Shown: piece by piece, positions 1-64,000 of the stretch
How the letters are laid out: each line of letters opens with the position of its first letter
Position numbering within the stretch: position 1 is the stretch's first letter
Source: Tsukamurella paurometabola DSM 20162
Lineage (GTDB): Bacteria; Actinomycetota; Actinomycetes; Mycobacteriales; Mycobacteriaceae
Assembly: GCF_000092225.1 (NCBI RefSeq)
Contig: NC_014158.1
Coordinates: 1,922,001-1,986,000 of the forward strand
Reading direction: 5' to 3'
Length of the DNA stretch: 64,000 nucleotides
Made by a program: the position numbers and the translations under genes
Notes under the pieces: generated by a model
The model's database searches: none
The model's input: only the letters and a program-made list of their open reading frames with translations
What the model was told of the DNA's origin: nothing

Positions 1-302
1 TTGCCCTGGATGACGCCGATGGTGTCGGGACCGAACCAATTCGCCACGTAACCGGTGAGGCCGAGGAGACCGAGCAGCAGCGGCGGCAGCGATAGCGTCT
101 GCCAGAAGGCGGCCTGCGCGCTCTGCCCGATGATCGAGTCGTCCCAGGATTTGACGATGGTGCGCCAGAAGATGCGTGGCAGCGACCGGATCACCGCCAG
201 GGCACGCGTATGCAGCGGGGCCACCCGGGGCCGGTCGAGGTCCTGGGTCTGCGGCCCCGCGGCCGGCGGCTGCGGCGCGTGAGCGGAGTCTGCATCGTCC
301 AT
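1..302 (-). CDS. YihY/BrkB-family membrane protein, N-terminal part only
   Basis: Reading the minus strand from ATG at 302 gives about 100 codons that run off the left edge with no stop. After an acidic, proline- and alanine-rich cytosolic tail comes a segment with RIFWRTIVKSWDDSIIGQSA, then AFWQTLSLPPLLLGLLGYVA, which looks like the first membrane helix. This matches the start of the YihY/virulence factor BrkB family, inner-membrane proteins with about six helices and no settled function. It diverges from the helicase gene. Rv2707 of M. tuberculosis, also close to sigA, belongs to the same family as I recall. The call rests on the N-terminus only. Confidence 0.7.
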   Translation of the reverse strand, partial: MDDADSAHAPQPPAAGPQTQDLDRPRVAPLHTRALAVIRSLPRIFWRTIVKSWDDSIIGQSAQAAFWQTLSLPPLLLGLLGLTGYVANWFGPDTIGVIQG

Positions 303-433
303 CGCCCTCTAGTCTTCCCCACCAGGGCCGATCGCGCCGTAACCGGATCCGCCGCGTGTTGCCGGTAGACTTCTTCCGGTCTTCAGTCGTCGAAGCCGCG
401 CCCATCGGGCGCCGTTGAGGGGTGCGTTTTTCC

Positions 434-2125
434 ATGGCGGGTTCACTTCGTGTCTGGCAGCGCCGTGCGCTCACGAAGTACCTGACCGCGAAGCCGCAGG
501 ACTTCCTGGCCGTGGCTACTCCGGGCGCCGGAAAGACCACGTTCGCCCTGCGTGTGGCAGCCGAGCTGTTGGCCGATCGCACCGTGGAGCGGGTCACCGT
601 GGTCGCCCCCACTGAGCACCTGAAGTACCAGTGGGCCGAAGCGGCCGCGCGGAACGGCATCAACCTCGACCCGAACTTCACCAATTCGGGCGGCAGCACT
701 TCGTCCGACTTCGACGGTGTCGTGATCACCTACGCACAGGTGGGGATGCACCCGTACAAGCACCACGCGCGCACCACCGCCTACAAGACCCTGGTGATCC
801 TTGATGAGATCCACCACGCCGGTGACGCGAAGAGCTGGGGCGAGGGCGTGCGCGAGGCCTTCGAGGGTGCGACCCGCCGTCTGGCGCTCACCGGCACCCC
901 GTTCCGCAGCGACGACAACCCGATCCCGTTCGTCACCTACGAGCCGGAGTTCGGCGGGGGACAGCGGTCGAAGGCCGACCACGTCTACGGCTATTCCGAC
1001 GCACTCGCCGACGGCGTGGTGCGGCCTGTGGTCTTCCTCGCCTACTCGGGCCAGGCGAGCTGGCGCACCAGCGCCGGTGAGGAATTCACCGCCCGCCTCG
1101 GCGAACCGCTGAGTAAGGAGCAGACCGCCCGGGCGTGGCGCACGGCGCTCGACCCGCACGGCGATTGGATCCCCGCCGTGCTGCACGCCGCGAACACCCG
1201 TCTCGATCAGCTGCGCCGGACGATGCCCGATGCCGGCGGCCTGGTGATCGCGACCGATCAGAGCACCGCCCGCGACTACGCCGAGCTGCTGCACGACATC
1301 ACCGGCGAGAAGGTCACGGTGGTGCTGTCCGACGATCCGACCGCCTCGAAACGGATCAGCGAGTTCTCGTCGAGCCGGGACAAGTGGATGGTCGCGGTGC
1401 GGATGGTGTCCGAGGGCGTCGATGTTCCGCGTCTCGCGGTGGGTGTGTACGCCACCAGCGCCTCGACGCCGCTGTTCTTCGCGCAGGCGATCGGCCGCTT
1501 CGTCCGGTCGCGCGCGCAGGGCGAGACCGCCAGCGTGTTCCTGCCCTCGGTCCCGGTTCTGCTCGACCTCGCGTCGAAGCTGGAGGAACAGCGTGACCAC
1601 GTCCTGGGCAAGCCGCATCGCGAGTCCGACGGGCTCGACGACGCGCTGCTGATCGACGCGAACAAGCAGAAGGACGAGCCCGGCGAGGAGGAGAAGGCCT
1701 TCGTCTCACTGCACGCCGACGCCGAACTCGACCAACTCATCTACGACGGATCGTCCTACGGGACCGCAACCTTCGCGGGCAGCGACGAGGAGGCCGACTA
1801 CCTGGGGCTGCCCGGCCTGCTCGATGCGGAGCAGATGCGGGCGTTGCTCAAACAGCGGCAGAAGGAACAGGTGCAGACCCGCACCGTCGAGGCCGAGCGG
1901 CCGGCTCCGCCGGTCGAGGTCGAACAGCGGGCCACCGCCGGTGAGCAGTTGTCGGCGTTGCGTCGCGAGCTGAACTCGCTGGTCGCCATGCATCATCACC
2001 GCACCGGCAAGCCACACGGTGTGGTCCACAACGAGCTGCGCAGCCGCCTGGGCGGCCCGGTCACTGCGATGGCGTCCGCCGAGCAACTGCGCGAGCGGAT
2101 CGCCGCTCTGCGCACCTGGCGCTAG
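434..2125 (+). CDS. DEAD/DEAH-box superfamily 2 helicase
   Basis: A 563-residue ATP-dependent nucleic-acid helicase of superfamily 2. Walker A (TPGAGKTT) lies near residue 30, the DEIHH form of the DEAH box near residue 124, LTGTP (motif III) near 153, VSEGVDVP in the second RecA domain, and QAIGRFVR (motif VI) near 355. The C-terminal 130 residues are charged and contain a histidine run (AMHHHRTGKPHG). ATG at 434 is preferred: the GTG at 422 lies directly on the GAGGGG that can serve as ribosome site for 434, and homologues begin close to the SLRVWQRRALTKYL segment. It is followed by a strong hairpin shared with the convergent DUF7455 gene. The cellular substrate is unknown. Confidence 0.85.
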   Translation: MAGSLRVWQRRALTKYLTAKPQDFLAVATPGAGKTTFALRVAAELLADRTVERVTVVAPTEHLKYQWAEAAARNGINLDPNFTNSGGSTSSDFDGVVITYAQVGMHPYKHHARTTAYKTLVILDEIHHAGDAKSWGEGVREAFEGATRRLALTGTPFRSDDNPIPFVTYEPEFGGGQRSKADHVYGYSDALADGVVRPVVFLAYSGQASWRTSAGEEFTARLGEPLSKEQTARAWRTALDPHGDWIPAVLHAANTRLDQLRRTMPDAGGLVIATDQSTARDYAELLHDITGEKVTVVLSDDPTASKRISEFSSSRDKWMVAVRMVSEGVDVPRLAVGVYATSASTPLFFAQAIGRFVRSRAQGETASVFLPSVPVLLDLASKLEEQRDHVLGKPHRESDGLDDALLIDANKQKDEPGEEEKAFVSLHADAELDQLIYDGSSYGTATFAGSDEEADYLGLPGLLDAEQMRALLKQRQKEQVQTRTVEAERPAPPVEVEQRATAGEQLSALRRELNSLVAMHHHRTGKPHGVVHNELRSRLGGPVTAMASAEQLRERIAALRTWR

Positions 2126-2147
2126 GGCCGGCGGCTGCCCCGAAACG

Positions 2148-2183
2148 ACGCGTGCCCGGCGACCGCAGTCGCCGGGCACGCGT
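2148..2183. terminator. Bidirectional hairpin terminator
   Basis: A perfect inverted repeat with 16-base arms (ACGCGTGCCCGGCGAC and its complement) around a 4-base loop CGCA. It sits between the stop of the helicase and the stop of the convergent DUF7455 gene, so it can end transcription from both sides. There is no T-run, as is usual in high-GC actinobacteria. Confidence 0.85.
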
Positions 2184-2202
2184 CAGCCGTGGTGCGGTCG
2201 GA

Positions 2203-2412
2203 TCAGACTCCGACCGGCTCGCCGCCGGTGACGGCCGCACCCTGGGACTCGAGCTTGTCGCGGTGTGCGGTGAAGTGATGCCCGCAGAACAGCAACTCGA
2301 ACCCGGATGGAAGGACAGCTCGTACCTGGGCCGCCGCCGCGCAGCGGTCGCACCGATCGGATGCGGTGAGCGGAGCCGCGGTGGCAACCGTGGTGGTGTC
2401 GATGTTCGTCAT
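2203..2412 (-). CDS. DUF7455-family small zinc-binding protein
   Basis: A 69-residue protein starting at ATG 2412 behind a GGAGGAG ribosome site. It has a CDRCAAAAQVR knuckle near residue 21 and LLFCGHHF near residue 41, giving a CxxC...CxHH metal site. This is the pattern of the short actinobacterial DUF7455 proteins (Rv2708c type), which lie near sigA/sigB in mycobacteria. The role is unknown. Next to the BrkB-family gene and the helicase it marks the left edge of conserved core sequence before the accessory block begins. Confidence 0.75.
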   Translation of the reverse strand: MTNIDTTTVATAAPLTASDRCDRCAAAAQVRAVLPSGFELLFCGHHFTAHRDKLESQGAAVTGGEPVGV

Positions 2413-2555
2413 GACTCCTCCGTTCTACGAACTGATTCTCTATCCCCGTGGAGCTGGAGGAATCTCCGACCCCCGCGTGGTCTTTCTACATCTTTATATA
2501 CGTCTGACGATACCGAATTGTTCCCGCCGCGCGCGGGAGGCGGGGCTCACACTCG

Positions 2556-2568
2556 TACAGTGACGGCG
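2556..2568 (+). promoter_or_regulatory. Leaderless-type -10 box of the EamA gene
   Basis: TACAGT at 2556-2561 is followed by six bases and the GTG start at 2568, so transcription would begin at or within a base of the start codon. No Shine-Dalgarno sequence is visible. An AT-rich stretch at 2480-2525 in the same 155-bp intergenic space probably holds promoter elements for the divergent DUF7455 gene. Confidence 0.45.
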
Positions 2569-2753
2569 TGTCACGTCTCCTGATCCCAGCGATGTTCGTC
2601 GTCGGCGCGATCAGTCAGTACGTAGGCGCCTCGCTCGGCGTCGGGTTGTTCGAGCAGCTCTCGCCGGCGGCGGTCGCCTGGCTGCGCGGCGCGGGAGCAG
2701 GCCTGATCCTGATCGCGGTACTGCGGCCCCGGCGGCGTGACCGTGGGTTCTAG
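2568..2753 (+). pseudogene. EamA/RhtA-type exporter, 5' fragment cut by IS30 element
   Basis: GTG at 2568 opens an EamA (drug/metabolite transporter, RhtA-like) gene: the first helix (IPAMFVVGAISQYVGASLGV) and the motif SPAAVAWLRGAGAGL are clear. After 58 codons the gene is interrupted following Asp at 2739-2741 by the inverted repeat of an IS30-family element, and the reading frame runs into the element and stops at 2753. The rest of the gene resumes at 4524. Joining the halves with one copy of the GAC duplication restores an uninterrupted frame of 293 residues, normal for this family. The fragment cannot be functional alone. The intact protein would export amino acids or other small metabolites. 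Confidence 0.85.
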
Positions 2754-2770
2754 CGATCCCCGCAACACCG
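2742..2770 (+). repeat. Left terminal inverted repeat of the IS30 element
   Basis: 29 bases matching the reverse complement of 4495-4523 at 23 positions. The shared core reads TTCTAG-N-GATC-NN-CGCAACACCG. The inner half is also one arm of a second hairpin that reaches the transposase start codon. Confidence 0.85.
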
Positions 2771-2796
2771 CGGATAGCAAGGAGTTGCGGGGATCG
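2754..2796 (+). promoter_or_regulatory. Hairpin spanning the TIR and the transposase translation start
   Basis: CGATCCCCGCAAC (2754-2766) is perfectly complementary to GTTGCGGGGATCG (2784-2796), a 13-bp stem around a 17-base loop. The loop holds most of the AAGGAG ribosome site (2779-2784) and the stem ends on the first base of the GTG start. An RNA entering from the disrupted exporter gene would fold this hairpin and hide the start, a known way for insertion sequences to avoid translation from outside transcripts. The fold is inferred from sequence only. Confidence 0.55.
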
Positions 2797-4169
2797 TGCA
2801 TTCACCGATGGTGAAGAAGAGGTTCTTCAAGGAATTGGACGTGTCTGACGGCAATGTGTCGGTCGCTGCTAGGGCGGCGGGGGTGACAGTGAATACGGCG
2901 TTTGGATGGATGCGCAGGGCGGGCCTGCGTGGACGTGGGAGCACTAGCAATGGTGGTCATCCCGGCCGGGCCGAGTACGACCGGCTTCGCCGTGAGGGGG
3001 TGCTGCGGCCGGACGCTGCTCGGCGTGTCGGTGTCAGCGTTCGCACTGCTGGGGACTGGGATCGAGGGGTGCGCAAGATTGGCGATACTCGTATCCATCC
3101 CGACGGACGCAAGATCGATTACCTGACAGGTGCGGTCACGTGGGTCGGAGTGGAATCGGATGCACCGAGGCAGCGGAGCCTGCATCCACGGTTTCTGACC
3201 TTGACCGAGCGGGAAACTATCGCTGACATGCGCCGCGAGGGGGCATCGCTGCGGGCCATCGGCAGGGAGCTCGGCCGGCCAGCATCGACGATCAAACGGG
3301 AGATCGACGCTGGCGTTGTCAACGGTGCCTATCGCCCGCATCAGGCGCACCGCAGGTGGGAAAAGAGCCGGTCACGGCCGAAGCCAGCGAAACTGGCCCA
3401 GGCCGGTCCGCTGCGGGACTACGTCGAGAACAAACTGCAGGACCAGTGGTCCCCAGAGCAGATATGTCACTCTCTAGTGACCGAGTTCCCCAACGAGCAA
3501 AGTATGCGTGTGAGCGTCGAGACGATCTACCAGTCGATCTACGTTCAGGCTCGGGGCGGCCTGCGCCGTGAAGTCGCGATGGCCTTGCGAACGGGCCGCA
3601 CCCGCCGCAAGCCCCACCGCCGCGCCGAACATCGCACCAGACGATTCGTCGACAAGATGGTGATGATCTCCGACCGGCCCGCCGAGGTCGAGGATCGAGC
3701 CGTGCCAGGCCACTGGGAAGGTGACCTGATCGTCGGTACTCGCAGCGAGTCCGCGATCGTCACACTCGTCGAACGCTCCACCCGCTACGTCATGCTCGGC
3801 CACCTGCCTGGCGGCCACTCCGCCGAAGAAGTCCGTGACGTGCTGGTTTCGTTGATCGGAAATCTCCCAGGACATTTGCGGGGATCACTGACCTGGGACC
3901 AGGGCTGCGAGATGGCCGCCCACCAACAATTCACGGTCGCCACCGGGGTTCCGGTCTACTTCTGCGATCCCCACTCACCCTGGCAGCGCGGAAGCAACGA
4001 GAACACCAATGGACTACTGCGCCAGTACTTCCCGAAAGGCACCGACCTGAGCGCCTACGGCCGCGAAGACCTCGAACTCGTCGCCCAGAAACTCAATCGC
4101 CGACCACGCAAAACGCTCGGCTGGAAGACACCAGCCGAGCGTTTGCGTGACCTCATTACAGCTCGCTAG
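2796..4169 (+). CDS. IS30-family transposase
   Basis: A 457-residue DDE transposase. An IS30-type helix-turn-helix (LTERETIADMRREGASLRAI...STIKREI) lies near residues 134-170, with a further HTH-like segment at the N-terminus (VSVAARAAGVTVNTAFGWM). Catalytic residues are visible as Asp in HWEGDLIVGTR (about 309), Asp in LTWDQGCEM (about 367) and Glu in RGSNENTNGLLRQYFPKG (about 402), followed by NRRPRKTLGWKTPAE. It starts at GTG 2796 behind AAGGAG; ATG 2808 is an alternative. There is no frameshift, so it should be active. Confidence 0.95.
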   Translation: MHSPMVKKRFFKELDVSDGNVSVAARAAGVTVNTAFGWMRRAGLRGRGSTSNGGHPGRAEYDRLRREGVLRPDAARRVGVSVRTAGDWDRGVRKIGDTRIHPDGRKIDYLTGAVTWVGVESDAPRQRSLHPRFLTLTERETIADMRREGASLRAIGRELGRPASTIKREIDAGVVNGAYRPHQAHRRWEKSRSRPKPAKLAQAGPLRDYVENKLQDQWSPEQICHSLVTEFPNEQSMRVSVETIYQSIYVQARGGLRREVAMALRTGRTRRKPHRRAEHRTRRFVDKMVMISDRPAEVEDRAVPGHWEGDLIVGTRSESAIVTLVERSTRYVMLGHLPGGHSAEEVRDVLVSLIGNLPGHLRGSLTWDQGCEMAAHQQFTVATGVPVYFCDPHSPWQRGSNENTNGLLRQYFPKGTDLSAYGREDLELVAQKLNRRPRKTLGWKTPAERLRDLITAR

Positions 4170-4182
4170 CACCGATGCCCCG

Positions 4183-4199
4183 CGCTCGTATCGCGAGCG
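4183..4199. terminator. Short hairpin after the transposase
   Basis: CGCTCG-TATCG-CGAGCG, a 6-bp stem between the transposase stop (4169) and the stop of the convergent histidine-rich gene (4223). It is a plausible weak terminator for either gene; nothing else supports it. Confidence 0.4.
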
Positions 4200-4222
4200 T
4201 AGGACATCGTGCGGCGTTTGGA

Positions 4223-4381
4223 TCAGTGCTCGTCGTAGTGGTCACCATGCGGAGCGTGACGGTGCCCATCGTGGACGTAGTCCACGTGATCGCCGTGCTG
4301 GATAGCCTCGTGGCCGCAGTCGGGTCCATGGGCATGGTCGGAGTGGTCGTGTGCCAGGTGCTCAGTGCGCGTCATCGTCAT
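4223..4381 (-). CDS. Histidine-rich metal-binding small protein (IS30 passenger)
   Basis: A 52-residue protein encoded inside the IS30 element, opposite to the transposase. It has 15 His and 9 Asp, in motifs such as HDHSDHAHGPDCGHEA, HGDHVDYVHDGHRH and a final GDHYDEH, with a single Cys. Such peptides (some annotated loosely as zinc transporter permease) are known in actinobacteria, often beside metal-responsive genes. Binding or buffering of Zn, Ni or Co is inferred from composition. ATG 4381 is chosen because it lies exactly seven bases after a consensus TATAAT, which implies a leaderless message; ATGs at 4387 and 4375 are in frame. There is no ribosome site. The base composition is less GC-rich than the chromosome around it. 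Confidence 0.7.
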   Translation of the reverse strand: MTMTRTEHLAHDHSDHAHGPDCGHEAIQHGDHVDYVHDGHRHAPHGDHYDEH

Positions 4382-4388
4382 AGGCATG

Positions 4389-4418
4389 ATTATATGCGAA
4401 TGCGTGCACGTAATGCAA
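4389..4418 (-). promoter_or_regulatory. Promoter of the histidine-rich gene
   Basis: On the minus strand TTGCAT (4418-4413), an 18-base spacer and a perfect TATAAT (4394-4389) stand seven bases before ATG 4381. This is the only fully consensus -10 noticed in the window. The imperfect palindrome GCAT-gattat-ATGC covers the -10 and could bind a metal-responsive repressor; that is a guess. Confidence 0.65.
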
Positions 4419-4441
4419 CGAGCACCGCGGATCCCAGAAGC

Positions 4442-4466
4442 GCTCCGCTGGAATACTCAGCGGAGC
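4442..4466. repeat. 9-bp stem-loop near the right end of the IS30 element
   Basis: GCTCCGCTG, 7-base loop, CAGCGGAGC, a perfect inverted repeat between the histidine-rich gene promoter and the right terminal repeat. It may stop transcription entering from the right or be a subterminal transposase site. Confidence 0.5.
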
Positions 4467-4494
4467 ACTTCCGTATGGTGGGCCCTACCAGGCT

Positions 4495-4523
4495 CGGTGT
4501 TGCGACGATCCCTAGAATCCGCC
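4495..4523 (-). repeat. Right terminal inverted repeat of the IS30 element
   Basis: Reverse complement of the left repeat at 2742-2770 with six mismatches in 29. It is followed directly by the GAC target duplicate at 4524-4526. Confidence 0.85.
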
Positions 4524-5234
4524 GACTGGTCGCCGGCCCGGCTCCGTGCGGCGGCCGCGTTCGGCACCGTGACGGTGCTGATGAACATCGCCTTCTACGA
4601 GTCGATCGCCCACATCGACCTCGGGACCGCGGTCGCGATCGAGTTCCTGGGTCCGATCGCCGTCGCGGTCGCGGGTTCGCGCCGGCCCCTCGACCTGGTC
4701 GCCGCGGCCGCGGCGCTGACGGGTGTGATCTGCGTGGCGGGTGTCAACATCGGTGGCGTCGCCGGAGTCGACGGTGCGCTCGGCGTGGGGTGCGCGCTCG
4801 TCGCGGCGGCGCTGTGGGCCGGATACATCGTCCTGGGCAAGCGAGTCGCCGATGCCGGGGGAGGCATCGAGGGGCTCGGCGTCGGCCTCGCCGCCGGCGC
4901 GCTCATCCTTGCGCTGCCCGCGCTGGGAACCGACGTGCTCACCCGGCCGGAGTCCTTCCTCGGGTGGAAGGTGTGGGTGCTGGGCCTCGGGCTCGGTCTG
5001 CTCAGCTCGGTGATTCCGTATGCCCTCGATCAGGTGGTCCTGCGCCGCGTCGGGCGCGCCCGGTTCGCACTGCTGCTGGCCCTCCTTCCGGTGACCGCGA
5101 CCGCCGTCGGCGCCGTCATGCTCGGCCAGCGGCAGGGGTGGCTCGAAGCCGCCGGCATCGCGCTGGTCGTCGGCGCCATCGTGCTCACCTCACGTGATGT
5201 CGCAGCCGAGGCCGCGCCCACCTCCGGGGGCTGA
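4524..5234 (+). pseudogene. EamA/RhtA-type exporter, 3' fragment
   Basis: This is the remaining 235 codons of the exporter interrupted at 2741. From TGG at 4527 it reads WSPARLRAAAAFGTVTVLMN and continues through the family signature IAFYESIAHIDLGTAVAIEF to the last helices (LVVGAIVLTS). Eight or nine hydrophobic helices remain, but the first helix and the start codon are on the other side of the IS30 element. The open frame extends left into the element, but that stretch is element sequence, not exporter. The 3' end overlaps the convergent rhomboid-like gene by 45 bp. Confidence 0.85.
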
Positions 5235-5972
5235 CGGTGGCCGATATGTCCAGGTCGTGGCTCGTCGTCGGATCGCCGGGATCATCGTCACGGGCCAGAG
5301 GAGATAGCCCAGCAGTACGGCCCGCAGATGCCCCAATGTGGCGTAGAGCCCGAAGAAGGGCAGTGTCAGCTGGACCGCGACCGGAAGTGTCAGCATCGCC
5401 AGCACGCGCCATCGCAGGCGCTGGATTCGGTACACCAGAAGCCCTGCCACGCACAGACTCCCGTAGCTGACTCCCACGTCGATCATGCCGCTCACGTCGA
5501 CATCGTCGGTGAGCCAGCCGTGTGCGACGAGCCGGCCCGCGGAGAGTACGGCGACCAGCGAGGCCGCGGCGCTTCCCGTGAAGTACACCGCGATCAGGCC
5601 GAGGTGACCGAGCCACCGTTCGGCCGGACCGAGCACGAGCACGGTCACCATCGTCGCGAAGACGATGTCCACCGGCTCGATCCACAGAGCCGAGGTGATG
5701 AGCGACTGCACCGGGTGCTGTGCGAACTGCGTCAGGTTCGTGCTGTGCGCCAGGAGGACCTGGGTCTGCAGCGATGGGGGAAGACCGATCAGCATGATCG
5801 AATTCACACACACGATCAGCCAGATCAGAGTGGCGGCCGGGCTCGCCCGGACCCAGGCGACCGCGGCACGTGCCAGTGCCTGCAATCGATCGGCGCCGCG
5901 CCCGCCGCGCCGCACCTGCCAGGTGCAGGCGCCGAACACGGCGAGGACCGCGACCGTGACCGCGAGATCCAT
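5190..5972 (-). CDS. Rhomboid-like intramembrane protein
   Basis: A 260-residue multi-spanning protein starting at ATG 5972; the open frame extends further upstream, but that part is antisense to the peptidase gene. There are about six helices. HSTNLTQFAQHPVQSLITSA in the first extracytoplasmic loop resembles the rhomboid-like family of actinobacteria. GVSYGS could supply the rhomboid serine, and the His in LYATLGHLRAVLLGYL the second dyad residue, so intramembrane proteolysis is possible but unproven. It diverges from the M13 peptidase with only 43 bp between starts, and its 3' end overlaps the EamA remnant. Confidence 0.7.
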   Translation of the reverse strand: MDLAVTVAVLAVFGACTWQVRRGGRGADRLQALARAAVAWVRASPAATLIWLIVCVNSIMLIGLPPSLQTQVLLAHSTNLTQFAQHPVQSLITSALWIEPVDIVFATMVTVLVLGPAERWLGHLGLIAVYFTGSAAASLVAVLSAGRLVAHGWLTDDVDVSGMIDVGVSYGSLCVAGLLVYRIQRLRWRVLAMLTLPVAVQLTLPFFGLYATLGHLRAVLLGYLLWPVTMIPAIRRRATTWTYRPPSAPGGGRGLGCDIT

Positions 5973-6015
5973 GTCGTTCAGTGTGACACCGCCGCTGTTC
6001 CGGTTAGATTCAGGT

Positions 6016-8211
6016 ATGCAGAGCGACGACGCACGAGGCACTGTCCATCCGCCGCGTCCCGATCGGGACCCGTTCGGCGCACCGATTCCCGGTTTCAACC
6101 GTCGTAGATTCCTCGCCGGATTCGGCGTACTCGCCGGCGCCGGCGTGCTCGCTGCCTGTGGCGTGCAGTCGCCCACGGGAGCGCCCTCGAGTTCGGCGCG
6201 TCCGACCCGGCCGCTCACCGGACCGGACCTGTCCGGTGCCGCGCCGGGAATCCGAGTCCAGGACGATCTGTACCGGCACGTCAACGGCGCGTGGTACGAC
6301 GGCTTCCAGATCCCCGGCGATAAGGCGCAGTACTCCACCTTCTCCGATCTATCCGACCGTGCCCAGGAGCAGCTCAAGGCGATCATCGAGGGCATCAAGG
6401 ATCCGCGTCCGCGGGGCGACCAGGCGAAGATCCGGGACGTTTACGACGCCTACATGGACACCGCCCGGATCGATCAAGCCGGCGCCGATCCGATCAAGCC
6501 CGATCTCGAGGCCGTCGACAAGGCCGCCGATAAGGCGGCGTTGCTCGATGTGATCGGCGCACACCAGAAGCAGGGCGTGTCCGGTCTGGTGGGCTACCTG
6601 GTCGACACCGACCAGAAGGATTCGTCGAAGTACGCCCTGACCTTGGTGCAGTCCGGGATCGGCCTGCCCGACGAGGCCTACTACCGCGATCCCAAGTACG
6701 CCGAGGCTCGCGACAAGTACCGCGCCTACCTGGAGAAGGTGGCATCACTGGCCGGGCTCTCCGATGCTCCCGGTGTTTCGGCCAGAGTGCTCGCCTTCGA
6801 ATCCGCTGTGGCGAAGGGGCATTGGGACAAGGTGCGCTCGCGAGACGCCACGGCCACCTACAATCCCCAACCGTGGTCGCAGTTGGCGACTCTGGCGCCG
6901 GGCTACGACTGGGACCGCTGGCAGAAGGCCGTGGGCATCAAGGCCGAGGATGCGAAGAACGTGGTGGTCGCTCAGCCCAGCTTTCTCACCTCGGTCGCGA
7001 AGCTGTGGGCGGACACCGATCTGGCCACTCTCAAGGACCATGCGCGGATCCAGGTGATCCGCGCCTACGCCTCGCTGCTGTCCTCTCCCTTCGCCGACGC
7101 CAACTTCGACTTCTACTCCAAGGCCCTGCGCGGTGTGGAGCAGCAGCCCGAGCGATGGAAGCGCGCCGTGGCGGCGGTGGAATCCGCACTCGGAGAGGCG
7201 CTCGGGAAACTGTACGTGGACAAGCATTTCCCGGCCGACTCCAAGCATCAGGCCGAACAGTTGGTGAACAACCTCAAGGGTGCTTACCGGGCGAGCTTCG
7301 CCGATCTGGACTGGATGACACCGGCTACTCGCCGCGCCGCCGCGGCGAAGCTGGAGAAGATCCGTACCAAGATCGGCTATCCGGAGAAGTGGCGCGACTA
7401 TTCCGGCCTGAAGACGGACTCGAAGTCGGTGGTCGGCAACGCCCGCGCCTCCGCGGAGTTCGACAACGCCTACCAGTTGGCGAAGCTACCGAAATCGGTC
7501 GACCGGAGCGAGTGGCTGATGACGCCGCAGACCGTCAACGCCTACTACAACCCGGGGATGAACGAGATCGTCTTCCCGGCGGCGATCCTGCAACCGCCCT
7601 TCTTCTCCCCGGACGCGCAGGCGGCCGTGAACTACGGCGGAATCGGTGCGGTGATCGGCCACGAGATCGGGCACGCCTTCGACGACCAGGGGGCGAAGTA
7701 CGACGGCGACGGCAACCTCAAGGACTGGTGGGAGCCCGCCGATCGTGCCGAATTCGATAAGCGCACCAAGGCGTTGATCGCGCAGTACGACGCCCTGGTA
7801 CCCGCGGGCCTGCCGCCCGAGAACAAGGTCAACGGCGGGTTCACCGTCGGGGAGAACCTCGCTGACCTTGGTGGTCTGTCGATCGCGATCGCTGCGTACC
7901 GGATCGCCGTGGCGAACGGTGATGCCGGCACGGAATCCGCGGCCGCCTCGGCGTCCGCCGCGGCACCGTCGAGTGCGGCGCCGGCAGCCGGGCCCGACCT
8001 GGCGCCCCTGTTCCTGAGCTGGGGGCGGATCTGGCGGTCGAAGAGTCGGCAATCGGCCGCGATCCAAGCGCTCGCCACGGATCCGCACGCACCCAACGAG
8101 TTCCGCGCCAATCAGGTGGTCAAGAATGTCTCCGCCTTCGCGGAGACCTTCGGTGTGGGGCCCGCCGACCGGGAGTGGCTCGACCCGAAGGATCGCGTCC
8201 GCGTCTGGTGA
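6016..8211 (+). CDS. Secreted M13 (neprilysin/PepO) zinc metallopeptidase lipoprotein
   Basis: 731 residues. The N-terminus has a twin-arginine signal (RRRFLAGFG, residues 29-37) ending in a lipobox LAAC with Cys at 48, so it is probably Tat-exported and lipid-anchored outside the membrane. Zinc motif HEIGH lies at 549-553, the second zinc ligand in GENLADLGG near 613, and the substrate-binding NAYYNP segment upstream. The C-terminus has the family ending NEFRANQVVKN. M13 enzymes cleave peptides on the amino side of hydrophobic residues. An unusual Ala/Ser-rich stretch (AAASASAAAPSSAAPAAG) is inserted after the GENLAD helix. The start is ATG 6016, with TAGATT five bases upstream and no ribosome site. 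Confidence 0.93.
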   Translation: MQSDDARGTVHPPRPDRDPFGAPIPGFNRRRFLAGFGVLAGAGVLAACGVQSPTGAPSSSARPTRPLTGPDLSGAAPGIRVQDDLYRHVNGAWYDGFQIPGDKAQYSTFSDLSDRAQEQLKAIIEGIKDPRPRGDQAKIRDVYDAYMDTARIDQAGADPIKPDLEAVDKAADKAALLDVIGAHQKQGVSGLVGYLVDTDQKDSSKYALTLVQSGIGLPDEAYYRDPKYAEARDKYRAYLEKVASLAGLSDAPGVSARVLAFESAVAKGHWDKVRSRDATATYNPQPWSQLATLAPGYDWDRWQKAVGIKAEDAKNVVVAQPSFLTSVAKLWADTDLATLKDHARIQVIRAYASLLSSPFADANFDFYSKALRGVEQQPERWKRAVAAVESALGEALGKLYVDKHFPADSKHQAEQLVNNLKGAYRASFADLDWMTPATRRAAAAKLEKIRTKIGYPEKWRDYSGLKTDSKSVVGNARASAEFDNAYQLAKLPKSVDRSEWLMTPQTVNAYYNPGMNEIVFPAAILQPPFFSPDAQAAVNYGGIGAVIGHEIGHAFDDQGAKYDGDGNLKDWWEPADRAEFDKRTKALIAQYDALVPAGLPPENKVNGGFTVGENLADLGGLSIAIAAYRIAVANGDAGTESAAASASAAAPSSAAPAAGPDLAPLFLSWGRIWRSKSRQSAAIQALATDPHAPNEFRANQVVKNVSAFAETFGVGPADREWLDPKDRVRVW

Positions 8212-9000
8212 TCAGCCCAGTGCCGCGGACCCCGACGACCCCGGCAGTTCGGCACGTGAGGTGTCTTTGAGATCGACTCCCGATCGGCCGAGTCGCCGTG
8301 CGCCCACCACCAGACCGGCGGCGATCCGGGCGGCATCGGCGTAGCCCAGGCCCTCCGGGGGGTGGATGTTGGAGATGCAGTTGCGGTGCGCGTCGGTCAC
8401 ACCGGTGCCGAAATCGTCGGGATCGGCTCGATGAGTGAGGTAGATGCCCAGACTGTCGGCTACGGACAGCCCTGGGCGTTCGCCGATCAGCACGAGCAGG
8501 CTGCGCACGCCGAGTGCCCGGGCGATGTGGTCGCCGAGTGCGACGCGCGCCTGGGTCGCGATGACCGGCGTCGCGACTGCGATGTCCGCGGGTAGCGCCT
8601 GAAGGATCGCTCGGGTCAGCGCGAGCCCGTGATCGGTCAGGGCGCGGGGCGAGAGACCGTCCGCCAGGACGATTCCCAGGTCGGCACCGCTCGCCTGCAC
8701 ATCGGACACGTCGGCGGGGACGCGTCCCAGATCCGGGCGCCGCAGGTACTCGCCGCGGTCGGCGGCGCGGCTGGCTACTATGCGCGGTTCGCCGAGCCCC
8801 AGGTCGCGTACCGCTGCAGCGAAGGCGGCGATGTCGAGCGGCTGATGGACGGCGTCTCGTGCCGTGGCGTGTGCCGCCGCGAACTCCAGAACGCGCCGTG
8901 TCGGAAGCGCATCCCCGGTGCGGCCCAGGCCGATCCGCGATTGCGTCGTGGTGCGCAGCGCGTCCCAGAAGTCGCCGTCGCGACGGTGCGGGGCGGTCAC
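8212..9000 (-). CDS. eutC: Ethanolamine ammonia-lyase small subunit
   Basis: 262 residues, matching EutC in length and sequence (DFWDALRTTTQSRIGLGRTG near the N-terminus, LVLIGERPGLSVADSLGIYL, CISNIHPPEGLGYADAA). With EutB it forms the coenzyme-B12-dependent enzyme that converts ethanolamine to acetaldehyde and ammonia. Its GTG start overlaps the eutB stop by four bases (GTGA), so translation is coupled. Its stop directly abuts the stop of the convergent M13 peptidase gene. Confidence 0.95.
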   Translation of the reverse strand: MTAPHRRDGDFWDALRTTTQSRIGLGRTGDALPTRRVLEFAAAHATARDAVHQPLDIAAFAAAVRDLGLGEPRIVASRAADRGEYLRRPDLGRVPADVSDVQASGADLGIVLADGLSPRALTDHGLALTRAILQALPADIAVATPVIATQARVALGDHIARALGVRSLLVLIGERPGLSVADSLGIYLTHRADPDDFGTGVTDAHRNCISNIHPPEGLGYADAARIAAGLVVGARRLGRSGVDLKDTSRAELPGSSGSAALG

Positions 9001-10412
9001 CGCGCCACTCCGGCGGTGAGTTCGCGCAGTGGCGAGGTCTCGACCGCGATGTCTCGCAGCGCGCCGGTATCGTCGGTCATGCCCTGACGGTCAAGCCACG
9101 CGTCGAACTCCGGCGCCGGCCGCAGGTTCAGGGCACGGCGCACGTAGAGCGCGTCGTGGAAGGCGAGGGACTGGTAGCCGAGCATCACGTCGTCGGCCCC
9201 CGGGACGGTGATCACGAACGAGACCCCGGCCACGGCGAGCAGAGTCAACAGATCGTCCATATCGTCTTGGTCGGCCTCGGCGTGATTGGTGTAGCAGACA
9301 TCGACGCCCATCGGCAGACCCAGCAATTTCCCGCAGAAGTGGTCCTCGAGACCGGCTCTCGTGATCTGCTTGCCGTCGTAGAGGTACTCCGGCCCGATGA
9401 AGCCCACCACTGTGTTCACCAGAAGTGGGTCCACATGCCGCGCCACCGCATAGGCCCGGGTTTCGAGTGTCTGCTGGTCGACCGGAGCACCGCCGGTGCC
9501 CAGGTGCGTGCCGGAGGACAGCGCCGATCCCTGCCCGGTCTCCAGGTACATCACGTTGTTCCCAACCGTGCCGCGCCCGAGTTCGCGTGCTGCGGCGTTC
9601 GCTTCCTCCAGCAGTGGGATCGACACGCCGAAAGCGGAATTGGCCCCTTCCGTGCCCGCGATCGACTGGAAGACGAGATCGACCGGCGCCCCCTTCTCGA
9701 TCAGTGCGAGCGTGGTGGTGACGTGGCTGAGCACGCATGACTGCGTGGGGATATCGAACCGGGTACGCACCTCGTCGAGCAGGTGCAGCAGATCCGAGGT
9801 GGCGTGCGGCGAGTCCGTGGCCGGGTTGATGCCGATCACCGCGTCCCCACAACCGAGCAACAGTCCGTCGAGCGTCGCCGCGGCGATGCCCTGTGGATCG
9901 TCGGTCGGGTGGTTGGGTTGCAGGCGGGTGGCGACGGTGCCGGGAAGTCCGATGGTCGTGCGGAAGCCGGCCGTCACCCGGACCGCGCGCGCCACGGCGA
10001 TCAGGTCCTGGTTGCGCATCAGCTTGCTCGCCGCCGCCACCATCTCCGGAGTGAGTGCGGGGGAGAGGGCGGCGAGGCGATCCCCGGCGTCGGGGGCGAC
10101 GGCGATGCGCAACAGCAGGTCCCGTAGATCGCCGACGGTGAGATGGGCGATCGGGGCGAACGCCGCGCGGTCATGCGCGTCGATGATGAGCCGGGTCACC
10201 TCGTCGGACTCGTAGGGGACGACGAGCTCTTCCAGGAGAGCCGTCAGCGGAACGTCGGCGAGCGCCCATTTCGCGGCGGCGCGTTCGGCGTCCGAGTGTG
10301 CGGCGCACCCGGCGAGCTCGTCGCCCGAGCGCAGCGGGGTGGCCTTGGCCAGCAGGTCTGCCATGGAGGTGAAGGTGTACGTCACCCCGCGGACGGATTG
10401 GGTGCGGATCAT
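8997..10412 (-). CDS. eutB: Ethanolamine ammonia-lyase large subunit
   Basis: 471 residues, the TIM-barrel catalytic subunit. Recognisable stretches are KLMRNQDLIAVA, VIGINPATDS, LVFQSIAGTEGAN, TGQGSALSSGTHLG and VDVCYTNHAEADQDDMDDLL. The start is ATG 10412 with GGAG just upstream; ATG 10442 lacks a ribosome site. No microcompartment shell gene and no EutA-type reactivase occur in the window, as is usual for actinobacterial eutBC next to a permease. The acetaldehyde produced would need a dehydrogenase encoded elsewhere. Confidence 0.95.
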   Translation of the reverse strand: MIRTQSVRGVTYTFTSMADLLAKATPLRSGDELAGCAAHSDAERAAAKWALADVPLTALLEELVVPYESDEVTRLIIDAHDRAAFAPIAHLTVGDLRDLLLRIAVAPDAGDRLAALSPALTPEMVAAASKLMRNQDLIAVARAVRVTAGFRTTIGLPGTVATRLQPNHPTDDPQGIAAATLDGLLLGCGDAVIGINPATDSPHATSDLLHLLDEVRTRFDIPTQSCVLSHVTTTLALIEKGAPVDLVFQSIAGTEGANSAFGVSIPLLEEANAAARELGRGTVGNNVMYLETGQGSALSSGTHLGTGGAPVDQQTLETRAYAVARHVDPLLVNTVVGFIGPEYLYDGKQITRAGLEDHFCGKLLGLPMGVDVCYTNHAEADQDDMDDLLTLLAVAGVSFVITVPGADDVMLGYQSLAFHDALYVRRALNLRPAPEFDAWLDRQGMTDDTGALRDIAVETSPLRELTAGVAR

Positions 10413-10491
10413 GGTGCTCCGTTCGGCGATGATCGGGTGCATCGTCTTCTATTCAACGCGCCGCGCGGCGATGTGCGGTGGGCTTCGGGCG

Positions 10492-11931
10492 TTACGTCAG
10501 GTCCCGCTCGGCGTCGGCGAGCGCGGCGAACTCCTCGTCGGGCGAGTTGGCCACAAGGTGATGGCGACTGTAGAGGCCGAAGTACACCAGAAAGGCGGCG
10601 AAGGCAGCCAGCGTGAGACCTGCGGCCAGGGGGTCGACGAGGAAGGTTGCGACCACGGCGATGCATGCGACGAGCAGCGCGAAAGAGGTGGTCGCGACGC
10701 CGCCGGGGGTGCGGTAAGGGCGCGGCATATCGGGCTCGCGGCGGCGTAGCACGATGTGACTGACCATCATCAGCACGTAGCTCACCGCGGCCCCGAACAC
10801 AGCCATGTTCAGCAGCATCGCGCCCTTGCCGGTCAGCGACAGGGCGAATCCGATCACGCCCGGCACGATGAGTGCGAGCACGGGCGCCTTGCGCGCGTTG
10901 GTGATTGACAGGTTCTTGGGCAGGTAGCCGGCCCGCGATAGGGCGAAGGTTTGCCGCGAGTACGCGTACATGATGGAGAAGAAGCTGGCCACCAGGCCGG
11001 CCAGGCCGATGTAGTTGACCACCTTCGCCGCACCGCTGTCGCCGAGCGCCTCGACGAGTGGATTGCCGCTGTCGGACAGTGCGTTCGCTCCGAGCGCGCC
11101 GGTCGCAAGGAGGAAGACGGTCGCGCCGGTGACGAGCAGGATGCCCATCGCCACGATGATGCCGCGCGGCACGTTCTTCTCGGGCTCGCGGGCCTCCTCG
11201 GCGGCCAAGGGTACGCCCTCGATGGCGAGGAAGAACCAGATCGCGAAGGGGAGCGCGGCCCAGATGCCGAGGTAACCGTGGGGGAGCCAGCTCGATGCGC
11301 CCGCGGCATCGGTGGCGGCGATGTCGGTGAGCTTGGACGCGTCGAACCGGCCGATCGCGGCCACGGCGAAGACCACGAGTCCCACCAGTGCGATCGCGGT
11401 GATCACGAACATCGCCTTGAGGGCCTCACCGGCACCGGTGAGGTGGATCCCGATGAACACCGTGTACACCGCGAGGTACACCCACCAGCCGTCGGTGATC
11501 CCGAACAGGTTCAGCGATTGCACATAACCACCGATGAACGTTGCGATCGCCGCCGGAGCAATGGTGTACTCGATGAGAATGGCAGTGCCCGTGGCGAATC
11601 CGCCCCATGGTCCGAGCGCTCGGCGAGCGAAGGTGTAACCGCCGCCCGCCGCGGGCAGGGCCGAGGACATCTCGGCCATTCCCAGCACCATCGCCAGGTA
11701 CATGCCGGCGATCACCACGGAGGCGATGGCGAGGCCGCCGAAGCCCCCCTGTGCGAGGCCGTTGTTCCACCCGGCGTAATCGCCGGAGATCACATAGCTC
11801 ACTCCGAGCCCGGCGAGGAGCACCCACCCGGCCGATCCGGACCGGAGTGTGCGTTTGGCCAGGTACGCCTCGGATTCGAAGGATTCGTCCACCCCGTCGT
11901 GGTGGACGGTGCGCTGCGGTTCTGCGGTCAC
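10492..11931 (-). CDS. eat: APC-family ethanolamine permease
   Basis: 479 residues with about 12 membrane helices, of the amino acid-polyamine-organocation superfamily. GVSYVISGDYAGWNNGLAQG near residue 45 and AEMSSALPAAGGGYTFARRA are typical of the Eat permease that imports ethanolamine. It is the first gene of the eat-eutB-eutC unit, which supports the substrate assignment. The start is GTG 11931 behind AGAGG; the frame is open further upstream but without start support. The 147-bp leader on its 5' side holds a GGGGGC-GTT-GCCCCC hairpin at 11979-11993. Confidence 0.88.
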   Translation of the reverse strand: MTAEPQRTVHHDGVDESFESEAYLAKRTLRSGSAGWVLLAGLGVSYVISGDYAGWNNGLAQGGFGGLAIASVVIAGMYLAMVLGMAEMSSALPAAGGGYTFARRALGPWGGFATGTAILIEYTIAPAAIATFIGGYVQSLNLFGITDGWWVYLAVYTVFIGIHLTGAGEALKAMFVITAIALVGLVVFAVAAIGRFDASKLTDIAATDAAGASSWLPHGYLGIWAALPFAIWFFLAIEGVPLAAEEAREPEKNVPRGIIVAMGILLVTGATVFLLATGALGANALSDSGNPLVEALGDSGAAKVVNYIGLAGLVASFFSIMYAYSRQTFALSRAGYLPKNLSITNARKAPVLALIVPGVIGFALSLTGKGAMLLNMAVFGAAVSYVLMMVSHIVLRRREPDMPRPYRTPGGVATTSFALLVACIAVVATFLVDPLAAGLTLAAFAAFLVYFGLYSRHHLVANSPDEEFAALADAERDLT

Positions 11932-11978
11932 GTGCTGCCTCTCTGATCGAGCAGCCCATCGAACCGCGCCGGTGTTGC

Positions 11979-11993
11979 GGGGGCGTTGCCCCC
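11979..11993 (-). promoter_or_regulatory. Hairpin in the eat leader
   Basis: GGGGGC-GTT-GCCCCC, 6-bp stem with a 3-base loop, in the region upstream of the eat start. It could attenuate transcription or be a terminator for the upstream small gene. No B12-riboswitch consensus was recognised. Confidence 0.3.
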
Positions 11994-12063
11994 GAGTTTC
12001 CCGGGGCGGTCGTGGGTTGTGACGCAGGACACTACGAGGGCGAGAGTTGCACGGGGGTTGCAT

Positions 12064-12078
12064 CGCCCGCCGCGGGCG
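12064..12078 (-). terminator. Hairpin after the zinc-ribbon gene
   Basis: CGCCCG-CCG-CGGGCG, directly after the stop codon of the small zinc-ribbon gene (minus strand). It is a likely terminator separating that gene from eat. Confidence 0.5.
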
Positions 12079-12249
12079 TCAGTGCACGTCGAAGATCGAT
12101 CTCTTGTCGTAGAAGTGCAGGACGTAGCGACATTGGACACAGATCATGAGGATCATCTTGTGGTTGGTGTAACCCCACTTGGACTCCTGTCGCGAGACCT
12201 CACGCTGGAAATCCTCGCAGGCACACAGTGGACATCGCAAAGTTGACAT
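12079..12249 (-). CDS. Small zinc-ribbon protein, function unknown
   Basis: A 56-residue protein starting at ATG 12249. It has a CPLCAC knuckle at residues 6-11, a middle part ESKWGYTNHKMILMI, and a second CVQC knuckle near 38-41, followed by RYVLHFYDKRSIFDVH. Two CxxC pairs about 30 residues apart are the pattern of a single zinc ribbon. No catalytic motif is present, and I do not recognise the family. TAACCT stands six bases before the start and there is no convincing ribosome site, so a leaderless message is likely. It lies between the acyl-CoA dehydrogenase and eat on the same strand. Confidence 0.7.
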   Translation of the reverse strand: MSTLRCPLCACEDFQREVSRQESKWGYTNHKMILMICVQCRYVLHFYDKRSIFDVH

Positions 12250-12270
12250 GTATCAAGGTTAATTGACCTC

Positions 12271-12311
12271 CGCCCGGAACGCTCGGTCTCCGAGGCGGCG
12301 GATACCGGGCG
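12271..12311 (-). terminator. Stem-loop after the acyl-CoA dehydrogenase
   Basis: An outer stem CGCCCGG/CCGGGCG (12271-12277 and 12305-12311) encloses a smaller hairpin CTCGG-TCT-CCGAG (12282-12294). It lies just past the dehydrogenase stop at 12328 on the minus strand and before the promoter of the zinc-ribbon gene, so it probably ends that transcript. Confidence 0.5.
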
Positions 12312-12327
12312 TCCCCGACAGGGAGGG

Positions 12328-13485
12328 CTACAGGCCCATGTCCTTCGCGATGATCGACCTCATCACCTCGGACGTGCCACCGTAGATCCGGTTGACTCGG
12401 TTGTCGGCGTACAAGCGGGCGATCGGGTATTCGTTGATGTAGCCGTAGCCGCCGTGCAGCTGTAGGCACCGGTCGATCACATCGGACGCGGCCTCGGTGC
12501 AGAACAGTTTGAGCGAGGCGGCGTCGGCAGCGGTGAGCTCGCCTGCGTCGTGCAGCTCGAGCCCGCGATCGACGCTGGATTCCATGGCGTCCACCTTCGC
12601 CTTACAGGCGGCCAGCTCGAACTTGGTGTTCTGGAACGAGGCAACCGACTTGCCGAAGATGGTGCGGTCCTGGGTGTATGCCTGGGCGAACCGCACCGCG
12701 GCGGACGCCTGCGAGTACGCGCCCACGGCGATGGACAGCCGCTCCTGCGGCAGGTTCTGTCCGAGGTAACCAAAGCCCTTGTTCTCCTCGCCGAGCAGGT
12801 CTGCGGCCGGCACCGCGACATCGGTGAACGAGAGCTCGGCGGTATCGGAGGTGCGCAGGCCGATCTTGTCGAGCTTGCGCCCCACCTCGTACCCGGCCAG
12901 GGTGGTGTCGACCACGAACAGCGAGATGCCGAACCTGCGGTCGTCCTCCGTGGCCGGGGCGGTCCGGGCGCACACGATCACACGGTCGGCGTTGACGCCG
13001 CCGGTGATGAAGGTCTTCGCGCCGTTGAGCACGTAGTGAGAGCCGTCGGCGGAGAGTTTGGCGGTGGTCTTCATCCCCGCGAGGTCCGAGCCGGTACCGG
13101 GTTCGGTCATCGCGATGGCGAACATCGTCTCGCCCGACGCCATGCCGGGTAGCCAGCGTTGCTTCTGCTCGTCGGTGCCCAGGCTGGTCAGGTACGGCAG
13201 GCACAGCGCGATATGCACGCTCGAACCGCCGAACGAGACGCCCGCCCGCCCGAGTTCCTCGCTGATCACGGCCTGGTACTTGAACGACTCGATGCCGGCG
13301 CCGCCGTACTCCTCAGGGACCTCGATTCCGAAGACACCCAGCTCGCCGAGCTTGAGGTAGAAGTCCTTGGGCACGATGCCGTTCGCGTACCACTCGTCGT
13401 AGTGCGGCACGACCTCCGCCTCGATGAAGGCCCGCAGCGTCTCGCGGAAGGCCTCATGATCGGCGGTGTAAACGGTACGGCGCAT
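12328..13485 (-). CDS. Acyl-CoA dehydrogenase
   Basis: A 385-residue FAD-dependent acyl-CoA dehydrogenase that makes the trans-2-enoyl-CoA. It has AIAMTEPGTGSDLAGM (flavin- and substrate-binding loop near 125-140), FITGGVNADRVIV, LQLHGGYGYINEYP and the C-terminal RIYGGTSEVMR. It starts at ATG 13485 behind AAGGAG. It lies 33 bases downstream of the TetR gene on the same strand and divergent from the thiolase operon, so both units probably answer to that TetR. Its acyl chain specificity cannot be read from sequence. Confidence 0.93.
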   Translation of the reverse strand: MRRTVYTADHEAFRETLRAFIEAEVVPHYDEWYANGIVPKDFYLKLGELGVFGIEVPEEYGGAGIESFKYQAVISEELGRAGVSFGGSSVHIALCLPYLTSLGTDEQKQRWLPGMASGETMFAIAMTEPGTGSDLAGMKTTAKLSADGSHYVLNGAKTFITGGVNADRVIVCARTAPATEDDRRFGISLFVVDTTLAGYEVGRKLDKIGLRTSDTAELSFTDVAVPAADLLGEENKGFGYLGQNLPQERLSIAVGAYSQASAAVRFAQAYTQDRTIFGKSVASFQNTKFELAACKAKVDAMESSVDRGLELHDAGELTAADAASLKLFCTEAASDVIDRCLQLHGGYGYINEYPIARLYADNRVNRIYGGTSEVMRSIIAKDMGL

Positions 13486-13518
13486 GGTGAATCTCCTTGT
13501 TCGATAACTGTATTGCGA

Positions 13519-14124
13519 TTACTGGGTTCGGGTGGCGCCCACGGTTCGGAGTGCCAGATCGGCGTAGTAGGCGCCGATTCGTTCGGGGGTGATGTCGCCG
13601 CCGTCGTGGTACCAGCGGGCCACGTCGATGCCACTGGACAGCACTGCGGTGGTGGCCAGTCGCGGTTCCGCGGTGTCGAACGAGCCGTCCTCGACGCCGG
13701 CGTCGACGATGGCACGCAGCCTGCGGGTGATCTCCCGACGCTGCTCACCGACCTCGACCCGGTGTTCCTCGGTGAGCGCCTCCAGCTCGTAGTTCACTAC
13801 CCGGGCGCTGGTGTGCTGCGCCGCGTGGTGGCTGGCGAACGCGTACATCACCGCGTGCAACCGGTCGGCGGGTGCCGCGGTGGGGTCGTCGACCGCATCG
13901 ATCAGATCGATGATCAGGCCGTGGCCGTGGTGCGAGAGCTGATACAGCAACTGTTCTTTCGACTTGTAGTGCACGTAGACGGCGGCGGGACTCATCCCCG
14001 CGGCGGCGGCGATGTCGCGGGTGGTGGTGCCGTGGAATCCGCGTTCGGCGAAGGCCTCGGCTGCCGCGGAGAGCAGCCGGGCTCGCGTCGTATCGGCGCG
14101 AGACGGTGCGTCGGCGTCGGTCAT
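13519..14124 (-). CDS. TetR-family transcriptional repressor
   Basis: 201 residues. The N-terminal DNA-binding domain shows RARLLSAAAEAFAERGFHGTTTRDIAAAAGMSPAAVYVHYKSKEQLL, the standard TetR helix-turn-helix; the rest is a ligand-binding helical domain. It starts at ATG 14124 (AAAGGA upstream). It is divergent from the thiolase operon and in tandem with the acyl-CoA dehydrogenase, so the 173-bp gap with the palindrome at 14250-14265 is the natural operator region. An acyl-CoA or the pathway substrate is the likely inducer, by analogy with FadR- and KstR-type regulators. Confidence 0.93.
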   Translation of the reverse strand: MTDADAPSRADTTRARLLSAAAEAFAERGFHGTTTRDIAAAAGMSPAAVYVHYKSKEQLLYQLSHHGHGLIIDLIDAVDDPTAAPADRLHAVMYAFASHHAAQHTSARVVNYELEALTEEHRVEVGEQRREITRRLRAIVDAGVEDGSFDTAEPRLATTAVLSSGIDVARWYHDGGDITPERIGAYYADLALRTVGATRTQ

Positions 14125-14203
14125 GATCGGCGTCCTTTTCGGCTTCGTCCACCGTACGTCCCGGTGGATGCATAGGGTGATCCAAGCCACATCACCCGGT
14201 CGA

Positions 14204-14265
14204 TTGACGATCGGCTCTCAGTGGTGCAAGGTAGAGACTACCTCGTTCGCTAAGCGAGCGCTTAG
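14204..14265 (+). promoter_or_regulatory. Promoter and TetR-type operator of the thiolase operon
   Basis: CTAAGCG-AG-CGCTTAG at 14250-14265 is a perfect 7-bp palindrome with a 2-base centre, typical of TetR-family operators. TTGACG at 14204-14209 is a possible -35 with a weak CAAGGT -10 seventeen bases later (14227-14232), which would put the palindrome just after the transcription start, where a bound repressor blocks elongation. A related 16-mer stands upstream of the MFS gene at 27084-27099. The thiolase start follows with AGGAGG at 14287-14292. Confidence 0.7.
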
Positions 14266-14297
14266 TCAGCATCGTAGTCGTTACTCAGGAGGATGCA

Positions 14298-15507
14298 ATG
14301 CCCGAAGCCGTCATCGTCGCCACCGCGCGATCTCCGATCGGCCGCGCCGGGAAGGGATCACTCAAGGACATCCGCCCGGACGACCTGTCGGTGCAGATGG
14401 TGCGCGCGGCCCTGGCCAAGGTGCCCGAGCTCGACCCGCGGGAGATCGAGGACGTGCTCTTCGGCTGCGGCCAGCCCGCCGGCGAGTCCGGCTTCAACAT
14501 CGCCCGCGCCATCGCGGTCGAGGCGGGCCTCGACCACGCACCCGGCGTGACCGTGAACCGCTACTGCAGCTCCAGCCTGCAGACCACGCGGATGGCCTTC
14601 CATGCCATCAAGGCCGGTGAGGGCGAGGTCTTCCTCTCCGGCGGCGTCGAAACCGTCAGTCGATACGTCAAGGGCAACGCGGATGGGCTGCCCGACACCA
14701 AGAATCCGATCTTCGCCGATGCCGAGGCACGCACAGCGACCTTCGCCGCCGGCGGCCAGACGTGGGCCGATCCACGCGAGTCCGGCCTGGTGCCCGATCT
14801 GTACATCGCGATGGGCCAGACCGCCGAGAACGTGGCGCAGTTCAAGAACGTCAGCCGTCACGACCAGGACGAATGGGGTGTACGCAGTCAGAACCGTGCG
14901 GAGATCGCGCTCGCGGCCGGCTTCTGGGACAAGGACATCACCCCCGTCACGCTCGCCGACGGCACCGTCGTCAGTAAGGACGACGGCCCGCGCGCCGGCG
15001 TCACCTACGAGGCAGTGAGTCAACTCAAGCCCGTTTTCCGACCCGACGGCACCGTGAAATTGCTGTCCGCTCAACGACGGCGCGGCCGCGGTGGTGATCA
15101 TGTCCGACAGCAAGGCGAAGCAGCTCGGCCTCACCCCGCTCGCGCGGATCGTCTCCACCGGTGTCACCGGCCTCTCGCCCGAGATCATGGGCCTCGGCCC
15201 GGTCGAGGCCTCGAAGCAGGCGCTGGCGCGCGCCGGCATGTCGATCGGCGACATCGACCTCATGGAGGTCAACGAGGCCTTCGCCGCGCAGGTGATCCCC
15301 TCGGTGCGCGACCTCGGCATCGACGCCGACAAGGTGAACGTCAACGGTGGCGCGATCGCCGTCGGCCACCCCTTCGGTATGACCGGTGCGCGCATCACCA
15401 GCACCCTGATCAACTCGCTCCAGTGGCATGACAAGCAGTTCGGGCTGGAGACGATGTGCGTGGGCGGCGGCCAGGGCATGGCCATGATCATCGAGCGGCT
15501 GCGCTGA
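14298..15507 (+). pseudogene. Acetyl-CoA acyltransferase (thiolase), frameshifted
   Basis: First gene of the catabolic operon, a beta-ketothiolase of FadA type that would cleave 3-ketoacyl-CoA. The catalytic Cys motif NRYCSSSLQ is near residue 92, and the distal catalytic motifs GGAIAVGHPFGMTGAR and CVGGGQG are present but in a different frame. The frame changes at about 15057-15061: homologues read DGTV-TAG-NCCPLNDG, whereas here DGTV is followed at once by NCCPLNDG one frame over. Nine bases for TAG are expected and one is found, so an 8-base deletion explains the break. Translation in the first frame continues into nonsense to 15431. Restored length would be about 405 residues. The lesion separates the two halves of the active site. 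Confidence 0.85.
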
Positions 15508-16262
15508 TGGCGGGGCGATTCGACGGCCGGACCGCCATCGTCACCGGCGCTAGCCGGGGCATCGGTCTCGCGATTGCGCAGCGCCTCGTCGCCGATGGCG
15601 CGAAGGTCGTGATCACGGCACGCAAACAGGAGGCCCTCGATACCGCGGTCGCCGAGCTCGGCGGCCCCGGTGCGGCCGTCGCCGTCGCCGGCTCGGGGGA
15701 CGATCTCGCGCACCAGGACGAGGTGATCGCCACCGCTATCGACACTTTCGGCAGCGCCGACTATTTCGTCAACAACACCGGAATCAACCCCGTGTACGGA
15801 CCGCTCATGGATCTCGATGTGGGCGCGGCCCGCAAGATCATGGAGGTCAACGTGATGTCGACCCTGTCCTGGGTGCAGAAGGTCAACGCGGCCTGGCAGC
15901 GCGAGCACGGCGGCGCCATCGTCAACGTCGCGTCGGTGGCCGGACTGCGCCCCGCCCCGGGTATCGCCTTCTACGGCGTCTCCAAGGCGGCCGTCATCCA
16001 CCTCACCGAGGAGCTGGCAGTCGAACTGGGACCGGATATCCGGGTCAACGCGGTGGCGCCCGCCGTGGTCAAGACGCGATTCGCCACCGCTCTGTACGAG
16101 GGGCGCGAAGACGAGGTCTCCTCGGCGTATCCGCTCAAACGCCTCGGCGTCCCGGACGACATCGGTTCGGTGGTCGCGTTCCTGCTCTCCGACGATGCCG
16201 GGTGGATGACGGGGCAGACCCTCACCATCGACGGCGGCGTCCTGCTCACCGGAGGAGTCTGA
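15507..16262 (+). CDS. Short-chain dehydrogenase/reductase
   Basis: 251 residues. Classical SDR: nucleotide-binding TGASRGIG near residue 13, NNTG near 87 (the usual NNAG changed at one position), and catalytic Ser with YGVSK (Tyr-Lys pair) near 153. In this operon it probably oxidises a 3-hydroxyacyl-CoA, or another hydroxyl of the substrate, with NAD(P). ATG 15507 shares one base with the thiolase stop (TGATG), so translation is coupled. The C-terminal GWMTGQTLTIDGG is typical. Confidence 0.92.
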   Translation: MAGRFDGRTAIVTGASRGIGLAIAQRLVADGAKVVITARKQEALDTAVAELGGPGAAVAVAGSGDDLAHQDEVIATAIDTFGSADYFVNNTGINPVYGPLMDLDVGAARKIMEVNVMSTLSWVQKVNAAWQREHGGAIVNVASVAGLRPAPGIAFYGVSKAAVIHLTEELAVELGPDIRVNAVAPAVVKTRFATALYEGREDEVSSAYPLKRLGVPDDIGSVVAFLLSDDAGWMTGQTLTIDGGVLLTGGV

Positions 16263-16266
16263 TCCG

Positions 16267-17070
16267 ATGAGCGGATTCGATCCTCGGGGTGCGGGCGTCG
16301 TCGTGACCGGCGCCGGCGCGGGCATCGGCGCAGCCCTCGCTCGCACGCTCGCCGCCGCGGGTGCCCGCGTGGTGGTCGCCGATCTCGACGCCGACGGCGT
16401 GACGCGCACCGTCGAGGCGATCACCGCGGCCGGGAGCACGGCCTACCCGGCGCCCGGCGATGCCGCTTCCGAGGCGGGCGTCGCGGCGCTGGTCGCGACG
16501 GCGCGCGAGCGGCTCGGCGCGATCGACGCCTGGTTCGCCAACGCCGGCGTCGATCGCGGCCGGGGAATCGAAGCGTCCGAAGCGGATTGGGATCTGTCCT
16601 GGCAGGTGAACGTGATGGCGCACGTGCGCGCCGCGCGCCTGCTGGTACCTGACTGAGCGGCGGCCGGACGGGGCCGATTCGTGGTCACCGCATCGGCCGC
16701 CGGACTGCTCACGATGCTCGACGCTCCCGCCTACTCCGTCACCAAGCACGGGGCCGTGGCCTTCGCCGAATGGCTCTCCGCCACTTACCGGCACCGGGGC
16801 GTGGTGGTCCAGGCCATCTGCCCCCAGGGTGTGCAGACCCGCATGCTCGACGATTCCGGCCCGCTCAAGGACCTGCTCTCCCGGGACACCGCGCTCACCG
16901 CGGAGCAGGTCGCCGAGCAGACGGTGGCGGCGCTCGCGGGCGACGAACTGCTGATCCTGCCGCACCCCGAGGTGCGCGACTACTACCGGGCCCGCGCGGC
17001 CGCCCCCGACCGGTGGCTCGCCGGAATGAACAAGATCCAGCAGCGGCTGGAGCAGAAGAAGGGGCAGTGA
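16267..17070 (+). pseudogene. Short-chain dehydrogenase/reductase with a premature stop
   Basis: A second SDR, 268 codons, frame intact throughout except for TGA at 16654-16656. The segment reads ARLLVPD-stop-AAAGRGRFVVTASAAG; tryptophan is expected after the Asp, so one TGG-to-TGA change explains it. TGAGAGIG-type nucleotide binding (VTGAGAGIGAAL), the NAG motif and the YSVTK catalytic pair are all present, but the stop lies before the catalytic Ser and Tyr, so the product would be a 129-residue stub. It is four bases after the previous SDR, and its end overlaps the start of the next gene by one base. Stop-codon readthrough is possible in principle but nothing supports it. Confidence 0.85.
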
Positions 17071-18059
17071 TGAGGGCCTGGCAGGTACCGGAACTGGGCG
17101 AGCCGGCATCCGTGCTGCGCGCGGTGGATCTCGACATCCCGACCCCGGGACCGGGGCAGGTCACCGTGCGCACACTGGCCACGGCGGCGAACTTCCCCGA
17201 CGTCCTCATGTGTCGCGGGCTGTACCAGATCAAGCCCGATCTGCCGTTCACCCCGGGCGTGGAACTGTGCGGCGAGATCGTCACCGTCGGTGAGGGAGTC
17301 GACGGATTCGCCGTGGGCGAAAGGGTTTTGGGCGGAGTCGCGCTCCCGCACGGCGGTTTCGCCGAGTACGCCGTGATGAACGCGGCCGAGACCTTCCCGG
17401 CACCGTCCTCGCTCGACGACGCCCAGGCCTCCTCGCTGTTCATCGGCTACCAGACCGGATGGTTCGGCCTGCACCGCCGGGCCCAGCTGAAGGCGGGGGA
17501 GACCCTGCTCGTGCACGCCGCCGCGGGCGGGGTGGGCAGCGCTGCGATCCAACTCGGCAAGGCCGCCGGCGCCACGGTGATCGGCGTGGTCGGCGGGCCC
17601 GCCAAGGCCGAGGTGGCCCGCGCGCTCGGCGCCGACGTGGTGATCGACCGGCACACCGAGGATTTCGTCGAGGTGGTCAAGGCGCAGACCGGCGGTCGCG
17701 GCGCCGACGTGGTGTACGACCCGGTGGGCGGCGAGACCTACAAGCGGTCCACCAAGTGCATCGCCTTCGAGGGGCGCATCCTGATCGTCGGCTTCGCCGG
17801 CGGCAGCATCCAGGAGGCGGCGCTCAACCACGCGCTGATCAAGAACTACTCCATCGTGGGCCTGCACTGGGGTCTGTACAACCGATTCGATCCGGCAGCG
17901 GTGCGGGCCTGCCACGCCGATCTGACGGTCCTCGCGGACGCCGGGCAGGTCGCCCCGCTGGTCAGTGAGCGACTGTCCTTCGACGAGGTCCCGGACGGTC
18001 TGCAGCGCCTGGCCGACGGCAGCACCGTGGGCCGCGTCGTCTACCAGGCCGACCGGTGA
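17070..18059 (+). CDS. Zinc-free quinone oxidoreductase-like MDR protein
   Basis: 329 residues of the medium-chain dehydrogenase/reductase superfamily, quinone oxidoreductase branch. An N-terminal GroES-like domain (TPGVELCGEIVTVGEGVDGF) is followed by a Rossmann fold with LLVHAAAGGVGSAAIQLGKA near 150 and GADVVYDPVGG. No structural or catalytic zinc ligands are seen. NADPH-dependent reduction of a quinone or an enoyl group is expected; the exact substrate is unknown. ATG 17070 is the last base of the preceding gene's stop, and its own end overlaps the HAD gene by four bases. Confidence 0.9.
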   Translation: MRAWQVPELGEPASVLRAVDLDIPTPGPGQVTVRTLATAANFPDVLMCRGLYQIKPDLPFTPGVELCGEIVTVGEGVDGFAVGERVLGGVALPHGGFAEYAVMNAAETFPAPSSLDDAQASSLFIGYQTGWFGLHRRAQLKAGETLLVHAAAGGVGSAAIQLGKAAGATVIGVVGGPAKAEVARALGADVVIDRHTEDFVEVVKAQTGGRGADVVYDPVGGETYKRSTKCIAFEGRILIVGFAGGSIQEAALNHALIKNYSIVGLHWGLYNRFDPAAVRACHADLTVLADAGQVAPLVSERLSFDEVPDGLQRLADGSTVGRVVYQADR

Positions 18060-18730
18060 GCCGTGCGGTGGACGTGGTGCTCTTCGACTACGGCGGGGTG
18101 CTCACCACGCCGATGGGCGACAGCATCCGCGCCTGGATCGCCGACGAGGACATCGATCCCGCGGTGTTCACCGCCACCCTCAAGGCCTGGCTCGGCCGCG
18201 ACGCCGCCGAGGGGAGCCCGATCCACCGGCTGGAGACAGGCGACCTGCCCGAGGAGGACTTCGATCCGCTCTTCGCCGCGGCGCTGCGCACCCGCGACGG
18301 AGGAGCCGTGAATCCCGACGGCGTGCTCCGTCGGATGTTCGCCCGGGTCGCGGCCGATCCCGCGATGTGGTGTCTCGCCGAGGATCTCCGCGCGGCGGGA
18401 GTCGCGGTGGGCGTCGTGTCGAACAGCTGGGGCAGCGGCAACCTGTACGACCGTGACCGGCTCGCGGGGTTGTTCGGCGCGGTGATCATCTCGGAGGAGG
18501 TGGGCCTGCGGAAGCCGGACCCCGCCATCTTCGAGTTGGCGCTCGACCGGCTCGGCGTCCCGCCCGGCCGCGCGGCCTTCCTCGACGACGCCGTCCCCAA
18601 CGTCGAGGGCGCGGCCGCCCTCGGACTGCACGCCGTGCACCACACCGACGCCCGCACCACCCGCGAGGCCCTGGCCACCCTGATCCCCGGCCTCGCAACC
18701 GAACCCACATCCGAAAAGGAGAACGTATGA
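18056..18730 (+). CDS. HAD-superfamily hydrolase, ACAD10-type
   Basis: 224 residues. Motif I is VVLFDYGGVLTTP: the nucleophile Asp is present, but the usual acid/base Asp two residues on is Gly, as in the HAD domain of ACAD10-type proteins and in haloacid-type members. Motif II is VVSNSWGSG, motif III GLRKPDPAIF, motif IV FLDDAVPNVEGA. In vertebrate ACAD10 this domain is fused to an APH-type kinase and an acyl-CoA dehydrogenase; here those partners are separate genes of the same operon (19946 and 20964). A phosphatase or regulatory role in a phosphorylated acyl-CoA route is inferred. GTG 18056 overlaps the upstream stop as GTGA. Confidence 0.85.
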   Translation: MSRAVDVVLFDYGGVLTTPMGDSIRAWIADEDIDPAVFTATLKAWLGRDAAEGSPIHRLETGDLPEEDFDPLFAAALRTRDGGAVNPDGVLRRMFARVAADPAMWCLAEDLRAAGVAVGVVSNSWGSGNLYDRDRLAGLFGAVIISEEVGLRKPDPAIFELALDRLGVPPGRAAFLDDAVPNVEGAAALGLHAVHHTDARTTREALATLIPGLATEPTSEKENV

Positions 18731-19482
18731 CCACCCAACGTGTTGCCATCGTGACCGGTGCCGCCCGCGGCATCGGCGCCGAAGTCGCCCGCCGGCTCGC
18801 CTCCGACGGCCACAAGGTGGCCGTCCTCGATCTCGACGAAACCGCCTGCGCAGCCGTCGCGCAAGAGATCGTCGCCGCGGGTGGCCAGGCTATCGGCGTC
18901 GGCGTCGACGTCGCCGACGAAGAGAAGGTGGCGACCGCAGTCGGCCGTGTCGCCGAAGAACTGGGCGCTCCCACGATCCTGGTCAACAACGCCGGCATCC
19001 TTCGCGACAACCTGCTGTTCAAAATGTCGCTCTCCGACTGGGACCAGGTGATGGCCGTGCATCTGCGCGGCGCATTCCTGATGTCGCGCGAGGTGCAGAA
19101 GTACCAGACCAAGGAGGGGTGGGGCCGGATCATCAACCTCTCCTCCACGTCTGCCCTCGGCAACCGCGGGCAGGCGAACTACTCGGCAGCGAAGGCCGGT
19201 ATGCAGGGCTTCACCAAGACCCTCGCGTTCGAGCTCGGCAAGTTCGGCGTGACCGCGAACGCGATCGCACCGGGCTTCATCGCCACCGATATGACCGCCG
19301 CGACGGCTGAGCGGATCGGTGTCCCTTTCGAGGACTTCAAAGCCGCAGCCGCCAAGGAGATCCCGGTACAGCGAGTGGGAGCACCGTCCGATATCGCGCA
19401 CACCGCCAGCTTCTTCGCCAGTGAGGGAGCGGGTTTCGTCTCCGGGCAGGTCATCTACGTGGCCGGTGGGCCCAAGGACTGA
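18727..19482 (+). CDS. FabG-like short-chain dehydrogenase (3-oxoacyl reductase type)
   Basis: 251 residues. TGAARGIG near residue 10, NNAG near 88, Ser of INLSSTSALGNRGQ near 141, YSAAK near 155. Stretches such as GWGRIINLSSTSALGNRGQA and NAIAPGFIATDMT are typical of FabG and 3-hydroxyacyl-CoA dehydrogenase SDRs. It probably interconverts 3-hydroxyacyl- and 3-ketoacyl-CoA, and could cover for the broken SDR upstream. ATG 18727 overlaps the HAD stop by four bases. Confidence 0.92.
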   Translation: MTTQRVAIVTGAARGIGAEVARRLASDGHKVAVLDLDETACAAVAQEIVAAGGQAIGVGVDVADEEKVATAVGRVAEELGAPTILVNNAGILRDNLLFKMSLSDWDQVMAVHLRGAFLMSREVQKYQTKEGWGRIINLSSTSALGNRGQANYSAAKAGMQGFTKTLAFELGKFGVTANAIAPGFIATDMTAATAERIGVPFEDFKAAAAKEIPVQRVGAPSDIAHTASFFASEGAGFVSGQVIYVAGGPKD

Positions 19483-19493
19483 GGGAGCACACC

Positions 19494-19946
19494 ATGGAGA
19501 TCGTGAACGGCCCGGAGGAACTGCAGGCCGCCGTCGGGCGTCACTTCGGCTACTCGGACTGGGTCACCGTCGATCAGAAGCGAATCGACCTGTTCGCAGA
19601 GGCGACGGGGGATCACCAGTGGATCCACGTCGACCCCGAGCGAGCCGCGGCCGGCCCCTTCGGATCGACCATCGCCCACGGGTACCTCACTCTCTCGCTC
19701 ATCCCGATGCTGGTGTGGCAGGTCTACGAGGTACGGGGCGCGAAAATGGGGGTCAACTACGGCAGCAACAAGGTCCGATTCCCGCAACCGGTGCCCGTCG
19801 GGTCCCGGCTGCGAGCGGGCGTCGAGCTGCTCTCGGTCGCCGAGGGCGGCGGCGGGTATCAGGTGGTCACCCGGGTCACCGTGGAACGGGAGGGCGCCGA
19901 TAAGCCCGCATGTGTCGCCGAAACGGTCTCGGTGGTGGTCTTCTGA
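19494..19946 (+). CDS. MaoC-family enoyl-CoA hydratase
   Basis: 150 residues with a hot-dog fold. The catalytic Asp and His lie in FAEATGDHQWIHVD near residues 36-49, and IAHGYLTLSLIP is the second conserved stretch. It hydrates trans-2-enoyl-CoA, the product of the acyl-CoA dehydrogenases in this operon, to 3-hydroxyacyl-CoA. Its stop codon shares a base with the start of the kinase gene. It resembles the NodN/MaoC group by length. Confidence 0.92.
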   Translation: MEIVNGPEELQAAVGRHFGYSDWVTVDQKRIDLFAEATGDHQWIHVDPERAAAGPFGSTIAHGYLTLSLIPMLVWQVYEVRGAKMGVNYGSNKVRFPQPVPVGSRLRAGVELLSVAEGGGGYQVVTRVTVEREGADKPACVAETVSVVVF

Positions 19947-20962
19947 TGACCGACCAGCACCCCGGGCTCGATCTCGAGGTTCTCGGAACATGGCTACCGC
20001 AGCACGTGGACGGCGCCGGTTCGGACCTCGAAGCGACGCTGATCGCAGGCGGCAAATCCAATCTCACCTATCGCATCTCAGACGGTGACCGGGCGTGGAT
20101 CCTGCGCCGCCCGCCGGTCGGCAAGCTGCTTCCGTCCGCGCACGATATGGGCCGCGAGTACCGAATGATGTCCGCGCTCGCCGGTACCGGTGTTCCGCTC
20201 CCCGTGATGCACGCCTTCTGCGACGACCCCGGCGTGCTCGGCGCGCCCTTCTACGTGATGAGCGAGATCGACGGCGTGCCCTACCGTCGGTCGGCCGAGC
20301 TCGAGGAACTCGGACCCGAACGCACGCGGACCATCTCGGAGCGACTGGTCGACACCCTTGTCGCGCTCCACGGTGTTGATCCGGCCGCGGTCGGGCTCTC
20401 GGATTACGGCCGTCCCGAAGGCTTCCTCGGGCGGCAGGTGGAGCGGTGGAACAAGCAGTTCGCCGCCGCGCATACCCGCGATCTGCCGAAGGTGGACCAG
20501 TTGTATCGCGCACTGAGTTCCCGGGTTCCCGCTGATGCGAAACCCGGTATCGTGCACGGGGACTATCGCCTGGATAACGTCCTCGTCGACCCGCAGGACC
20601 GGCCCGCCGCCGTGGTCGACTGGGAACTCGCCACGATCGGCGACTCGCTGACCGACCTCGCGTTGATGGTGGTCTACGGCAGACTCGCGAAGGTCTCGCG
20701 CGAGACGGTCGCCGATGTCACCGAGGCTCCGGGTTTTCTCTCCGAACAGGAGATCATCGACCGGTACGCCGCTCAGAGCGACCGCGATCTGGGCGATTTC
20801 GGCTTCTACCTCGCGCTCGCGGCGTTCAAGTTGGCGGGGATCGTCGAGGGCATCCACTACCGCTACGTCAACGGCCAGACCGTCGGCGCGGGCTTCGCCG
20901 AGGCAGGCGACGCCGTGAACCCGCTGCTCGACGCCGGGCTGCAATCACTCGAGGAGAACTGA
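19946..20962 (+). CDS. APH-family kinase, ACAD10/11-type
   Basis: 338 residues of the aminoglycoside-phosphotransferase fold. [12 protein letters not shown] (glycine-rich loop near 32), WILRRPP, the catalytic loop HGDYRLDN near 206-213 and the magnesium site [11 protein letters not shown] near 225 are all present, so it should be an active ATP-dependent kinase. This subgroup matches the APH domain of ACAD10/ACAD11 and the LvaA kinase of Pseudomonas levulinate catabolism, which phosphorylate the 4-hydroxyl of acyl-CoAs. It is not an antibiotic-resistance gene by context. ATG 19946 overlaps the MaoC stop; the next gene, the matching dehydrogenase, begins one base after its stop. Confidence 0.88.
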
Positions 20963-20963
20963 C

Positions 20964-22187
20964 ATGGAATTCGGATACGACGCCACGACCACGGAGCTGA
21001 TCGCCGAGGTCAACGAGTTCATGGAGAGCCACGTGTACCCGGCGGAAGAGACGTTCCACCGGCAGCTGGGGGAACTCGACAACCGCTGGGCCTGGGACAG
21101 CGTTCCCGTGCTGCAGGAACTGCGCGCCGAGGCCCGTCGGCGTGGATTCTGGAACTTCTTCCTACCCGGTGAGGGCGGCGCCGGACTGACCAACCTCCAG
21201 TACGCTCCGCTGGCCGAGATCTCGGGCCGCGCATTGCATCTGGCCCCCGCGGTATTCAACTGCGCCGCGCCCGACACCGGCAACATGGAGGTGCTCAACG
21301 AGTTCGGTACCCCGGAGCAGAAGGAGCGCTGGCTCACGCCTCTGCTCGACGGGTCGATCCGGTCTGCGTTCGCGATGACCGAGCCCGACGTCGCCAGCTC
21401 CGATGCCACCAACATCGGGCTGTCCATCGTCCGCGACGGCGACGACTACGTGATCAACGGCCGCAAATGGTGGATCACCGGTGCCATGAATCCCAACTGC
21501 AAGATCTTCATCGTCATGGGCAAGACAGCGCCCGATGCCGAACGACACCGCCAGCAGTCCCAGATCCTGGTGCCGCGTGAGACTCCCGGGGTCGAGGTAC
21601 TGCGCGGTATGGAGGTGTTCGGCTACGACGATCACAACCACGGTGGCCACGCCGAGATGCGGTTCACCGATGTTCGCGTGCCGGCCAGCAACCTGATCGG
21701 TGAGGAGGGCGGCGGTTTCGCCGTCGCCCAGGCCCGTCTCGGGCCCGGACGAATCCATCACTGCATGCGGTCGATCGGTGTCGCCGAGCGCGCTGTCGAG
21801 TTGATGTGCGACCGGGTATCCGGCCGCACGGCCTTCGGGAAGCCGCTCTCCGAACAAGGGGTGATCCGCGACTGGATCGCCGAGTCGCGCGTGAAGATCG
21901 AGCAATTGCGCCTGTTGGTGCTCAAGACCGCCTGGTTGATGGACACAGTAGGTAATCGCGGCGCGCACACCGAAATCCAGGCGATCAAGATTGCGACTCC
22001 GCAGACGGTGCAGTGGATCTTGGACAAGGCCATTCAGGCCCACGGCGCCGGTGGGCTCTCGCAGGACTTCACCCTGGCCGAGTACTACGCGGGCATTCGT
22101 ACTCTCCGGTTCGCCGACGGTCCCGACGAGGTACACAAGAATTCCCTCGCGCGCGCCGAGCTGAAGAAGCGGGCGGCGGCGAAGTGA
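20964..22187 (+). CDS. Acyl-CoA dehydrogenase, ACAD10/11-like
   Basis: 407 residues. The stretch [18 protein letters not shown] and [17 protein letters not shown] are the hallmark of the ACAD10/ACAD11 branch, as are the [13 protein letters not shown] segment and the ending FADGPDEVH. In that branch the enzyme acts with a kinase on 4-hydroxyacyl-CoAs, removing the 4-phosphate and leaving an enoyl-CoA. The kinase gene immediately precedes it. A tight start (ATG 20964, GAGGAG upstream) and a four-base overlap with the next dehydrogenase indicate coupled expression. Confidence 0.9.
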
Positions 22188-23371
22188 CGGGGCCGGGCGC
22201 GCAGGACCTGGCACAGCGGATCGAGGACTTCCTCGCCGCGCATCCGCCGGCCACGACGGACCCGCTGGACTTCCTCCGCGCCCGGTACGACGCAGGCCTG
22301 GCGTGGGTCGCCTATCCCGAGGGGCGCGGGGGATCGGGCCTGTCCCGGTCCCTGCAACGGGCCGTGGATGCGCAGTTCGCCGCGGCCGGGGCACCCGACA
22401 ACCGCAGCCACGTGAACGGGATCGGGCTCGGAATGGCGGCGCCCACGATCCTGTCCTTCGGCACCCCCCAGCAGATCGACCGCTTCCTGCGCCCGCTGTG
22501 GACCGGCGAGGAGATCTGGTGCCAGCTGTTCAGCGAGCCCGGCGCCGGCTCCGACCTCGCGGGCCTCGCCACCCGCGCGGTGCGCGATGGTGACGATTGG
22601 ATCGTCACCGGCCAGAAGGTGTGGACGTCGGGCGCGCACAACGCGCAGTGGGCGATCCTCGTTGCCCGCACCGACCCCGATCAACCGAAACACAAGGGGC
22701 TGACCTACTTCCTGTGCGACATGTCGGATCCCGGGATCGACGTGCGCCCACTGCGCCAGATCACCGGCGAGGCCGAGTTCAACGAAGTCTTCCTCACCGG
22801 CGTGCGGATCCCCGATGCGCACCGCCTCGGCGAGGTCGGGCAGGGCTGGCAGGTCGCGAACGCCACGCTCAACAACGAACGGGTGGCGATCGGCGGCCGC
22901 GCGGCACAGCGCGAGGACGGCATGATCGGCGTCGTCACGCGGACCTGGCGGCAGCGACCCGAACTACGTACGCCCGGGCTGCATGACGATCTGCTCCGCC
23001 TGTGGGTCGACAGCGAGGTCGCGCGGGTCACGGCGCTGCGTCTGTCCCAGAAGCTCGCATCCGGCCATCCAGGACCCGAGGGTGCCGCGATGAAGCTCTC
23101 CTTCGCGCGGCTCAACCAGAAGCTTTCCGGTCTCGAGCTGGAGTTGCTCGGCGAGGACGGACTGCGCTACGGCGACTGGACGATGGTGCGCCCCGACCGG
23201 GTCGACTTCTACGGTCGTGACGCCGGCTACCGATACCTGCGTGCCAAGGGAAATTCGATCGAGGGCGGTACCTCCGAGATCCTCAAGAACATCGTGGCGG
23301 AGCGGGTCCTGGGTCTGCCGCCGGAGCATCGCGTCGATAAAGACCTGCCGTGGAAGGACGTGCCCAAATGA
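22184..23371 (+). CDS. Acyl-CoA dehydrogenase (probable alpha partner)
   Basis: 395 residues from GTG 22184. [18 protein letters not shown] near 120, [14 protein letters not shown] near 142, and the C-terminal [24 protein letters not shown], the usual end of a full acyl-CoA dehydrogenase. It is followed with a four-base overlap by a smaller relative, the arrangement of the mycobacterial heteromeric FadE pairs (alpha2beta2). It probably forms such a complex with the next gene product; steroid side-chain and branched substrates are typical for these pairs. Confidence 0.9.
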
Positions 23372-24453
23372 GCTTGACCCCCGATCTGCTGCTGACCGAC
23401 GTCGAGGAGGATCTGCGCTCGGCGGTCCGCGATCTGCTCGAACGGCGCAGCGTACCGTCGGATCTCATCGCCGCGTACGACGGTGCCCCCGTGCCCGGGA
23501 TCGACGCCGAGCTCGCCGCGATGGGCGTGGCCGGGCTGCTCGTTCCGGAGCGGCTCGGCGGGGCCGAGGCCGGAGTCGCCGTCGCGGGCGTGGTGGCCGA
23601 CGAGCTGGGGGCCGCGGCAGCATCGTCGTCGTTCCTCACCTCCGCGGGGATCGCGACCGCGGTGGCGCTCGCGGCGGGCGCGGACGACCTGGTTGAGCGG
23701 CTCGCTTCCGGTGCGGCCACGGCGGCTCTGGTCGTTCCCTTTTCCGTCGACCCGCACGGACCGCTCACGGGCGGTCCGGTGGCCGACGGGGCGATCACGG
23801 GCACCGTCCGCTCCGTGGCGGGCGCGATCGGGGCCGACGTCCTGTTGGTCTTGGGCGACGACGGTGCGCTGTACGCCCTCGATGCCGCGCGGACTCGTGT
23901 GAATCCGGTGTCCTCACTGGACATGACCCGTCAGGTCGCGGACGTGACCTTCGACGGGGCGCCGGGCACCCCTCTCACCGCCGACGGTGCCGCGGCCGTG
24001 CGTGCGGGCCTGCTGACCGGGGCGGCGTTGCTCGCCGCGGAACAGGCCGGAGTCGCGCGCTGGTGCGTGCGGACGACAGTCGGCTACCTCAAGGAACGCA
24101 GGCAATTCGGCCGGGTCGTCGGTGGGTTCCAGGCGCTCAAGCACCGGCTCGCCGAGCTCTACGCCGACACTGAATCCGCTGCGGCGATCTCCCGGTCCGC
24201 CACCGTTACCCTGGGCGATCTCGGGGCGGAGGATCCCGAGAGCGTCCTCGCGGTGGCCGTGGCCGCGGCGTATTGCTCCGACCTGGCCGTGCGCGCCGCC
24301 GAGGAGGCGGTGCAACTGCACGGCGGTATCGGTATGACCTGGGAGGCGCCGGTGCACCTGTATCTCAAGCGCGCCAAGGCAGATCAGATCGGTCTCGGGA
24401 CCCCCGGTAAGCACCGTGCGGCCCTCGCCGGGCTCGCCGATGTGCCCGCCTGA
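23368..24453 (+). CDS. Acyl-CoA dehydrogenase (probable beta partner)
   Basis: 361 residues, shorter and more alanine-rich than its neighbour. It keeps the C-terminal half (VGYLKERRQFGRVVGGFQAL near 230, AVQLHGGIGMTWEAPVHLYLK near 315) but has a divergent middle domain and ends without the GGTSE flavin loop. That is the pattern of the second subunit in heteromeric acyl-CoA dehydrogenases. ATG 23368 overlaps the previous stop (ATGA). Alone it is probably inactive. Confidence 0.88.
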   Translation: MSLTPDLLLTDVEEDLRSAVRDLLERRSVPSDLIAAYDGAPVPGIDAELAAMGVAGLLVPERLGGAEAGVAVAGVVADELGAAAASSSFLTSAGIATAVALAAGADDLVERLASGAATAALVVPFSVDPHGPLTGGPVADGAITGTVRSVAGAIGADVLLVLGDDGALYALDAARTRVNPVSSLDMTRQVADVTFDGAPGTPLTADGAAAVRAGLLTGAALLAAEQAGVARWCVRTTVGYLKERRQFGRVVGGFQALKHRLAELYADTESAAAISRSATVTLGDLGAEDPESVLAVAVAAAYCSDLAVRAAEEAVQLHGGIGMTWEAPVHLYLKRAKADQIGLGTPGKHRAALAGLADVPA

Positions 24454-24481
24454 GCGCGAACCACCCCAGGAGGGAGGAATC

Positions 24482-25462
24482 ATGGGAGCCGTCCACACCG
24501 TCACGGGAGACGTCGATGCCGCCGAACTCGGCGTCACGCTGATGCACGAGCACCTCTTCGTGCTCACCCCCGATATCCAGCAGAACTATCCGGAAGATTT
24601 CGGCGACGAGGACGCCCGCATCGAGGACGCGATCGGCCAGTTGCGCAAGGCTTACGACGCGGGTGTGCGCACCATCGTCGATCCGACGGTGGTGGGCCTG
24701 GGGCGATACATTCCCCGCATCCAACGGATCGCTGATCGCACTCCGGTACGGATCGTCGCCGCCACCGGCGTGTACACCTACCGAGATCTACCGCGTTACT
24801 TCATGTACCGCGGACCGGCGCTCACCGCGATGACGGGCATCGACTTCCCGGATCCCATGGTGGACATGTTCGTCCGGGACATCACCGAGGGGATCGCGGA
24901 CACCGGAGTGCGCGCCGGCATGCTCAAATGTGCCATCGACCGACATGGCCTCACCGAGGGTGTGGAACGCGTGATGCGGGCGGTGGCCAAGGCGCACCAT
25001 GCCACCGGTGTGCCGATCACGGTGCACACGCATCCCGGGTCCGAGAGCGGTCTCATCGTCAAGCGCGTGATGTGCGATGAGGAGGGCGTCGACCCTGCTC
25101 GGATCGTGTTGGGGCACAGTGGTGATACCACCGATGTCGAGCACCTGTCCGCACTCGCCGACGCCGGGTTCACGCTGGGCTTCGACCGATTCGGGATCAA
25201 CCTGGAGACCACCTTCGAGGCCCGCAACGACACCCTGATCGAGATGGTGCGCCGCGGCCATGCCGACCGGATCGTGATCTCGCAGGATGCCGCCTGCTAC
25301 ATCGATTGGATCGATCCGAACGTCAAATCCGGTATGACGCAGTGGCACTACACGCACGTCTTCGACGACGTCTTCCCCTATGTGCTCGAGCGCGGCGTGA
25401 CGCAGGCTCAGATCGAGACCATGCTGGTGGATGTGCCGCGGCGTGTACTGGTGGGGCAGTAG
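24482..25462 (+). CDS. Phosphotriesterase-like lactonase (amidohydrolase)
   Basis: 326 residues of the phosphotriesterase family. Metal ligands are visible: HEHLF near 22-26, the Lys of AGMLKCAID near 145 that is carboxylated in the family, His in TVHTHPGSE near 180, His in IVLGHSGDT near 208 and Asp in VISQDAACYID near 263. Most bacterial homologues (PLL group, including mycobacterial ones) hydrolyse gamma- and delta-lactones, only weakly organophosphates. In this operon, opening a gamma-lactone would give a 4-hydroxy acid for the ligase, kinase and ACAD11-like enzyme. It starts at ATG 24482 behind GGAGGGAGG. Confidence 0.88.
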   Translation: MGAVHTVTGDVDAAELGVTLMHEHLFVLTPDIQQNYPEDFGDEDARIEDAIGQLRKAYDAGVRTIVDPTVVGLGRYIPRIQRIADRTPVRIVAATGVYTYRDLPRYFMYRGPALTAMTGIDFPDPMVDMFVRDITEGIADTGVRAGMLKCAIDRHGLTEGVERVMRAVAKAHHATGVPITVHTHPGSESGLIVKRVMCDEEGVDPARIVLGHSGDTTDVEHLSALADAGFTLGFDRFGINLETTFEARNDTLIEMVRRGHADRIVISQDAACYIDWIDPNVKSGMTQWHYTHVFDDVFPYVLERGVTQAQIETMLVDVPRRVLVGQ

Positions 25463-25464
25463 CA

Positions 25465-26985
25465 GTGTCGTTCAACCTGGCGATCATGCTCCGCGAGTCT
25501 GCCGCTGCGACGCCCGAAGCGCCGCTGCTGTTCGCGGGCGACCGCGTGCTCAGCTACCGCGAGGTCGACGACTGCTCCGGCCGGGTCGCGTCGGCGTTGC
25601 TCGCTCGCGGTCTCGTGCCCGGCGACAAGGTCGCGGTGCAACTGCCCAACCTGCCCGAATTCGTGATGGCCTACTTCGGTGTGCTCAAAGCGGGCCTGAC
25701 CATGGTTCCGCTGAATCCGTTGTTCACTGCGCGGGAAGTGGAGTACCACCTCGGCGACAGCGATTCGCGAGCGCTCATCACCTCCGATTCCTCGGCCGAG
25801 GCCGCGGGCGCCGGCGCCGCCGCCGCAGGCGTCGATGACGTCCTGGTCGTGTCCGAAAACGCCTCGATCCCACGGGGCGCCACTGCCTTCTCCGACCTGC
25901 TCGCTACCGCGGGCAGCGGCGAGATCCATCCCACTGCGTCGGACGATACCGCCGTCCTGTTGTATACCTCCGGAACCACTGGGCGGCCGAAGGGCGCCGA
26001 GCTCACCCACTTCGAGCTGTACATGAACTGCACCGTCGCGCCGCAACTGTTCGGGATGACGGCGGCGGACGTCGCGCTCGGCGTACTGCCGCTGTTCCAC
26101 GTGTTCGGGTTGTCCAGTGTGCTCAACGCTGCTGTCCGGTACGGCGGGTCGGTCGCGTTGGTCCCGCGTTTCGAGGCCGCAGCGGTACTCGACGTGATGG
26201 AGCGACGCCGGGTGACCGTGCTGTCGGGAGTGCCCACCATGTACGTCGCGCTGCTCGGTGCCGGCCCCGGTGGTCGCGACCTGTCCGCGTTGCGCGCTGC
26301 GGTCTCGGGTGGGGCCTCGATTCCCGGCGGTGTGCTGCGAGGTTTCGAGGAGGCGTTCGGCGGGATCGCCGTGCTCGAGGGCTACGGTCTATCCGAGACG
26401 GCCAGCACCGCCACGTTCAACATCAGTGCCGACCAGCGCAAGGTGCTATCGATCGGCAAGCCGATCTGGGGTGTCCAGATGCGGATCGTCGACCCCGACG
26501 GTGTGGAACTGCCGCCGGGGGACGCTCACGTCGGCGAGGTGCTGGTCCGTGGCCACAACGTGATGAAGGGGTACTACAAGCGGCCCGAGGCGACCGCGGA
26601 GGCACTGCGCGACGGATGGCTGCATACCGGCGATCTCGGGTACCGCGACGAGGACGGATACTTCTTCATCGTCGATCGGCTCAAGGACTTGGTGATCCGC
26701 GGCGGCTACAACGTCTATCCGCGCGAGATCGAGGAGGTGCTCTACACCCACCCCGATGTCGTTGAGGCCGCGGTGGTCGGGCGGCCCGACGAGCGCCTCG
26801 GCGAGGAGGTCGAGGCCTTCGTGGTGCTCCGTCCCGGCTCGGCGACCGATACCGAGGCGCTGACCGCTTTCGCACGCGAGCGCCTGGCCGCGTACAAGTA
26901 CCCGCGGTCATTCGTCATCCTTCCCGAACTGCCCAAGGGGGCCACCGGCAAGATCCTCAAGCGGGAGCTGCGCGCACCGCGGTGA
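25465..26985 (+). CDS. Acyl-CoA synthetase (AMP-forming)
   Basis: 506 residues from GTG 25465, two bases after the lactonase stop. Adenylation motifs are complete: YTSGTTGRPKGAE near 167, GYGLSET near 306, YKRPEATAEALRDGWLHTGDLGY near 375, the hinge DRLKDLVIRGG and the catalytic Lys of KGATGKILKRELR at the end. It activates a carboxylic acid to its CoA ester and is the natural entry step of this operon. It is the only intact ligase of the locus, since the second (29280) is broken. Confidence 0.93.
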   Translation: MSFNLAIMLRESAAATPEAPLLFAGDRVLSYREVDDCSGRVASALLARGLVPGDKVAVQLPNLPEFVMAYFGVLKAGLTMVPLNPLFTAREVEYHLGDSDSRALITSDSSAEAAGAGAAAAGVDDVLVVSENASIPRGATAFSDLLATAGSGEIHPTASDDTAVLLYTSGTTGRPKGAELTHFELYMNCTVAPQLFGMTAADVALGVLPLFHVFGLSSVLNAAVRYGGSVALVPRFEAAAVLDVMERRRVTVLSGVPTMYVALLGAGPGGRDLSALRAAVSGGASIPGGVLRGFEEAFGGIAVLEGYGLSETASTATFNISADQRKVLSIGKPIWGVQMRIVDPDGVELPPGDAHVGEVLVRGHNVMKGYYKRPEATAEALRDGWLHTGDLGYRDEDGYFFIVDRLKDLVIRGGYNVYPREIEEVLYTHPDVVEAAVVGRPDERLGEEVEAFVVLRPGSATDTEALTAFARERLAAYKYPRSFVILPELPKGATGKILKRELRAPR

Positions 26986-27083
26986 GCTTCGGGGGCGCCC
27001 GCGAACCCGAGCCGAACGATGATCGTCGTCGCGAAGAACGGCGCCAATGGGCGAAATGGTCGTTTGCGAACCTTTTGACCTGC

Positions 27084-27145
27084 GTAAGCAGGCGCTTAGA
27101 AGTTTCGCGGAACTGGTTGACATGAACGTCAACGTCAATCATTCT
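27084..27145 (+). promoter_or_regulatory. Operator and promoter of the MFS transporter gene
   Basis: The 16-mer GTAAGCAGGCGCTTAG at 27084-27099 matches the palindrome upstream of the thiolase operon at 13 of 16 positions. Downstream, TTGACA at 27117-27122 is a perfect -35, with CATTCT (27140-27145) as -10 after 17 bases. TTGAC-N6-GTCAA (27117-27132) forms a second inverted repeat over the -35. The 199-bp gap contains nothing else recognised. Confidence 0.6.
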
Positions 27146-27184
27146 ATGTGTCGGGGGTCACATTCTCTTACATTCGGGAGTCAC

Positions 27185-28576
27185 ATGTCAGTCACGCCGT
27201 CCGCCGCGCTCGACGAGGGCGATCGCCGCAAATCCCACCGCAAGCTCCTCACCGCCGGGCTCGTCGGCAGCTCTATCGAGTGGTACGACTTTTTCGTCTA
27301 CGGCACCGCTGCCGCTCTGGTCTTTCCGAAGGTCTTTTTCCCGAACGCGTCGCCGCTCGTGGCGACGCTGGCGGCGTTCAGCACCTTCTCGATCGGGTTC
27401 ATCGCGCGGCCACTCGGCGGCATCCTCGCCGGCCATTACGGCGACAAGCTCGGTCGCAAGCCCATGGTGTTGCTGTGCCTGATCGCGATGGGAGCGGCCA
27501 CGTTCCTCATCGGCTGCCTGCCATCCGCGAACGTCGCGGGCATGGCCACCGTGGCGCCCGTGCTGCTGATCACCCTCAGGTTCGTGCAGGGCCTCGCATG
27601 CGGCGGCCAGTGGGGCGGAATCGTGCTTCTGCTCACCGAATCCGCCGGCCCCAAGCGGCGCGGCTTCGCCGGTACGTTCGGGCAGATGGGCGTGCCTCTC
27701 GGTCTCGTGCTCGGCAACCTGATGATGATCGTGGTCAGCTACGCGATGCCGAACGACGCCTTCCTGAGCTGGGGATGGCGAATCCCCTTCTGGGCCAGTG
27801 CAGCCCTGATCCCGGTGGTGCTCTACATCCATCTCAAGGTCGAGGATTCGCCCGAGTTCCGACAGCTCAAGGCCGAGGTCGAGGCCAAGCGCGGTGAGCA
27901 GGCGCAGGTCGCCGCGGCACCGCTGTCCGAGGCTATCGGCAAACACTGGCGCAAGATCCTGCTCGGCGCGGGCCTCCTCGCCGGCACCAACTCCGCGTTC
28001 TACGTGTCCATCGCCGGATTCCTCAGCTACGGCACCCAGAAGACCGCAGACGGTGGACTCGGTATGGACCGCAACACCGTGCTCACCTCCATCCTGGTGA
28101 CCTCGATCCTGATGCCTCTCGTGATCATGTGGGCCGGGTCCGCCTCCGACCGGCTGGGCCGCCGTCCACTGATCCTGCTCGGCGGCGGCGTGCTCATCCT
28201 CTGGGCGTTCCCGTTCTTCCTGCTCGCCAACACCGCCTCCGGAACCTTGCTGGTCATCGCCATGCTCGTCTCCAGCGCCGGTCAGGCACTGACGTACGGC
28301 CCGCTGGCCGCCTTCATGGCCGAGTTGTTCGAGCCGCGAGTGCGATACTCCGGTGCGTCTCTGGCCTATCAACTGGCCGCCGTCGCCGTCTCCGGCGTGG
28401 CGCCCCTCCTGATGACATGGGTGATCGCGGAGACCGGCTCCACCTGGGGAGTGTCCCTCTATCTCGCCGCAATGGGTCTCATCACGCTGCTCAGCGCCTG
28501 GTTCCTGCCGGAATCGAATCCCGCTGCCGTCCGTGAGGATCCCGCGGCGGTGCCCGGCGTCCCGGCCACGGCGTAG
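27185..28576 (+). CDS. MFS transporter, metabolite:proton symporter (MHS) type
   Basis: 463 residues with about 12 helices. SSIEWYDFFVYGTAAALVFP at the start, GHYGDKLGRKPMV (MFS signature between helices 2 and 3), RFVQGLACGGQWGG, and SASDRLGRRPLILLGGG in the second half are typical of the ProP/ShiA-like MHS group, which imports small organic acids and related solutes. Its position between the catabolic operon and a second ligase/carboxylase unit, and the matching operator, suggest it brings in the growth substrate. It starts at ATG 27185 behind GGGAG. Confidence 0.9.
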   Translation: MSVTPSAALDEGDRRKSHRKLLTAGLVGSSIEWYDFFVYGTAAALVFPKVFFPNASPLVATLAAFSTFSIGFIARPLGGILAGHYGDKLGRKPMVLLCLIAMGAATFLIGCLPSANVAGMATVAPVLLITLRFVQGLACGGQWGGIVLLLTESAGPKRRGFAGTFGQMGVPLGLVLGNLMMIVVSYAMPNDAFLSWGWRIPFWASAALIPVVLYIHLKVEDSPEFRQLKAEVEAKRGEQAQVAAAPLSEAIGKHWRKILLGAGLLAGTNSAFYVSIAGFLSYGTQKTADGGLGMDRNTVLTSILVTSILMPLVIMWAGSASDRLGRRPLILLGGGVLILWAFPFFLLANTASGTLLVIAMLVSSAGQALTYGPLAAFMAELFEPRVRYSGASLAYQLAAVAVSGVAPLLMTWVIAETGSTWGVSLYLAAMGLITLLSAWFLPESNPAAVREDPAAVPGVPATA

Positions 28577-28622
28577 CCGTCCGCCGGCGTCCTTGAAGCC
28601 GAGCCGGGAGCCGAGCAGACTC

Positions 28623-29246
28623 GTGAGTGTGACGATCAGCGAATCTCAGGAGCGAGCCCGGGCCTCGCGCAAGGACGCCGGCGGAGCCCGCCGCGCGGAA
28701 CTGCTGCAGGCGGCCGCCGAATGCTTTGACGATCTCGGCTACGCCGCGACGACCGTCGAACTCATCGCGGCGCGGGCGCAGACCTCCCGGCCGACGTTCT
28801 ACGCCTACTTCCGGTCCAAAGACGAGATCCTGCTCGCCGTCATGGACCGCGTGGGCGCCGAACTCGAGGCGACTCAGTTCCTCGACGGCATGGACACCCT
28901 TGAGCCCCGCGAGGTGATCGCGGCGACCATGCGCGCGTACGCCGATGCCGTCTTCGCCAACGGTGGCCTGGTACCGCTGTTCGACGCGATGGCGGCCGTC
29001 CGGGACGACGTCGCCCAGATCTGGGACCGACTCATGCGGCGCACCCATCGCCGCTACACCCGGTACCTCGCATCCCTCGACCCCGCGAGCATCGATCTGT
29101 GCATCGAGCCCGGTGCGCTCGTGCAGATTCTCAATGACAGCATCCACCACGGCGCCAAACGCGTAGCCCGGGGTGACGCCGATGAACGCGAACGCTTCAT
29201 CGCGGACCAGATCCGCATCACCGAACGACTGGTCGGCTTCCGCTGA
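28623..29246 (+). CDS. TetR-family transcriptional regulator
   Basis: 207 residues from GTG 28623 (GTG 28629 also possible; the ribosome site is poor). The N-terminal HTH reads RAELLQAAAECFDDLGYAATTVELIAARAQTSRPTFYAYFRSKDEILLA, a standard TetR domain. It lies between the MFS gene and the second acyl-CoA ligase on the same strand, 33 bases before the ligase, and probably controls that transporter-ligase-carboxylase unit. Confidence 0.9.
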   Translation: MSVTISESQERARASRKDAGGARRAELLQAAAECFDDLGYAATTVELIAARAQTSRPTFYAYFRSKDEILLAVMDRVGAELEATQFLDGMDTLEPREVIAATMRAYADAVFANGGLVPLFDAMAAVRDDVAQIWDRLMRRTHRRYTRYLASLDPASIDLCIEPGALVQILNDSIHHGAKRVARGDADERERFIADQIRITERLVGFR

Positions 29247-29279
29247 GTCGGCCCCGACCCCACTGGGAGACCACCCGCC

Positions 29280-30753
29280 ATGACGGGCACTACCGCAGAC
29301 CTCGCCGCCCTCCTCGACCGCGCCGCCGACGAAGTCAATGCTGTGCGGCAGCGGAACTGGCCGCCGCAGGTACCGCGCACCGTCGACTATCCGGCAGGGA
29401 CGCCCACCGTGGTCGAGCACCTCAGGTATTGGGCGCGGCACCGCCCCGATACCGTCGCCATCTCGTTCTACGGGAGCGACCTCACCTACGCCGAATACGA
29501 CGAACTGTCCGACAGATTCGCTGGATACCTTCTCGCGGAAGGTATCCGATCGGGAGACAGTGTCGGGGTGTATCTGGGCAACTGCCCGCAGTTCGCCATC
29601 GCGATGCTCGGCATCCTCAAGGTAGGTGCCGTCCACGTCCCGATCAATCCGCTCCTCAAGGGGCACGAGCTCCGTCACGAACTCGACGATGCGCAGGTCG
29701 GCCTTCTGCTGGTACAGATCGAACTCCTCGATCTCGTCGACACCGTGCGCGCGGAGACCGCGGTACACACCGTGCTCGTGACCGCGCTCGGCGATCTCGT
29801 TACCGACCCCGCCGATGTGCCGGTGCCATTCCCAGTGGGACCCGATCCCCGCAGTGACTGGTACCGGGTGACGGCGGCAGACCGCGCACCGGTACGCCCG
29901 TCCGATCCCGATGCGGTCGCCGCACTCAACTACACCGGGGGGCACCACCGGACTCCCGAAGGGATGTCAGCACACCCAGCGGCACATGGCGTACACCGCG
30001 GCCACTGCGACCCTCGGCGGGGGCCACGAGGTGGGCCGGCCGGGTGCTGTGGCCCTGAACTTCCTACCCGTATTCTGGATCGCCGGAGAGGACTTCGGCA
30101 TTCTCAAGCCGCTCCTCAATGGTCAGACCGTGGTGCTCATGGCCCGATGGGATGCGGCCTGCGCTGCCACTCTGATGGCCCGGTACGCGGTGACTGAAAC
30201 GGTGGCCACCGTGGACAACTACGTCGAATTGATGGACTCACCCGGTGTCGCCGGACGCGATCTCGCGAGCCTCGCCCATCCGCTCGCCGTCTCCTTCGTG
30301 CTGGCGCTCACCCCAGAGATCCGCCGGCGCTGGCGGGAGTGGACCGGCGGCACGCTGCGCGAGGCGTCCTACGGCATGACCGAGACCCACACCGCCGACA
30401 CCTTCACCCTGGGCTTCCAGAACGACGACCGCGACCTCGCCGGCGATCCCGTGTTCTGCGGACTGCCCGTGCCCGGCACGGACATCCTCGTTGTGGACCA
30501 CGACGGTGCTCCCGTCCCGATCGGCGCGACGGGCGAGATCGTGGTGCGCAGCCCCTCGATCCTCACCGGCCACCACCGCCGGCCGGAGGCCACTGCGGCG
30601 GCGATCCGGCACGGGTGGCTGCACACCGGTGATGTGGGCAAGCTGGACGCATGGGGTGCGGTGCACTACCTCGCCCGCACCAAGGAGATGATCAAGGTGA
30701 ACGGCATGTCGGTGTTTCCCGCAGAGGTCGAGGCGCTCCTCAAGCGGCACCCA
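29280..30753 (+). pseudogene. Second acyl-CoA synthetase, 5' part, frameshifted and cut by IS21
   Basis: An AMP-forming acyl-CoA ligase starting at ATG 29280 (GGGAG upstream). The frame is good to LNYTG (adenylation loop) at 29942, then shifts: a run of six G at 29937-29942 has one base too many for TGGTTGLPKG, which continues in the next frame as GGTTGLPKGCQHTQRHMAY. The second frame is clean (SYGMTETHTADTFTLG, GWLHTGDVGKLD, ARTKEMIKVNGMSVFPAEVE) until KRHP at 30753, where an IS21-family element begins. The lost C-terminal domain lies at 35313-35564. With one G removed and the element taken out, the protein would be 574 residues. It has two independent inactivating lesions. Confidence 0.88.
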
Positions 30754-30779
30754 TGGCTATGTCAACTGGGAGTGGCCCC
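30754..30779 (+). repeat. Left outer inverted repeat of the IS21 element
   Basis: 26 bases from TGGCTATG to GGCCCC, matching the reverse complement of 35281-35306 at 18 positions. Confidence 0.8.
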
Positions 30780-30785
30780 ACTGGG

Positions 30786-30803
30786 ACGGTTTGATTTGGC
30801 CCC
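30786..30803 (+). repeat. Left internal transposase-type repeat of the IS21 element
   Basis: ACGGTTTGATTTGGCCCC, related to inverted copies at 35213-35230 and 35257-35274. Multiple terminal repeats of this kind are a feature of IS21 elements. Confidence 0.7.
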
Positions 30804-30861
30804 GGGCGTAGTCTGGTTCGCGGTGGGGCGGGTTGTGTCGAGTCCTGGTTGACTGGGGGGC

Positions 30862-32331
30862 ATGGTCGAGGATCTGTCTGCTGTGGCCCGCGAGTATGTG
30901 GAGGGGCTGAGCCCGCAGGAGAGACGGGTTGTGCTTGATGCGGTGGTGAACGCGCGGTTCGCTGCAGAGGTCGATGCTCTGACGCGGGTGCGGCAGCCGA
31001 CGCTGCTACCTGTGCCTGACCGGGTGGTCGGGTTTCGTGTCCGGTTGGATCTGCATGGCGCGAAGCCTCCTGTGTGGCGGCGGCTGGAGTTGCCCGGCGA
31101 TCTGACACTTTCTGCTGTGCACGAGGTGATCCAGGCGGCGATGGGCTGGTACGACTGTCACCTGCACAAGTTCAGGACAGGCAGCGATCATCGTTCTCCG
31201 GCCTTCCTGACGGCATTCGATGTCAGCGAGGGCGAGGAAGGGGTGCTGGAGCAGGATGTCCGGCTCGATCAGGTCATCGCGGGCGTGGGTGACGAGCTGT
31301 GGTACGAGTACGACTTTGGCGATGGCTGGGAGCACAAGCTCAAGGTTGAGCAGGTCCTCGACACCTGTCCGTCTGCGTCGCTGTGTGTGGCGGGGAAGAA
31401 CGCGTGCCCGCCTGAGGACTGCGGTGGTCTGGGCGGGTTCCATGAAGTAGCACTGTGGGTTCGCAAGGGTAGGGACGCGGCGCACCTTCCTGACAGTTTC
31501 GGCAGCGCGGAGGAGGCGAACGACTGGCTCCCTGGGGGCTGGGACCCGGATGTCTTCGACGTCGATGACGCCAATGCCGCCATCACGCTCGCTCTTTTCG
31601 ATCCTGCTTCGGTTCTGGCTCCAGGCCACGGTGAACTGGGGCAGATCGCCCATCGGCTGACGATGCAGGGCAGCTCGTTGTTGCAGGGGGTGCTCGCGCG
31701 GCCGCAGTCGCACGGCCAGGCCAGTGTGTCCGCCGCGGAAGCTGAACGGCTCACCGAGCCTTACCGTCTGCTGCTCGAAGAAGTCGGTGAGGGGGTCAAG
31801 CTCACCGCCGCGGGTTACCTCCCGCCTGTTGTGGTCGAGCGGTTCGCGCAGCGCAGTGGCATCGCGAACTGGTGGATGGGAAAGGCGAACCGGGAGGATC
31901 TCACGCCTCCGGTGGCGACGGTGCGTGAAGCGGCGCAGGCGGTGGGGCTACTCAGTGTCCGCAAGGGCAGGATCAGCCCAACCCGGGCTGCTCGTCGCAT
32001 CGGCGGTGACCCCACAGCGTTGTGGGAACACATCGTGGGACGGCTTCCTTGCGGTACCAAGGATTTCGATCGTGAGGCCGGATGGCTCCTGCTTGCCGTG
32101 GTCGGGAGCGGAACACCGGTGGAGAACTGGCGAAAAGAGGTCAGTGACCTGCTCTACGCAGCAGGATGGAGAACCGGCGGCGCCAACCGCTACCCGATGA
32201 TGCTGCCCGTGACGAGCCCGACCTACACGATCCTCGAGAGCATGACCGATACGCACCGCGATAGATGGCACGTGCGCGGAACAGACGACGGTATCGCTGC
32301 TACCGCCCGCGCAGTGCTCAACCAGCGATAA
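30862..32331 (+). CDS. pRiA4b ORF-3 family protein (IS21 passenger)
   Basis: 489 residues. Residues about 55-240 form the pRiA4b ORF-3 domain: VRLDLHGAKPPVWRRLELPG, the HEVIQAAMGWYDCHLHKF segment, WYEYDFGDGWEHKLKVE and CPPEDCGGLGGFHE. The C-terminal half has no motif I recognise. This domain family also includes the TnpR protein of IS1096, so it recurs on mobile elements, but its biochemical role is unknown. It starts at ATG 30862 behind GGGG, opposite to istAB, inside the element boundaries. Confidence 0.85.
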   Translation: MVEDLSAVAREYVEGLSPQERRVVLDAVVNARFAAEVDALTRVRQPTLLPVPDRVVGFRVRLDLHGAKPPVWRRLELPGDLTLSAVHEVIQAAMGWYDCHLHKFRTGSDHRSPAFLTAFDVSEGEEGVLEQDVRLDQVIAGVGDELWYEYDFGDGWEHKLKVEQVLDTCPSASLCVAGKNACPPEDCGGLGGFHEVALWVRKGRDAAHLPDSFGSAEEANDWLPGGWDPDVFDVDDANAAITLALFDPASVLAPGHGELGQIAHRLTMQGSSLLQGVLARPQSHGQASVSAAEAERLTEPYRLLLEEVGEGVKLTAAGYLPPVVVERFAQRSGIANWWMGKANREDLTPPVATVREAAQAVGLLSVRKGRISPTRAARRIGGDPTALWEHIVGRLPCGTKDFDREAGWLLLAVVGSGTPVENWRKEVSDLLYAAGWRTGGANRYPMMLPVTSPTYTILESMTDTHRDRWHVRGTDDGIAATARAVLNQR

Positions 32332-32357
32332 CACCGCTGGTCAGTGCTGGCACCCGG

Positions 32358-32591
32358 TTACTGGTGGTGGGTGGCTGCGATCATCTCTGCCAACGTCAGC
32401 GGCAGATCCGCAGGCGTGTATAGCAGGGCTGTGCGAGGTTCGATTCCCATCAACTTGGCCACCCGCTCAATTTCGGCGTTGAGGATCTGATCGATCACCT
32501 CGTCGGTGACCGCAATCCCCCGTCGCCGGGCAGCGGCTTGCGTCTGCTCCGCCAGCAGCGCGAACCGCTCGGTGCCTCGCGTTATCGCCAT
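32358..32591 (-). CDS. Small protein of unknown function (IS21 passenger)
   Basis: 77 residues from ATG 32591 (GTG 32600 would add three). The sequence is helical and charged: RFALLAEQTQAAARRRGIAV, VIDQILNAEIERVAKLMGIE, then LTLAEMIAATHHQ. It has no recognised domain; size and composition would fit an antitoxin-like or accessory protein, but no toxin partner is next to it. It is convergent with the pRiA4b gene and downstream of istB on the same strand. Confidence 0.55.
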   Translation of the reverse strand: MAITRGTERFALLAEQTQAAARRRGIAVTDEVIDQILNAEIERVAKLMGIEPRTALLYTPADLPLTLAEMIAATHHQ

Positions 32592-32641
32592 ACCCGCCAC
32601 CGTATCGAGTGCCGTTGAAGTCAGCGAGTCATGCCCGTCTG

Positions 32642-33466
32642 TCAGAACTCTGCCGCCCCCTCGGTGTGTGCGAGTCGGTAGCTGTGGGTGCCGGTTTCGA
32701 TGATGGTGCCGCGGTAGGTCAACCGGTCGACGATGGCGGCGCAGAGCCGGGGGTCGGTGAAGGTGTCGGTCCAGCCGGAGAAGGATTGGTTGGAGGCGAT
32801 CGCGACGCTGTTCTTCTCCTCGCGTTCGGTGAGGACTTGGAAGAGCAGTTCGGCGCCGCGGCGGTCGAGTTCCATGTAGCCGAGCTCGTCAATGATGAGC
32901 AGGTCAACGCGGCCGTAGCGGTTGATGGTCTTGGCGAGCTGCTTGTCGTCAGCGGCTTCGACCAGCTCGTTCACCAGTTTCGTGGCGAGGGTGTAGCGGA
33001 CTCTAAAGCCCTGCTCAGCGGCGGCGGTTCCCAATCCGATCAGCAGGTGGGATTTGCCGGTTCCGGAGTCGCCGATCAGGCAGAGCGGCAGGCCGTGGCG
33101 GATCCAGTCGCCGGTGGCGAGCTGGTGGATGGTGGCGGCCTCGATGTCGGGGTTGGCGTCGAAGTCGAAGTCCGCCAACCACTTATCCCTCGGGAACCCG
33201 GCGGCTTTCACGCGGCGAACAGTCGAGCGCCGGTCGCGGTCATCGACCTCCGCCAGGAGGAGTTCGGCGAGGAACCCCTGATACGAGAGCTGTTGCTTGG
33301 CCGCGGCGGCGAGGTGCTGGTCGATCATCGACCGCACCGTCGGTAGCCGCAGGCGTCGGCAGGCTTGGTCAACGGCAGCGATCGCGGCTTCTTCGGTGAG
33401 ACCTCCGCGGCGCCGCAGTGATGGCGCCAGCGTGGTGGCCTGGGACTTCGAGGTGGTGGTGCTCAT
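32642..33466 (-). CDS. istB: IS21-family transposition helper ATPase IstB
   Basis: 274 residues of the AAA+ DnaC-like group. Walker A GDSGTGKS at 132-139, Walker B LLIIDELGYM at 189-198, and SNQSFSGW as the sensor region. IstB directs target choice and activates IstA. ATG 33466 overlaps the istA stop by four bases (ATGA), so it is translated with istA. No lesion seen. Confidence 0.95.
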   Translation of the reverse strand: MSTTTSKSQATTLAPSLRRRGGLTEEAAIAAVDQACRRLRLPTVRSMIDQHLAAAAKQQLSYQGFLAELLLAEVDDRDRRSTVRRVKAAGFPRDKWLADFDFDANPDIEAATIHQLATGDWIRHGLPLCLIGDSGTGKSHLLIGLGTAAAEQGFRVRYTLATKLVNELVEAADDKQLAKTINRYGRVDLLIIDELGYMELDRRGAELLFQVLTEREEKNSVAIASNQSFSGWTDTFTDPRLCAAIVDRLTYRGTIIETGTHSYRLAHTEGAAEF

Positions 33467-35160
33467 GGGTGCCTTTCCGGAGTCGGTGGTGGTGGAGCGT
33501 CTGAGGCGGTGCGCCGACGGAGGAGCCGGTCGTAGGCGGCGACCGTCGGTAGTGGCCGTCGGTCAGGTGGGAGGCCGGCGATCACCGCGGCCGGGTCTGC
33601 GAGGCGTCGTTGGGTGAGGCTGACAACTCGTTGCTCACGCCGATCAGCGTGGCGAACGCGATGACGACCCGAGCTGGCCCCACCCGTCATGTCGCTAGTG
33701 GTCAGCAGTGCTGCGTCTGCGCGGCGGGCCTCCACCGCGACCACCTCGACGGTCACCGCCCCGACCCGCAATGCAGCGTCGATGCCGGCAGTCACCGCGT
33801 CCGCGGGCAGGCTGCGGTGCAAGAGCAGCACGTCGATCAGCTCGCTGGTGCCGTCGACGTCACCGTTCACTCTTCGGGCTGCGGCCCAGAACGCGTCGTG
33901 GCTGGCGGTGAACACCCCCGCTGCGCGGGCTTGAGCCAACGCTGTTGATCCCGGCAGGGCGCCGGGTTTGAACTTGAGAACCTCGAGGTAGTGGTCGAGG
34001 TCGACCTTCGCGATACCGCGGCCGGCGACGCGCTGGTGCCGCGCGACTAGGGCGCGGCCGTCGTAGACCAGCAGCTGAGAGGCCTGCAGGGAGACGCGGA
34101 CTCGGCGGCCGATCAGATGCGCCGGCACCGAGTAGCGGACCATCCGAACGGTGATCATCGCCGAGCGGTCCACCCGCGGTGTGAGGACCAGACCAGGGTC
34201 GAAATCCTCCACCGGCAACGGAGCCAGCGCAGCCCGGTCGTGCTGGTAGTCCTGGCCGACGGTCCGCAGTCGGCCGTCGATACGCCGGCCCTCATCGCGC
34301 GCTTCCCAAGTTTTGATCTGCTCGTTGAGCTCATCAAGGGACTCCACCTGCGGCATCGGGGTCAAACGGTTGCGGCGAAACCAACCGACCTCGCCCTCAA
34401 CGCCACCCTTCTCATGCGCCCCGGCGATACCAGGCTGGCAGTAGAACGGATCGAACCCGTAGTGCGAGTGAAACAACGTCCAGCGCGGGTTCTCCTGCCG
34501 GCGCCGGTCCCCGCCCTGCAGCACCGCGACCACCGCCGAGGTCAGGTTGTCGTAGCGGATGTGCCGGGTCGGGACCCCACCGAGCTCGCGGAACGCCTCC
34601 ACGTGTCCTTCGAGGAACGCTTCCTGCCCGCCGATCGGATAGACCCGGTGAATGGCCTTGCCCGAATGCGAGAGCCGGTAGACGAACATGTGGCACTTGG
34701 TCTTGACCCCGTTCAGGATCACCCAAACCTCGCCGAAGTCGACCTCCGCCTCCGCACCCGGCGCGTGATCCTGAGCGATGAACACCTCCGTGCGCCGTCC
34801 GGCCTCCACCTCGATCTGCGCCCGCCGAACCCGCACGTAGTCCCGCACCGTCGAATACGACAACTCGACCGCGCCGTGCTCGATCGCCAAACGTTCCCGG
34901 ATCCGCGTCGCCGTATGCCGCTGCTTCCGAGGAGCCTGAAGATCCGACCGCAGCATCGCATCGATCGCCGCCTTGAACGGATCCAACCGCGGCGATGACC
35001 GCTCCGGCGTCTTCCGCGGCGGCGGCTCCGCCGACGACAACGCCTGCCGCACCGTCCGACGATGCACACCATGTTTCCGGGCTAACGCCCGGATACTCAT
35101 GCCCTCGACCCGGGCATCCCGCCGAATCTGCGCGAACAGCTCCACCTTCGATCCCATCAT
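33463..35160 (-). CDS. istA: IS21-family transposase IstA
   Basis: 565 residues. An N-terminal helix-turn-helix (MSIRALARKHGVHRRTVRQAL, residues 21-41) is followed by a DDE integrase core: Asp 141 in AEVDFGEVW, Asp 204 in HIRYDNLTSA and Glu in AHEKGGVEGEVGWFRR near 240-245. A C-terminal domain follows. The start is ATG 35160, with a second ATG at once after it. The frame is intact, so the element is probably still mobile. Confidence 0.95.
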   Translation of the reverse strand: MMGSKVELFAQIRRDARVEGMSIRALARKHGVHRRTVRQALSSAEPPPRKTPERSSPRLDPFKAAIDAMLRSDLQAPRKQRHTATRIRERLAIEHGAVELSYSTVRDYVRVRRAQIEVEAGRRTEVFIAQDHAPGAEAEVDFGEVWVILNGVKTKCHMFVYRLSHSGKAIHRVYPIGGQEAFLEGHVEAFRELGGVPTRHIRYDNLTSAVVAVLQGGDRRRQENPRWTLFHSHYGFDPFYCQPGIAGAHEKGGVEGEVGWFRRNRLTPMPQVESLDELNEQIKTWEARDEGRRIDGRLRTVGQDYQHDRAALAPLPVEDFDPGLVLTPRVDRSAMITVRMVRYSVPAHLIGRRVRVSLQASQLLVYDGRALVARHQRVAGRGIAKVDLDHYLEVLKFKPGALPGSTALAQARAAGVFTASHDAFWAAARRVNGDVDGTSELIDVLLLHRSLPADAVTAGIDAALRVGAVTVEVVAVEARRADAALLTTSDMTGGASSGRHRVRHADRREQRVVSLTQRRLADPAAVIAGLPPDRRPLPTVAAYDRLLRRRTASDAPPPPTPERHP

Positions 35161-35212
35161 CGACCACCACCTGCTTCAGCTCGGAAACGATGTTCACGAG
35201 CAACCATCAGAT

Positions 35213-35230
35213 GGGGCCAGATCAAACCGC
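35213..35230 (-). repeat. Right internal repeat 1 of the IS21 element
   Basis: On the minus strand GCGGTTTGATCTGGCCCC, 16 of 18 identical to the left internal repeat at 30786-30803. Confidence 0.7.
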
Positions 35231-35256
35231 CGCAACACCACCGGCGAGTCGCAAAC

Positions 35257-35274
35257 GGGTCCAAGTCAAGCCGT
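35257..35274 (-). repeat. Right internal repeat 2 of the IS21 element
   Basis: On the minus strand ACGGCTTGACTTGGACCC, 15 of 18 identical to the left internal repeat. It lies 26 bases inside repeat 1 and next to the outer inverted repeat. Confidence 0.7.
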
Positions 35275-35280
35275 CGAACC

Positions 35281-35306
35281 GGGGCCTACCCAAGCTGTCA
35301 CAACCA
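35281..35306 (-). repeat. Right outer inverted repeat of the IS21 element
   Basis: Complement of the left outer repeat (18 of 26), followed by the second CACCCA target copy at 35307-35312. Confidence 0.8.
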
Positions 35307-35564
35307 CACCCAGGTGTCGCGGCCGTCTCGGTGGTTCCGCGACCGGACCCGCGCCGCGGACAGATTCCGCTGGCCTTCGTGGTTGCAGGGGAGGCGGTGG
35401 ATGCCGCTGCACTCGCCGAATGGTCTCAGGCGAACATGGCGTCGTACAAGGTGCCCGAGTTCGTCTTCGTCGACGCACTGCCCATGACGGCGACCGGCAA
35501 GGTGCGCAAGGGGGAGTTGTTCGAGCGGGCCGAGCGAATCGCTGCCGAAGGGAACACGAAGTGA
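35307..35564 (+). pseudogene. Second acyl-CoA synthetase, 3' part
   Basis: The C-terminal 85 codons of the ligase begun at 29280, resuming after the IS21 target duplicate: HPGVAAVSVVPRPDPRRGQI, then NMASYKVPEFVFVDALPMTATGKVRKGEL with the conserved catalytic Lys region. The open frame upstream is IS21 sequence. Its stop TGA overlaps the GTG start of the carboxylase (GTGA), so before the insertion ligase and carboxylase were translationally coupled. Confidence 0.88.
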
Positions 35565-38500
35565 AACTGCTCATCGCCAATCGCGGCGAGATCGCCCTGC
35601 GCGTCGTCCGGACCGCCCGCGAACTGGGCATCCCGACCGTGGCCGTGTTCGCCGCCGATGACGCCGACACCCCGCACGTCGCTGCCGCAGATACGGCGAT
35701 CGCCCTCCCCGGAAGCGGACCCGCCGCCTACCTCGACCAGGATGCAGTGCTCTCCGCGGCGCTGAGTTCCGGGGCGGACGCGGTGCACCCCGGCTATGGG
35801 TTCCTGGCCGAGAGAGCCGATTTCGCAGACCGGTGCCACGCCGCAGGCCTCACCTTCGTCGGGCCGGCCCCTCACGTCCTGCGCACCTTCGGCGACAAGG
35901 CGCGGGCTCGCGCCGCCGCGACCGCGGCAGGCGTCCCGGTACCCGACGCCACGGCCGGTGGTGCCGACCTGCCCGCGGTGCGCCGCTTCGCCGCCGAGCA
36001 TCCTCGCGGCGTGATGATCAAGGCCGTCGCAGGCGGTGGTGGCCGAGGTATGCGCGCGGTGCTTCCCGGCGACGACGTCGACGCCGCCTACCGCGCATGT
36101 GTCTCCGAGGCCGAACTCGGCTTCGGCGATGGCCGGGTGTTCGCAGAGGAATTGCAGGCGGGCGTTCGGCACATCGAGGTACAGATCGTGGGAGACGGGA
36201 TCGCCGCGCTTGCCATCGGGGACCGGGACTGCAGTGTGCAGCGCCGTCACCAGAAACTCATCGAGGTGGCCCCTGCGCCAGCGCTGTCCGACGGGCTGCG
36301 CGCCGAACTGCACGCCGCCGCGGCGCGGCTGTGCGCAGCCGCGGGCTACCGCGGCGTTGCCACCGTCGAATTCCTGGTGGGTGAGGACGCGGCGGTGTTT
36401 CTTGAGGTGAATCCCCGGATCCAGGTGGAGCACACCGTGACCGAGGAAGTCACCGGTGTGGACCTGGTGGCGGTGCAACTCGCCCTCGCCGAGGGGTGCA
36501 GGCTGGCCGAACTCGACCTTCCGGCCGGCGTCAGCAGCCGCGACGGCGCGGTCGGCGGTGCCACGGCAGCGGCCACGGGAACCGCGGTCCAGGTGCGGGT
36601 CAATCTCGAAACCCCGCTCGCCGACGGCACCGTCGTCCCGAGCGCGGGAACCCTCGCCGGCTACACCCCGCCCACCGGTCCGGGAGTCCGCGTCGACGGT
36701 TACGGCCGGCCGGGCCTGACCACCTCAGCCCGCTACGACTCCCTGCTCGCCAAGGTGATCGTGCGGGCGGCGAACCCGACGCGCGCCTATGCCAAAGCCG
36801 AGGCGGCGCTGGGGGAGTTCGTGATCGACGGCCCCGATACCAGCATCGACCTGATTCGCGCCGTGCTCACTGACGCCGAGTTCCGTTCGGGCCCTGTTGA
36901 TACGGGCTACCTGGAACGACGCCTCGCCGACCTGGTGCCCGGTTCGCCGGTCGTTTCCGCGGCCGAGCCGGGCTCCTACGATGCGGACGTGCTCACGGCG
37001 ACTCTCACCGGCACCGTCGTCGCCGTGGCCGAGACCGGTGCGGCCGTCGAATCCGGTGCGGCCTTGGTGGTCCTCGAAGCGATGAAGATGGAGCACGAAC
37101 AGACGCTCGCCATGTCGGTGATCGTTGCCGACGTGCTGGTGCGGCCAGGCCAAACGGTGTCCGCAGGCACCGCATTGCTCACCTTCGTGCCCGCGGATGA
37201 GGCAGTCGCCGGTGGCAACGGCCGTGCCGCCGAGGATCTCGATCGCTCGCGCGCCGACCTCGACGAGGTGGCCACGAGGCACGCCGTCACCGAGGATGCG
37301 TGCCGGCCGGATGCCGTGGCCAAGCGCCACCGGATCGGTCGACGCACCGCGCGCGAGAACATCACTGACCTCGTCGATCCCGATTCCTTCACCGAGTACG
37401 GCGCGCTGGTGCTTCCCGCACAGCGGAACCGGCGCTCGGAGGAGGATCTCATCGCCGTGGGACCCGCCGATGGACTCGTCGGCGGCCTGGCCACCATCGG
37501 TGGCCGCGAGGCGATGGTGATCTCCTACGACTACACGGTGATGGCGGGAACCCAGGGGTGGCGCAACCACGCCAAGACGGACCGGCTGCTCGAGATCGCC
37601 CGCCGCAGAAGGGTGCCGGTGGTGCTCTTCGCCGAGGGCGGCGGCGGCCGGCCGGGTGACACCGACTTCGATATCGTCGCTGGATTGGACGTACCCACCT
37701 TCCGGTCGATGGGGGCGCTGCGCGGCGAGGTCCCGCTGATCGGCGTGGTCTCGGGCCGGTGCTTCGCCGGCAACGCCGCCCTTGCGGGGGTGTGCGACCT
37801 GCTCATCGCTACCCCGGACTCGAATATCGGCATGGGTGGACCGGCAATGATCTCCGGCGGTGGACTCGGCGACTTCCCACCCGAGGCCATCGGCCCGATC
37901 GACGTCCAGTGCCGTAACGGAGTGGTGCACCTCGTCGCCGACGACGAGATGCAGGCCGTGGCTGCTACGCGGCGATGCCTGGGCTACTTCACCGGCGCCG
38001 TCGAGGATTGGTCCGCTCCCGATCCGCGGCGCGCGCGGCACGTCGTGCCCGAGAACCGGCTCCGCGCGTACGACGTTCGCGCCGTGATCGACGCCATCGT
38101 CGATGAGGGATCGGCCACCGAGCTGCGTCGGGACTACGGCAACGGCATGGTCACCGCGCTCGTGCGCGTCGAGGGGCAGCCGTACGCCCTCATCGCCAAC
38201 AGCACCCGGCACCTCGGTGGTGCCATCGATGCCGATGCCGCGGACAAGCTCGCGGATTTCCTGGAACTGGCACAGGCCCACGGACTTCCGCTCATCTCCC
38301 TGTGCGATACGCCGGGATTCATGGTGGGGCCGGATGCCGAAGAGCAGGCCACCGTCCGGCGGTTCTCCCGGCTCTTCGTGGTGGGGGCGCGGCTCACCGT
38401 GCCGATCGGCGCCATCCTCCTGCGCAAGGGCTACGGACTGGGTGCGATGGCGATGACCGGCGGTTCCTTCCACGCGCCGCAGTTCACCGTCGCGTGGCCC

Positions 38501-38725
38501 ACCGGTGAGATCGGCGGTATGGGCCTCGAAGGCGCGGTACGCCTCGGCTTCCGTAAGGAACTCGCAGCCGCCACCGACGAGGCCGCCCGCGCCGAACTGT
38601 TCGACCAGCTCCTCGCTCTGGCATATCAGCGTGGCCGAGCACTGCACGCCGCCACCACGTTCGAACTCGACGATGTGATCGACCCGGCGGCCACCCGAGC
38701 GTGGATCCGTACCCTCGCGCGGTAG
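35561..38725 (+). CDS. Single-chain acyl-CoA carboxylase (BC-BCCP-CT fusion)
   Basis: 1054 residues. The biotin carboxylase part (residues 1 to about 450) has LLIANRGEIALRVVRTAREL, the ATP-grasp loop AVAGGGGRGMRAV and EVNPRIQVEHTVTEE. The biotin carrier follows with VVLEAMKMEHEQT near 506, Lys being the biotinylated residue. The carboxyltransferase part occupies about 560-1054 (EGGGGRPGDTDFD, CDTPGFMVGPDAEEQ, GAILLRKGYGLGAMAMTGGS). Single-polypeptide carboxylases of this layout, such as the long-chain acyl-CoA carboxylase of Mycobacterium avium, carboxylate acyl-CoAs. The true start is GTG 35561 (GAAGGGA upstream), overlapping the ligase stop. The IS21 insertion now separates it from its old promoter. 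Confidence 0.93.
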   Translation: MKLLIANRGEIALRVVRTARELGIPTVAVFAADDADTPHVAAADTAIALPGSGPAAYLDQDAVLSAALSSGADAVHPGYGFLAERADFADRCHAAGLTFVGPAPHVLRTFGDKARARAAATAAGVPVPDATAGGADLPAVRRFAAEHPRGVMIKAVAGGGGRGMRAVLPGDDVDAAYRACVSEAELGFGDGRVFAEELQAGVRHIEVQIVGDGIAALAIGDRDCSVQRRHQKLIEVAPAPALSDGLRAELHAAAARLCAAAGYRGVATVEFLVGEDAAVFLEVNPRIQVEHTVTEEVTGVDLVAVQLALAEGCRLAELDLPAGVSSRDGAVGGATAAATGTAVQVRVNLETPLADGTVVPSAGTLAGYTPPTGPGVRVDGYGRPGLTTSARYDSLLAKVIVRAANPTRAYAKAEAALGEFVIDGPDTSIDLIRAVLTDAEFRSGPVDTGYLERRLADLVPGSPVVSAAEPGSYDADVLTATLTGTVVAVAETGAAVESGAALVVLEAMKMEHEQTLAMSVIVADVLVRPGQTVSAGTALLTFVPADEAVAGGNGRAAEDLDRSRADLDEVATRHAVTEDACRPDAVAKRHRIGRRTARENITDLVDPDSFTEYGALVLPAQRNRRSEEDLIAVGPADGLVGGLATIGGREAMVISYDYTVMAGTQGWRNHAKTDRLLEIARRRRVPVVLFAEGGGGRPGDTDFDIVAGLDVPTFRSMGALRGEVPLIGVVSGRCFAGNAALAGVCDLLIATPDSNIGMGGPAMISGGGLGDFPPEAIGPIDVQCRNGVVHLVADDEMQAVAATRRCLGYFTGAVEDWSAPDPRRARHVVPENRLRAYDVRAVIDAIVDEGSATELRRDYGNGMVTALVRVEGQPYALIANSTRHLGGAIDADAADKLADFLELAQAHGLPLISLCDTPGFMVGPDAEEQATVRRFSRLFVVGARLTVPIGAILLRKGYGLGAMAMTGGSFHAPQFTVAWPTGEIGGMGLEGAVRLGFRKELAAATDEAARAELFDQLLALAYQRGRALHAATTFELDDVIDPAATRAWIRTLAR

Positions 38726-38749
38726 GCCGAGGGCACGGACCCGCGACAC

Positions 38750-39181
38750 CTACCGGACCCTGCGGTAGAGCCGTTCGAGCGCGACGACCAGGATCACGGC
38801 GATCACCACGTGCATCACAGCGAGCGCTACGGTCGACGGTGCATCGAAATCGGTTGCCACGGTGCCGGCGATCGTGCCGAGCGAGGCCGCCGCTCCCACC
38901 ACTGCGGCCACCCGCAGGATCGGCGCCCAGGCCAGCGACAGCAGGACGGCGAGCGTCATACCGACGGCCAGTGGTACGACGGTCATCAGGATCACGCCGC
39001 CTGGCGCTACGGAGGCGCGAGCACCGTCGGTGTCGGTCATGGTGAAATCGCCACCCGCGGCGATCCCGATCAGCCACAGCATGAGGTTCAGCACGAGTGC
39101 GGCGAGCACCGCACCGACGACGGCAGTCGTGCGCGTGAACCGCAATGATGCGCTGCGGGGTGGGGCGATGGTGGTGGTCAT
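38750..39181 (-). CDS. Small four-helix membrane protein, DUF6069-like
   Basis: 143 residues. Four hydrophobic segments: AVVGAVLAALVLNLMLWLIG, VILMTVVPLAVGMTLAVLLS, VAAVVGAAASLGTIAGTVAT and VMHVVIAVILVVALERLYRR. The length, helix spacing and the acidic extracytoplasmic loop FTMTDTDGA resemble actinobacterial DUF6069 proteins. It starts at ATG 39181 behind GAGGAG. No function is known, and the neighbours do not suggest one. Confidence 0.65.
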   Translation of the reverse strand: MTTTIAPPRSASLRFTRTTAVVGAVLAALVLNLMLWLIGIAAGGDFTMTDTDGARASVAPGGVILMTVVPLAVGMTLAVLLSLAWAPILRVAAVVGAAASLGTIAGTVATDFDAPSTVALAVMHVVIAVILVVALERLYRRVR

Positions 39182-39285
39182 GGTGGCTCCTCGGAGTCGT
39201 GGTTTTCAGAACGACTCCATTGCACAACCAGAACCATTATTGAGGTCAAGGGTCTGACCCCGGGCCGGCGGTCACGGCGGTTCGG

Positions 39286-39927
39286 TCACGGTGCTTCGAG
39301 GCCCGACTGCGCCGCGATCACCGCGGCCTGCACCCGGGACTGCACACCGAGCTTCATCAGCACCCGCGAGACGTGTGTCTTCACGGTTGCCTCGCCGATC
39401 TCGAGTCGGCGTGCGATCTGATAGTTCGACAGGCCGGCGCCCAGCCCCGCCAATACATCTCGCTCCCGGCCGGTGAGTGAGGACAGGTCCGGGTGCACCG
39501 CAGTCGGTGGCGCAGGCAGGGAGGTGATCACAGCGCGGGTGACCTTCGGGTCGAGCACCGCATCGCCGGCGGCAACCGCCTGCACGCCGCGGATCAGCTC
39601 GTCGCCGCCCGCGGACTTGAGCAGGAAGCCGCTCGCTCCCGCCGCGAGCGCGCCCAGGACGTAGTCGTCCAGATCGAAGGTGGTGAGCACCAGCACGGCC
39701 GCATCGGTCTCCGCCACCACATGCGCGGTCGCGGCGATGCCGTCCACTCGCGGCATCCGTACGTCCATGATCACCACATCGGGCCGCAACGCCTTCGCCT
39801 GCCGCAGGGCGGCGGCCCCGTCGGCCGCCTCTCCGATCACCTCCACCTCACCGGACGACTCGAGCAGCAGACGCAGGCCCGCTCGGATCGCGGCGTGATC
39901 GTCGGCCAGGACCACGGTGACCGTCAC
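39286..39927 (-). CDS. NarL/LuxR-family response regulator
   Basis: 213 residues from GTG 39927. Receiver domain: VVLADDHAAIRAGL with the acidic pair near 8-9, phosphorylated Asp in VVIMDVRMPRVDG near 54, Thr and Lys of VLTTFDLDD and FLLKSAGG. The C-terminal LuxR helix-turn-helix is LTGRERDVLAGLGAGLSNYQIARRLEIGEATVKTHVSRVL. Its start overlaps the kinase stop as GTGA. Together they form a two-component system; targets are unknown. Confidence 0.93.
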   Translation of the reverse strand: MTVTVVLADDHAAIRAGLRLLLESSGEVEVIGEAADGAAALRQAKALRPDVVIMDVRMPRVDGIAATAHVVAETDAAVLVLTTFDLDDYVLGALAAGASGFLLKSAGGDELIRGVQAVAAGDAVLDPKVTRAVITSLPAPPTAVHPDLSSLTGRERDVLAGLGAGLSNYQIARRLEIGEATVKTHVSRVLMKLGVQSRVQAAVIAAQSGLEAP

Positions 39928-41042
39928 GGCGTGGCCACCTGCATCGGGATCCTGGCTCGGACCACCCAGTCCCGGCCTCGTGGCCCGGCGGAAGCATCGC
40001 CACCCACCGACTCGGCGCGGAAGGCCATGTTCTGCAACCCGTTTCCGGATCCGGTGGTGATGCCGACAGGGAGGGGATTGGTCGCGATCACGATCAGTTC
40101 GCCTCCGTCGATGGTGAGGGTGATTTCGAGTGGTGTGCCGGGTGCGTGCTTGGTGGCATTGGCGATGGCCTCGCCGAGTATGCGGGTGGTGGTGGCCTCG
40201 ACCGCGATCGGGAGCGCGGTATCGCCGGGCCCGTGCACCGTCACCGTTCCCCCTGCCGCCTGCGCGATATCGATCAGCGGGTCCAGCGAGGCGAGGGTGG
40301 TCCGCACCGCCGCGTCGTCGGGCGAGGTGAGCAGGTTGATCGTCGAACGCATCTCCTCCAGGGCGGCGAGGCTGCCGGACCGTATCGTCTTCAGCACCCC
40401 GGGATCGCCGGGGGAGCGCTGCGCCGCATCCGCGAGGATCGCAACCGCCGACAGATGCCCGGCGACGGTGTCGTGCAGTTCGCGCGCCAGCCGCCGGCGT
40501 TCCTCCGTGATGGCGGCAGCGCGCCGACTCTCCCCTTCGGCGCGCTCGAGGTGGGCAAGGCGACGATAGGCACGCACCGCCCGCGCGTAGCCGATCGGTG
40601 ACCAGGTGACCGCCACCATCACCAAGGTCGCGTAGACGCCGCCCTTCACCCCGCCGTACACCGTCGCGACGATCGCGGCTACCACCGTGAGCAGTACGGA
40701 CACCCAGGCGACGATGTCGGCGAGCCGGCGGCTGCCCAGGGCCGTGGCCAGGTAGATCACGTCGGACAGCGCGATCCACAGAGCGACGGACGGTCCGAAC
40801 GGGAGGTCCCACGCGACCAGCGCCAGCATCAGCGCGAAGCCGAGCGCCGGCCGGTCGCGGGCCAGTACCTGGATCGCGAGGGCGGCGCACAGCAGGCCGA
40901 ACTTCACCTGCCAGGGATACACGTGCTCGTTCGAGGCCACGATCGACCAGCCGTCGGCGATCCACAACAGGATGCCGACGGCGGCGACGCCGATGGCGGA
41001 GACGCCGGCGAACTCGGACGTCCGCGGGATCCTGTCGGCCAT
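39924..41042 (-). CDS. NarL-type sensor histidine kinase
   Basis: 372 residues. The N-terminal half has about six membrane helices. Then a HisKA_3 dimerisation region with phosphorylated His in EERRRLARELHDTVAGHLSAV near 200, and an ATPase domain with GEAIANATKHAPGTPLEI (N box) and TGSGNGLQNMAFRAESVGG (G box). No extracytoplasmic sensor domain is visible, so the signal is probably sensed in or near the membrane. It starts at ATG 41042 behind GAGG. Confidence 0.92.
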   Translation of the reverse strand: MADRIPRTSEFAGVSAIGVAAVGILLWIADGWSIVASNEHVYPWQVKFGLLCAALAIQVLARDRPALGFALMLALVAWDLPFGPSVALWIALSDVIYLATALGSRRLADIVAWVSVLLTVVAAIVATVYGGVKGGVYATLVMVAVTWSPIGYARAVRAYRRLAHLERAEGESRRAAAITEERRRLARELHDTVAGHLSAVAILADAAQRSPGDPGVLKTIRSGSLAALEEMRSTINLLTSPDDAAVRTTLASLDPLIDIAQAAGGTVTVHGPGDTALPIAVEATTTRILGEAIANATKHAPGTPLEITLTIDGGELIVIATNPLPVGITTGSGNGLQNMAFRAESVGGDASAGPRGRDWVVRARIPMQVATP

Positions 41043-41150
41043 GCCTCATATTGCAGCACACCGGGGCGGATTCGGGGTCCGTCGAACGGGGGATGGGCGG
41101 ATCGCCCTTCGATGGACGACGTGGTGGCTGGGGTGCGTCACTGTGGAGCC

Positions 41151-41708
41151 ATGAGCGAGTTGAACAATCCGGTTCTGTGGACCATCGCCGGCTGTGAGAT
41201 CGGCTTCTGGGTGCTCGTACTCGGCGGCCTGTCGCTGCGCTACCTCGCGCGGGCGAAGAAGGCGGGCGGCCTCGTGCTGGCCCTGGTGCCCGTGCTCGAC
41301 GTGGTCTTGATCATCGCGGTCGCCGTCGACCTGTACCGCGGCGGCGAGGTGGGCATCGGGCATCGGCTGGCCGGCATCTATCTGGGCTGCACCATCATGT
41401 TCGGGCCGCGGATGATCGCGTGGGCCGACGCGAAGTTCGCCCACCGCTTCGACGGAGCGCCCGCGCCCTCCACGGTGCCCAAGCTGGGTCCGGAGCGCAC
41501 CCGCAAGGAGTGGGCCGACTTCTACCGCTGGATCGGCGCCGTCGCGATCGCCGCCGCGGTCACCGGCCTGCTCAGTGCGACCGTCGCGGATGATTCCCAG
41601 CGCGAGCAGTTGTTCGGCATCTTCGGCGGACTCGGCGTGGTCACCGTGATCTGGTTGCTCACCGGGCCGCTCTGGGTGGCGGGCCGCGGAGAGACCGCCA
41701 ACCGCTGA
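41151..41708 (+). CDS. Hypothetical membrane protein
   Basis: 185 residues from ATG 41151 (GGAG upstream). About five hydrophobic segments (WTIAGCEIGFWVLVLGGLSL, LVLALVPVLDVVLIIAVAVD, GIYLGCTIMFGPRMIAW, WIGAVAIAAAVTGLLSATVA, LFGIFGGLGVVTVIWLLTGP) with an acidic/basic cytosolic loop around KLGPERTRKEWADFYRW. I do not recognise the family. It is divergent from the histidine kinase with 108 bp between starts, so co-regulation is possible. Confidence 0.75.
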   Translation: MSELNNPVLWTIAGCEIGFWVLVLGGLSLRYLARAKKAGGLVLALVPVLDVVLIIAVAVDLYRGGEVGIGHRLAGIYLGCTIMFGPRMIAWADAKFAHRFDGAPAPSTVPKLGPERTRKEWADFYRWIGAVAIAAAVTGLLSATVADDSQREQLFGIFGGLGVVTVIWLLTGPLWVAGRGETANR

Positions 41709-41799
41709 GTGATCCGGTTCGCGGTAGCGGTCGGACGGCGGGCCGACGTGGGTGCCGAGAATTCCGCGGGAGAAACCGTCGTTGAGGAAGCGGATTGTC

Positions 41800-41816
41800 C
41801 GCAATTGCGAATATTC
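41800..41816 (+). promoter_or_regulatory. Adjacent palindromes upstream of the epoxide hydrolase gene
   Basis: CGCAATTGCG (41800-41809) and GAATATTC (41809-41816) are two perfect palindromes sharing one base, about 40 bases before the ATG at 41856. They are the AT-richest part of the 147-bp gap and may be an operator or include the promoter. Confidence 0.35.
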
Positions 41817-41855
41817 TTCTGCTGTCCAGGTGGTTCCTCTCGATCGGAGAATTCG

Positions 41856-42941
41856 ATGCCCCCGACCCCGTTCACCATCGCCGTGCCCGACGACGAGATC
41901 ACCCAGTTGCGAGACCGCCTGCGGGCGACGCGGTTCCCCGACGTCGCGCCCAACACCGACTTCGCTCGCGGCACCTCCGGCGAGTACTTGCGGGAGCTGG
42001 TCGCCTACTGGGCCGATGAGTTCGACTGGCGCCGAGCCGAGTCTGCCCTCAACGACATCCCGCAGTTCCAGGCCGAGATCGGCGGCCGGACGGTGCACTT
42101 CATCCACCGGAAGGCAGCACCATCGCGCGGAGCGATCCTGCTGCTGCACGGCTGGCCGGACACCCCGTTCCGATACCGCCGGGTCCTCGACGATCTGACC
42201 GCCGCCGGGTACGACTGCATCGTGCCGTCGCTGCCGGGGTTCGGATTCACCGGCGGCCACGCTCTGTCCAGCGCCGATACCGCCGACCTGTTCACCCGCC
42301 TGATGACCGAGACCCTGGGCTACGAGTCCTTCGTGGTGGCAGGCGGTGACGTGGGCACCGTCGTCGGTACCCAGATCGCCCGCCGACACCCCGACCAGGT
42401 GCGCGGCCTGTATCTCACGAACGCCGAGTACCCGACCGGTGCCGAGGCCGACCTGACCGAGGAGGAACGCGAGTACGCCGAGTTCATTCAGTACTGGTGG
42501 GCCACGCAGGGCGGATACGCCGCCGTCCAATCCACGAAGCCACAGATCGTGGGCCCCGCACTCAACGACAGCCCGGCCGGGCTCGCCGCGTGGATGCTGG
42601 GCCTCATCGACACCGGCGCCCAGGACCACGATGTGGAGGGCGCGTTCGGCGGCCGCGACGAGCTGCTGACCAACGTCAGCATCTACTGGTTCACGCAGAC
42701 CGCCGCGACGGCCGCCGACAGCTATGCCGCCGACGGCTGGGGCGGCGAGGCCACCCGGGTCACGGTGCCGACCGCGATGGCCATCTACCCGCGCGAGGCG
42801 CAATCTCCGCGCTCCTGGTGCGAACGGGCCGCGAACGTGGTCCGGTACACCAGCATGCCGCGGGGCGGCCACTTCGCGGCGCTCGAGGTGCCGCAGGACT
42901 TCTCGGGCGATCTGCTCGCCTTTGTCGAGGACCTCGGCTAG
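41856..42941 (+). CDS. Epoxide hydrolase-like alpha/beta hydrolase
   Basis: 361 residues. An N-terminal epoxide-hydrolase domain (FTIAVPDDEITQLRDRLRAT) precedes an alpha/beta-hydrolase core with the oxyanion motif LLLHGWPDTPFRYRR near 90, nucleophile Asp in VAGGDVGTVVG near 165, and the catalytic His in MPRGGHFAALE near 340. The Asp nucleophile rather than Ser points to epoxide hydrolysis via a covalent ester. It starts at ATG 41856 behind GGAGA. The physiological epoxide is unknown; it ends at the terminator shared with sigA. Confidence 0.9.
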   Translation: MPPTPFTIAVPDDEITQLRDRLRATRFPDVAPNTDFARGTSGEYLRELVAYWADEFDWRRAESALNDIPQFQAEIGGRTVHFIHRKAAPSRGAILLLHGWPDTPFRYRRVLDDLTAAGYDCIVPSLPGFGFTGGHALSSADTADLFTRLMTETLGYESFVVAGGDVGTVVGTQIARRHPDQVRGLYLTNAEYPTGAEADLTEEEREYAEFIQYWWATQGGYAAVQSTKPQIVGPALNDSPAGLAAWMLGLIDTGAQDHDVEGAFGGRDELLTNVSIYWFTQTAATAADSYAADGWGGEATRVTVPTAMAIYPREAQSPRSWCERAANVVRYTSMPRGGHFAALEVPQDFSGDLLAFVEDLG

Positions 42942-42961
42942 CGGCACCGCCCGAACGCGAA

Positions 42962-42989
42962 ACGGCCCGGCGGAAATCCGCCGGGCCGT
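42962..42989. terminator. Bidirectional terminator between epoxide hydrolase and sigA
   Basis: ACGGCCCGGCGG-AAAT-CCGCCGGGCCGT, a perfect 12-bp stem with a 4-base loop between two convergent stop codons (42941 and 43002). Confidence 0.88.
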
Positions 42990-43001
42990 CTCGCGACGTC
43001 T

Positions 43002-44453
<1,452 letters not shown>

Positions 44454-44608
44454 TTACGCCCTTTCCTGCTGTCCGTTCGTCCACCGGCGAACGCTCGTCG
44501 GGCGCGGCGAAACCGCCGGTCCCGACGGTGCGGGTGCAGTGGCGGCTGAGGCGTCCGGGGAGCGATGAGGTCCGGCTTCTGGTCCGGCGTATCGATGCCG
44601 GGAGTTCC

Positions 44609-44614
44609 ATTGTA
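44609..44614 (-). promoter_or_regulatory. Possible -10 box of sigA
   Basis: TACAAT on the minus strand, about 155 bases before the GTG of sigA, in a 231-bp gap between ppgK and sigA. No -35 of good quality was found at the expected distance. It implies a leader of about 150 bases. Confidence 0.45.
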
Positions 44615-44684
44615 ACGATTCGGTGGCGACGCCTGCGATCACCTGCGCCTCACGCGTCCGAATCGGTGCCATCGGAGCGGGTGT

Positions 44685-45425
44685 TCAGCCCCCGCAGGCC
44701 ATCGCCGCGCCGACGATCCCCGCCGTGTTCAGTAGTGCCGCGGGAACAACCGGCGTCGCGACGTCCAGCATGGGGATCCACTTCTCGGCCTTGCGGCTGA
44801 TGCCGCCGCCCACCACGATCAGGTCAGGCCACAGCAGCTTCTCGTACTCACGGAAGACGCGGGAGACCTGCTCCGCCCACTTCTCGTACGACCAGCCCTT
44901 GGCATCCTTGATCGAACTCGCCGCGCGGTGCTCGGCCTCTTTGCCGTCGACCTGCAGGTGCCCGAACTCGGTGTTCGGGACGAGCGTTCCCTTGTGCAGG
45001 AGTGCCGAGCCGATGCCGGTGCCCAATGTGAGAAGCAGCACCACGCCTTCCATATCGCGGCCCGCCCCGTATCGGTCCTCGGCCAAGCCGGCGGCATCGG
45101 CGTCATTGAGGACGGTGACGTCGCGGCCCAACGTCGCGGTGAACAGCGCGTCGGCATCCGTACCGATCCAGCTCGGGTCGATGTTCGCGGCGGTCCGGAC
45201 CACGCCACCGGTGACCACGGCGGGCACCGTCACCCCGATGGGGCCCTGCCAACCGAAGTTGTCGACCACCTCTCGCACCGCCTCCGCGCAGGCCTGCGGC
45301 GTCGATGGCTGCGGTGTGAGCACCTTGTACCGCTCACCGACCAGTTCGCCGGTGTCCATATCGACCACGCCGCCCTTGATGCCGCTGCCGCCGATGTCGA
45401 CGCCGAAACCGTGATTATCCGCCAT
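44685..45425 (-). CDS. ppgK: Polyphosphate glucokinase
   Basis: 246 residues of the ROK family. GVDIGGSGIKGGVVD (phosphate 1) near residue 6, VLNDADAAGLAEDRYGAG with the catalytic Asp near 112, LLTLGTGIGSALLH near 130, and the adenosine motif VVGGGISRKAEKW. It phosphorylates glucose using polyphosphate or ATP. It lies directly upstream of sigA on the same strand, as in mycobacteria. ATG 45425 follows GGGAG at the right distance; GTG 45431 is too close to it. Confidence 0.95.
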   Translation of the reverse strand: MADNHGFGVDIGGSGIKGGVVDMDTGELVGERYKVLTPQPSTPQACAEAVREVVDNFGWQGPIGVTVPAVVTGGVVRTAANIDPSWIGTDADALFTATLGRDVTVLNDADAAGLAEDRYGAGRDMEGVVLLLTLGTGIGSALLHKGTLVPNTEFGHLQVDGKEAEHRAASSIKDAKGWSYEKWAEQVSRVFREYEKLLWPDLIVVGGGISRKAEKWIPMLDVATPVVPAALLNTAGIVGAAMACGG

Positions 45426-45537
45426 GCTCACTCCCGCCGTACCGGCCTCGTCGGATCGCCTCTGCTCGTGCGGGAGCGCCCGTCGATCCGAATCCCGGGC
45501 GCCCTCGAGGTGTCAAACTACCGTGGATTGTGGTTCG

Positions 45538-46401
45538 GTGGAGGACGTGGAGCATGACCGGCAGCAGTTGTCCGAGATCGCCGTCGCCGTTGTCCGTGAG
45601 GCCGCCCAACGCGTCGTCCGCCGCCGGGCGGAAGTATTCGGGGCCAACGCATTCGAGGCGGACCCCGAGGAGGCGGTGAGCACCAAGTCGACGCCGACCG
45701 ACCCGGTCACCGTGGTCGATACCGAAACCGAGCACTTCATCCGCGAGCGGCTCGCGCAGGTGCGACCCGACGACACCGTGCTCGGGGAGGAACTCGGTGG
45801 CCGGTCCGGCGAACCCGGCACGGTCCGCTGGATCGTCGATCCGATCGACGGCACCGTCAACTTCCTGTACGGCGTCCCGGCGTACGCCGTTTCACTCGGC
45901 GCGCAGATCGACGGGGTTTCCGTGGCCGGCGCGGTCGCAGACGTGGTGCAGGGCAGCGTCTACGCCGCAGCTCTCGGCGCCGGCGCCCGCGAGATCCTCG
46001 CGGATGGCACCGAGCGCACGTTGCGCGCCAACCCGATCGTCGACCCCGCGCTCGCACTGGTGGCCACTGGCTTCGGGTACGCCCGCGAGCGCCGTGAGCG
46101 CCAGGGCAGGGTGCTCGCCGCCGTGCTCCCGCAGGTTCGCGACGTGCGGCGTATCGGTTCCGCAGCGCTCGACCTGTGCATGGTCGCCGCCGGTCGCGCC
46201 GACGCGCACTTCGAGCACGGTCTGAGCCCCTGGGACTGGGCCGCCGGGTCCCTGATCGCCGCCGAGGCGGGCGCCACCGTGATCGTCCCGGCGCCCGATT
46301 CGACCAGCGATCAGGGCGCGCTCACTCTGGCCGCTGCCCCGGGGATCGCGGAGCAGTTGATCGAGATCCTCCGCGCGGCCGGCGGGCTCGAGAACCTGTA
46401 G
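45538..46401 (+). CDS. suhB: Inositol monophosphatase family protein
   Basis: 287 residues. Metal motif: Glu of GEELGG and DPIDGTVNFLYG near 104, then RRIGSAALDLCMVAAGR and SPWDWAAGSLIAAEAG near 240. It dephosphorylates inositol-1-phosphate, feeding the phosphatidylinositol and mycothiol needed by mycolata. The start is uncertain (GTG 45538, 45547 or slightly later). It is divergent from ppgK with about 110 bp between, the mycobacterial order. Confidence 0.92.
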   Translation: MEDVEHDRQQLSEIAVAVVREAAQRVVRRRAEVFGANAFEADPEEAVSTKSTPTDPVTVVDTETEHFIRERLAQVRPDDTVLGEELGGRSGEPGTVRWIVDPIDGTVNFLYGVPAYAVSLGAQIDGVSVAGAVADVVQGSVYAAALGAGAREILADGTERTLRANPIVDPALALVATGFGYARERRERQGRVLAAVLPQVRDVRRIGSAALDLCMVAAGRADAHFEHGLSPWDWAAGSLIAAEAGATVIVPAPDSTSDQGALTLAAAPGIAEQLIEILRAAGGLENL

Positions 46402-46412
46402 CGGTCGGCCGG

Positions 46413-47117
46413 TCAGTTACACGCGTTCTGATGGACGGCGGCCACCAGCGCCGGGTTCGCTCCGCCGTCGGTCGCTCCCGCGGGTGCTGCCCGCAGGATG
46501 CGCAGGACCTCCTGCGCGTCGGTGCTGGGTTCGAGGTCGGTGAAGAAGGTGCCCAATGACAGATCGACGGTGGCGTCCCGGCGGCCGTCGTTGACCAGCT
46601 CGGCACAGGGCGCGATCACCCAAGCGGCCGCCGCGGCCGCACGACCGGCGTCGCCGAACCTCAACTGCGCCTGGCAATCCATCTGCTTGTACAAGCTGTC
46701 GTTGCCGTACGCGCCCGTCGGGGGCGCGGCGAAGCCGTAATCGGTGAGCTTGTTGAGCGTGGTCTCGGCCCGGCCCGACTGGCCCGAGGCGTTGAGGACC
46801 CGCACCACGGTCGCCGCGAGCGGGGCGGGCCGCACACTGATCATGTCGTCGGGGGAGACCACCTCGAACCGAGCCGGAACCGGAGCCGCTGAGCTGGTGG
46901 CGGGTTTTCCGGAGGAGGGGGCCGCCGCGGGTGCGGGTGCCGGGCACGAGACCGGGGCCGCGGTGGTCTCCTCGGAGGACAACGCTCGCGCCCACGTGCC
47001 GATGGCGACGACGGCGAGCACCGCGATCACGATGAGGAGGGGTAGCGCGCTCCTGCGCCGGAACGGCTCGCCCTTGCGGTCGAATCGGCGGCCGGCGCCG
47101 GTGAGCTGGGAAACCAC
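46413..47117 (-). CDS. cei: Cell envelope integrity protein with LytR C-terminal domain
   Basis: 234 residues from GTG 47117. Basic N-terminus, one membrane helix (SALPLLIVIAVLAVVAIGTW), a Pro/Ala/Ser-rich linker, then a LytR C-terminal domain (ATVVRVLNASGQSGRAETTL, CQAQLRFGDAGRAAAAAAW). It matches Rv2700 (Cei) by position after suhB and by layout. The domain lies outside the membrane; in M. tuberculosis the protein supports envelope integrity. TACAGT lies seven bases before the GTG, so the message is probably leaderless. Confidence 0.85.
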   Translation of the reverse strand: MVSQLTGAGRRFDRKGEPFRRRSALPLLIVIAVLAVVAIGTWARALSSEETTAAPVSCPAPAPAAAPSSGKPATSSAAPVPARFEVVSPDDMISVRPAPLAATVVRVLNASGQSGRAETTLNKLTDYGFAAPPTGAYGNDSLYKQMDCQAQLRFGDAGRAAAAAAWVIAPCAELVNDGRRDATVDLSLGTFFTDLEPSTDAQEVLRILRAAPAGATDGGANPALVAAVHQNACN

Positions 47118-47235
47118 GGCCCCGACTGTACGGGAGCGACCCCGTCCGAGTGGGGAGGCGAGGCCGGGAATCAATCGCCGGGACCGCGCGTTACAGGGCG
47201 CGAGCGGAAGAAGCAGGGTTGCGGACGCATAAGGC

Positions 47236-47264
47236 GTGACATCGGTCTTTCCGTGCGCTATACT
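47236..47264 (+). promoter_or_regulatory. Sigma-A promoter of the DUF4193 gene
   Basis: GTGACA (47236-47241), 17-base spacer, TATACT (47259-47264). Both boxes are close to consensus. The expected start near 47271 gives a leader of about 79 bases before ATG 47350. Confidence 0.8.
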
Positions 47265-47349
47265 CTGGGCCGCTCGGTGCGGGACAACGGGCCCGTCCAC
47301 AACGGTGACCCCGGCGTGGCGGGCTGAGCAAGGATGGGGATTACAAGGT

Positions 47350-47649
47350 ATGGCAACTGATTACGATGCGCCACGTCGCTCCGAGGCCGATGAGATCTCG
47401 GAGGATTCGCTCGAGGAACTCAAGGCGCGCCGCAACGAGGCACAGTCGGGCACCGTCGACGTCGACGAGGGCGAGACCGCCGAGTCGTTCGAGCTCCCCG
47501 GCGCGGACCTCTCCGGCGAGGAACTCAGCGTTCGCGTGGTCCCGAAGCAGGCGGACGAGTTCACGTGCACGAGTTGTTTCCTCGTGTACCACCGCAGCCG
47601 ACTCGCCGATCCGAACGGCAGCGAGTTGATCTGCATCGACTGCGCCTGA
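47350..47649 (+). CDS. DUF4193 family zinc protein
   Basis: 99 residues. Acidic N-terminal half (SEADEISEDSLEELKARRNE), then a C-terminal zinc ribbon with FTCTSCFLVYHRSRLAD and LICIDCA. DUF4193 is highly conserved in actinobacteria (Rv2699c type) and found between cei and DUF3093 as here. It is expressed from a strong-looking promoter, which fits an abundant housekeeping protein. Its function is unknown; resemblance to RNA-polymerase-binding zinc proteins is only superficial. Confidence 0.92.
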   Translation: MATDYDAPRRSEADEISEDSLEELKARRNEAQSGTVDVDEGETAESFELPGADLSGEELSVRVVPKQADEFTCTSCFLVYHRSRLADPNGSELICIDCA

Positions 47650-47681
47650 CGGCGTAGCTCACCCGCGGCGACCCGCTCCGC

Positions 47682-48173
47682 TCAGTCGAGCGTGGTCGCG
47701 GCGGGAATGCAGGCGAGCAACCTCTCCGGATGCCGCGTCGACACCAACCAGTACGGGGTCGGGTCGTCCGGATCGTCCAGCACCACCGCCACCAGGGTTT
47801 TGATCCAGCCCCGGTGATACACGAAAGCCGCAGGATCGAGCTGCCGCCCCAAGGCCGCGCTCTTCGCCTCCGCGGGGACCGCCGCCGCCCGCGAGATCAC
47901 ATCCAGCGGCAGATGGGCGTTCCCCGCCCACAGCTCACCGTCGCGCACTCCCACCGACGCCCGGCTCATCGACCACAGGATCGCCGCCGCGAGCAGGAAG
48001 ACCACCGGGAACAGTGCGTACATCCACGATGCACCCCGCGCCGCGAGGTTGATCTCGTAGCAGATCAGCGCCGCTACCCCCGCAGCGAACAGCCACCAGT
48101 ACCAGGGGACGGTGAGTCGCTCGAAGTAGCCGGTGCTCGTGCCGGGGGTGTTCACTGCTGGATCCTGCGCCAC
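47682..48173 (-). CDS. DUF3093 family membrane protein
   Basis: 163 residues from GTG 48173. Two membrane helices near the N-terminus ([20 protein letters not shown] and [18 protein letters not shown]), then a cytosolic domain with [20 protein letters not shown] and [14 protein letters not shown]. Conserved in mycolata as Rv2698 type, next to dut. No enzyme motif. TACGCT lies six bases before the GTG on the minus strand (48185-48180), so the transcript is probably leaderless. Confidence 0.9.
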
Positions 48174-48179
48174 ACCGCC

Positions 48180-48189
48180 AGCGTAGTCT
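48180..48189. promoter_or_regulatory. Overlapping divergent -10 boxes for DUF3093 and dut
   Basis: The 23-bp gap holds TACGCT on the minus strand (48185-48180, six bases before the DUF3093 GTG) and TAGTCT on the plus strand (48184-48189, seven bases before the dut ATG). The two boxes share two base pairs, so RNA polymerase can sit on only one at a time, and each -35 falls inside the opposite gene. Confidence 0.6.
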
Positions 48190-48196
48190 GCAAGCC

Positions 48197-48652
48197 ATGG
48201 TGACCCAGATACCCCTACTTCGGCTGGACGAGGGCCTACCTCTTCCCAAGCGTGCGCACCCCGGCGACGCGGGCGTGGATCTGTACTCGACGGTCGACAT
48301 CCGGATCGAACCCGGCACCCGCGCGATGGTGCCCACGGGCATCGCTCTCGCCCTGCCGCACGGCACCGTCGGCTTGATCCACCCGCGCTCCGGGCTCGCC
48401 GCCAAGCACGGCCTGACCATCGTGAACACCCCGGGCACCATCGACGCGGGCTACCGCGGCGAAGTGAAGGTGTGCTTGCTCAACACCGATCGGGACCGGG
48501 CCGTGGAGATCACGCGGGGCGACCGGATCGCGCAACTGCTCGTGCAGCAGGTGGAACTTCCCGATTTCGTCGAGGTCGGCTTCCTCGACGAGACCGTCCG
48601 CGGCACCGGCGGCTACGGCTCGTCGGGTGGGCACGCCAGCCTCGACCAGTAG
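48197..48652 (+). CDS. dut: dUTP diphosphatase
   Basis: 151 residues, a trimeric dUTPase. Motifs in order: [12 protein letters not shown] (I), [11 protein letters not shown] (II), [16 protein letters not shown] (III), RIAQLLVQQ (IV) and [10 protein letters not shown] (V). It removes dUTP and supplies dUMP for thymidylate synthesis. TAGTCT is seven bases upstream of the ATG with no ribosome site, so translation is probably leaderless. Confidence 0.97.
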
Positions 48653-48710
48653 CGCCGCGCCTTCTAGGCTGAACACACGTCGTCCCCTTCGAACCAAGGA
48701 GCACCGCCCC

Positions 48711-49535
48711 ATGGCCCTCGGCCGCCGCAAGTCCGGCAAGCAGCGCAGCGACGCCGGCGTCGATCCGTACGCCTCGATCGGACAGCCCGAGCATCACGCG
48801 ATTCCGACGCCCGCGCCTGATGAGGCGGCGCAGACCCTCGGCTCCGGCGAGGGCCCGTACGACCTCGCGCTGCTCGAGGACATCGAGGGGCTTGAGGACG
48901 GCCGGCTCGACCTCGGCTCCCTCGTTCTGGCGATGCCGCCGGAGGCGCAGCTCCAGGTCGAGATGAGCCCCGAGGGCCAGCCCGTCGGTGTCCACCTCGA
49001 CACCCCGGCCGGCCGGATCACGCCCGGCGTCTTCGCCGCCCCCAAGACCGGCGGCCAGTGGCGCGAGGTGGTCACCGAGCTCGCGGACTCACTGCGCGAG
49101 AACGGCGCCCAGGTCACCATCGAGGACGGTCACTGGGGCCGCGAGGTGGTCGGTATCCAGCCCGACGGTGTACTCCGGTTCATCGGCGTCGACGGTCCGC
49201 GATGGATGATCAGGTTCGTCGTCGCCGCCCCCGCCGAGGCCGCAGAGCAGGCGGCGCAGCTGGCACGCGCCATGCTCGCGGAGACCGTGGTGCGTCGCGG
49301 CACCGACCCGCGTCCCGCGCGCGATCACCTCGAGATCGAGCTGCCCAGCGAGCTCGTCGCCCAGCTGCAGCAGGCGATGGCGCAACAGGCGCAGCAGCAG
49401 GAGCAGGCCGCGGCATCGATCGCGCAGCAGGTCGCGCAGCGTGCCGCCGCCGAGGGCCCGGAGGCGCTGCGGCAGAGCAACCAGGACCGCCTCACCCGCG
49501 GTTCCGCGCTCTCGCGCCTCAAGCACCAGGACTGA
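48711..49535 (+). CDS. DUF3710 family protein
   Basis: 274 residues from ATG 48711 behind AAGGAG. The conserved core reads PYDLALLEDIEGLEDGRLDL, VLAMPPEAQLQVEM and GVDGPRWMIRFVV; the C-terminus is a Gln/Ala-rich coiled-coil-like tail (QQAMAQQAQQQEQAAASIAQ). Conserved in actinobacteria after dut (Rv2696c type). Its function is unknown. The last 17 bp overlap the convergent hydrolase gene. Confidence 0.9.
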   Translation: MALGRRKSGKQRSDAGVDPYASIGQPEHHAIPTPAPDEAAQTLGSGEGPYDLALLEDIEGLEDGRLDLGSLVLAMPPEAQLQVEMSPEGQPVGVHLDTPAGRITPGVFAAPKTGGQWREVVTELADSLRENGAQVTIEDGHWGREVVGIQPDGVLRFIGVDGPRWMIRFVVAAPAEAAEQAAQLARAMLAETVVRRGTDPRPARDHLEIELPSELVAQLQQAMAQQAQQQEQAAASIAQQVAQRAAAEGPEALRQSNQDRLTRGSALSRLKHQD

Positions 49536-50226
49536 ACGCCCTCAGGCCCCGGAGCGCGGCCCGGCCCAGCGTGGCCGGGTCGGGCCCGAGGTCGGCGAGG
49601 TCGACGATCTCGACCGCGGCACCGTCGATCGCGGCGGCCCACGCGACCGCGACCGCGACGGGATGGATGAGATCGCCCTCCGCGCCGACGATCACGGCCG
49701 GCGCCCGCAGGCCGGCCAGGTCCTCCTCGGTCGGTGCGCGGTAACCCGCCGCCTCCCGCAACGCGGGCGCCAGGAAGTCGCCGTGCGCCGCCCAGGACCG
49801 GGTCAGTTCCCGTGCCAGCCACGGCGGGCTACCCGCTTGCATCCGGGCGATGGCCTCCGCCGCGCCCAACTCGTCGACCGTCTCCGCGGTGACCCGCGCC
49901 GATAGCGCCGCCGGTGCCCGCGCATCCGCGAGCCCGGACCACGGCGGGAGCGTCAGCACCAGCGTGACCTCGGCGTCCGGACGATCGAGCGCCCACCGGG
50001 CCGCGGCCGCGGACCCCAGCGAGACTCCGCAGGCCAGGACCGGTCCCCGGGCCGCCGCCTCGTCGAGGGCGGCGCGGTACCCGCCGACCACCGACGGCGG
50101 CGTCGCCTCGACCGCGACGGTCCGCGGACACAGCGCCGTCAGCGGTGCGAACGCGCGCTCGACGAAGTCGGCGTCGGAACCCGATCCGGGCAACAGAACG
50201 GCGGTGGTGTGCGCGAAGGACGGCAT
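49519..50226 (-). CDS. Small alpha/beta-hydrolase-like protein
   Basis: 235 residues, alanine-rich. AVLLPGSGSDADFVERAFAP near the start, nucleophile elbow LACGVSLGSAAAARWAL (GxSxG) near 67, and PAVIVGAEGDLIHPVAVA with the likely acid and His near 190. It matches the Rv2695 position. Substrate unknown. It is divergent from DUF3159 with only 28 bp between the starts, which may again be a compact leaderless pair. Confidence 0.8.
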   Translation of the reverse strand: MPSFAHTTAVLLPGSGSDADFVERAFAPLTALCPRTVAVEATPPSVVGGYRAALDEAAARGPVLACGVSLGSAAAARWALDRPDAEVTLVLTLPPWSGLADARAPAALSARVTAETVDELGAAEAIARMQAGSPPWLARELTRSWAAHGDFLAPALREAAGYRAPTEEDLAGLRAPAVIVGAEGDLIHPVAVAVAWAAAIDGAAVEIVDLADLGPDPATLGRAALRGLRAFSPGA

Positions 50227-50254
50227 GCGGTGATGATGCCAGTACGCTGACGTG

Positions 50255-50983
50255 GTGACGGATGGCGCTGGACGAGACGCAGGAGACCCCGCGATCGGGA
50301 CGAGTGGGGGCGCTCGGGGCGACGCCGAACCGGTCGTGTCCGGAGCGGACGCGGCCGAGCCGTCGATCCGGGACCAGGTGCTCGATCAGATGGGCGGTTG
50401 GCAGGGCCTGGTGTATTCGGCGCTCCCGGTCGCTGCGTTCGTCCCGGCCAATGCCGTCTGGGGCCTGAAGGGCGGCGTGATCACCGCGCTCGTCGTGGCC
50501 GCGATCGTCATGGTCATCCGGCTCGCCACTCGGACCTCGATCCAGCCCGCGATCTCCGGATTCTTCGGCGTGGCGGTGTGCGTGGTCATCGCCCTGATCG
50601 TCGGCGGTAACGGTAAGGGCTACTACCTCTACGGCATCGTGATGCAAGCCGTGCTCGCCGTGGTGTTCGCGATCTCGATCATCGTGCGGTGGCCGCTGGT
50701 CGGGGTGCTGTGGCACCTGTTCGACGAGCGGTCGAAGCAGGCGGTCGACGACGGGCACGATTGGCGGGCCGACCGCCGCCAGTACCGCGGCTTCGTCTGG
50801 CTCACCGTGATGTGGTTCGCCATGTTCACCGTCCGCTTCGTGGTGCAGCTCGCGCTGTACCTGGGCGACGACGTGAACTGGCTCGGCGTGGCCCGGATCG
50901 CCATGGGCTGGCCGATGTTCGCCGCCGGACTGCTGATCACCTTCCTCGTGGCCCGGAAACTCACGCATGCTGACGACGAATGA
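50255..50983 (+). CDS. DUF3159 family membrane protein
   Basis: 242 residues with about five membrane helices (VYSALPVAAFVPANAVWGLK, ITALVVAAIVMVIRLA, ISGFFGVAVCVVIALIVGG and others), and the conserved motifs LDQMGGWQGL and NGKGYYLYGI. Rv2693c type. GTG 50255 is chosen because TACGCT (50243-50248) lies six bases before it; GTG 50252 is three bases earlier. The 3' end overlaps the methyltransferase gene by 17 bp. In M. tuberculosis, as I recall, Trk-type potassium genes lie between these two; they are absent here. Confidence 0.88.
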   Translation: MTDGAGRDAGDPAIGTSGGARGDAEPVVSGADAAEPSIRDQVLDQMGGWQGLVYSALPVAAFVPANAVWGLKGGVITALVVAAIVMVIRLATRTSIQPAISGFFGVAVCVVIALIVGGNGKGYYLYGIVMQAVLAVVFAISIIVRWPLVGVLWHLFDERSKQAVDDGHDWRADRRQYRGFVWLTVMWFAMFTVRFVVQLALYLGDDVNWLGVARIAMGWPMFAAGLLITFLVARKLTHADDE

Positions 50984-52145
50984 CCTCGTCGAGCTGACCC
51001 CGCGCTCGCCCGGCCACGGCGGTATCGCGGTCGCGCGGCACGATGGTCAGGCGGTCTTCGTTCGCGGCGCGCTGCCGGGGGAGACGGTGCGCGCCCGGGT
51101 CACCGATGTGAAGAAGTCGTACGCGCGTGCCAGTACCGTCGATGTGCTGGCCCCGTCCGAGTCCCGTGTTCCGCAGGCGTGTCCGGCCGCCGCCGCGGGT
51201 GCCGGCTGCTGTGATCTCACCATCGCGACACCGGACTACCAGCGCATCTGGAAGTCCGATGTGCTCGCCGACCTCCTCGTTCGCTTCGGCCGCTTCGCCC
51301 CCGGAGAACTCGCACCGCACGTCGACGAGATCACCCCGGCGGTCACCACCGGCTGGCGGCACCGGGCCCGACTGCACGCCGATGCCGACGGCACCCTCGG
51401 CTGGCGGGGCGCCCGCAGTCACGATCTGGTTCCCGCCGCCGGCTGTGCTCAGCTCCCCGCCGGATTCACCTATGGCCTCAGTCCGGCGCCCGGCGACGAG
51501 GTCGCCGTGGTCCTCGATGACGACGGTGCGCGGCACGCCGTCGGCTCCACGGTGCTCGACGGCACCGGTGTCGCCGATTACCGCGTCGGGGACACCGCGT
51601 GGCGGCTGCCCGCGGGAGGGTTCTGGCAGGCCCACCGGGACGCTGCCACCCGCTACAGCGAACTGGTCGGACGCTGGGCCGCCGGCCTGACCGCCGAGGG
51701 CACCGTCGAGCCCGGCGACCGGGCGTGGGACCTGTACGGCGGTGCCGGTGTGTTCGCGGCGGTCCTCGCCCGCCTGGGCCTGCGCGTCGACGTCGTGGAG
51801 ACCTCCTCGGATGCGGTCGCGGCGGGCCGCGCGAGCCTCGACCCCTCCGCCGTGCGGTTCCATCGCGGCGATGTGGCGCGCACCGTCGGGCGGCTGCGTG
51901 CGCCCCGCGTGGTGGTGCTGGACCCACCGCGGTCCGGTGCCGGGAAAGCCGTCGTCGCGGTGGTGGCCGCCGCCGGTCCCGCCGCCGTGATCCACGTCGG
52001 CTGCGACCCGGCCGCGTTCGCACGCGACCTGGCGTTGTTCCGCGACGCCGGCTTCGCGGTGCGCGAGGTCGTGGCGCTGGACGCCTTCCCTGGTACGCAT
52101 CATCTCGAGTGCCTCGCGGTGCTCATGCCCGCAGGAGCGCCGTAA
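50967..52145 (+). CDS. TRAM-domain class I SAM-dependent RNA methyltransferase
   Basis: 392 residues of the RlmD/TrmA (RumA-like) group. An N-terminal TRAM domain (GIAVARHDGQAVFVRGALPG) is followed by CPAAAAGAGCCDL, a partial iron-sulfur-type cysteine set, then a Rossmann methyltransferase with WDLYGGAGVFAAVLARLG near 250, VLDPPRSGAGKAVV near 315 and a C-terminal catalytic region VIHVGCDPAAFARDL with the Cys nucleophile. It methylates uridine in rRNA or tRNA at C5. Rv2689c type. ATG 50967 lies within the DUF3159 gene. Confidence 0.92.
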   Translation: MLTTNDLVELTPRSPGHGGIAVARHDGQAVFVRGALPGETVRARVTDVKKSYARASTVDVLAPSESRVPQACPAAAAGAGCCDLTIATPDYQRIWKSDVLADLLVRFGRFAPGELAPHVDEITPAVTTGWRHRARLHADADGTLGWRGARSHDLVPAAGCAQLPAGFTYGLSPAPGDEVAVVLDDDGARHAVGSTVLDGTGVADYRVGDTAWRLPAGGFWQAHRDAATRYSELVGRWAAGLTAEGTVEPGDRAWDLYGGAGVFAAVLARLGLRVDVVETSSDAVAAGRASLDPSAVRFHRGDVARTVGRLRAPRVVVLDPPRSGAGKAVVAVVAAAGPAAVIHVGCDPAAFARDLALFRDAGFAVREVVALDAFPGTHHLECLAVLMPAGAP

Positions 52146-52208
52146 ACTGGCGGGAGCGTTTGCGTGCGGTGTAAACACGAGGGATATCGGAAGGAGCGGT
52201 ACGGCGGT

Positions 52209-54155
52209 ATGAATCTGCTCAGCACCATCGAGTCCCCGCGGGACCTGCGTCGCCTGGACCAGGCACAGCTGTCGCAATTGGCGTCGGAGATCCGTGCCTT
52301 CCTCATCGAGAAGGTCTCCGCGACCGGCGGCCACCTCGGTCCGAACCTCGGCGTCGTCGAACTCACCCTGGCCATCCACCGCGTCTTCTCCTCGCCGGTC
52401 GACCCGGTGATCTTCGACACGGGCCACCAGGCGTACGTGCACAAGATCGTCACCGGGCGCCACGACCAATTCGACACCCTGCGCCAGGCCGGAGGTCTCT
52501 CCGGCTACCCGTGCCGTAGCGAGTCCGAGCACGACTGGGTCGAGTCCTCGCACGCCTCGGCGTCACTCAGTTACGCCGACGGCCTCGCCAAGGCCTTCGA
52601 GCTCAAGGGCGAGCAGCGCACCGTCGTGGCGGTCGTCGGGGACGGCGCCCTCACCGGCGGCATGTGCTGGGAGGCGCTCAACAACATCGCTGCCTCGCAG
52701 CGCCCGGTCGTGGTGGTGGTCAACGACAACGGCCGCTCCTACGCGCCCACCATCGGTGGCCTCGCCACCCACCTCTCCGGTCTGCGCACCCAGCCCGAGT
52801 ACGAGAAGTTGCTGGGCGAGGCCCGTCAGCGGCTGCGTGGCACGCCCGTGGTCGGCGAGCCCCTGTACTCCGTGCTGCACGGTATGAAGGCCGGCATCAA
52901 AGACATGCTGAGCCCGCAGGCACTGTTCGGTGACCTCGGCCTGAAGTACGTCGGCCCCATCGACGGCCACGACGAGGAAGCGGTCGAGGACGCACTGCGC
53001 CGGGCCCGGGACTTCGGCGGTCCCGTGGTGGTGCACGTGATCACCCGCAAGGGCAACGGTTACGAGCATGCCGAGAACGACGAGGCAGATCAGATGCACG
53101 GCATCCCCGTGATCGATCCCGTCACCGGTCTGCCGGTCGGCGGCGGGGGCGGCGGCGCCGACTGGACATCGATCTTCTCCGAGGAACTGATCAACCACGG
53201 CGAACGCCGCTCCGATATCGTCGCCATCACCGGCGCGATGGCCGAACCCACCGGCGTTGCCGACTTCGGACGCAAGTTCCCGGACCGCATGTTCGACGTG
53301 GGCATCGCCGAACAGCACGCATTGACCTCAGCCGCGGGACTCGCGCTGGGCGGCATCCATCCGGTGGTCGCTCTCTACTCGACCTTCCTCAACCGCGCCT
53401 TCGACCAGTTGCTCATGGACGTCGCGCTGCTCAAACAGGGCGTCACGCTGGTGCTCGACCGGTCGGGCGTCACCGGGCCCGACGGTGCGAGCCACCACGG
53501 TATGTGGGATCTCTCGCTCGCCGCGATCGTGCCGGGCCTGCGGGCGGCGGTCCCCCGTGACGGCGCCCGCCTCCGTGAGGAGTTCGCCGAGGCCCTCGCC
53601 GTCGACGACGCCCCCACCCTGATCCGGTACGGCAAGGGCGCGGTACCGGCCGATCTCGATGCGGTGCGCCGACTCGACGACGGTGTGGACGTGCTCGTCG
53701 GCGACGGTCCGGCCGATGTCCTCCTCGTGGCCGTGGGTGCCTTCGCGCATACCGCGGTCGAGGTAGCCACCCGGCTCCGGGATCAGGGCATCGCCGCCAC
53801 CGTGGTGGACCCGCGATGGGTGCTGCCGGTCCCCGGATCGGTGGTCGACCTCGCTCGGTCGCATCAGCTCGTGGTGACGCTCGAGGACAGCGGAGTGGCC
53901 GGCGGCGTCGGCGCCGCGGTCACGGCCGCGCTCCAACGCGCCGACGTCGACGTCCCCACCAGAGTGCTCGGTATCGAGCAGCAGTTCCTCGATCACGGCT
54001 CGCGCGGTGAGCTACTCAAGGACCTCGGGCTCACCCCGTCGGAGATCGCCTTCCGGATCACCGGCTGGGTCACCGCGTGCACGCCGACGGCCCTGCACGA
54101 GACGTCGAACGGGGTCGCCCCGGCGTCCGCACCCGCCGGAAAGGTGCGCAGTTAG
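52209..54155 (+). CDS. dxs: 1-deoxy-D-xylulose-5-phosphate synthase
   Basis: 648 residues. Thiamine diphosphate site [16 protein letters not shown] near 150, HGMWDLS and [15 protein letters not shown] in the pyrimidine domain, [15 protein letters not shown] with the catalytic Glu near 370, and a transketolase C-terminal domain. It makes DXP from pyruvate and glyceraldehyde-3-phosphate, the first step of the MEP isoprenoid pathway and of thiamine and pyridoxal precursors. ATG 52209 follows GGAAGGAG at 12 bases. Confidence 0.97.
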
Positions 54156-54159
54156 CGGA

Positions 54160-55374
54160 TCAGCCGAGGGCGTCGGCGACGGCGCGCGCGGTCAGATCTC
54201 GCTGCCAGGACCGGGCACCCGATGCGGCCAGGGCCGCGTCCACCTGGTCCCGGCCATGCGCTGTGTCGTCCCAGCACAACTGCCGGACGGCGTCGGGCGG
54301 CAACAGGTTCTCCACCGGCACCTGCACTTCTTCGGAGATCTCCGACAGCGCCGCCCGGACCCGGGCCAGGCGTTCCGCCGCCTCGGGGTTCGACTTCGAC
54401 CACCGGTTGTTCGCGGGCACCCCGTTCCGGGGGCCGTGCAACGGCGGCAGTGCGGAATCGGGCAGCGCGTTGGCCCGATTGATCGCGCCCATCCACCGCG
54501 TGGCCGAGCGGCGCATGCGCGGTCCACCGAACACGGGGAGAGCGGTGAGTTCGGCTTCGGTGGTCGGGTTCTTCGCGGCGGCGTTGACGATCGCCGCATC
54601 GGGCAGGGTGCGTCCCGGCGCCACATTGCGCTGCTCGGCCATCTCGTCGCGGGCCAGCCACAGTTCTCGCGCCCGGCCCAGTTGGCGCCGGGTGCGCAGC
54701 GTGCTGAGTCCGGAAAGGCGGCGCCACGGGTCGGGCTTCGGTGCCGGATCGGGACGGGTGCGCGCGTATTCGAATTCCTCGAGGGCCCAGGGCAGTTTGC
54801 CCGCGGCATCGAGTCGCTCGTACGCTTCGTCGCGCAGGTCCACCAGGAGTTCGACGTCGAGCGCGGCGTAGTTGAGCCAGTCGTGGGGGAGTGGACGGGT
54901 GCTCCAATCCGCAGCACCGTGCCCCTTGGCGAGGGCGTATCCGGTGAACTCCGAGGTCATCGCGGCCAGGTTCACCCGCGGCTCTCCGAGCAGTCGGCCG
55001 GCGAGTTCGGTGTCGAAGAGCGCGTCGCAGACGAAGCCGTCGTCGCGCAGGCACGGCAGGTCCTGGTCGGCCGCGTGCAGTACCCATTCGACGCCGCGCA
55101 GCGCCTCGATCACCGGCGCCAGGCCCTCCGGCTCGTGTATCGGATCGAGCAGAAACAACCCGGAACCGGTGCGCTTGATCTGAATCAGATAGGCCCGCGA
55201 CGAATATGTGAACCCCGAGGCTCGCTCGGTGTCGAGTGCGATCGGCCCCGTTCCGCGGCGCAGCGCCGCAGCACATTCCGCGAACTCGGCAACCGTGGTC
55301 AGTGGCTCCGGCACGCCCTCGGCCGGCTCCGTCAGCGGAATCCCGGGGACCGGTTCTTGCGCGGCCTTCGCCAC
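54160..55374 (-). CDS. Ribonuclease D-like 3'-5' exonuclease with HRDC domain
   Basis: 404 residues. DEDD exonuclease motifs: ALDTERASGFTYSSRAYLIQ (exo I, Asp-x-Glu) near 46, HAADQDLPCLRDDGF (exo II) near 100, and WLNYAALDVELLVDLRD (exo III, YxxxD) near 170. An HRDC domain lies around 215-300 with LWLARDEMAEQRNVAPGRTL. It trims RNA 3' ends. Rv2681 type. It starts at GTG 55374, four bases after the DUF3000 stop, so it is co-expressed with it, and it is convergent with dxs. Confidence 0.93.
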   Translation of the reverse strand: MAKAAQEPVPGIPLTEPAEGVPEPLTTVAEFAECAAALRRGTGPIALDTERASGFTYSSRAYLIQIKRTGSGLFLLDPIHEPEGLAPVIEALRGVEWVLHAADQDLPCLRDDGFVCDALFDTELAGRLLGEPRVNLAAMTSEFTGYALAKGHGAADWSTRPLPHDWLNYAALDVELLVDLRDEAYERLDAAGKLPWALEEFEYARTRPDPAPKPDPWRRLSGLSTLRTRRQLGRARELWLARDEMAEQRNVAPGRTLPDAAIVNAAAKNPTTEAELTALPVFGGPRMRRSATRWMGAINRANALPDSALPPLHGPRNGVPANNRWSKSNPEAAERLARVRAALSEISEEVQVPVENLLPPDAVRQLCWDDTAHGRDQVDAALAASGARSWQRDLTARAVADALG

Positions 55375-55378
55375 GGGC

Positions 55379-55999
55379 CTAGACCGAGCCGAGGCGGGTG
55401 ATGCCCGCAGGCGGGAGCCCGGCGGCCATTTCCAGCACGGAACTGAAGGCCTCGACGTGGCCCGAAAGGTCGGGGTCGAGCGGCGTCCACGACGCGCGGA
55501 GTTCGAGTTGGTGGGCGCGCGGTGGGCCCGCGATATCGCCGTAGCGCACCGACGACGTCGAGGTCACGGTGCCGCCGAGGGCGGTCACCTCCTGTCCACG
55601 GTCGGCGAGCGCGTCGGTCAACCAGCTCCACGCGACCTCGGGCAGCAAGGGGTCCGCCGCGAGGGTCTCATCGACGTCGGATTGGACGTACGCGACCAGC
55701 CGCATCAGGCCGTTCCAGGCCTCGTGCCCGTGCGGGTCGTACAGCAGGATCAGGCGGCCGAAGGTCTCGCCTTCGGAGTTCTCGGGCACCACATCGGATT
55801 CGGGGGTGCGGACCTCCGCGCCGAGCGCGTAACTGTAGGGAGCGAGTCGCTGCGGCGGCCGGATGGTCCCGATCTCGATCTCCGGGCGAACCGTGGCGGT
55901 GTGCATCGAGTCGACGGCCTCCCGGAAGGGCGCCGGATCGGCTCCCACCTGTCCGGTGCCGGTGTCGGCGCCGTTCTCTCCCGCTCCTGGTTGACTCAC
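55379..55999 (-). CDS. DUF3000 family protein
   Basis: 206 residues from GTG 55999. The family core PPQRLAPYSYALGAEV, GRLILLYDPHGHEAWNGLMR and LPEVAWSWLTDAL is clear, and the upstream FREAVDSMHTATVRPEIEIG belongs to it, which rules out the later ATG as start. TACCGT lies eight bases before the GTG. Actinobacterial, Rv2680 type, function unknown. It is divergent from hemE with about 96 bp between starts. Confidence 0.88.
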   Translation of the reverse strand: MSQPGAGENGADTGTGQVGADPAPFREAVDSMHTATVRPEIEIGTIRPPQRLAPYSYALGAEVRTPESDVVPENSEGETFGRLILLYDPHGHEAWNGLMRLVAYVQSDVDETLAADPLLPEVAWSWLTDALADRGQEVTALGGTVTSTSSVRYGDIAGPPRAHQLELRASWTPLDPDLSGHVEAFSSVLEMAAGLPPAGITRLGSV

Positions 56000-56095
56000 A
56001 AAACGTGACGGTAGCGCCTCCCGTGCCGCCCTCGGGGGAGGCGCGCCGCAGGGGACGGACGCCGAGGACGGCGGGGCGTGACATGATCGTTGACG

Positions 56096-57169
56096 ATGAG
56101 TGACAAGATCGCGCCGGCCTCCGATGCCGGTACCTCCTATCCGCTGCTCGCCGCAGCCGCCGGGCAACCTCCGGCGCGGCGCCCGGTGTGGTTCATGCGG
56201 CAGGCCGGCCGGTCGCTTCCCGAGTACCGCAAGGTCCGGGAAGGCGTCGGGATGCTGCAGTCCTGTTTCATGCCCGAGCTGGTCTCCGAGATCACGCTGC
56301 AGCCCGTGCGGCGGCACCGCACCGACGCCGCGATCCTGTTCTCCGACATCGTGGTTCCGCTCAAAGCGGCCGGTATCGACCTGGACATCGTGAGCGGCAT
56401 CGGCCCGGTCATCGAGCAACCCGTGCGCGATGCCGCGGCGGTCGCGGCGATGCCGTCGCTCGATGCGGAGCAGGTGGAGCCGGTGGCCGAGGCAGTGCGG
56501 ATGCTGCGCACCGAGTTGCCCGATGGGGTCGCCCTGATCGGCTTCGCCGGTGCGCCGTTCACTCTCGCCTCCTACCTGGTCGAGGGCGGGCCGAGTCGCA
56601 ATCACGAGCGCACCAAGGCGCTCATGTACACCGATCCCACCACCTGGCACGCGCTGCTCGACCAGCTCGCGGACATCGCGATCACGTTCCTGTCCGTGCA
56701 GGCGAACGCCGGGGTGCAGGCCTTCCAGCTGTTCGACTCGTGGGCGGGCGCACTATCGCTGGCCGACTACCGCGAGTACGTGCTGCCGCACTCGGCCCGC
56801 GTCTTCGCCGCCCTCCGCGAAACCGGCACCGCCCTGCCCGGATTCCACTTCGGTGTGGGTACCGGCGAGTTGCTCGGCGCGATGGGCGAGGCCGGAGCAG
56901 ATGTGGTCGGTGTCGATTGGCGCGTCCCGCTCGACGAGGCCGCACGCCGCGTCGGTCCCGGAAAGGCGCTGCAAGGCAACCTCGATCCGGCGGCACTCGC
57001 CTCCTCGTGGGAGATGGTCGAAGCGCAGGTGCGACGCGTGTGCGCCGATGCCGACGCCGCCGTCGCAGCCGGCGCCACCGGTCACGTCTTCAATCTCGGG
57101 CACGGCGTCCTCCCGTCGACCGATCCCGAGGTCCTTACCCGCGTCGTCGAATTGGTGCACTCGCTATGA
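56096..57169 (+). CDS. hemE: Uroporphyrinogen decarboxylase
   Basis: 357 residues. [20 protein letters not shown] near 25 and [19 protein letters not shown] near 140 are the two family signatures, and [22 protein letters not shown] follows. It converts uroporphyrinogen III to coproporphyrinogen III. First gene of the hemE-hemY-hemQ cluster. ATG 56096 is favoured; TTG 56090 is also in frame. Confidence 0.97.
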
Positions 57170-58431
57170 GCAATATCGCCGTCGTCGGAGCGGGCATCTC
57201 CGGGCTCGTCGCCGCCCTCCGGCTGGAACAGGCCGGGGCCCGGGTCACCGTCTTCGAATCCGGGAATCGGGTCGGTGGCAAGCTCCGATCGGAGACCATC
57301 GGAGGAACCCGGCTCGATGTGGGCGCCGAGGCCTTCGTGCAGCGCCGGCCCGAGGTCCTGGACCTGGCCGCCGAACTCGGACTGGCCGACGAGGTGGTCG
57401 CTCCGGCGGGCCGTCGTCCGGCCCTGTTCTCCGACGGTGCGTTGCGTGGTCACTTCGGCCGCACCCTGATGGGCGTCCCCGTCGATGCCGACGAGGTACG
57501 ACTGCCGATGAGCTGGAAGCGCGGCGGCGATTCGTCGATCGGCGACCTGGTGCGGTCCCGGTTCGGCGATGAGGTCGTCGAGCGCAGCGTCGACCCGATG
57601 GTGTCCGGTGTGTTCGCCGCGCATGCGGACGACGTATCGGTGCGTGCCGCGCTGCCCGCGCTGGCGGACCGCCTCGATCAGGGCACCGACTCGTTGAGCA
57701 CCGCGGTCCGCGACGCCCTCGGTGAACCCACCGATACCCCGGTCTTCGGTACCTTCCGCGGCGGCTACCAGCAGTTGCTCGACGCCCTCGCGGAGCGTCT
57801 CGGCGACCGGATCATGCTCGGCGCCCCGGTACCGGAAGTACGGCCGCAGTGGAGCCTGCGCGGTTCCATGTTCGACGCCGTGGTGCTCGCAGTGCCTGCG
57901 CCGCAGGTGGGACGACTGGTATCGGGCTACTACCCGGAACTCGCCGCCGCGGTCGGCAAGATCCCCGCCGCGAGTTCGGCTCTGGTCACCCTGCGGCTGC
58001 CCGATGACACCCCGCTGCCCGACCTGTCCGGTGTCCTGGTCGCGAGCCGGGAACAGGTGAGCGCCAAGGCGATCACGCTCTCCGGCCGCAAGTGGGACCA
58101 CCTGCCCGACGGTGCCGTGCGGCTGTCCTTCGGCCGTCTCGGCGTGAGCCGCATCGTCGACGACCTCGACGCCGGGCTGATCGCCGCGGCACGCGAGGAT
58201 CTGGCAACCGTGCTCGGTGTGACCGCGGATCCGACGGCGGTGCACGTGCAGCGCTGGTACGAGGGGATCCCGGTGTATCTGCCGGGCCACCGCGACACGT
58301 TGGCCGCGATCGATGCCGCCACCCCGGCGGGCCTGGTGCTGGCCGGCGCCTACTTCGACGGTGTCGGGGTTCCCGCCTGCATCGCTCGCGCGGAGGCGGC
58401 CGCGGCGAGCGTCATCGAGCAACTGTCCTAG
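57166..58431 (+). CDS. hemY: Coproporphyrinogen III oxidase (HemY/CgoX type)
   Basis: 421 residues. FAD-binding [20 protein letters not shown] at the N-terminus, [23 protein letters not shown], and the C-terminal FAD motif [14 protein letters not shown]. With HemQ in the same cluster, the organism uses the coproporphyrin-dependent branch of heme synthesis, so the product is coproporphyrin III rather than protoporphyrin IX. ATG 57166 overlaps the hemE stop by four bases. Confidence 0.94.
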
Positions 58432-58476
58432 CGGGCACCGAGCCCCGGCGCCACCCTGCCACAGCCGCGTGGCAGT

Positions 58477-59187
58477 ATGGATGACGTGGCCAAACTCGAT
58501 TACGCAGAGCTGAATTCGACCGTTCGCTACCTCATGTTCTCGGTGTTCTCGATCAATCCGGGTGAGCTGGGTGATGAGTCCTCGCGGGCTGCGGCGGCGG
58601 CCGAGGCCGAGGCCTTCTTCGAGCGCATCCAGCAGGGCGATCTCATCGTCCGCGGCGTGTACAACGTGTCGGGTATGCGCGCCGATGCCGACTTCATGAT
58701 CTGGTGGCACGCCGAGAAGCTCGAAGATCTGCAGTCCGCGTACAACGATTTCCGCCGCAGCACCGTATTGGGCCGTGCCAGCGATCCGGTGTGGTCGTCG
58801 ACGGCGCTGCACCGCCCGGCGGAGTTCAATAAGAGTCACATCCCGGCGTTCCTCGCCGGAGAAGAGCCCGGCGCGAACATCTGCGTGTACCCGTTCGTGC
58901 GCAGCTTGGAGTGGTACCTCCTGCCCGATGAGGAGCGGCGCAAGATGCTCGCCGATCACGGCCGCGCAGCACGGGGGTATCCCGATGTCCGGGCGAACAC
59001 CGTTCCCGCGTTCGCGCTCGGCGACTACGAATGGCTGCTGGCCTTCGAGGCGCCCGAGATGTACCGCATCGTCGACCTGATGCGCGACCTGCGCGCGACC
59101 GATGCCCGCCGGCACACCCGTGAGGAGACCCCGTTCTTCTCCGGGCCGCGCGTGCAGGTACGCGATCTGATCGCCGCGTTGCCGTAG
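58477..59187 (+). CDS. hemQ: Coproheme decarboxylase (chlorite dismutase family)
   Basis: 236 residues. [20 protein letters not shown] near the N-terminus, [39 protein letters not shown], and the proximal heme His in [13 protein letters not shown] near 165 followed by [18 protein letters not shown]. It decarboxylates iron-coproporphyrin III to heme b, the last step of the branch started by hemE and hemY. It lacks the distal Arg typical of true chlorite dismutases. Confidence 0.94.
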
Positions 59188-59202
59188 CCGCCCGGGTCGA
59201 GA

Positions 59203-59643
59203 TCAGGCCTCGTCGGGCTCCAGGCGCATGCTGATCGAGTTGATGCAGTAGCGCAGGTCGGTGGGCGTGTCGTAGCCCTCGCCCTCGAAGACGTGGCCCA
59301 GGTGACTGCCGCAGTTCGCGCACAGCACCTCGACCCGGCGCATGCCGAGCGAGGTGTCCTCCCGCTCGATGACCGCGTCACCGGCCAGCGGGGAGAAGAA
59401 CGACGGCCAACCGCAATGCGAATCGAATTTCGAGTCCGAGCGGAACAGTTCCGCGTTGCACGCCCGGCAGCGGTACACGCCGGTGGTCTTGGTATCGGTG
59501 TACTCACCGGTGAACGGTGCCTCGGTGCCGGCCTGGCGCAGCACGCGATACTCGGACGCGGACAGCCGCTTACGCCATTCGGAATCGCTGAGTTGCAGTG
59601 TGGGGCGAGGAGTCGAATCGGAAGCTTCCGACGGAGTGCTCAT
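59203..59643 (-). CDS. msrB: Peptide methionine-R-sulfoxide reductase
   Basis: 146 residues. Zinc site CRACNAELF near 59 and CANCGSHLGHVF near 107; GWPSFF near 78; catalytic Cys in LRYCINSISMRL near 130. It repairs methionine-R-sulfoxide in proteins. It starts at ATG 59643 with GTGGAG upstream, nine bases after the aftC stop, so it is the last gene of a minus-strand run (lipoprotein, aftC, msrB). It is convergent with hemQ. Confidence 0.97.
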   Translation of the reverse strand: MSTPSEASDSTPRPTLQLSDSEWRKRLSASEYRVLRQAGTEAPFTGEYTDTKTTGVYRCRACNAELFRSDSKFDSHCGWPSFFSPLAGDAVIEREDTSLGMRRVEVLCANCGSHLGHVFEGEGYDTPTDLRYCINSISMRLEPDEA

Positions 59644-59652
59644 CTCTCCACG

Positions 59653-60963
59653 TTAACCGCGTGCGACGCCGGGTGCCACCGGTCCGTCATCACCGGTGTC
59701 GGTGTGCGCCGCAACGGTTGCCGGTTCGTGCCGCTCATGCTGGCCGGGTTCGTCACCGGGCGGGAGCGGCCGGTCGATGCCCTGGTCGAGCCGACCCTCG
59801 GCACGCGCGTCGAGGTAGCGGTAGAGGAGCACGCAGAAGGTGACCACGATGAGCAGAGTCCAGCCCAGTGTGCACTTGAGATACGCGAGGCTGCGGCCCA
59901 GCGCGAGCCATTTCCCAGAGAGCCAGAAGTCGTAACTGAGGAAGCCGTACACGGCGAGCCACGCGGGCCAGTTGGTCATCACCGAGCTGCGGAAGACCAC
60001 TGTCATCAGCATCGGGAACAGCAGCATCGAGTAGTAGCCCTGCCCGAGCGACCCCACCAGCCACATCGCGGTCATCAGCACGCCGGCCGAGGTGGACCAC
60101 CACAACAGTTCGTTGCTGGTGCGGTAGTAGCGGTACAGCAGGTATACGGAGATCAGTGCCATGACCACCACGGCGGCCTTGAGCAGCAGCGTGAGCCAAT
60201 CGGGGAGCCCGAAGTAGGCGGCGTTGCCACTGATCGAGCTGTTGTAATAGTCGCGCGCCTGGCCGAGGTACGGCATGGTGCGATCGATGTAGCTCTCGGG
60301 ATCCGCTGCGAGGGCCCAACCGATACCCAGCAGCACGACGGGCACGCTGATCGCCGTGATCAGGGCCTTCCACTGCCGGTTCAGGATGATCAACAGCAGG
60401 AAGACCGCGAGGAGAGGTTTCACCGCGAACGACAGTCCGAGCGGTACGCCGGCCCACAGGTCCTTGCGCTTGAGCAGCAGCGCCATCGCCACGACCTCGG
60501 CGAGCAGCAGGAACAGGTTGAAATTCGTGTAGACCAGGGTGTTGGTCACGGCCTCGGTCATCACCGCGAAGAACAGTACGGCCGGCGCCACGGCGGAGTT
60601 GAGGCCGTATCCGAACATCCGCAGCATCACGTACAGCGCCACCAGCAGCGCGATCGTGCTCAGCGCCACGAAGATGTTCCGGGCCGTCTCCGGATCGAAG
60701 TACCCGAAGGGTGCCATGAGTAGCGAGCCGGACGGTGCGTAGAGGTAGTGGGGGTCGACGGTGTCGTAGTTCTCCACGTACACCGGCTCGTGCCGCAGGA
60801 ACCGCACGGCCGCGGTGTAGACCGTGGTGAAGTCGTCGGTCTTGGCTCGATTCGGGACCAGCACGATCAGCCGCTGCAGCAGCGTCAGGATGGCGAGCGG
60901 CCACAGGATCCACTTGATGACGAGGACAGGGTCGGACTTCATCCGCGTGAGAGCTACTGACAC
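59653..60963 (-). CDS. aftC: Arabinofuranosyltransferase AftC (GT-C fold, GT87)
   Basis: 436 residues with ten or more membrane helices. The N-terminal loop has NRAKTDDFTTVYTAAVRFLR with the acidic residues of GT-C enzymes, then YLYAPSGSLLMAPFGYFDPE and SISGNAAYFGLP. It adds alpha-1,3-arabinofuranose branches to arabinogalactan and lipoarabinomannan from decaprenyl-phosphoarabinose, on the outer face of the membrane. Rv2673 type. The start is GTG 60963: TACGGT lies six bases upstream on the minus strand. The longer open frame to 62478 is antisense shadow in the lipoprotein gene. Confidence 0.9.
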   Translation of the reverse strand: MSVALTRMKSDPVLVIKWILWPLAILTLLQRLIVLVPNRAKTDDFTTVYTAAVRFLRHEPVYVENYDTVDPHYLYAPSGSLLMAPFGYFDPETARNIFVALSTIALLVALYVMLRMFGYGLNSAVAPAVLFFAVMTEAVTNTLVYTNFNLFLLLAEVVAMALLLKRKDLWAGVPLGLSFAVKPLLAVFLLLIILNRQWKALITAISVPVVLLGIGWALAADPESYIDRTMPYLGQARDYYNSSISGNAAYFGLPDWLTLLLKAAVVVMALISVYLLYRYYRTSNELLWWSTSAGVLMTAMWLVGSLGQGYYSMLLFPMLMTVVFRSSVMTNWPAWLAVYGFLSYDFWLSGKWLALGRSLAYLKCTLGWTLLIVVTFCVLLYRYLDARAEGRLDQGIDRPLPPGDEPGQHERHEPATVAAHTDTGDDGPVAPGVARG

Positions 60964-60989
60964 GGATAGACCGTACCGAACCGGGCCGC

Positions 60990-62552
60990 TCAGGCGGGGC
61001 AGGCCCGGGTGCTGGGCGCCTCGAGCCGGTCCAGGTACGTCACGACGGCGTTCTGGACGCACGATGAGCGGAGCACGGCACCGTCGCCGATCCCGCCCCA
61101 GGTGACCGCGCCCGGTTGCGCGCCGGCGACGGTCAACTGGCCGGTGAGCGATTCCAGCGCATCCCGCGAGGTGAGAGGGTCGGCGGCCGCGGTAGCGACG
61201 AGTGAGCGCACCGACAGCGGCGTGAGCGTCGGTGGTGCGGGCATCGTCGGCCAGGCCGAGCAGTCCGCGAGGGAGAGTGCCGATGCCGCCCCGAGCCGGT
61301 ACTGCGGGCCCCACTTCTGGGCCAGCGACTTGGCCTGGTCGGGCGAGGCCTTCTGCACCGCGTCGGAACAGCGGCCGATGAACTGGCCATCGGTCCCGAG
61401 CGCATCGTCGGCGGTGCGGAGGATCGCGCGCAGTGGTCCGGGATCGCCGGTGCGGGCCGCCTGGAGCGCGGTGGCCAGCGCCGCGATGCGGGCGTCGCGG
61501 GTTCCCGCGCCGATACCGAGCGTGGTGATCACGGCGCGGCGCACGTCGGTGTCCGTGAACGGCGCGAGCGCACCCGATGCGGCACGGTCCACCAGCTCCC
61601 GCACGGCACTCGCGGGGTCCGGACCCAGCGCACAACCGGGGCCGCACTGGGTCGACAGGGCCTGCAGCGTCGCTGCGGTGCCCTTGGCGGCGTCCTCGGC
61701 CCGCGCCGATTCCATTGCGGCGTACCGCACGGGGGAGTCGAGGGCGAGCCGGGCCACCTGCTTCGGGTGCTCCGCAGCGTAGGCCAGCACGGTCGATGAG
61801 CCGTCGCCCACGCCGAGCAGGGCGAGCGCGGGCACCTTCCACGCGCTGCGCAGCGCCTCGAGGTCTTCCGCCGCCCCCGCAGCGGTGAATGCGGTCAGGG
61901 TCGTGGGGTAGGCGTCGCCGCACAGTGTCGACGCCTCGATCGATGCCCTCCCGAGGGCCGCGATCCGGTCGTCCAGATCGGCGGTCGGGTTGCCGCCGGT
62001 ACGGAAGACGGCCCGCTGCTCCGCGGATCGGCAGGTCAGCGGTGACGAGGCGCCGAGACCTCGCCGGTCGATCGCCACCACCGGTCGCGAGGCCAGGAGC
62101 GGAGCCTCGGCTGCGGCGAGCGTGGTGAGCGCGCGCTGGCTGGTGAACTCCGTCCCACCGACCAGCACCAGCGGTGCCGCATCCTTCGGTGTGCCGGGGC
62201 CCACGGCTCGGGTCAGTGCCACCCGCAGGGGCGCTCGCGACTGCCCGATCGCCACCGTGAGGGTGCCGCACTGGAGTGTTGCGTTCCCCGCTGCCGGCGC
62301 GGCGTACCGCTCGCCCAGCTGGCCCGTGCAGTCCTGCCAGGCGATCGGATCGTTCTGCGGTGCACGCCAGGCCGGCGCGCTGTCCACCGGGTTCGTCGAG
62401 CTTGATGGCGCCGCGCCGCCGCCACCGGAACCGAAGTCGGTGACGTACCCGGGTGACGGGGCGGGCGAGGGCGCGCATCCGGCGGCGGCCACGGCCGCCG
62501 CGATGAGGACGACGCCGATGATGAGCGGTCGCACGGCACGCGGGTGGGGCAT
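60990..62552 (-). CDS. Exported alpha/beta-hydrolase lipoprotein with altered nucleophile
   Basis: 520 residues from ATG 62552, where TAGGGT stands seven bases upstream. Signal: RPLIIGVVLIAAAVAAAGC with lipobox Cys 26, then a Pro/Ser-rich linker. The fold is that of tripeptidyl-peptidase-like (TAP) hydrolases: LVLVGGTEFTSQRALTT, VVAIDRRGLGASSPLTCR, a nucleophile-elbow region LLGVGDGSSTVLAYAAEHP, and a TAP-like C-terminal domain. The usual GxSxG has Gly at position 249 instead of Ser. Rv2672 type, annotated there as a secreted protease. If the Ser is truly absent it may be non-catalytic. Confidence 0.82.
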   Translation of the reverse strand: MPHPRAVRPLIIGVVLIAAAVAAAGCAPSPAPSPGYVTDFGSGGGGAAPSSSTNPVDSAPAWRAPQNDPIAWQDCTGQLGERYAAPAAGNATLQCGTLTVAIGQSRAPLRVALTRAVGPGTPKDAAPLVLVGGTEFTSQRALTTLAAAEAPLLASRPVVAIDRRGLGASSPLTCRSAEQRAVFRTGGNPTADLDDRIAALGRASIEASTLCGDAYPTTLTAFTAAGAAEDLEALRSAWKVPALALLGVGDGSSTVLAYAAEHPKQVARLALDSPVRYAAMESARAEDAAKGTAATLQALSTQCGPGCALGPDPASAVRELVDRAASGALAPFTDTDVRRAVITTLGIGAGTRDARIAALATALQAARTGDPGPLRAILRTADDALGTDGQFIGRCSDAVQKASPDQAKSLAQKWGPQYRLGAASALSLADCSAWPTMPAPPTLTPLSVRSLVATAAADPLTSRDALESLTGQLTVAGAQPGAVTWGGIGDGAVLRSSCVQNAVVTYLDRLEAPSTRACPA

Positions 62553-62588
62553 GGTGTTCACCCTAGCCACGTTCTCCGGCGCCCCGGG

Positions 62589-63212
62589 TCAGCGCAGCCA
62601 GCGCGTGTAGAGGTAGCCCTCGTCGTCGCCGAGCGTGTGCGCGGGACGCCAGCGGTCGGCAGGCAGGTCCGGGCCCGCGACGATCCGCCCGCCGTGACCG
62701 CCGACCACCCGGGGTGCGATCGTCAGGCACAGTTCGTCCACCAGGTCGGCGGCGAGCAGCGCGCCGAGCACGCCGGGGCCGCCCTCGGCGAGGACTCGGT
62801 GCAGACCGCGCCGGTGAAGATCGGCGAGTACCTCGTGAAGGTCGACGGATTCGCCGTGCCCGGAATAGACGATCGGTTCGGGTCCTCCGGCTGGGTACAG
62901 CCGCTCGGTGCGCTCCACATCGCCGCGGGTGACGATCGCCAGCGCAGGGCTCTGCGGTGTGCCGTAGCCCTCCTCGCGCACCGTCGCCGCTCCGACGAGG
63001 ACGACATCGGCCCCCTGGCGCAACGCCTGGAAGACCCGCCGATCGCCCGCACCGCCCAGCGCCCCGGACGTCGCGCCCGCAGTCGCCGCACCGTCGAGCG
63101 AGGTGATCATGTTGGCGCGCACGTACGGCCGTCCGTCGGCGACGGGGTGCCGGTACAGCGTGGCGAGGGTTTCGGCGTCGTGCGGCAGTGGCGGTGGCAG
63201 GAGCGCAGTCAC
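62589..63212 (-). CDS. RibD C-terminal domain pyrimidine reductase family protein
   Basis: 207 residues. PYVRANMITSLDGAAT near 29, DVVLVGAATVREEGYG near 69, and GLHRVLAEGGPGVLGALLAADLVDEL near 135 match the NADPH-dependent reductase domain of RibD. No deaminase domain is attached. Rv2671 type, which in M. tuberculosis can act as a dihydrofolate-reductase-like enzyme; whether it does here is unknown. GTG 63212 has TACCGT seven bases upstream. It is divergent from zapE with 56 bp between. Confidence 0.9.
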   Translation of the reverse strand: MTALLPPPLPHDAETLATLYRHPVADGRPYVRANMITSLDGAATAGATSGALGGAGDRRVFQALRQGADVVLVGAATVREEGYGTPQSPALAIVTRGDVERTERLYPAGGPEPIVYSGHGESVDLHEVLADLHRRGLHRVLAEGGPGVLGALLAADLVDELCLTIAPRVVGGHGGRIVAGPDLPADRWRPAHTLGDDEGYLYTRWLR

Positions 63213-63268
63213 CGCACCGACGGTAGCCGAGAGAAGCGGGGGAGTGACCTGCGGATAAAGTGCTTGCC

Positions 63269-64000
63269 ATGACGCTGCATCTCGTTGATCGCACGCCGAC
63301 GGTGACGCCGGAGCAGATGGTCGAGCAGTTGGTGCCGCCGGACATGTTCAGCGAGGTCAGCTTCGACAGCTACATCCCGGACCCGAACGAGCCCAGCCAG
63401 GCGGCTGCGGTGCAGAGCGCTCGGCAGTTCGTGGCCGATGTCACCAAGCTCTCGAAGCAACGCAACAAGAAGGGTCTGTTCGGCCGCAAGAACACCCCGC
63501 CGCACGGCGTGGGCCTCTACCTCGACGGCGGCTTCGGCGTGGGTAAGACCCACCTGTTGGCATCGATCTTCCACAGTGTTCCCTCGCCCAAGGCGTTCGG
63601 TACGTTCGTCGAGTACACCCATCTGGTGGGCGCCCTCGGCTTCAACCAGTGCGTGGAGTACCTGTCGAACCACAGCGTGCTCTGCATCGATGAGTTCGAG
63701 CTCGACGATCCGGGCGACACCATGGTCATGTCGCGGCTGCTCACCGAACTCGCCTCGCGGGGGGTGTCGATCGTCGCGACCTCCAACACCCTTCCGGGGC
63801 AGCTCGGTGAGGGGCGATTCGCCGCGCAGGACTTCATGCGGGAGATCAGCAAGCTCAGCGCCGTGTTCCAGTCTGTGCGCGTCGACGGCCCGGATTATCG
63901 GCACCGCGACCTGCCTCCCGCGCCCGATCCGTTGTCCGACGAGGAACTCGTCGCGATCGCCGAAGCCGATCCGACAGCCACCTTGGACACCTTCGATGCG
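63269..64000 (+). CDS. zapE: Cell division ATPase ZapE (AFG1-like), C-terminus off the window
   Basis: 244 codons are present and the gene runs past the right edge. Walker A GGFGVGKTHLLASI near 90, Walker B VLCIDEFELDDPGDT near 140, sensor I IVATSNTLPGQLGEG near 170. AFG1/ZapE ATPases associate with the division ring. Rv2670c type. ATG 63269 has TAAAGT seven bases upstream (63256-63261) and no ribosome site, a clean leaderless start. Confidence 0.92.
   Translation, partial: MTLHLVDRTPTVTPEQMVEQLVPPDMFSEVSFDSYIPDPNEPSQAAAVQSARQFVADVTKLSKQRNKKGLFGRKNTPPHGVGLYLDGGFGVGKTHLLASIFHSVPSPKAFGTFVEYTHLVGALGFNQCVEYLSNHSVLCIDEFELDDPGDTMVMSRLLTELASRGVSIVATSNTLPGQLGEGRFAAQDFMREISKLSAVFQSVRVDGPDYRHRDLPPAPDPLSDEELVAIAEADPTATLDTFDA

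Follow-up and report, generated by a model that had tools for sequence, protein, structure and literature searches.

The analysed window is a 64-kb stretch of the Tsukamurella paurometabola DSM 20162 genome (GCF_000092225.1, NC_014158.1, positions 1,922,001-1,986,000), and all coordinates below are those of the window. Between 14298 and 26985, the plus strand carries in this order genes for a thiolase, two short-chain dehydrogenases (SDR1 and SDR2), an MDR protein, a HAD protein, a third short-chain dehydrogenase (SDR3), a MaoC hydratase, an APH-fold kinase, an ACAD11-type acyl-CoA dehydrogenase, two further acyl-CoA dehydrogenases (ACADa and ACADb), a PLL lactonase and a CoA ligase. From thiolase to ligase, the 12 gaps are -1, +4, -1, -4, -4, +11, -1, +1, -4, -4, +28 and +2 bp, including four 4-bp overlaps, and these sizes depend on the start codons that we picked. 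Since the gaps range only from -4 to +28 bp, the genes from thiolase to ligase likely form one transcription unit.

SDR1 (15507..16262) starts at the ATG at 15507 and matched adh_short_C2 at 8.4e-55. The MDR protein (17070..18059) resembles NAD(P)H:quinone oxidoreductases of the PIG3 family, with a match to ADH_zinc_N and 236.9 bits to TIGR02824, under the cut-off of 296.8. SDR3 (18727..19482) is similar to FabG and 3-hydroxyacyl dehydrogenases (TIGR01830, 254.4 bits, under the cut-off of 297.75), and it is followed by the MaoC-type enoyl-CoA hydratase (19494..19946; PF01575, 5.6e-29). The AMP-binding acyl-CoA ligase (25465..26985) matched PF00501 at 1.3e-95 and NF004837 with 486.4 bits, over the cut-off of 476; its start was placed at a GTG at 25465, and the listed open frame opens at 25306. 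ACADa (22184..23371) had 6wy9 and 4x28 as its best PDB matches, with 139 and 124 bits, respectively. It overlaps ACADb (23368..24453; PF00441, 8.6e-26) by 4 bp, and the two may form a heteromeric pair.

Two of the genes are broken in the T. paurometabola genome sequence. The 3-ketoacyl-CoA thiolase (14298..15507; Thiolase_N, 1.5e-48) loses its frame near 15060, the remainder (15091-15507) lies in another frame, and the first part scored 447.5 bits against the PRK07851 model, under the cut-off of 580. SDR2 (16267..17070; adh_short) contains an in-frame TGA at 16654-16656. The thiolase frame is uninterrupted in four Tsukamurella loci (L007, L013, L057 and L060), and that of SDR2 in all 10 Tsukamurella loci examined, which come from 9 genomes.

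A divergent gene on the minus strand (13519..14190) encodes a TetR-family regulator with TetR_N and TetR_C_24 domains in Pfam. A putative operator, the palindrome CTAAGC-N4-GCTTAG (14250..14265), ends 32 bp ahead of the thiolase start, and a second putative operator with one mismatch (27084..27099) lies upstream of the gene for a QsdD-like MFS transporter (27185..28576, plus strand; PF00083, 8.1e-37). The listed frame of the MFS gene opens at 27047, and the likely start is the ATG at 27185, beyond the second operator and 199 bp after the ligase; the gene is probably its own transcription unit. The palindrome did not occur in 100 shuffles of the window. Its perfect form is unique in the 4.48 Mb genome, where a reversed control pattern likewise occurs once. 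Relatives carry it at the corresponding place: TetR homologues adjoin it in the same four Tsukamurella loci that have an uninterrupted thiolase frame and in L061 and L147, and it lies less than 100 bp from the MFS match in L006/L069 (one genome), L013, L065, L067 and L068. By analogy with characterised relatives, the divergent TetR probably represses both the operon and the MFS importer through this common palindrome.

The HAD, APH, ACAD, PTE/PLL, ligase, MaoC and SDR genes named in a preliminary description of this DNA were all confirmed in place by profile matches. ACADa and ACADb, the MDR gene, the downstream MFS gene, the divergent TetR gene with its palindrome and the breaks in thiolase and SDR2 were absent from that description.

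The ACAD11-type dehydrogenase (20964..22187) was compared with the PDB. Its top three matches were all ACAD11 (461.8 bits for the mouse protein, 459.5 and 454.3), the fourth was 4hr3 with 439.7 bits, and the best ordinary acyl-CoA dehydrogenase reached only 142.5 bits. Residues R258, H266, R269 and D385, which correspond to R626, H634, R637 and D753 of ACAD11, were invariant in 12/12 aligned sequences, with D385 in the motif ADGPDEVH. The catalytic Asp (ACAD11 D753) is described in published passages as confined to ACAD10/11 homologues. Because of the score gap between 439.7 and 142.5 bits, together with the presence of all four ACAD10/11-specific residues, the protein is assigned to the ACAD10/11 type, and a misidentified acyl-CoA dehydrogenase was dismissed on the same grounds. 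It is thus a LvaC-like candidate for eliminating phosphate from 4-phosphoacyl-CoA.

The APH-fold kinase (19946..20962; PF01636, 1.8e-49), a candidate 4-hydroxyacyl-CoA kinase similar to LvaA and the ACAD10/11 kinases, matched 9o56 and 3dxp with 228 and 222 bits and ACAD11 with 193 and 189 bits, after which the scores dropped to 59.5. Its HGD and DWE motifs were invariant in 14/14 aligned sequences, and by these scores it is nearest to ACAD11-like kinases. Hence, by PDB scores and residues, neither kinase nor dehydrogenase is placed outside the ACAD10/11 group, the outcome that the preliminary description had named as a refutation; for the dehydrogenase, the score gap stands in for a tree. No NCBIfam family scored above its own cut-off for the kinase, the ACAD11-type enzyme or the lactonase.

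The HAD protein (18056..18730) matched PF00702 at 3.6e-14 and TIGR02247 with 89 bits, under the cut-off of 125.4. Its motif I, FDYGGVL, has the form D-x-G-G and lacks the second Asp of DxD, and DxGG was present in 26/26 homologous HAD matches (19 distinct genes). Since other, active HADs also lack this second Asp, the incomplete DxD is weak evidence for an ACAD10-like HAD. In the published passages, the ACAD10 HAD domain likewise has a motif I without the second Asp and showed negligible phosphatase activity, and for the latter reason a role as an ordinary 4-phosphoacyl-CoA phosphatase was not favoured. Following this ACAD10 work, we consider the HAD protein more likely a regulator, probably of the kinase, than an enzyme, which amends the earlier account.

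The PLL phosphotriesterase-like lactonase (24482..25462; PF02126, 1.3e-82) matched 4if2, a phosphotriesterase homology protein presumably from M. tuberculosis, with 366.8 bits and SsoPox (2vc5) with 236.7 bits, and it has its catalytic residues in common with both. H22, H24, K149, H182, H212, D269, Y98 and R236 were invariant in 18/18 aligned sequences; after SsoPox, we take these to be the binuclear-metal ligands and the lactonase Tyr and Arg. The lactonase is single copy, since a genome-wide search at E <= 0.001 gave no second PLL, and the kinase and the ACAD11-type dehydrogenase were also found in one copy each at the cut-offs used. Fatty gamma-lactones are suggested as its substrates by the operon context alone.

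The linkage of lactonase and ACAD11-type genes recurs in other genomes. The two lie about 3-4 kb apart in 13 of the 15 other Tsukamurella genomes. Outside Tsukamurella, an ACAD11-type gene (defined by E <= 1e-120 against the window's own enzyme, with the signature verified in fetched loci only) lies within 12 kb at 41 of the 134 listed lactonase loci, from 9 genera, where about 1 would be expected. Nocardioides, Streptomyces and Acidimicrobiia MAGs also show the linkage. At 14 further loci from nine genera no ACAD11-type gene lies within 12 kb of the lactonase, and the fetched stretch contained one at only 9/74 named non-Tsukamurella lactonase loci. Matches near lactonases, or fetched along with them, were left uncounted if they lacked the ACAD11-type signature, namely those at L119 (37%) and L099 (second match, 36%), as well as an acyl-CoA dehydrogenase at L152 that is 57% identical and has HYAM and DGPNE variants in the signature.

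The observed genes, their family membership by score and residues, the operon packing, the recurring linkage and the conserved palindrome make it quite probable that a nearly complete pathway for degrading lactones and 4-hydroxy acids is encoded here, with every reaction modelled on characterised relatives. The lactonase would open a (gamma-)lactone to the 4-hydroxy acid, which the CoA ligase would convert to 4-hydroxyacyl-CoA. The APH kinase would then phosphorylate the 4-hydroxyl, and the ACAD11-type flavoenzyme would remove the phosphate in a sequence of oxidation, elimination and re-reduction that gives 2-enoyl-CoA. Hydration by MaoC, oxidation by an SDR and cleavage by the thiolase would follow, and ACADa/ACADb would serve further turns of beta-oxidation. 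The HAD protein probably restrains the kinase as in ACAD10, and an SDR may also admit 4-keto acids as in the lva operon. The pathway in the preliminary description, which ran from lactonase and ligase through kinase and dehydrogenase to beta-oxidation, is thus supported as a sequence-based hypothesis, and the conserved co-occurrence of its genes, which that description had suggested looking for, was found. Counting against the route are the breaks in thiolase and SDR2, the lactonase loci with no ACAD11-type gene nearby, the genomes described below that have the core and no lactonase, the organisation of the Rhodococcus genes in separate units, the low identity of the ligase to the one in the QsdC position and the PDB neighbours of ACADa.

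It is possible, if on the unlikely side, that the real substrates are 4-hydroxy or 4-keto acids of other origin, such as lipid peroxidation products or levulinate-like compounds, with the lactonase salvaging 4-hydroxy acids or 4-hydroxyacyl-CoAs that have cyclised spontaneously. The lactonase is separable from the core, because one Tsukamurella genome (G015, locus L057) and group g2 (L058, L059) keep HAD, APH and ACAD11 without it: the former lacks ACADa, ACADb, lactonase and ligase and retains the remaining operon, and the latter has no lactonase match in the genome. In genus g30, the two genes lie within 12 kb in 0/33 of the genomes that have both, and an SDR could serve as the lva-type reductase. 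Against this stand the place of the lactonase beside the ACAD11-type gene in 13 of the 15 other Tsukamurella genomes and, in the published passages, the need for the qsd operon in assimilation of gamma-caprolactone (4-hydroxyhexanoic acid lactone) by Rhodococcus.

Rather unlikely, in our estimate, is breakdown of a bulky natural product with a lactone ring (a terpenoid or a steroid-like compound) in place of alkyl gamma-lactones, with ACADa/ACADb as a heteromeric enzyme for ring-bearing acyl-CoAs. ACADa is nearest in the PDB to Tcur3483 (6wy9, 6wy8) and 4x28, which we take to be heteromeric actinobacterial steroid side-chain dehydrogenases acting on bulky acyl-CoAs, and three SDRs plus an MDR are more than plain beta-oxidation requires. 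However, the similarity of ACADa is remote at 139 bits, and there is no oxygenase among the identified operon genes. Since ACADa is near such dehydrogenases and the ligase shares only 37% identity with its counterpart in the QsdC position, the substrate is perhaps not a simple alkyl lactone.

We consider it improbable that the lactonase and ligase mainly destroy and recycle N-acyl-homoserine lactones (AHLs), with the ACAD11 module unrelated. A ring-opened AHL yields no 4-hydroxy fatty acid, and so the recurring linkage to a kinase and dehydrogenase of the 4-hydroxy-specific type would be left unexplained, even though QsdA, a characterised relative of the lactonase, cleaves AHLs according to the published passages. 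That widespread fatty-acid genes have come together here by chance is barely credible and was rejected, since the linkage survey and the common palindrome contradict it, abundant as SDR, CoA ligase and ACAD genes are in these genomes.

The route from lactone to beta-oxidation can be compared with three known systems. One of the linked neighbourhoods contains the Rhodococcus qsd quorum-quenching operon (qsdR, qsdA, qsdC, qsdD), its QsdR being identical to PDB 4ZA6. The window shares the lactonase-ligase-MFS order and a TetR gene in the locus, and its MFS is 61% identical to the one that follows lactonase and ligase there (L145). In contrast, the lactonase and ligase are 55% and 37% identical to their qsd counterparts, the divergent TetR gene stands ahead of the thiolase, and the kinase, ACAD11 and beta-oxidation genes are in the lactonase's own operon. 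In Rhodococcus, an ACAD10/11-type kinase and dehydrogenase lie about 10 kb from qsdA, and the qsd genes form a unit apart from that of the ACAD11 genes, with oppositely oriented genes in between. The published passages report that gamma-lactones are substrates of QsdA and that R. erythropolis owes its development for quorum-quenching biocontrol to its gamma-lactone pathway; those of PMC3689677 give the steps past QsdA and QsdC as 'beta- or omega-oxidation' of the opened 4-hydroxy acid. The terms 'phosphotransferase' and 'acyl-CoA' are absent from PMC3689677, as are 'phosphotransferase' and 'acyl-CoA dehydrogenase' from PMC6262395.

The preliminary description knew of no account of lactonase plus split ACAD10 as one pathway. 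The use of a PLL lactonase and a CoA ligase on gamma-lactones was already published for qsd, and the novelty may be limited to joining qsd-type lactone opening with ACAD10/11 chemistry; our literature searches found the individual parts and no paper uniting the two. A further reading, somewhat less likely than not, is a dedicated, regulated actinobacterial pathway that channels the products of a PLL lactonase into a split ACAD10, whose HAD, kinase and ACAD11-type parts are individual proteins and whose HAD restrains the kinase in trans. Such a pathway would supply the later steps that are missing from the rhodococcal quorum-quenching gamma-lactone pathway, and many PLL 'quorum-quenching' lactonases would naturally salvage fatty lactones, including re-opening those formed spontaneously by 4-hydroxyacyl-CoAs. 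The pair near qsdA would have the chemistry for removing the 4-hydroxyl, so the open qsd step becomes testable by a few gene deletions, and a metabolic rationale for actinobacterial PLL lactonases is suggested.

The lva operon of Pseudomonas putida is described in published passages as combining a kinase (LvaA), an acyl-CoA dehydrogenase (LvaC) and a ligase (LvaE) for 4-hydroxyacyl-CoA, the same chemistry as proposed for the window. Those passages name no lactonase and give the ACAD10 HAD no lva homologue, whereas HAD, MaoC, thiolase and the extra ACAD pair are additional components in the window. With vertebrate ACAD10 and ACAD11, the likeness lies in the HAD, APH and ACAD11-type genes following the domain order of ACAD10, in the four diagnostic residues of the dehydrogenase and in the incomplete DxD of the HAD. 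The differences are that the window genes are separate, that SDR3 and MaoC part the HAD gene from the kinase gene, and that a lactonase is in the operon. In the published passages, 4-hydroxyhexanoyl-CoA was one substrate used in demonstrating the ACAD10 reaction, which speaks for the proposed route, as does the place of the gamma-caprolactone-assimilating qsd operon beside ACAD11-type genes. The operon would offer a naturally split counterpart of vertebrate ACAD10 in which to study the role of the HAD domain.

The preliminary description placed a HAD hydrolase, an APH-type kinase, an acyl-CoA dehydrogenase (ACAD), a PLL-type lactonase, a CoA ligase, a MaoC hydratase and SDRs in one operon, and all of them were present at 14298-26985. 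Thirteen genes were found there, all on the + strand, in the order thiolase, SDR1, SDR2, MDR, HAD, SDR3 (FabG-like), MaoC, APH, ACAD11-type dehydrogenase, two further dehydrogenases (ACADa and ACADb), PTE/PLL lactonase and CoA ligase. With start codons of our choice, the 12 intergenic gaps ranged from -4 to +28 bp. Four of them are overlaps of 4 bp and three are overlaps of 1 bp; the others are spacings of +4, +11, +1, +28 and +2 bp. The PLL gene (E <= 0.001), the ACAD11-type gene (E <= 1e-70) and the kinase of this type (E <= 1e-30) each occurred once in the genome, within the operon. Two genes were interrupted, the thiolase (14298-15507) by a frame break near 15060 and SDR2 (16267-17070) by an in-frame TGA at 16654-16656. 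SDR2 was uninterrupted in all 10 Tsukamurella loci examined (nine genomes). So was the thiolase in all four loci that contain the whole gene; in six others the locus edge truncates it. The breaks in this genome may be sequencing error or decay. An ordinary acyl-CoA dehydrogenase gene (12328-13485, - strand) adjoins the TetR gene divergent from the thiolase (13519-14190, - strand), and lies in the same place in L007, L013, L057 and L060. A second AMP-binding CoA ligase divided between two frames (29280-30852) and, downstream of the cluster, a pRiA4b ORF-3-like protein (30862-32331) were also observed.

The best PDB matches of the dehydrogenase by phmmer were ACAD11 structures 8v3u (461.8 bits), 8v3v (459.5) and 2wbi (454.3), then 4hr3 (439.7), and the next match was 4iv6 with 142.5 bits; 8v3u is mouse ACAD11. 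The ACAD10/11-specific residues R258, H266, R269 and D385 (R626, H634, R637 and D753 of ACAD11) were invariant in 12 of 12 aligned dehydrogenases, the window's included, with numbering carried over from the PDB alignment and its register fixed by 8v3v, which has N at D753. A Rhodococcus jostii locus (L152) encoded, at 10.7 kb, an ACAD 57% identical to the window ACAD11-type enzyme, in which HYAM replaces HHCM and DGPNE replaces DGPDE; it perhaps represents a subgroup with a different substrate. The closest solved relatives of the lactonase were 4if2 (366.8 bits) and SsoPox 2vc5 (236.7 bits), and its closest named lactonases were from Tsukamurella (79-91% identity). Residues H22, H24, K149, H182, H212, D269, Y98 and R236, whose roles we take to be those in SsoPox, were invariant in 18 of 18 aligned lactonases.

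The window kinase matched 9o56 (228 bits), 3dxp (222) and ACAD11 (193 and 189) best in the PDB, and then 9fsg with 59.5 bits. HGD and DWE were invariant in all 14 aligned kinases. Another kinase type, with HGDFHLRN or HGDFHIRN in place of HGDYRLDN, was found in L008, L018, L022, L025, L031, L032 and a Rhodococcus sp. P-2 locus (L145); the kinases of the first six, which were aligned, share 33-35% identity with that of the window. The L145 kinase had the same top PDB matches (9o56 175, 3dxp 164, ACAD11 148 and 145; next 31). Motif I of the HAD protein was D-x-G-G in 26 of 26 matches above 70 bits, which represent 19 distinct genes because some loci were present twice. The window HAD thus lacks the full DxD motif, as does that of ACAD10, described as having negligible phosphatase activity and restraining the kinase (PMC11342911). 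The ACAD10-like order HAD, APH, ACAD11 on one strand was observed at 16 of the 20 loci with a recognised gene of each kind. After removal of repeats it held in 13 of 16 (ten Tsukamurella, two from genus group g2 and Nocardioides phosphati), and the remaining three differed.

An ACAD11-type gene was present in 15 of 15 other Tsukamurella genomes (genus group g1, assigned by the agreement of coordinates in G001, G002 and G008-G011 with named Tsukamurella lactonase records), and the lactonase lay about 3-4 kb from it in 13. The operon contig of G007 stops at ACADa (L060), and the operon of G015 (L057) ends after the ACAD11-type gene, without ACADa, ACADb, lactonase and ligase; the latter is a natural lactonase-free variant. 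In a first sample outside Tsukamurella, the fetched stretch included a signature-checked ACAD11-type gene at 6 of 46 lactonase loci (L008, L018, L025, L031, L032 and L040). Within the stretches fetched for a second set of 74, which partly shared genomes with the first and included several contigs too short to decide, nine loci had one (L075, L090, L099, L116, L125, L127, L128, L133 and L137). In Nocardioides phosphati, one of these nine, HAD, APH, ACAD11 and PLL were consecutive on one strand.

The co-occurrence check proposed in the preliminary description gave a positive result for lactonase and ACAD11-type genes when 351 genomes of the family were surveyed. A lactonase (E <= 1e-85) was found in 148, of which 133 were outside Tsukamurella, and ACAD11-type genes (E <= 1e-120) were searched in all 133. 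The matches listed contained 134 lactonase loci from 129 of these 133 genomes, G070, G086, G335, G396 and further weak loci falling outside them, and an ACAD11-type gene started within 12 kb of 41 loci; given the copy number and a genome size of 5.5 Mb, about 0.98 would be expected. No p-value was assigned because related genomes are not independent. The linked loci were spread over nine genera: 17 of 25 in g24 (including Rhodococcus), 15 of 30 in g9, 2 of 2 in g22, 2 of 11 in g28, 1 of 15 in g23 (including Nocardia), and 1 of 1 each in g4, g7, g13 and g27 (including Skermania). None of the 33 listed loci of g30 was linked at this distance, nor were any of the 14 from g6, g11, g12, g14, g16, g18, g20, g26 and g31 together; both lactonase loci of g14 (including Tomitella) were 23-25 kb from an ACAD11-type gene. 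The recurrence over nine genera is a stronger argument for linkage than the count.

Alignment of the TetR-thiolase intergenic region of five genomes revealed the palindrome CTAAGC-N4-GCTTAG, with a perfect copy at 14250-14265 and a copy with one mismatch at 27084-27099. No copy appeared in 100 shuffles of the window. The perfect site is the only one in the genome, and this rarity by itself proves little because a reversed control pattern also occurs once. Sites were present upstream of the thiolase in L007, L013, L057, L060 and L064, upstream of SDR1 in L057 and L065-L068, and within 100 bp of a match to the MFS transporter gene in five Tsukamurella genomes (L006/L069, L013, L065, L067 and L068). 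In other genera they were found in L040 and, adjacent to a TetR gene, in L014, L061 and L147. The window MFS, encoded downstream of the ligase, is 61% identical to that at the qsdD place of the Rhodococcus qsd operon. Since sites occur at both the operon and the MFS gene, the common palindrome links the two.

The L145 lactonase, which has 55% identity to that of the window, was followed on its strand by CoA ligase, MFS transporter and HAD genes. The divergent TetR showed zero differences from QsdR (PDB 4ZA6) over 186 residues, and about 160 bp separate the start of the matching part from the lactonase gene. PMC4640858 identifies 4ZA6 as QsdR, and qsdC and qsdD as the ligase and MFS genes. Genes for another CoA ligase and for MaoC follow on the opposite strand. 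Then, about 8-14 kb from the lactonase and on its strand, come SDR2, enoyl-CoA hydratase, the ACAD11-type gene (at about 10 kb), SDR1, kinase, SDR3 and ACADa. Since the second ligase and MaoC separate the qsd genes from the ACAD11 group, L145 comprises at least two neighbouring units and not a single operon. The arrangement in R. globerulus (L153) was similar, without a HAD match.

The qsd operon is reported to be required for assimilation of gamma-caprolactone, the lactone of 4-hydroxyhexanoic acid (PMC6476934), and the opened chain to be degraded "by a beta- or omega-oxidation step" requiring further enzymes (PMC3689677). The ACAD10 study used 4-hydroxyhexanoyl-CoA and made 4-hydroxy acids by opening lactones (PMC11342911). 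Given this requirement and this chemistry, the L145 neighbourhood contains candidate genes for the unassigned step after lactone opening in the qsd pathway. Every reaction of the pathway proposed for the window operon is predicted from relatives. In a search of mostly open-access literature by title, abstract start and term counts, no paper was found joining lactonase and ligase with kinase and ACAD, and no paper among the matches listed combined "lactonase" with an ACAD10/11 or Lva term. Lactonase with ligase, in qsd, and kinase with ACAD, in the Pseudomonas putida lva operon and ACAD10/11, are already known separately; any novelty of the operon would therefore lie in the combination of these parts.
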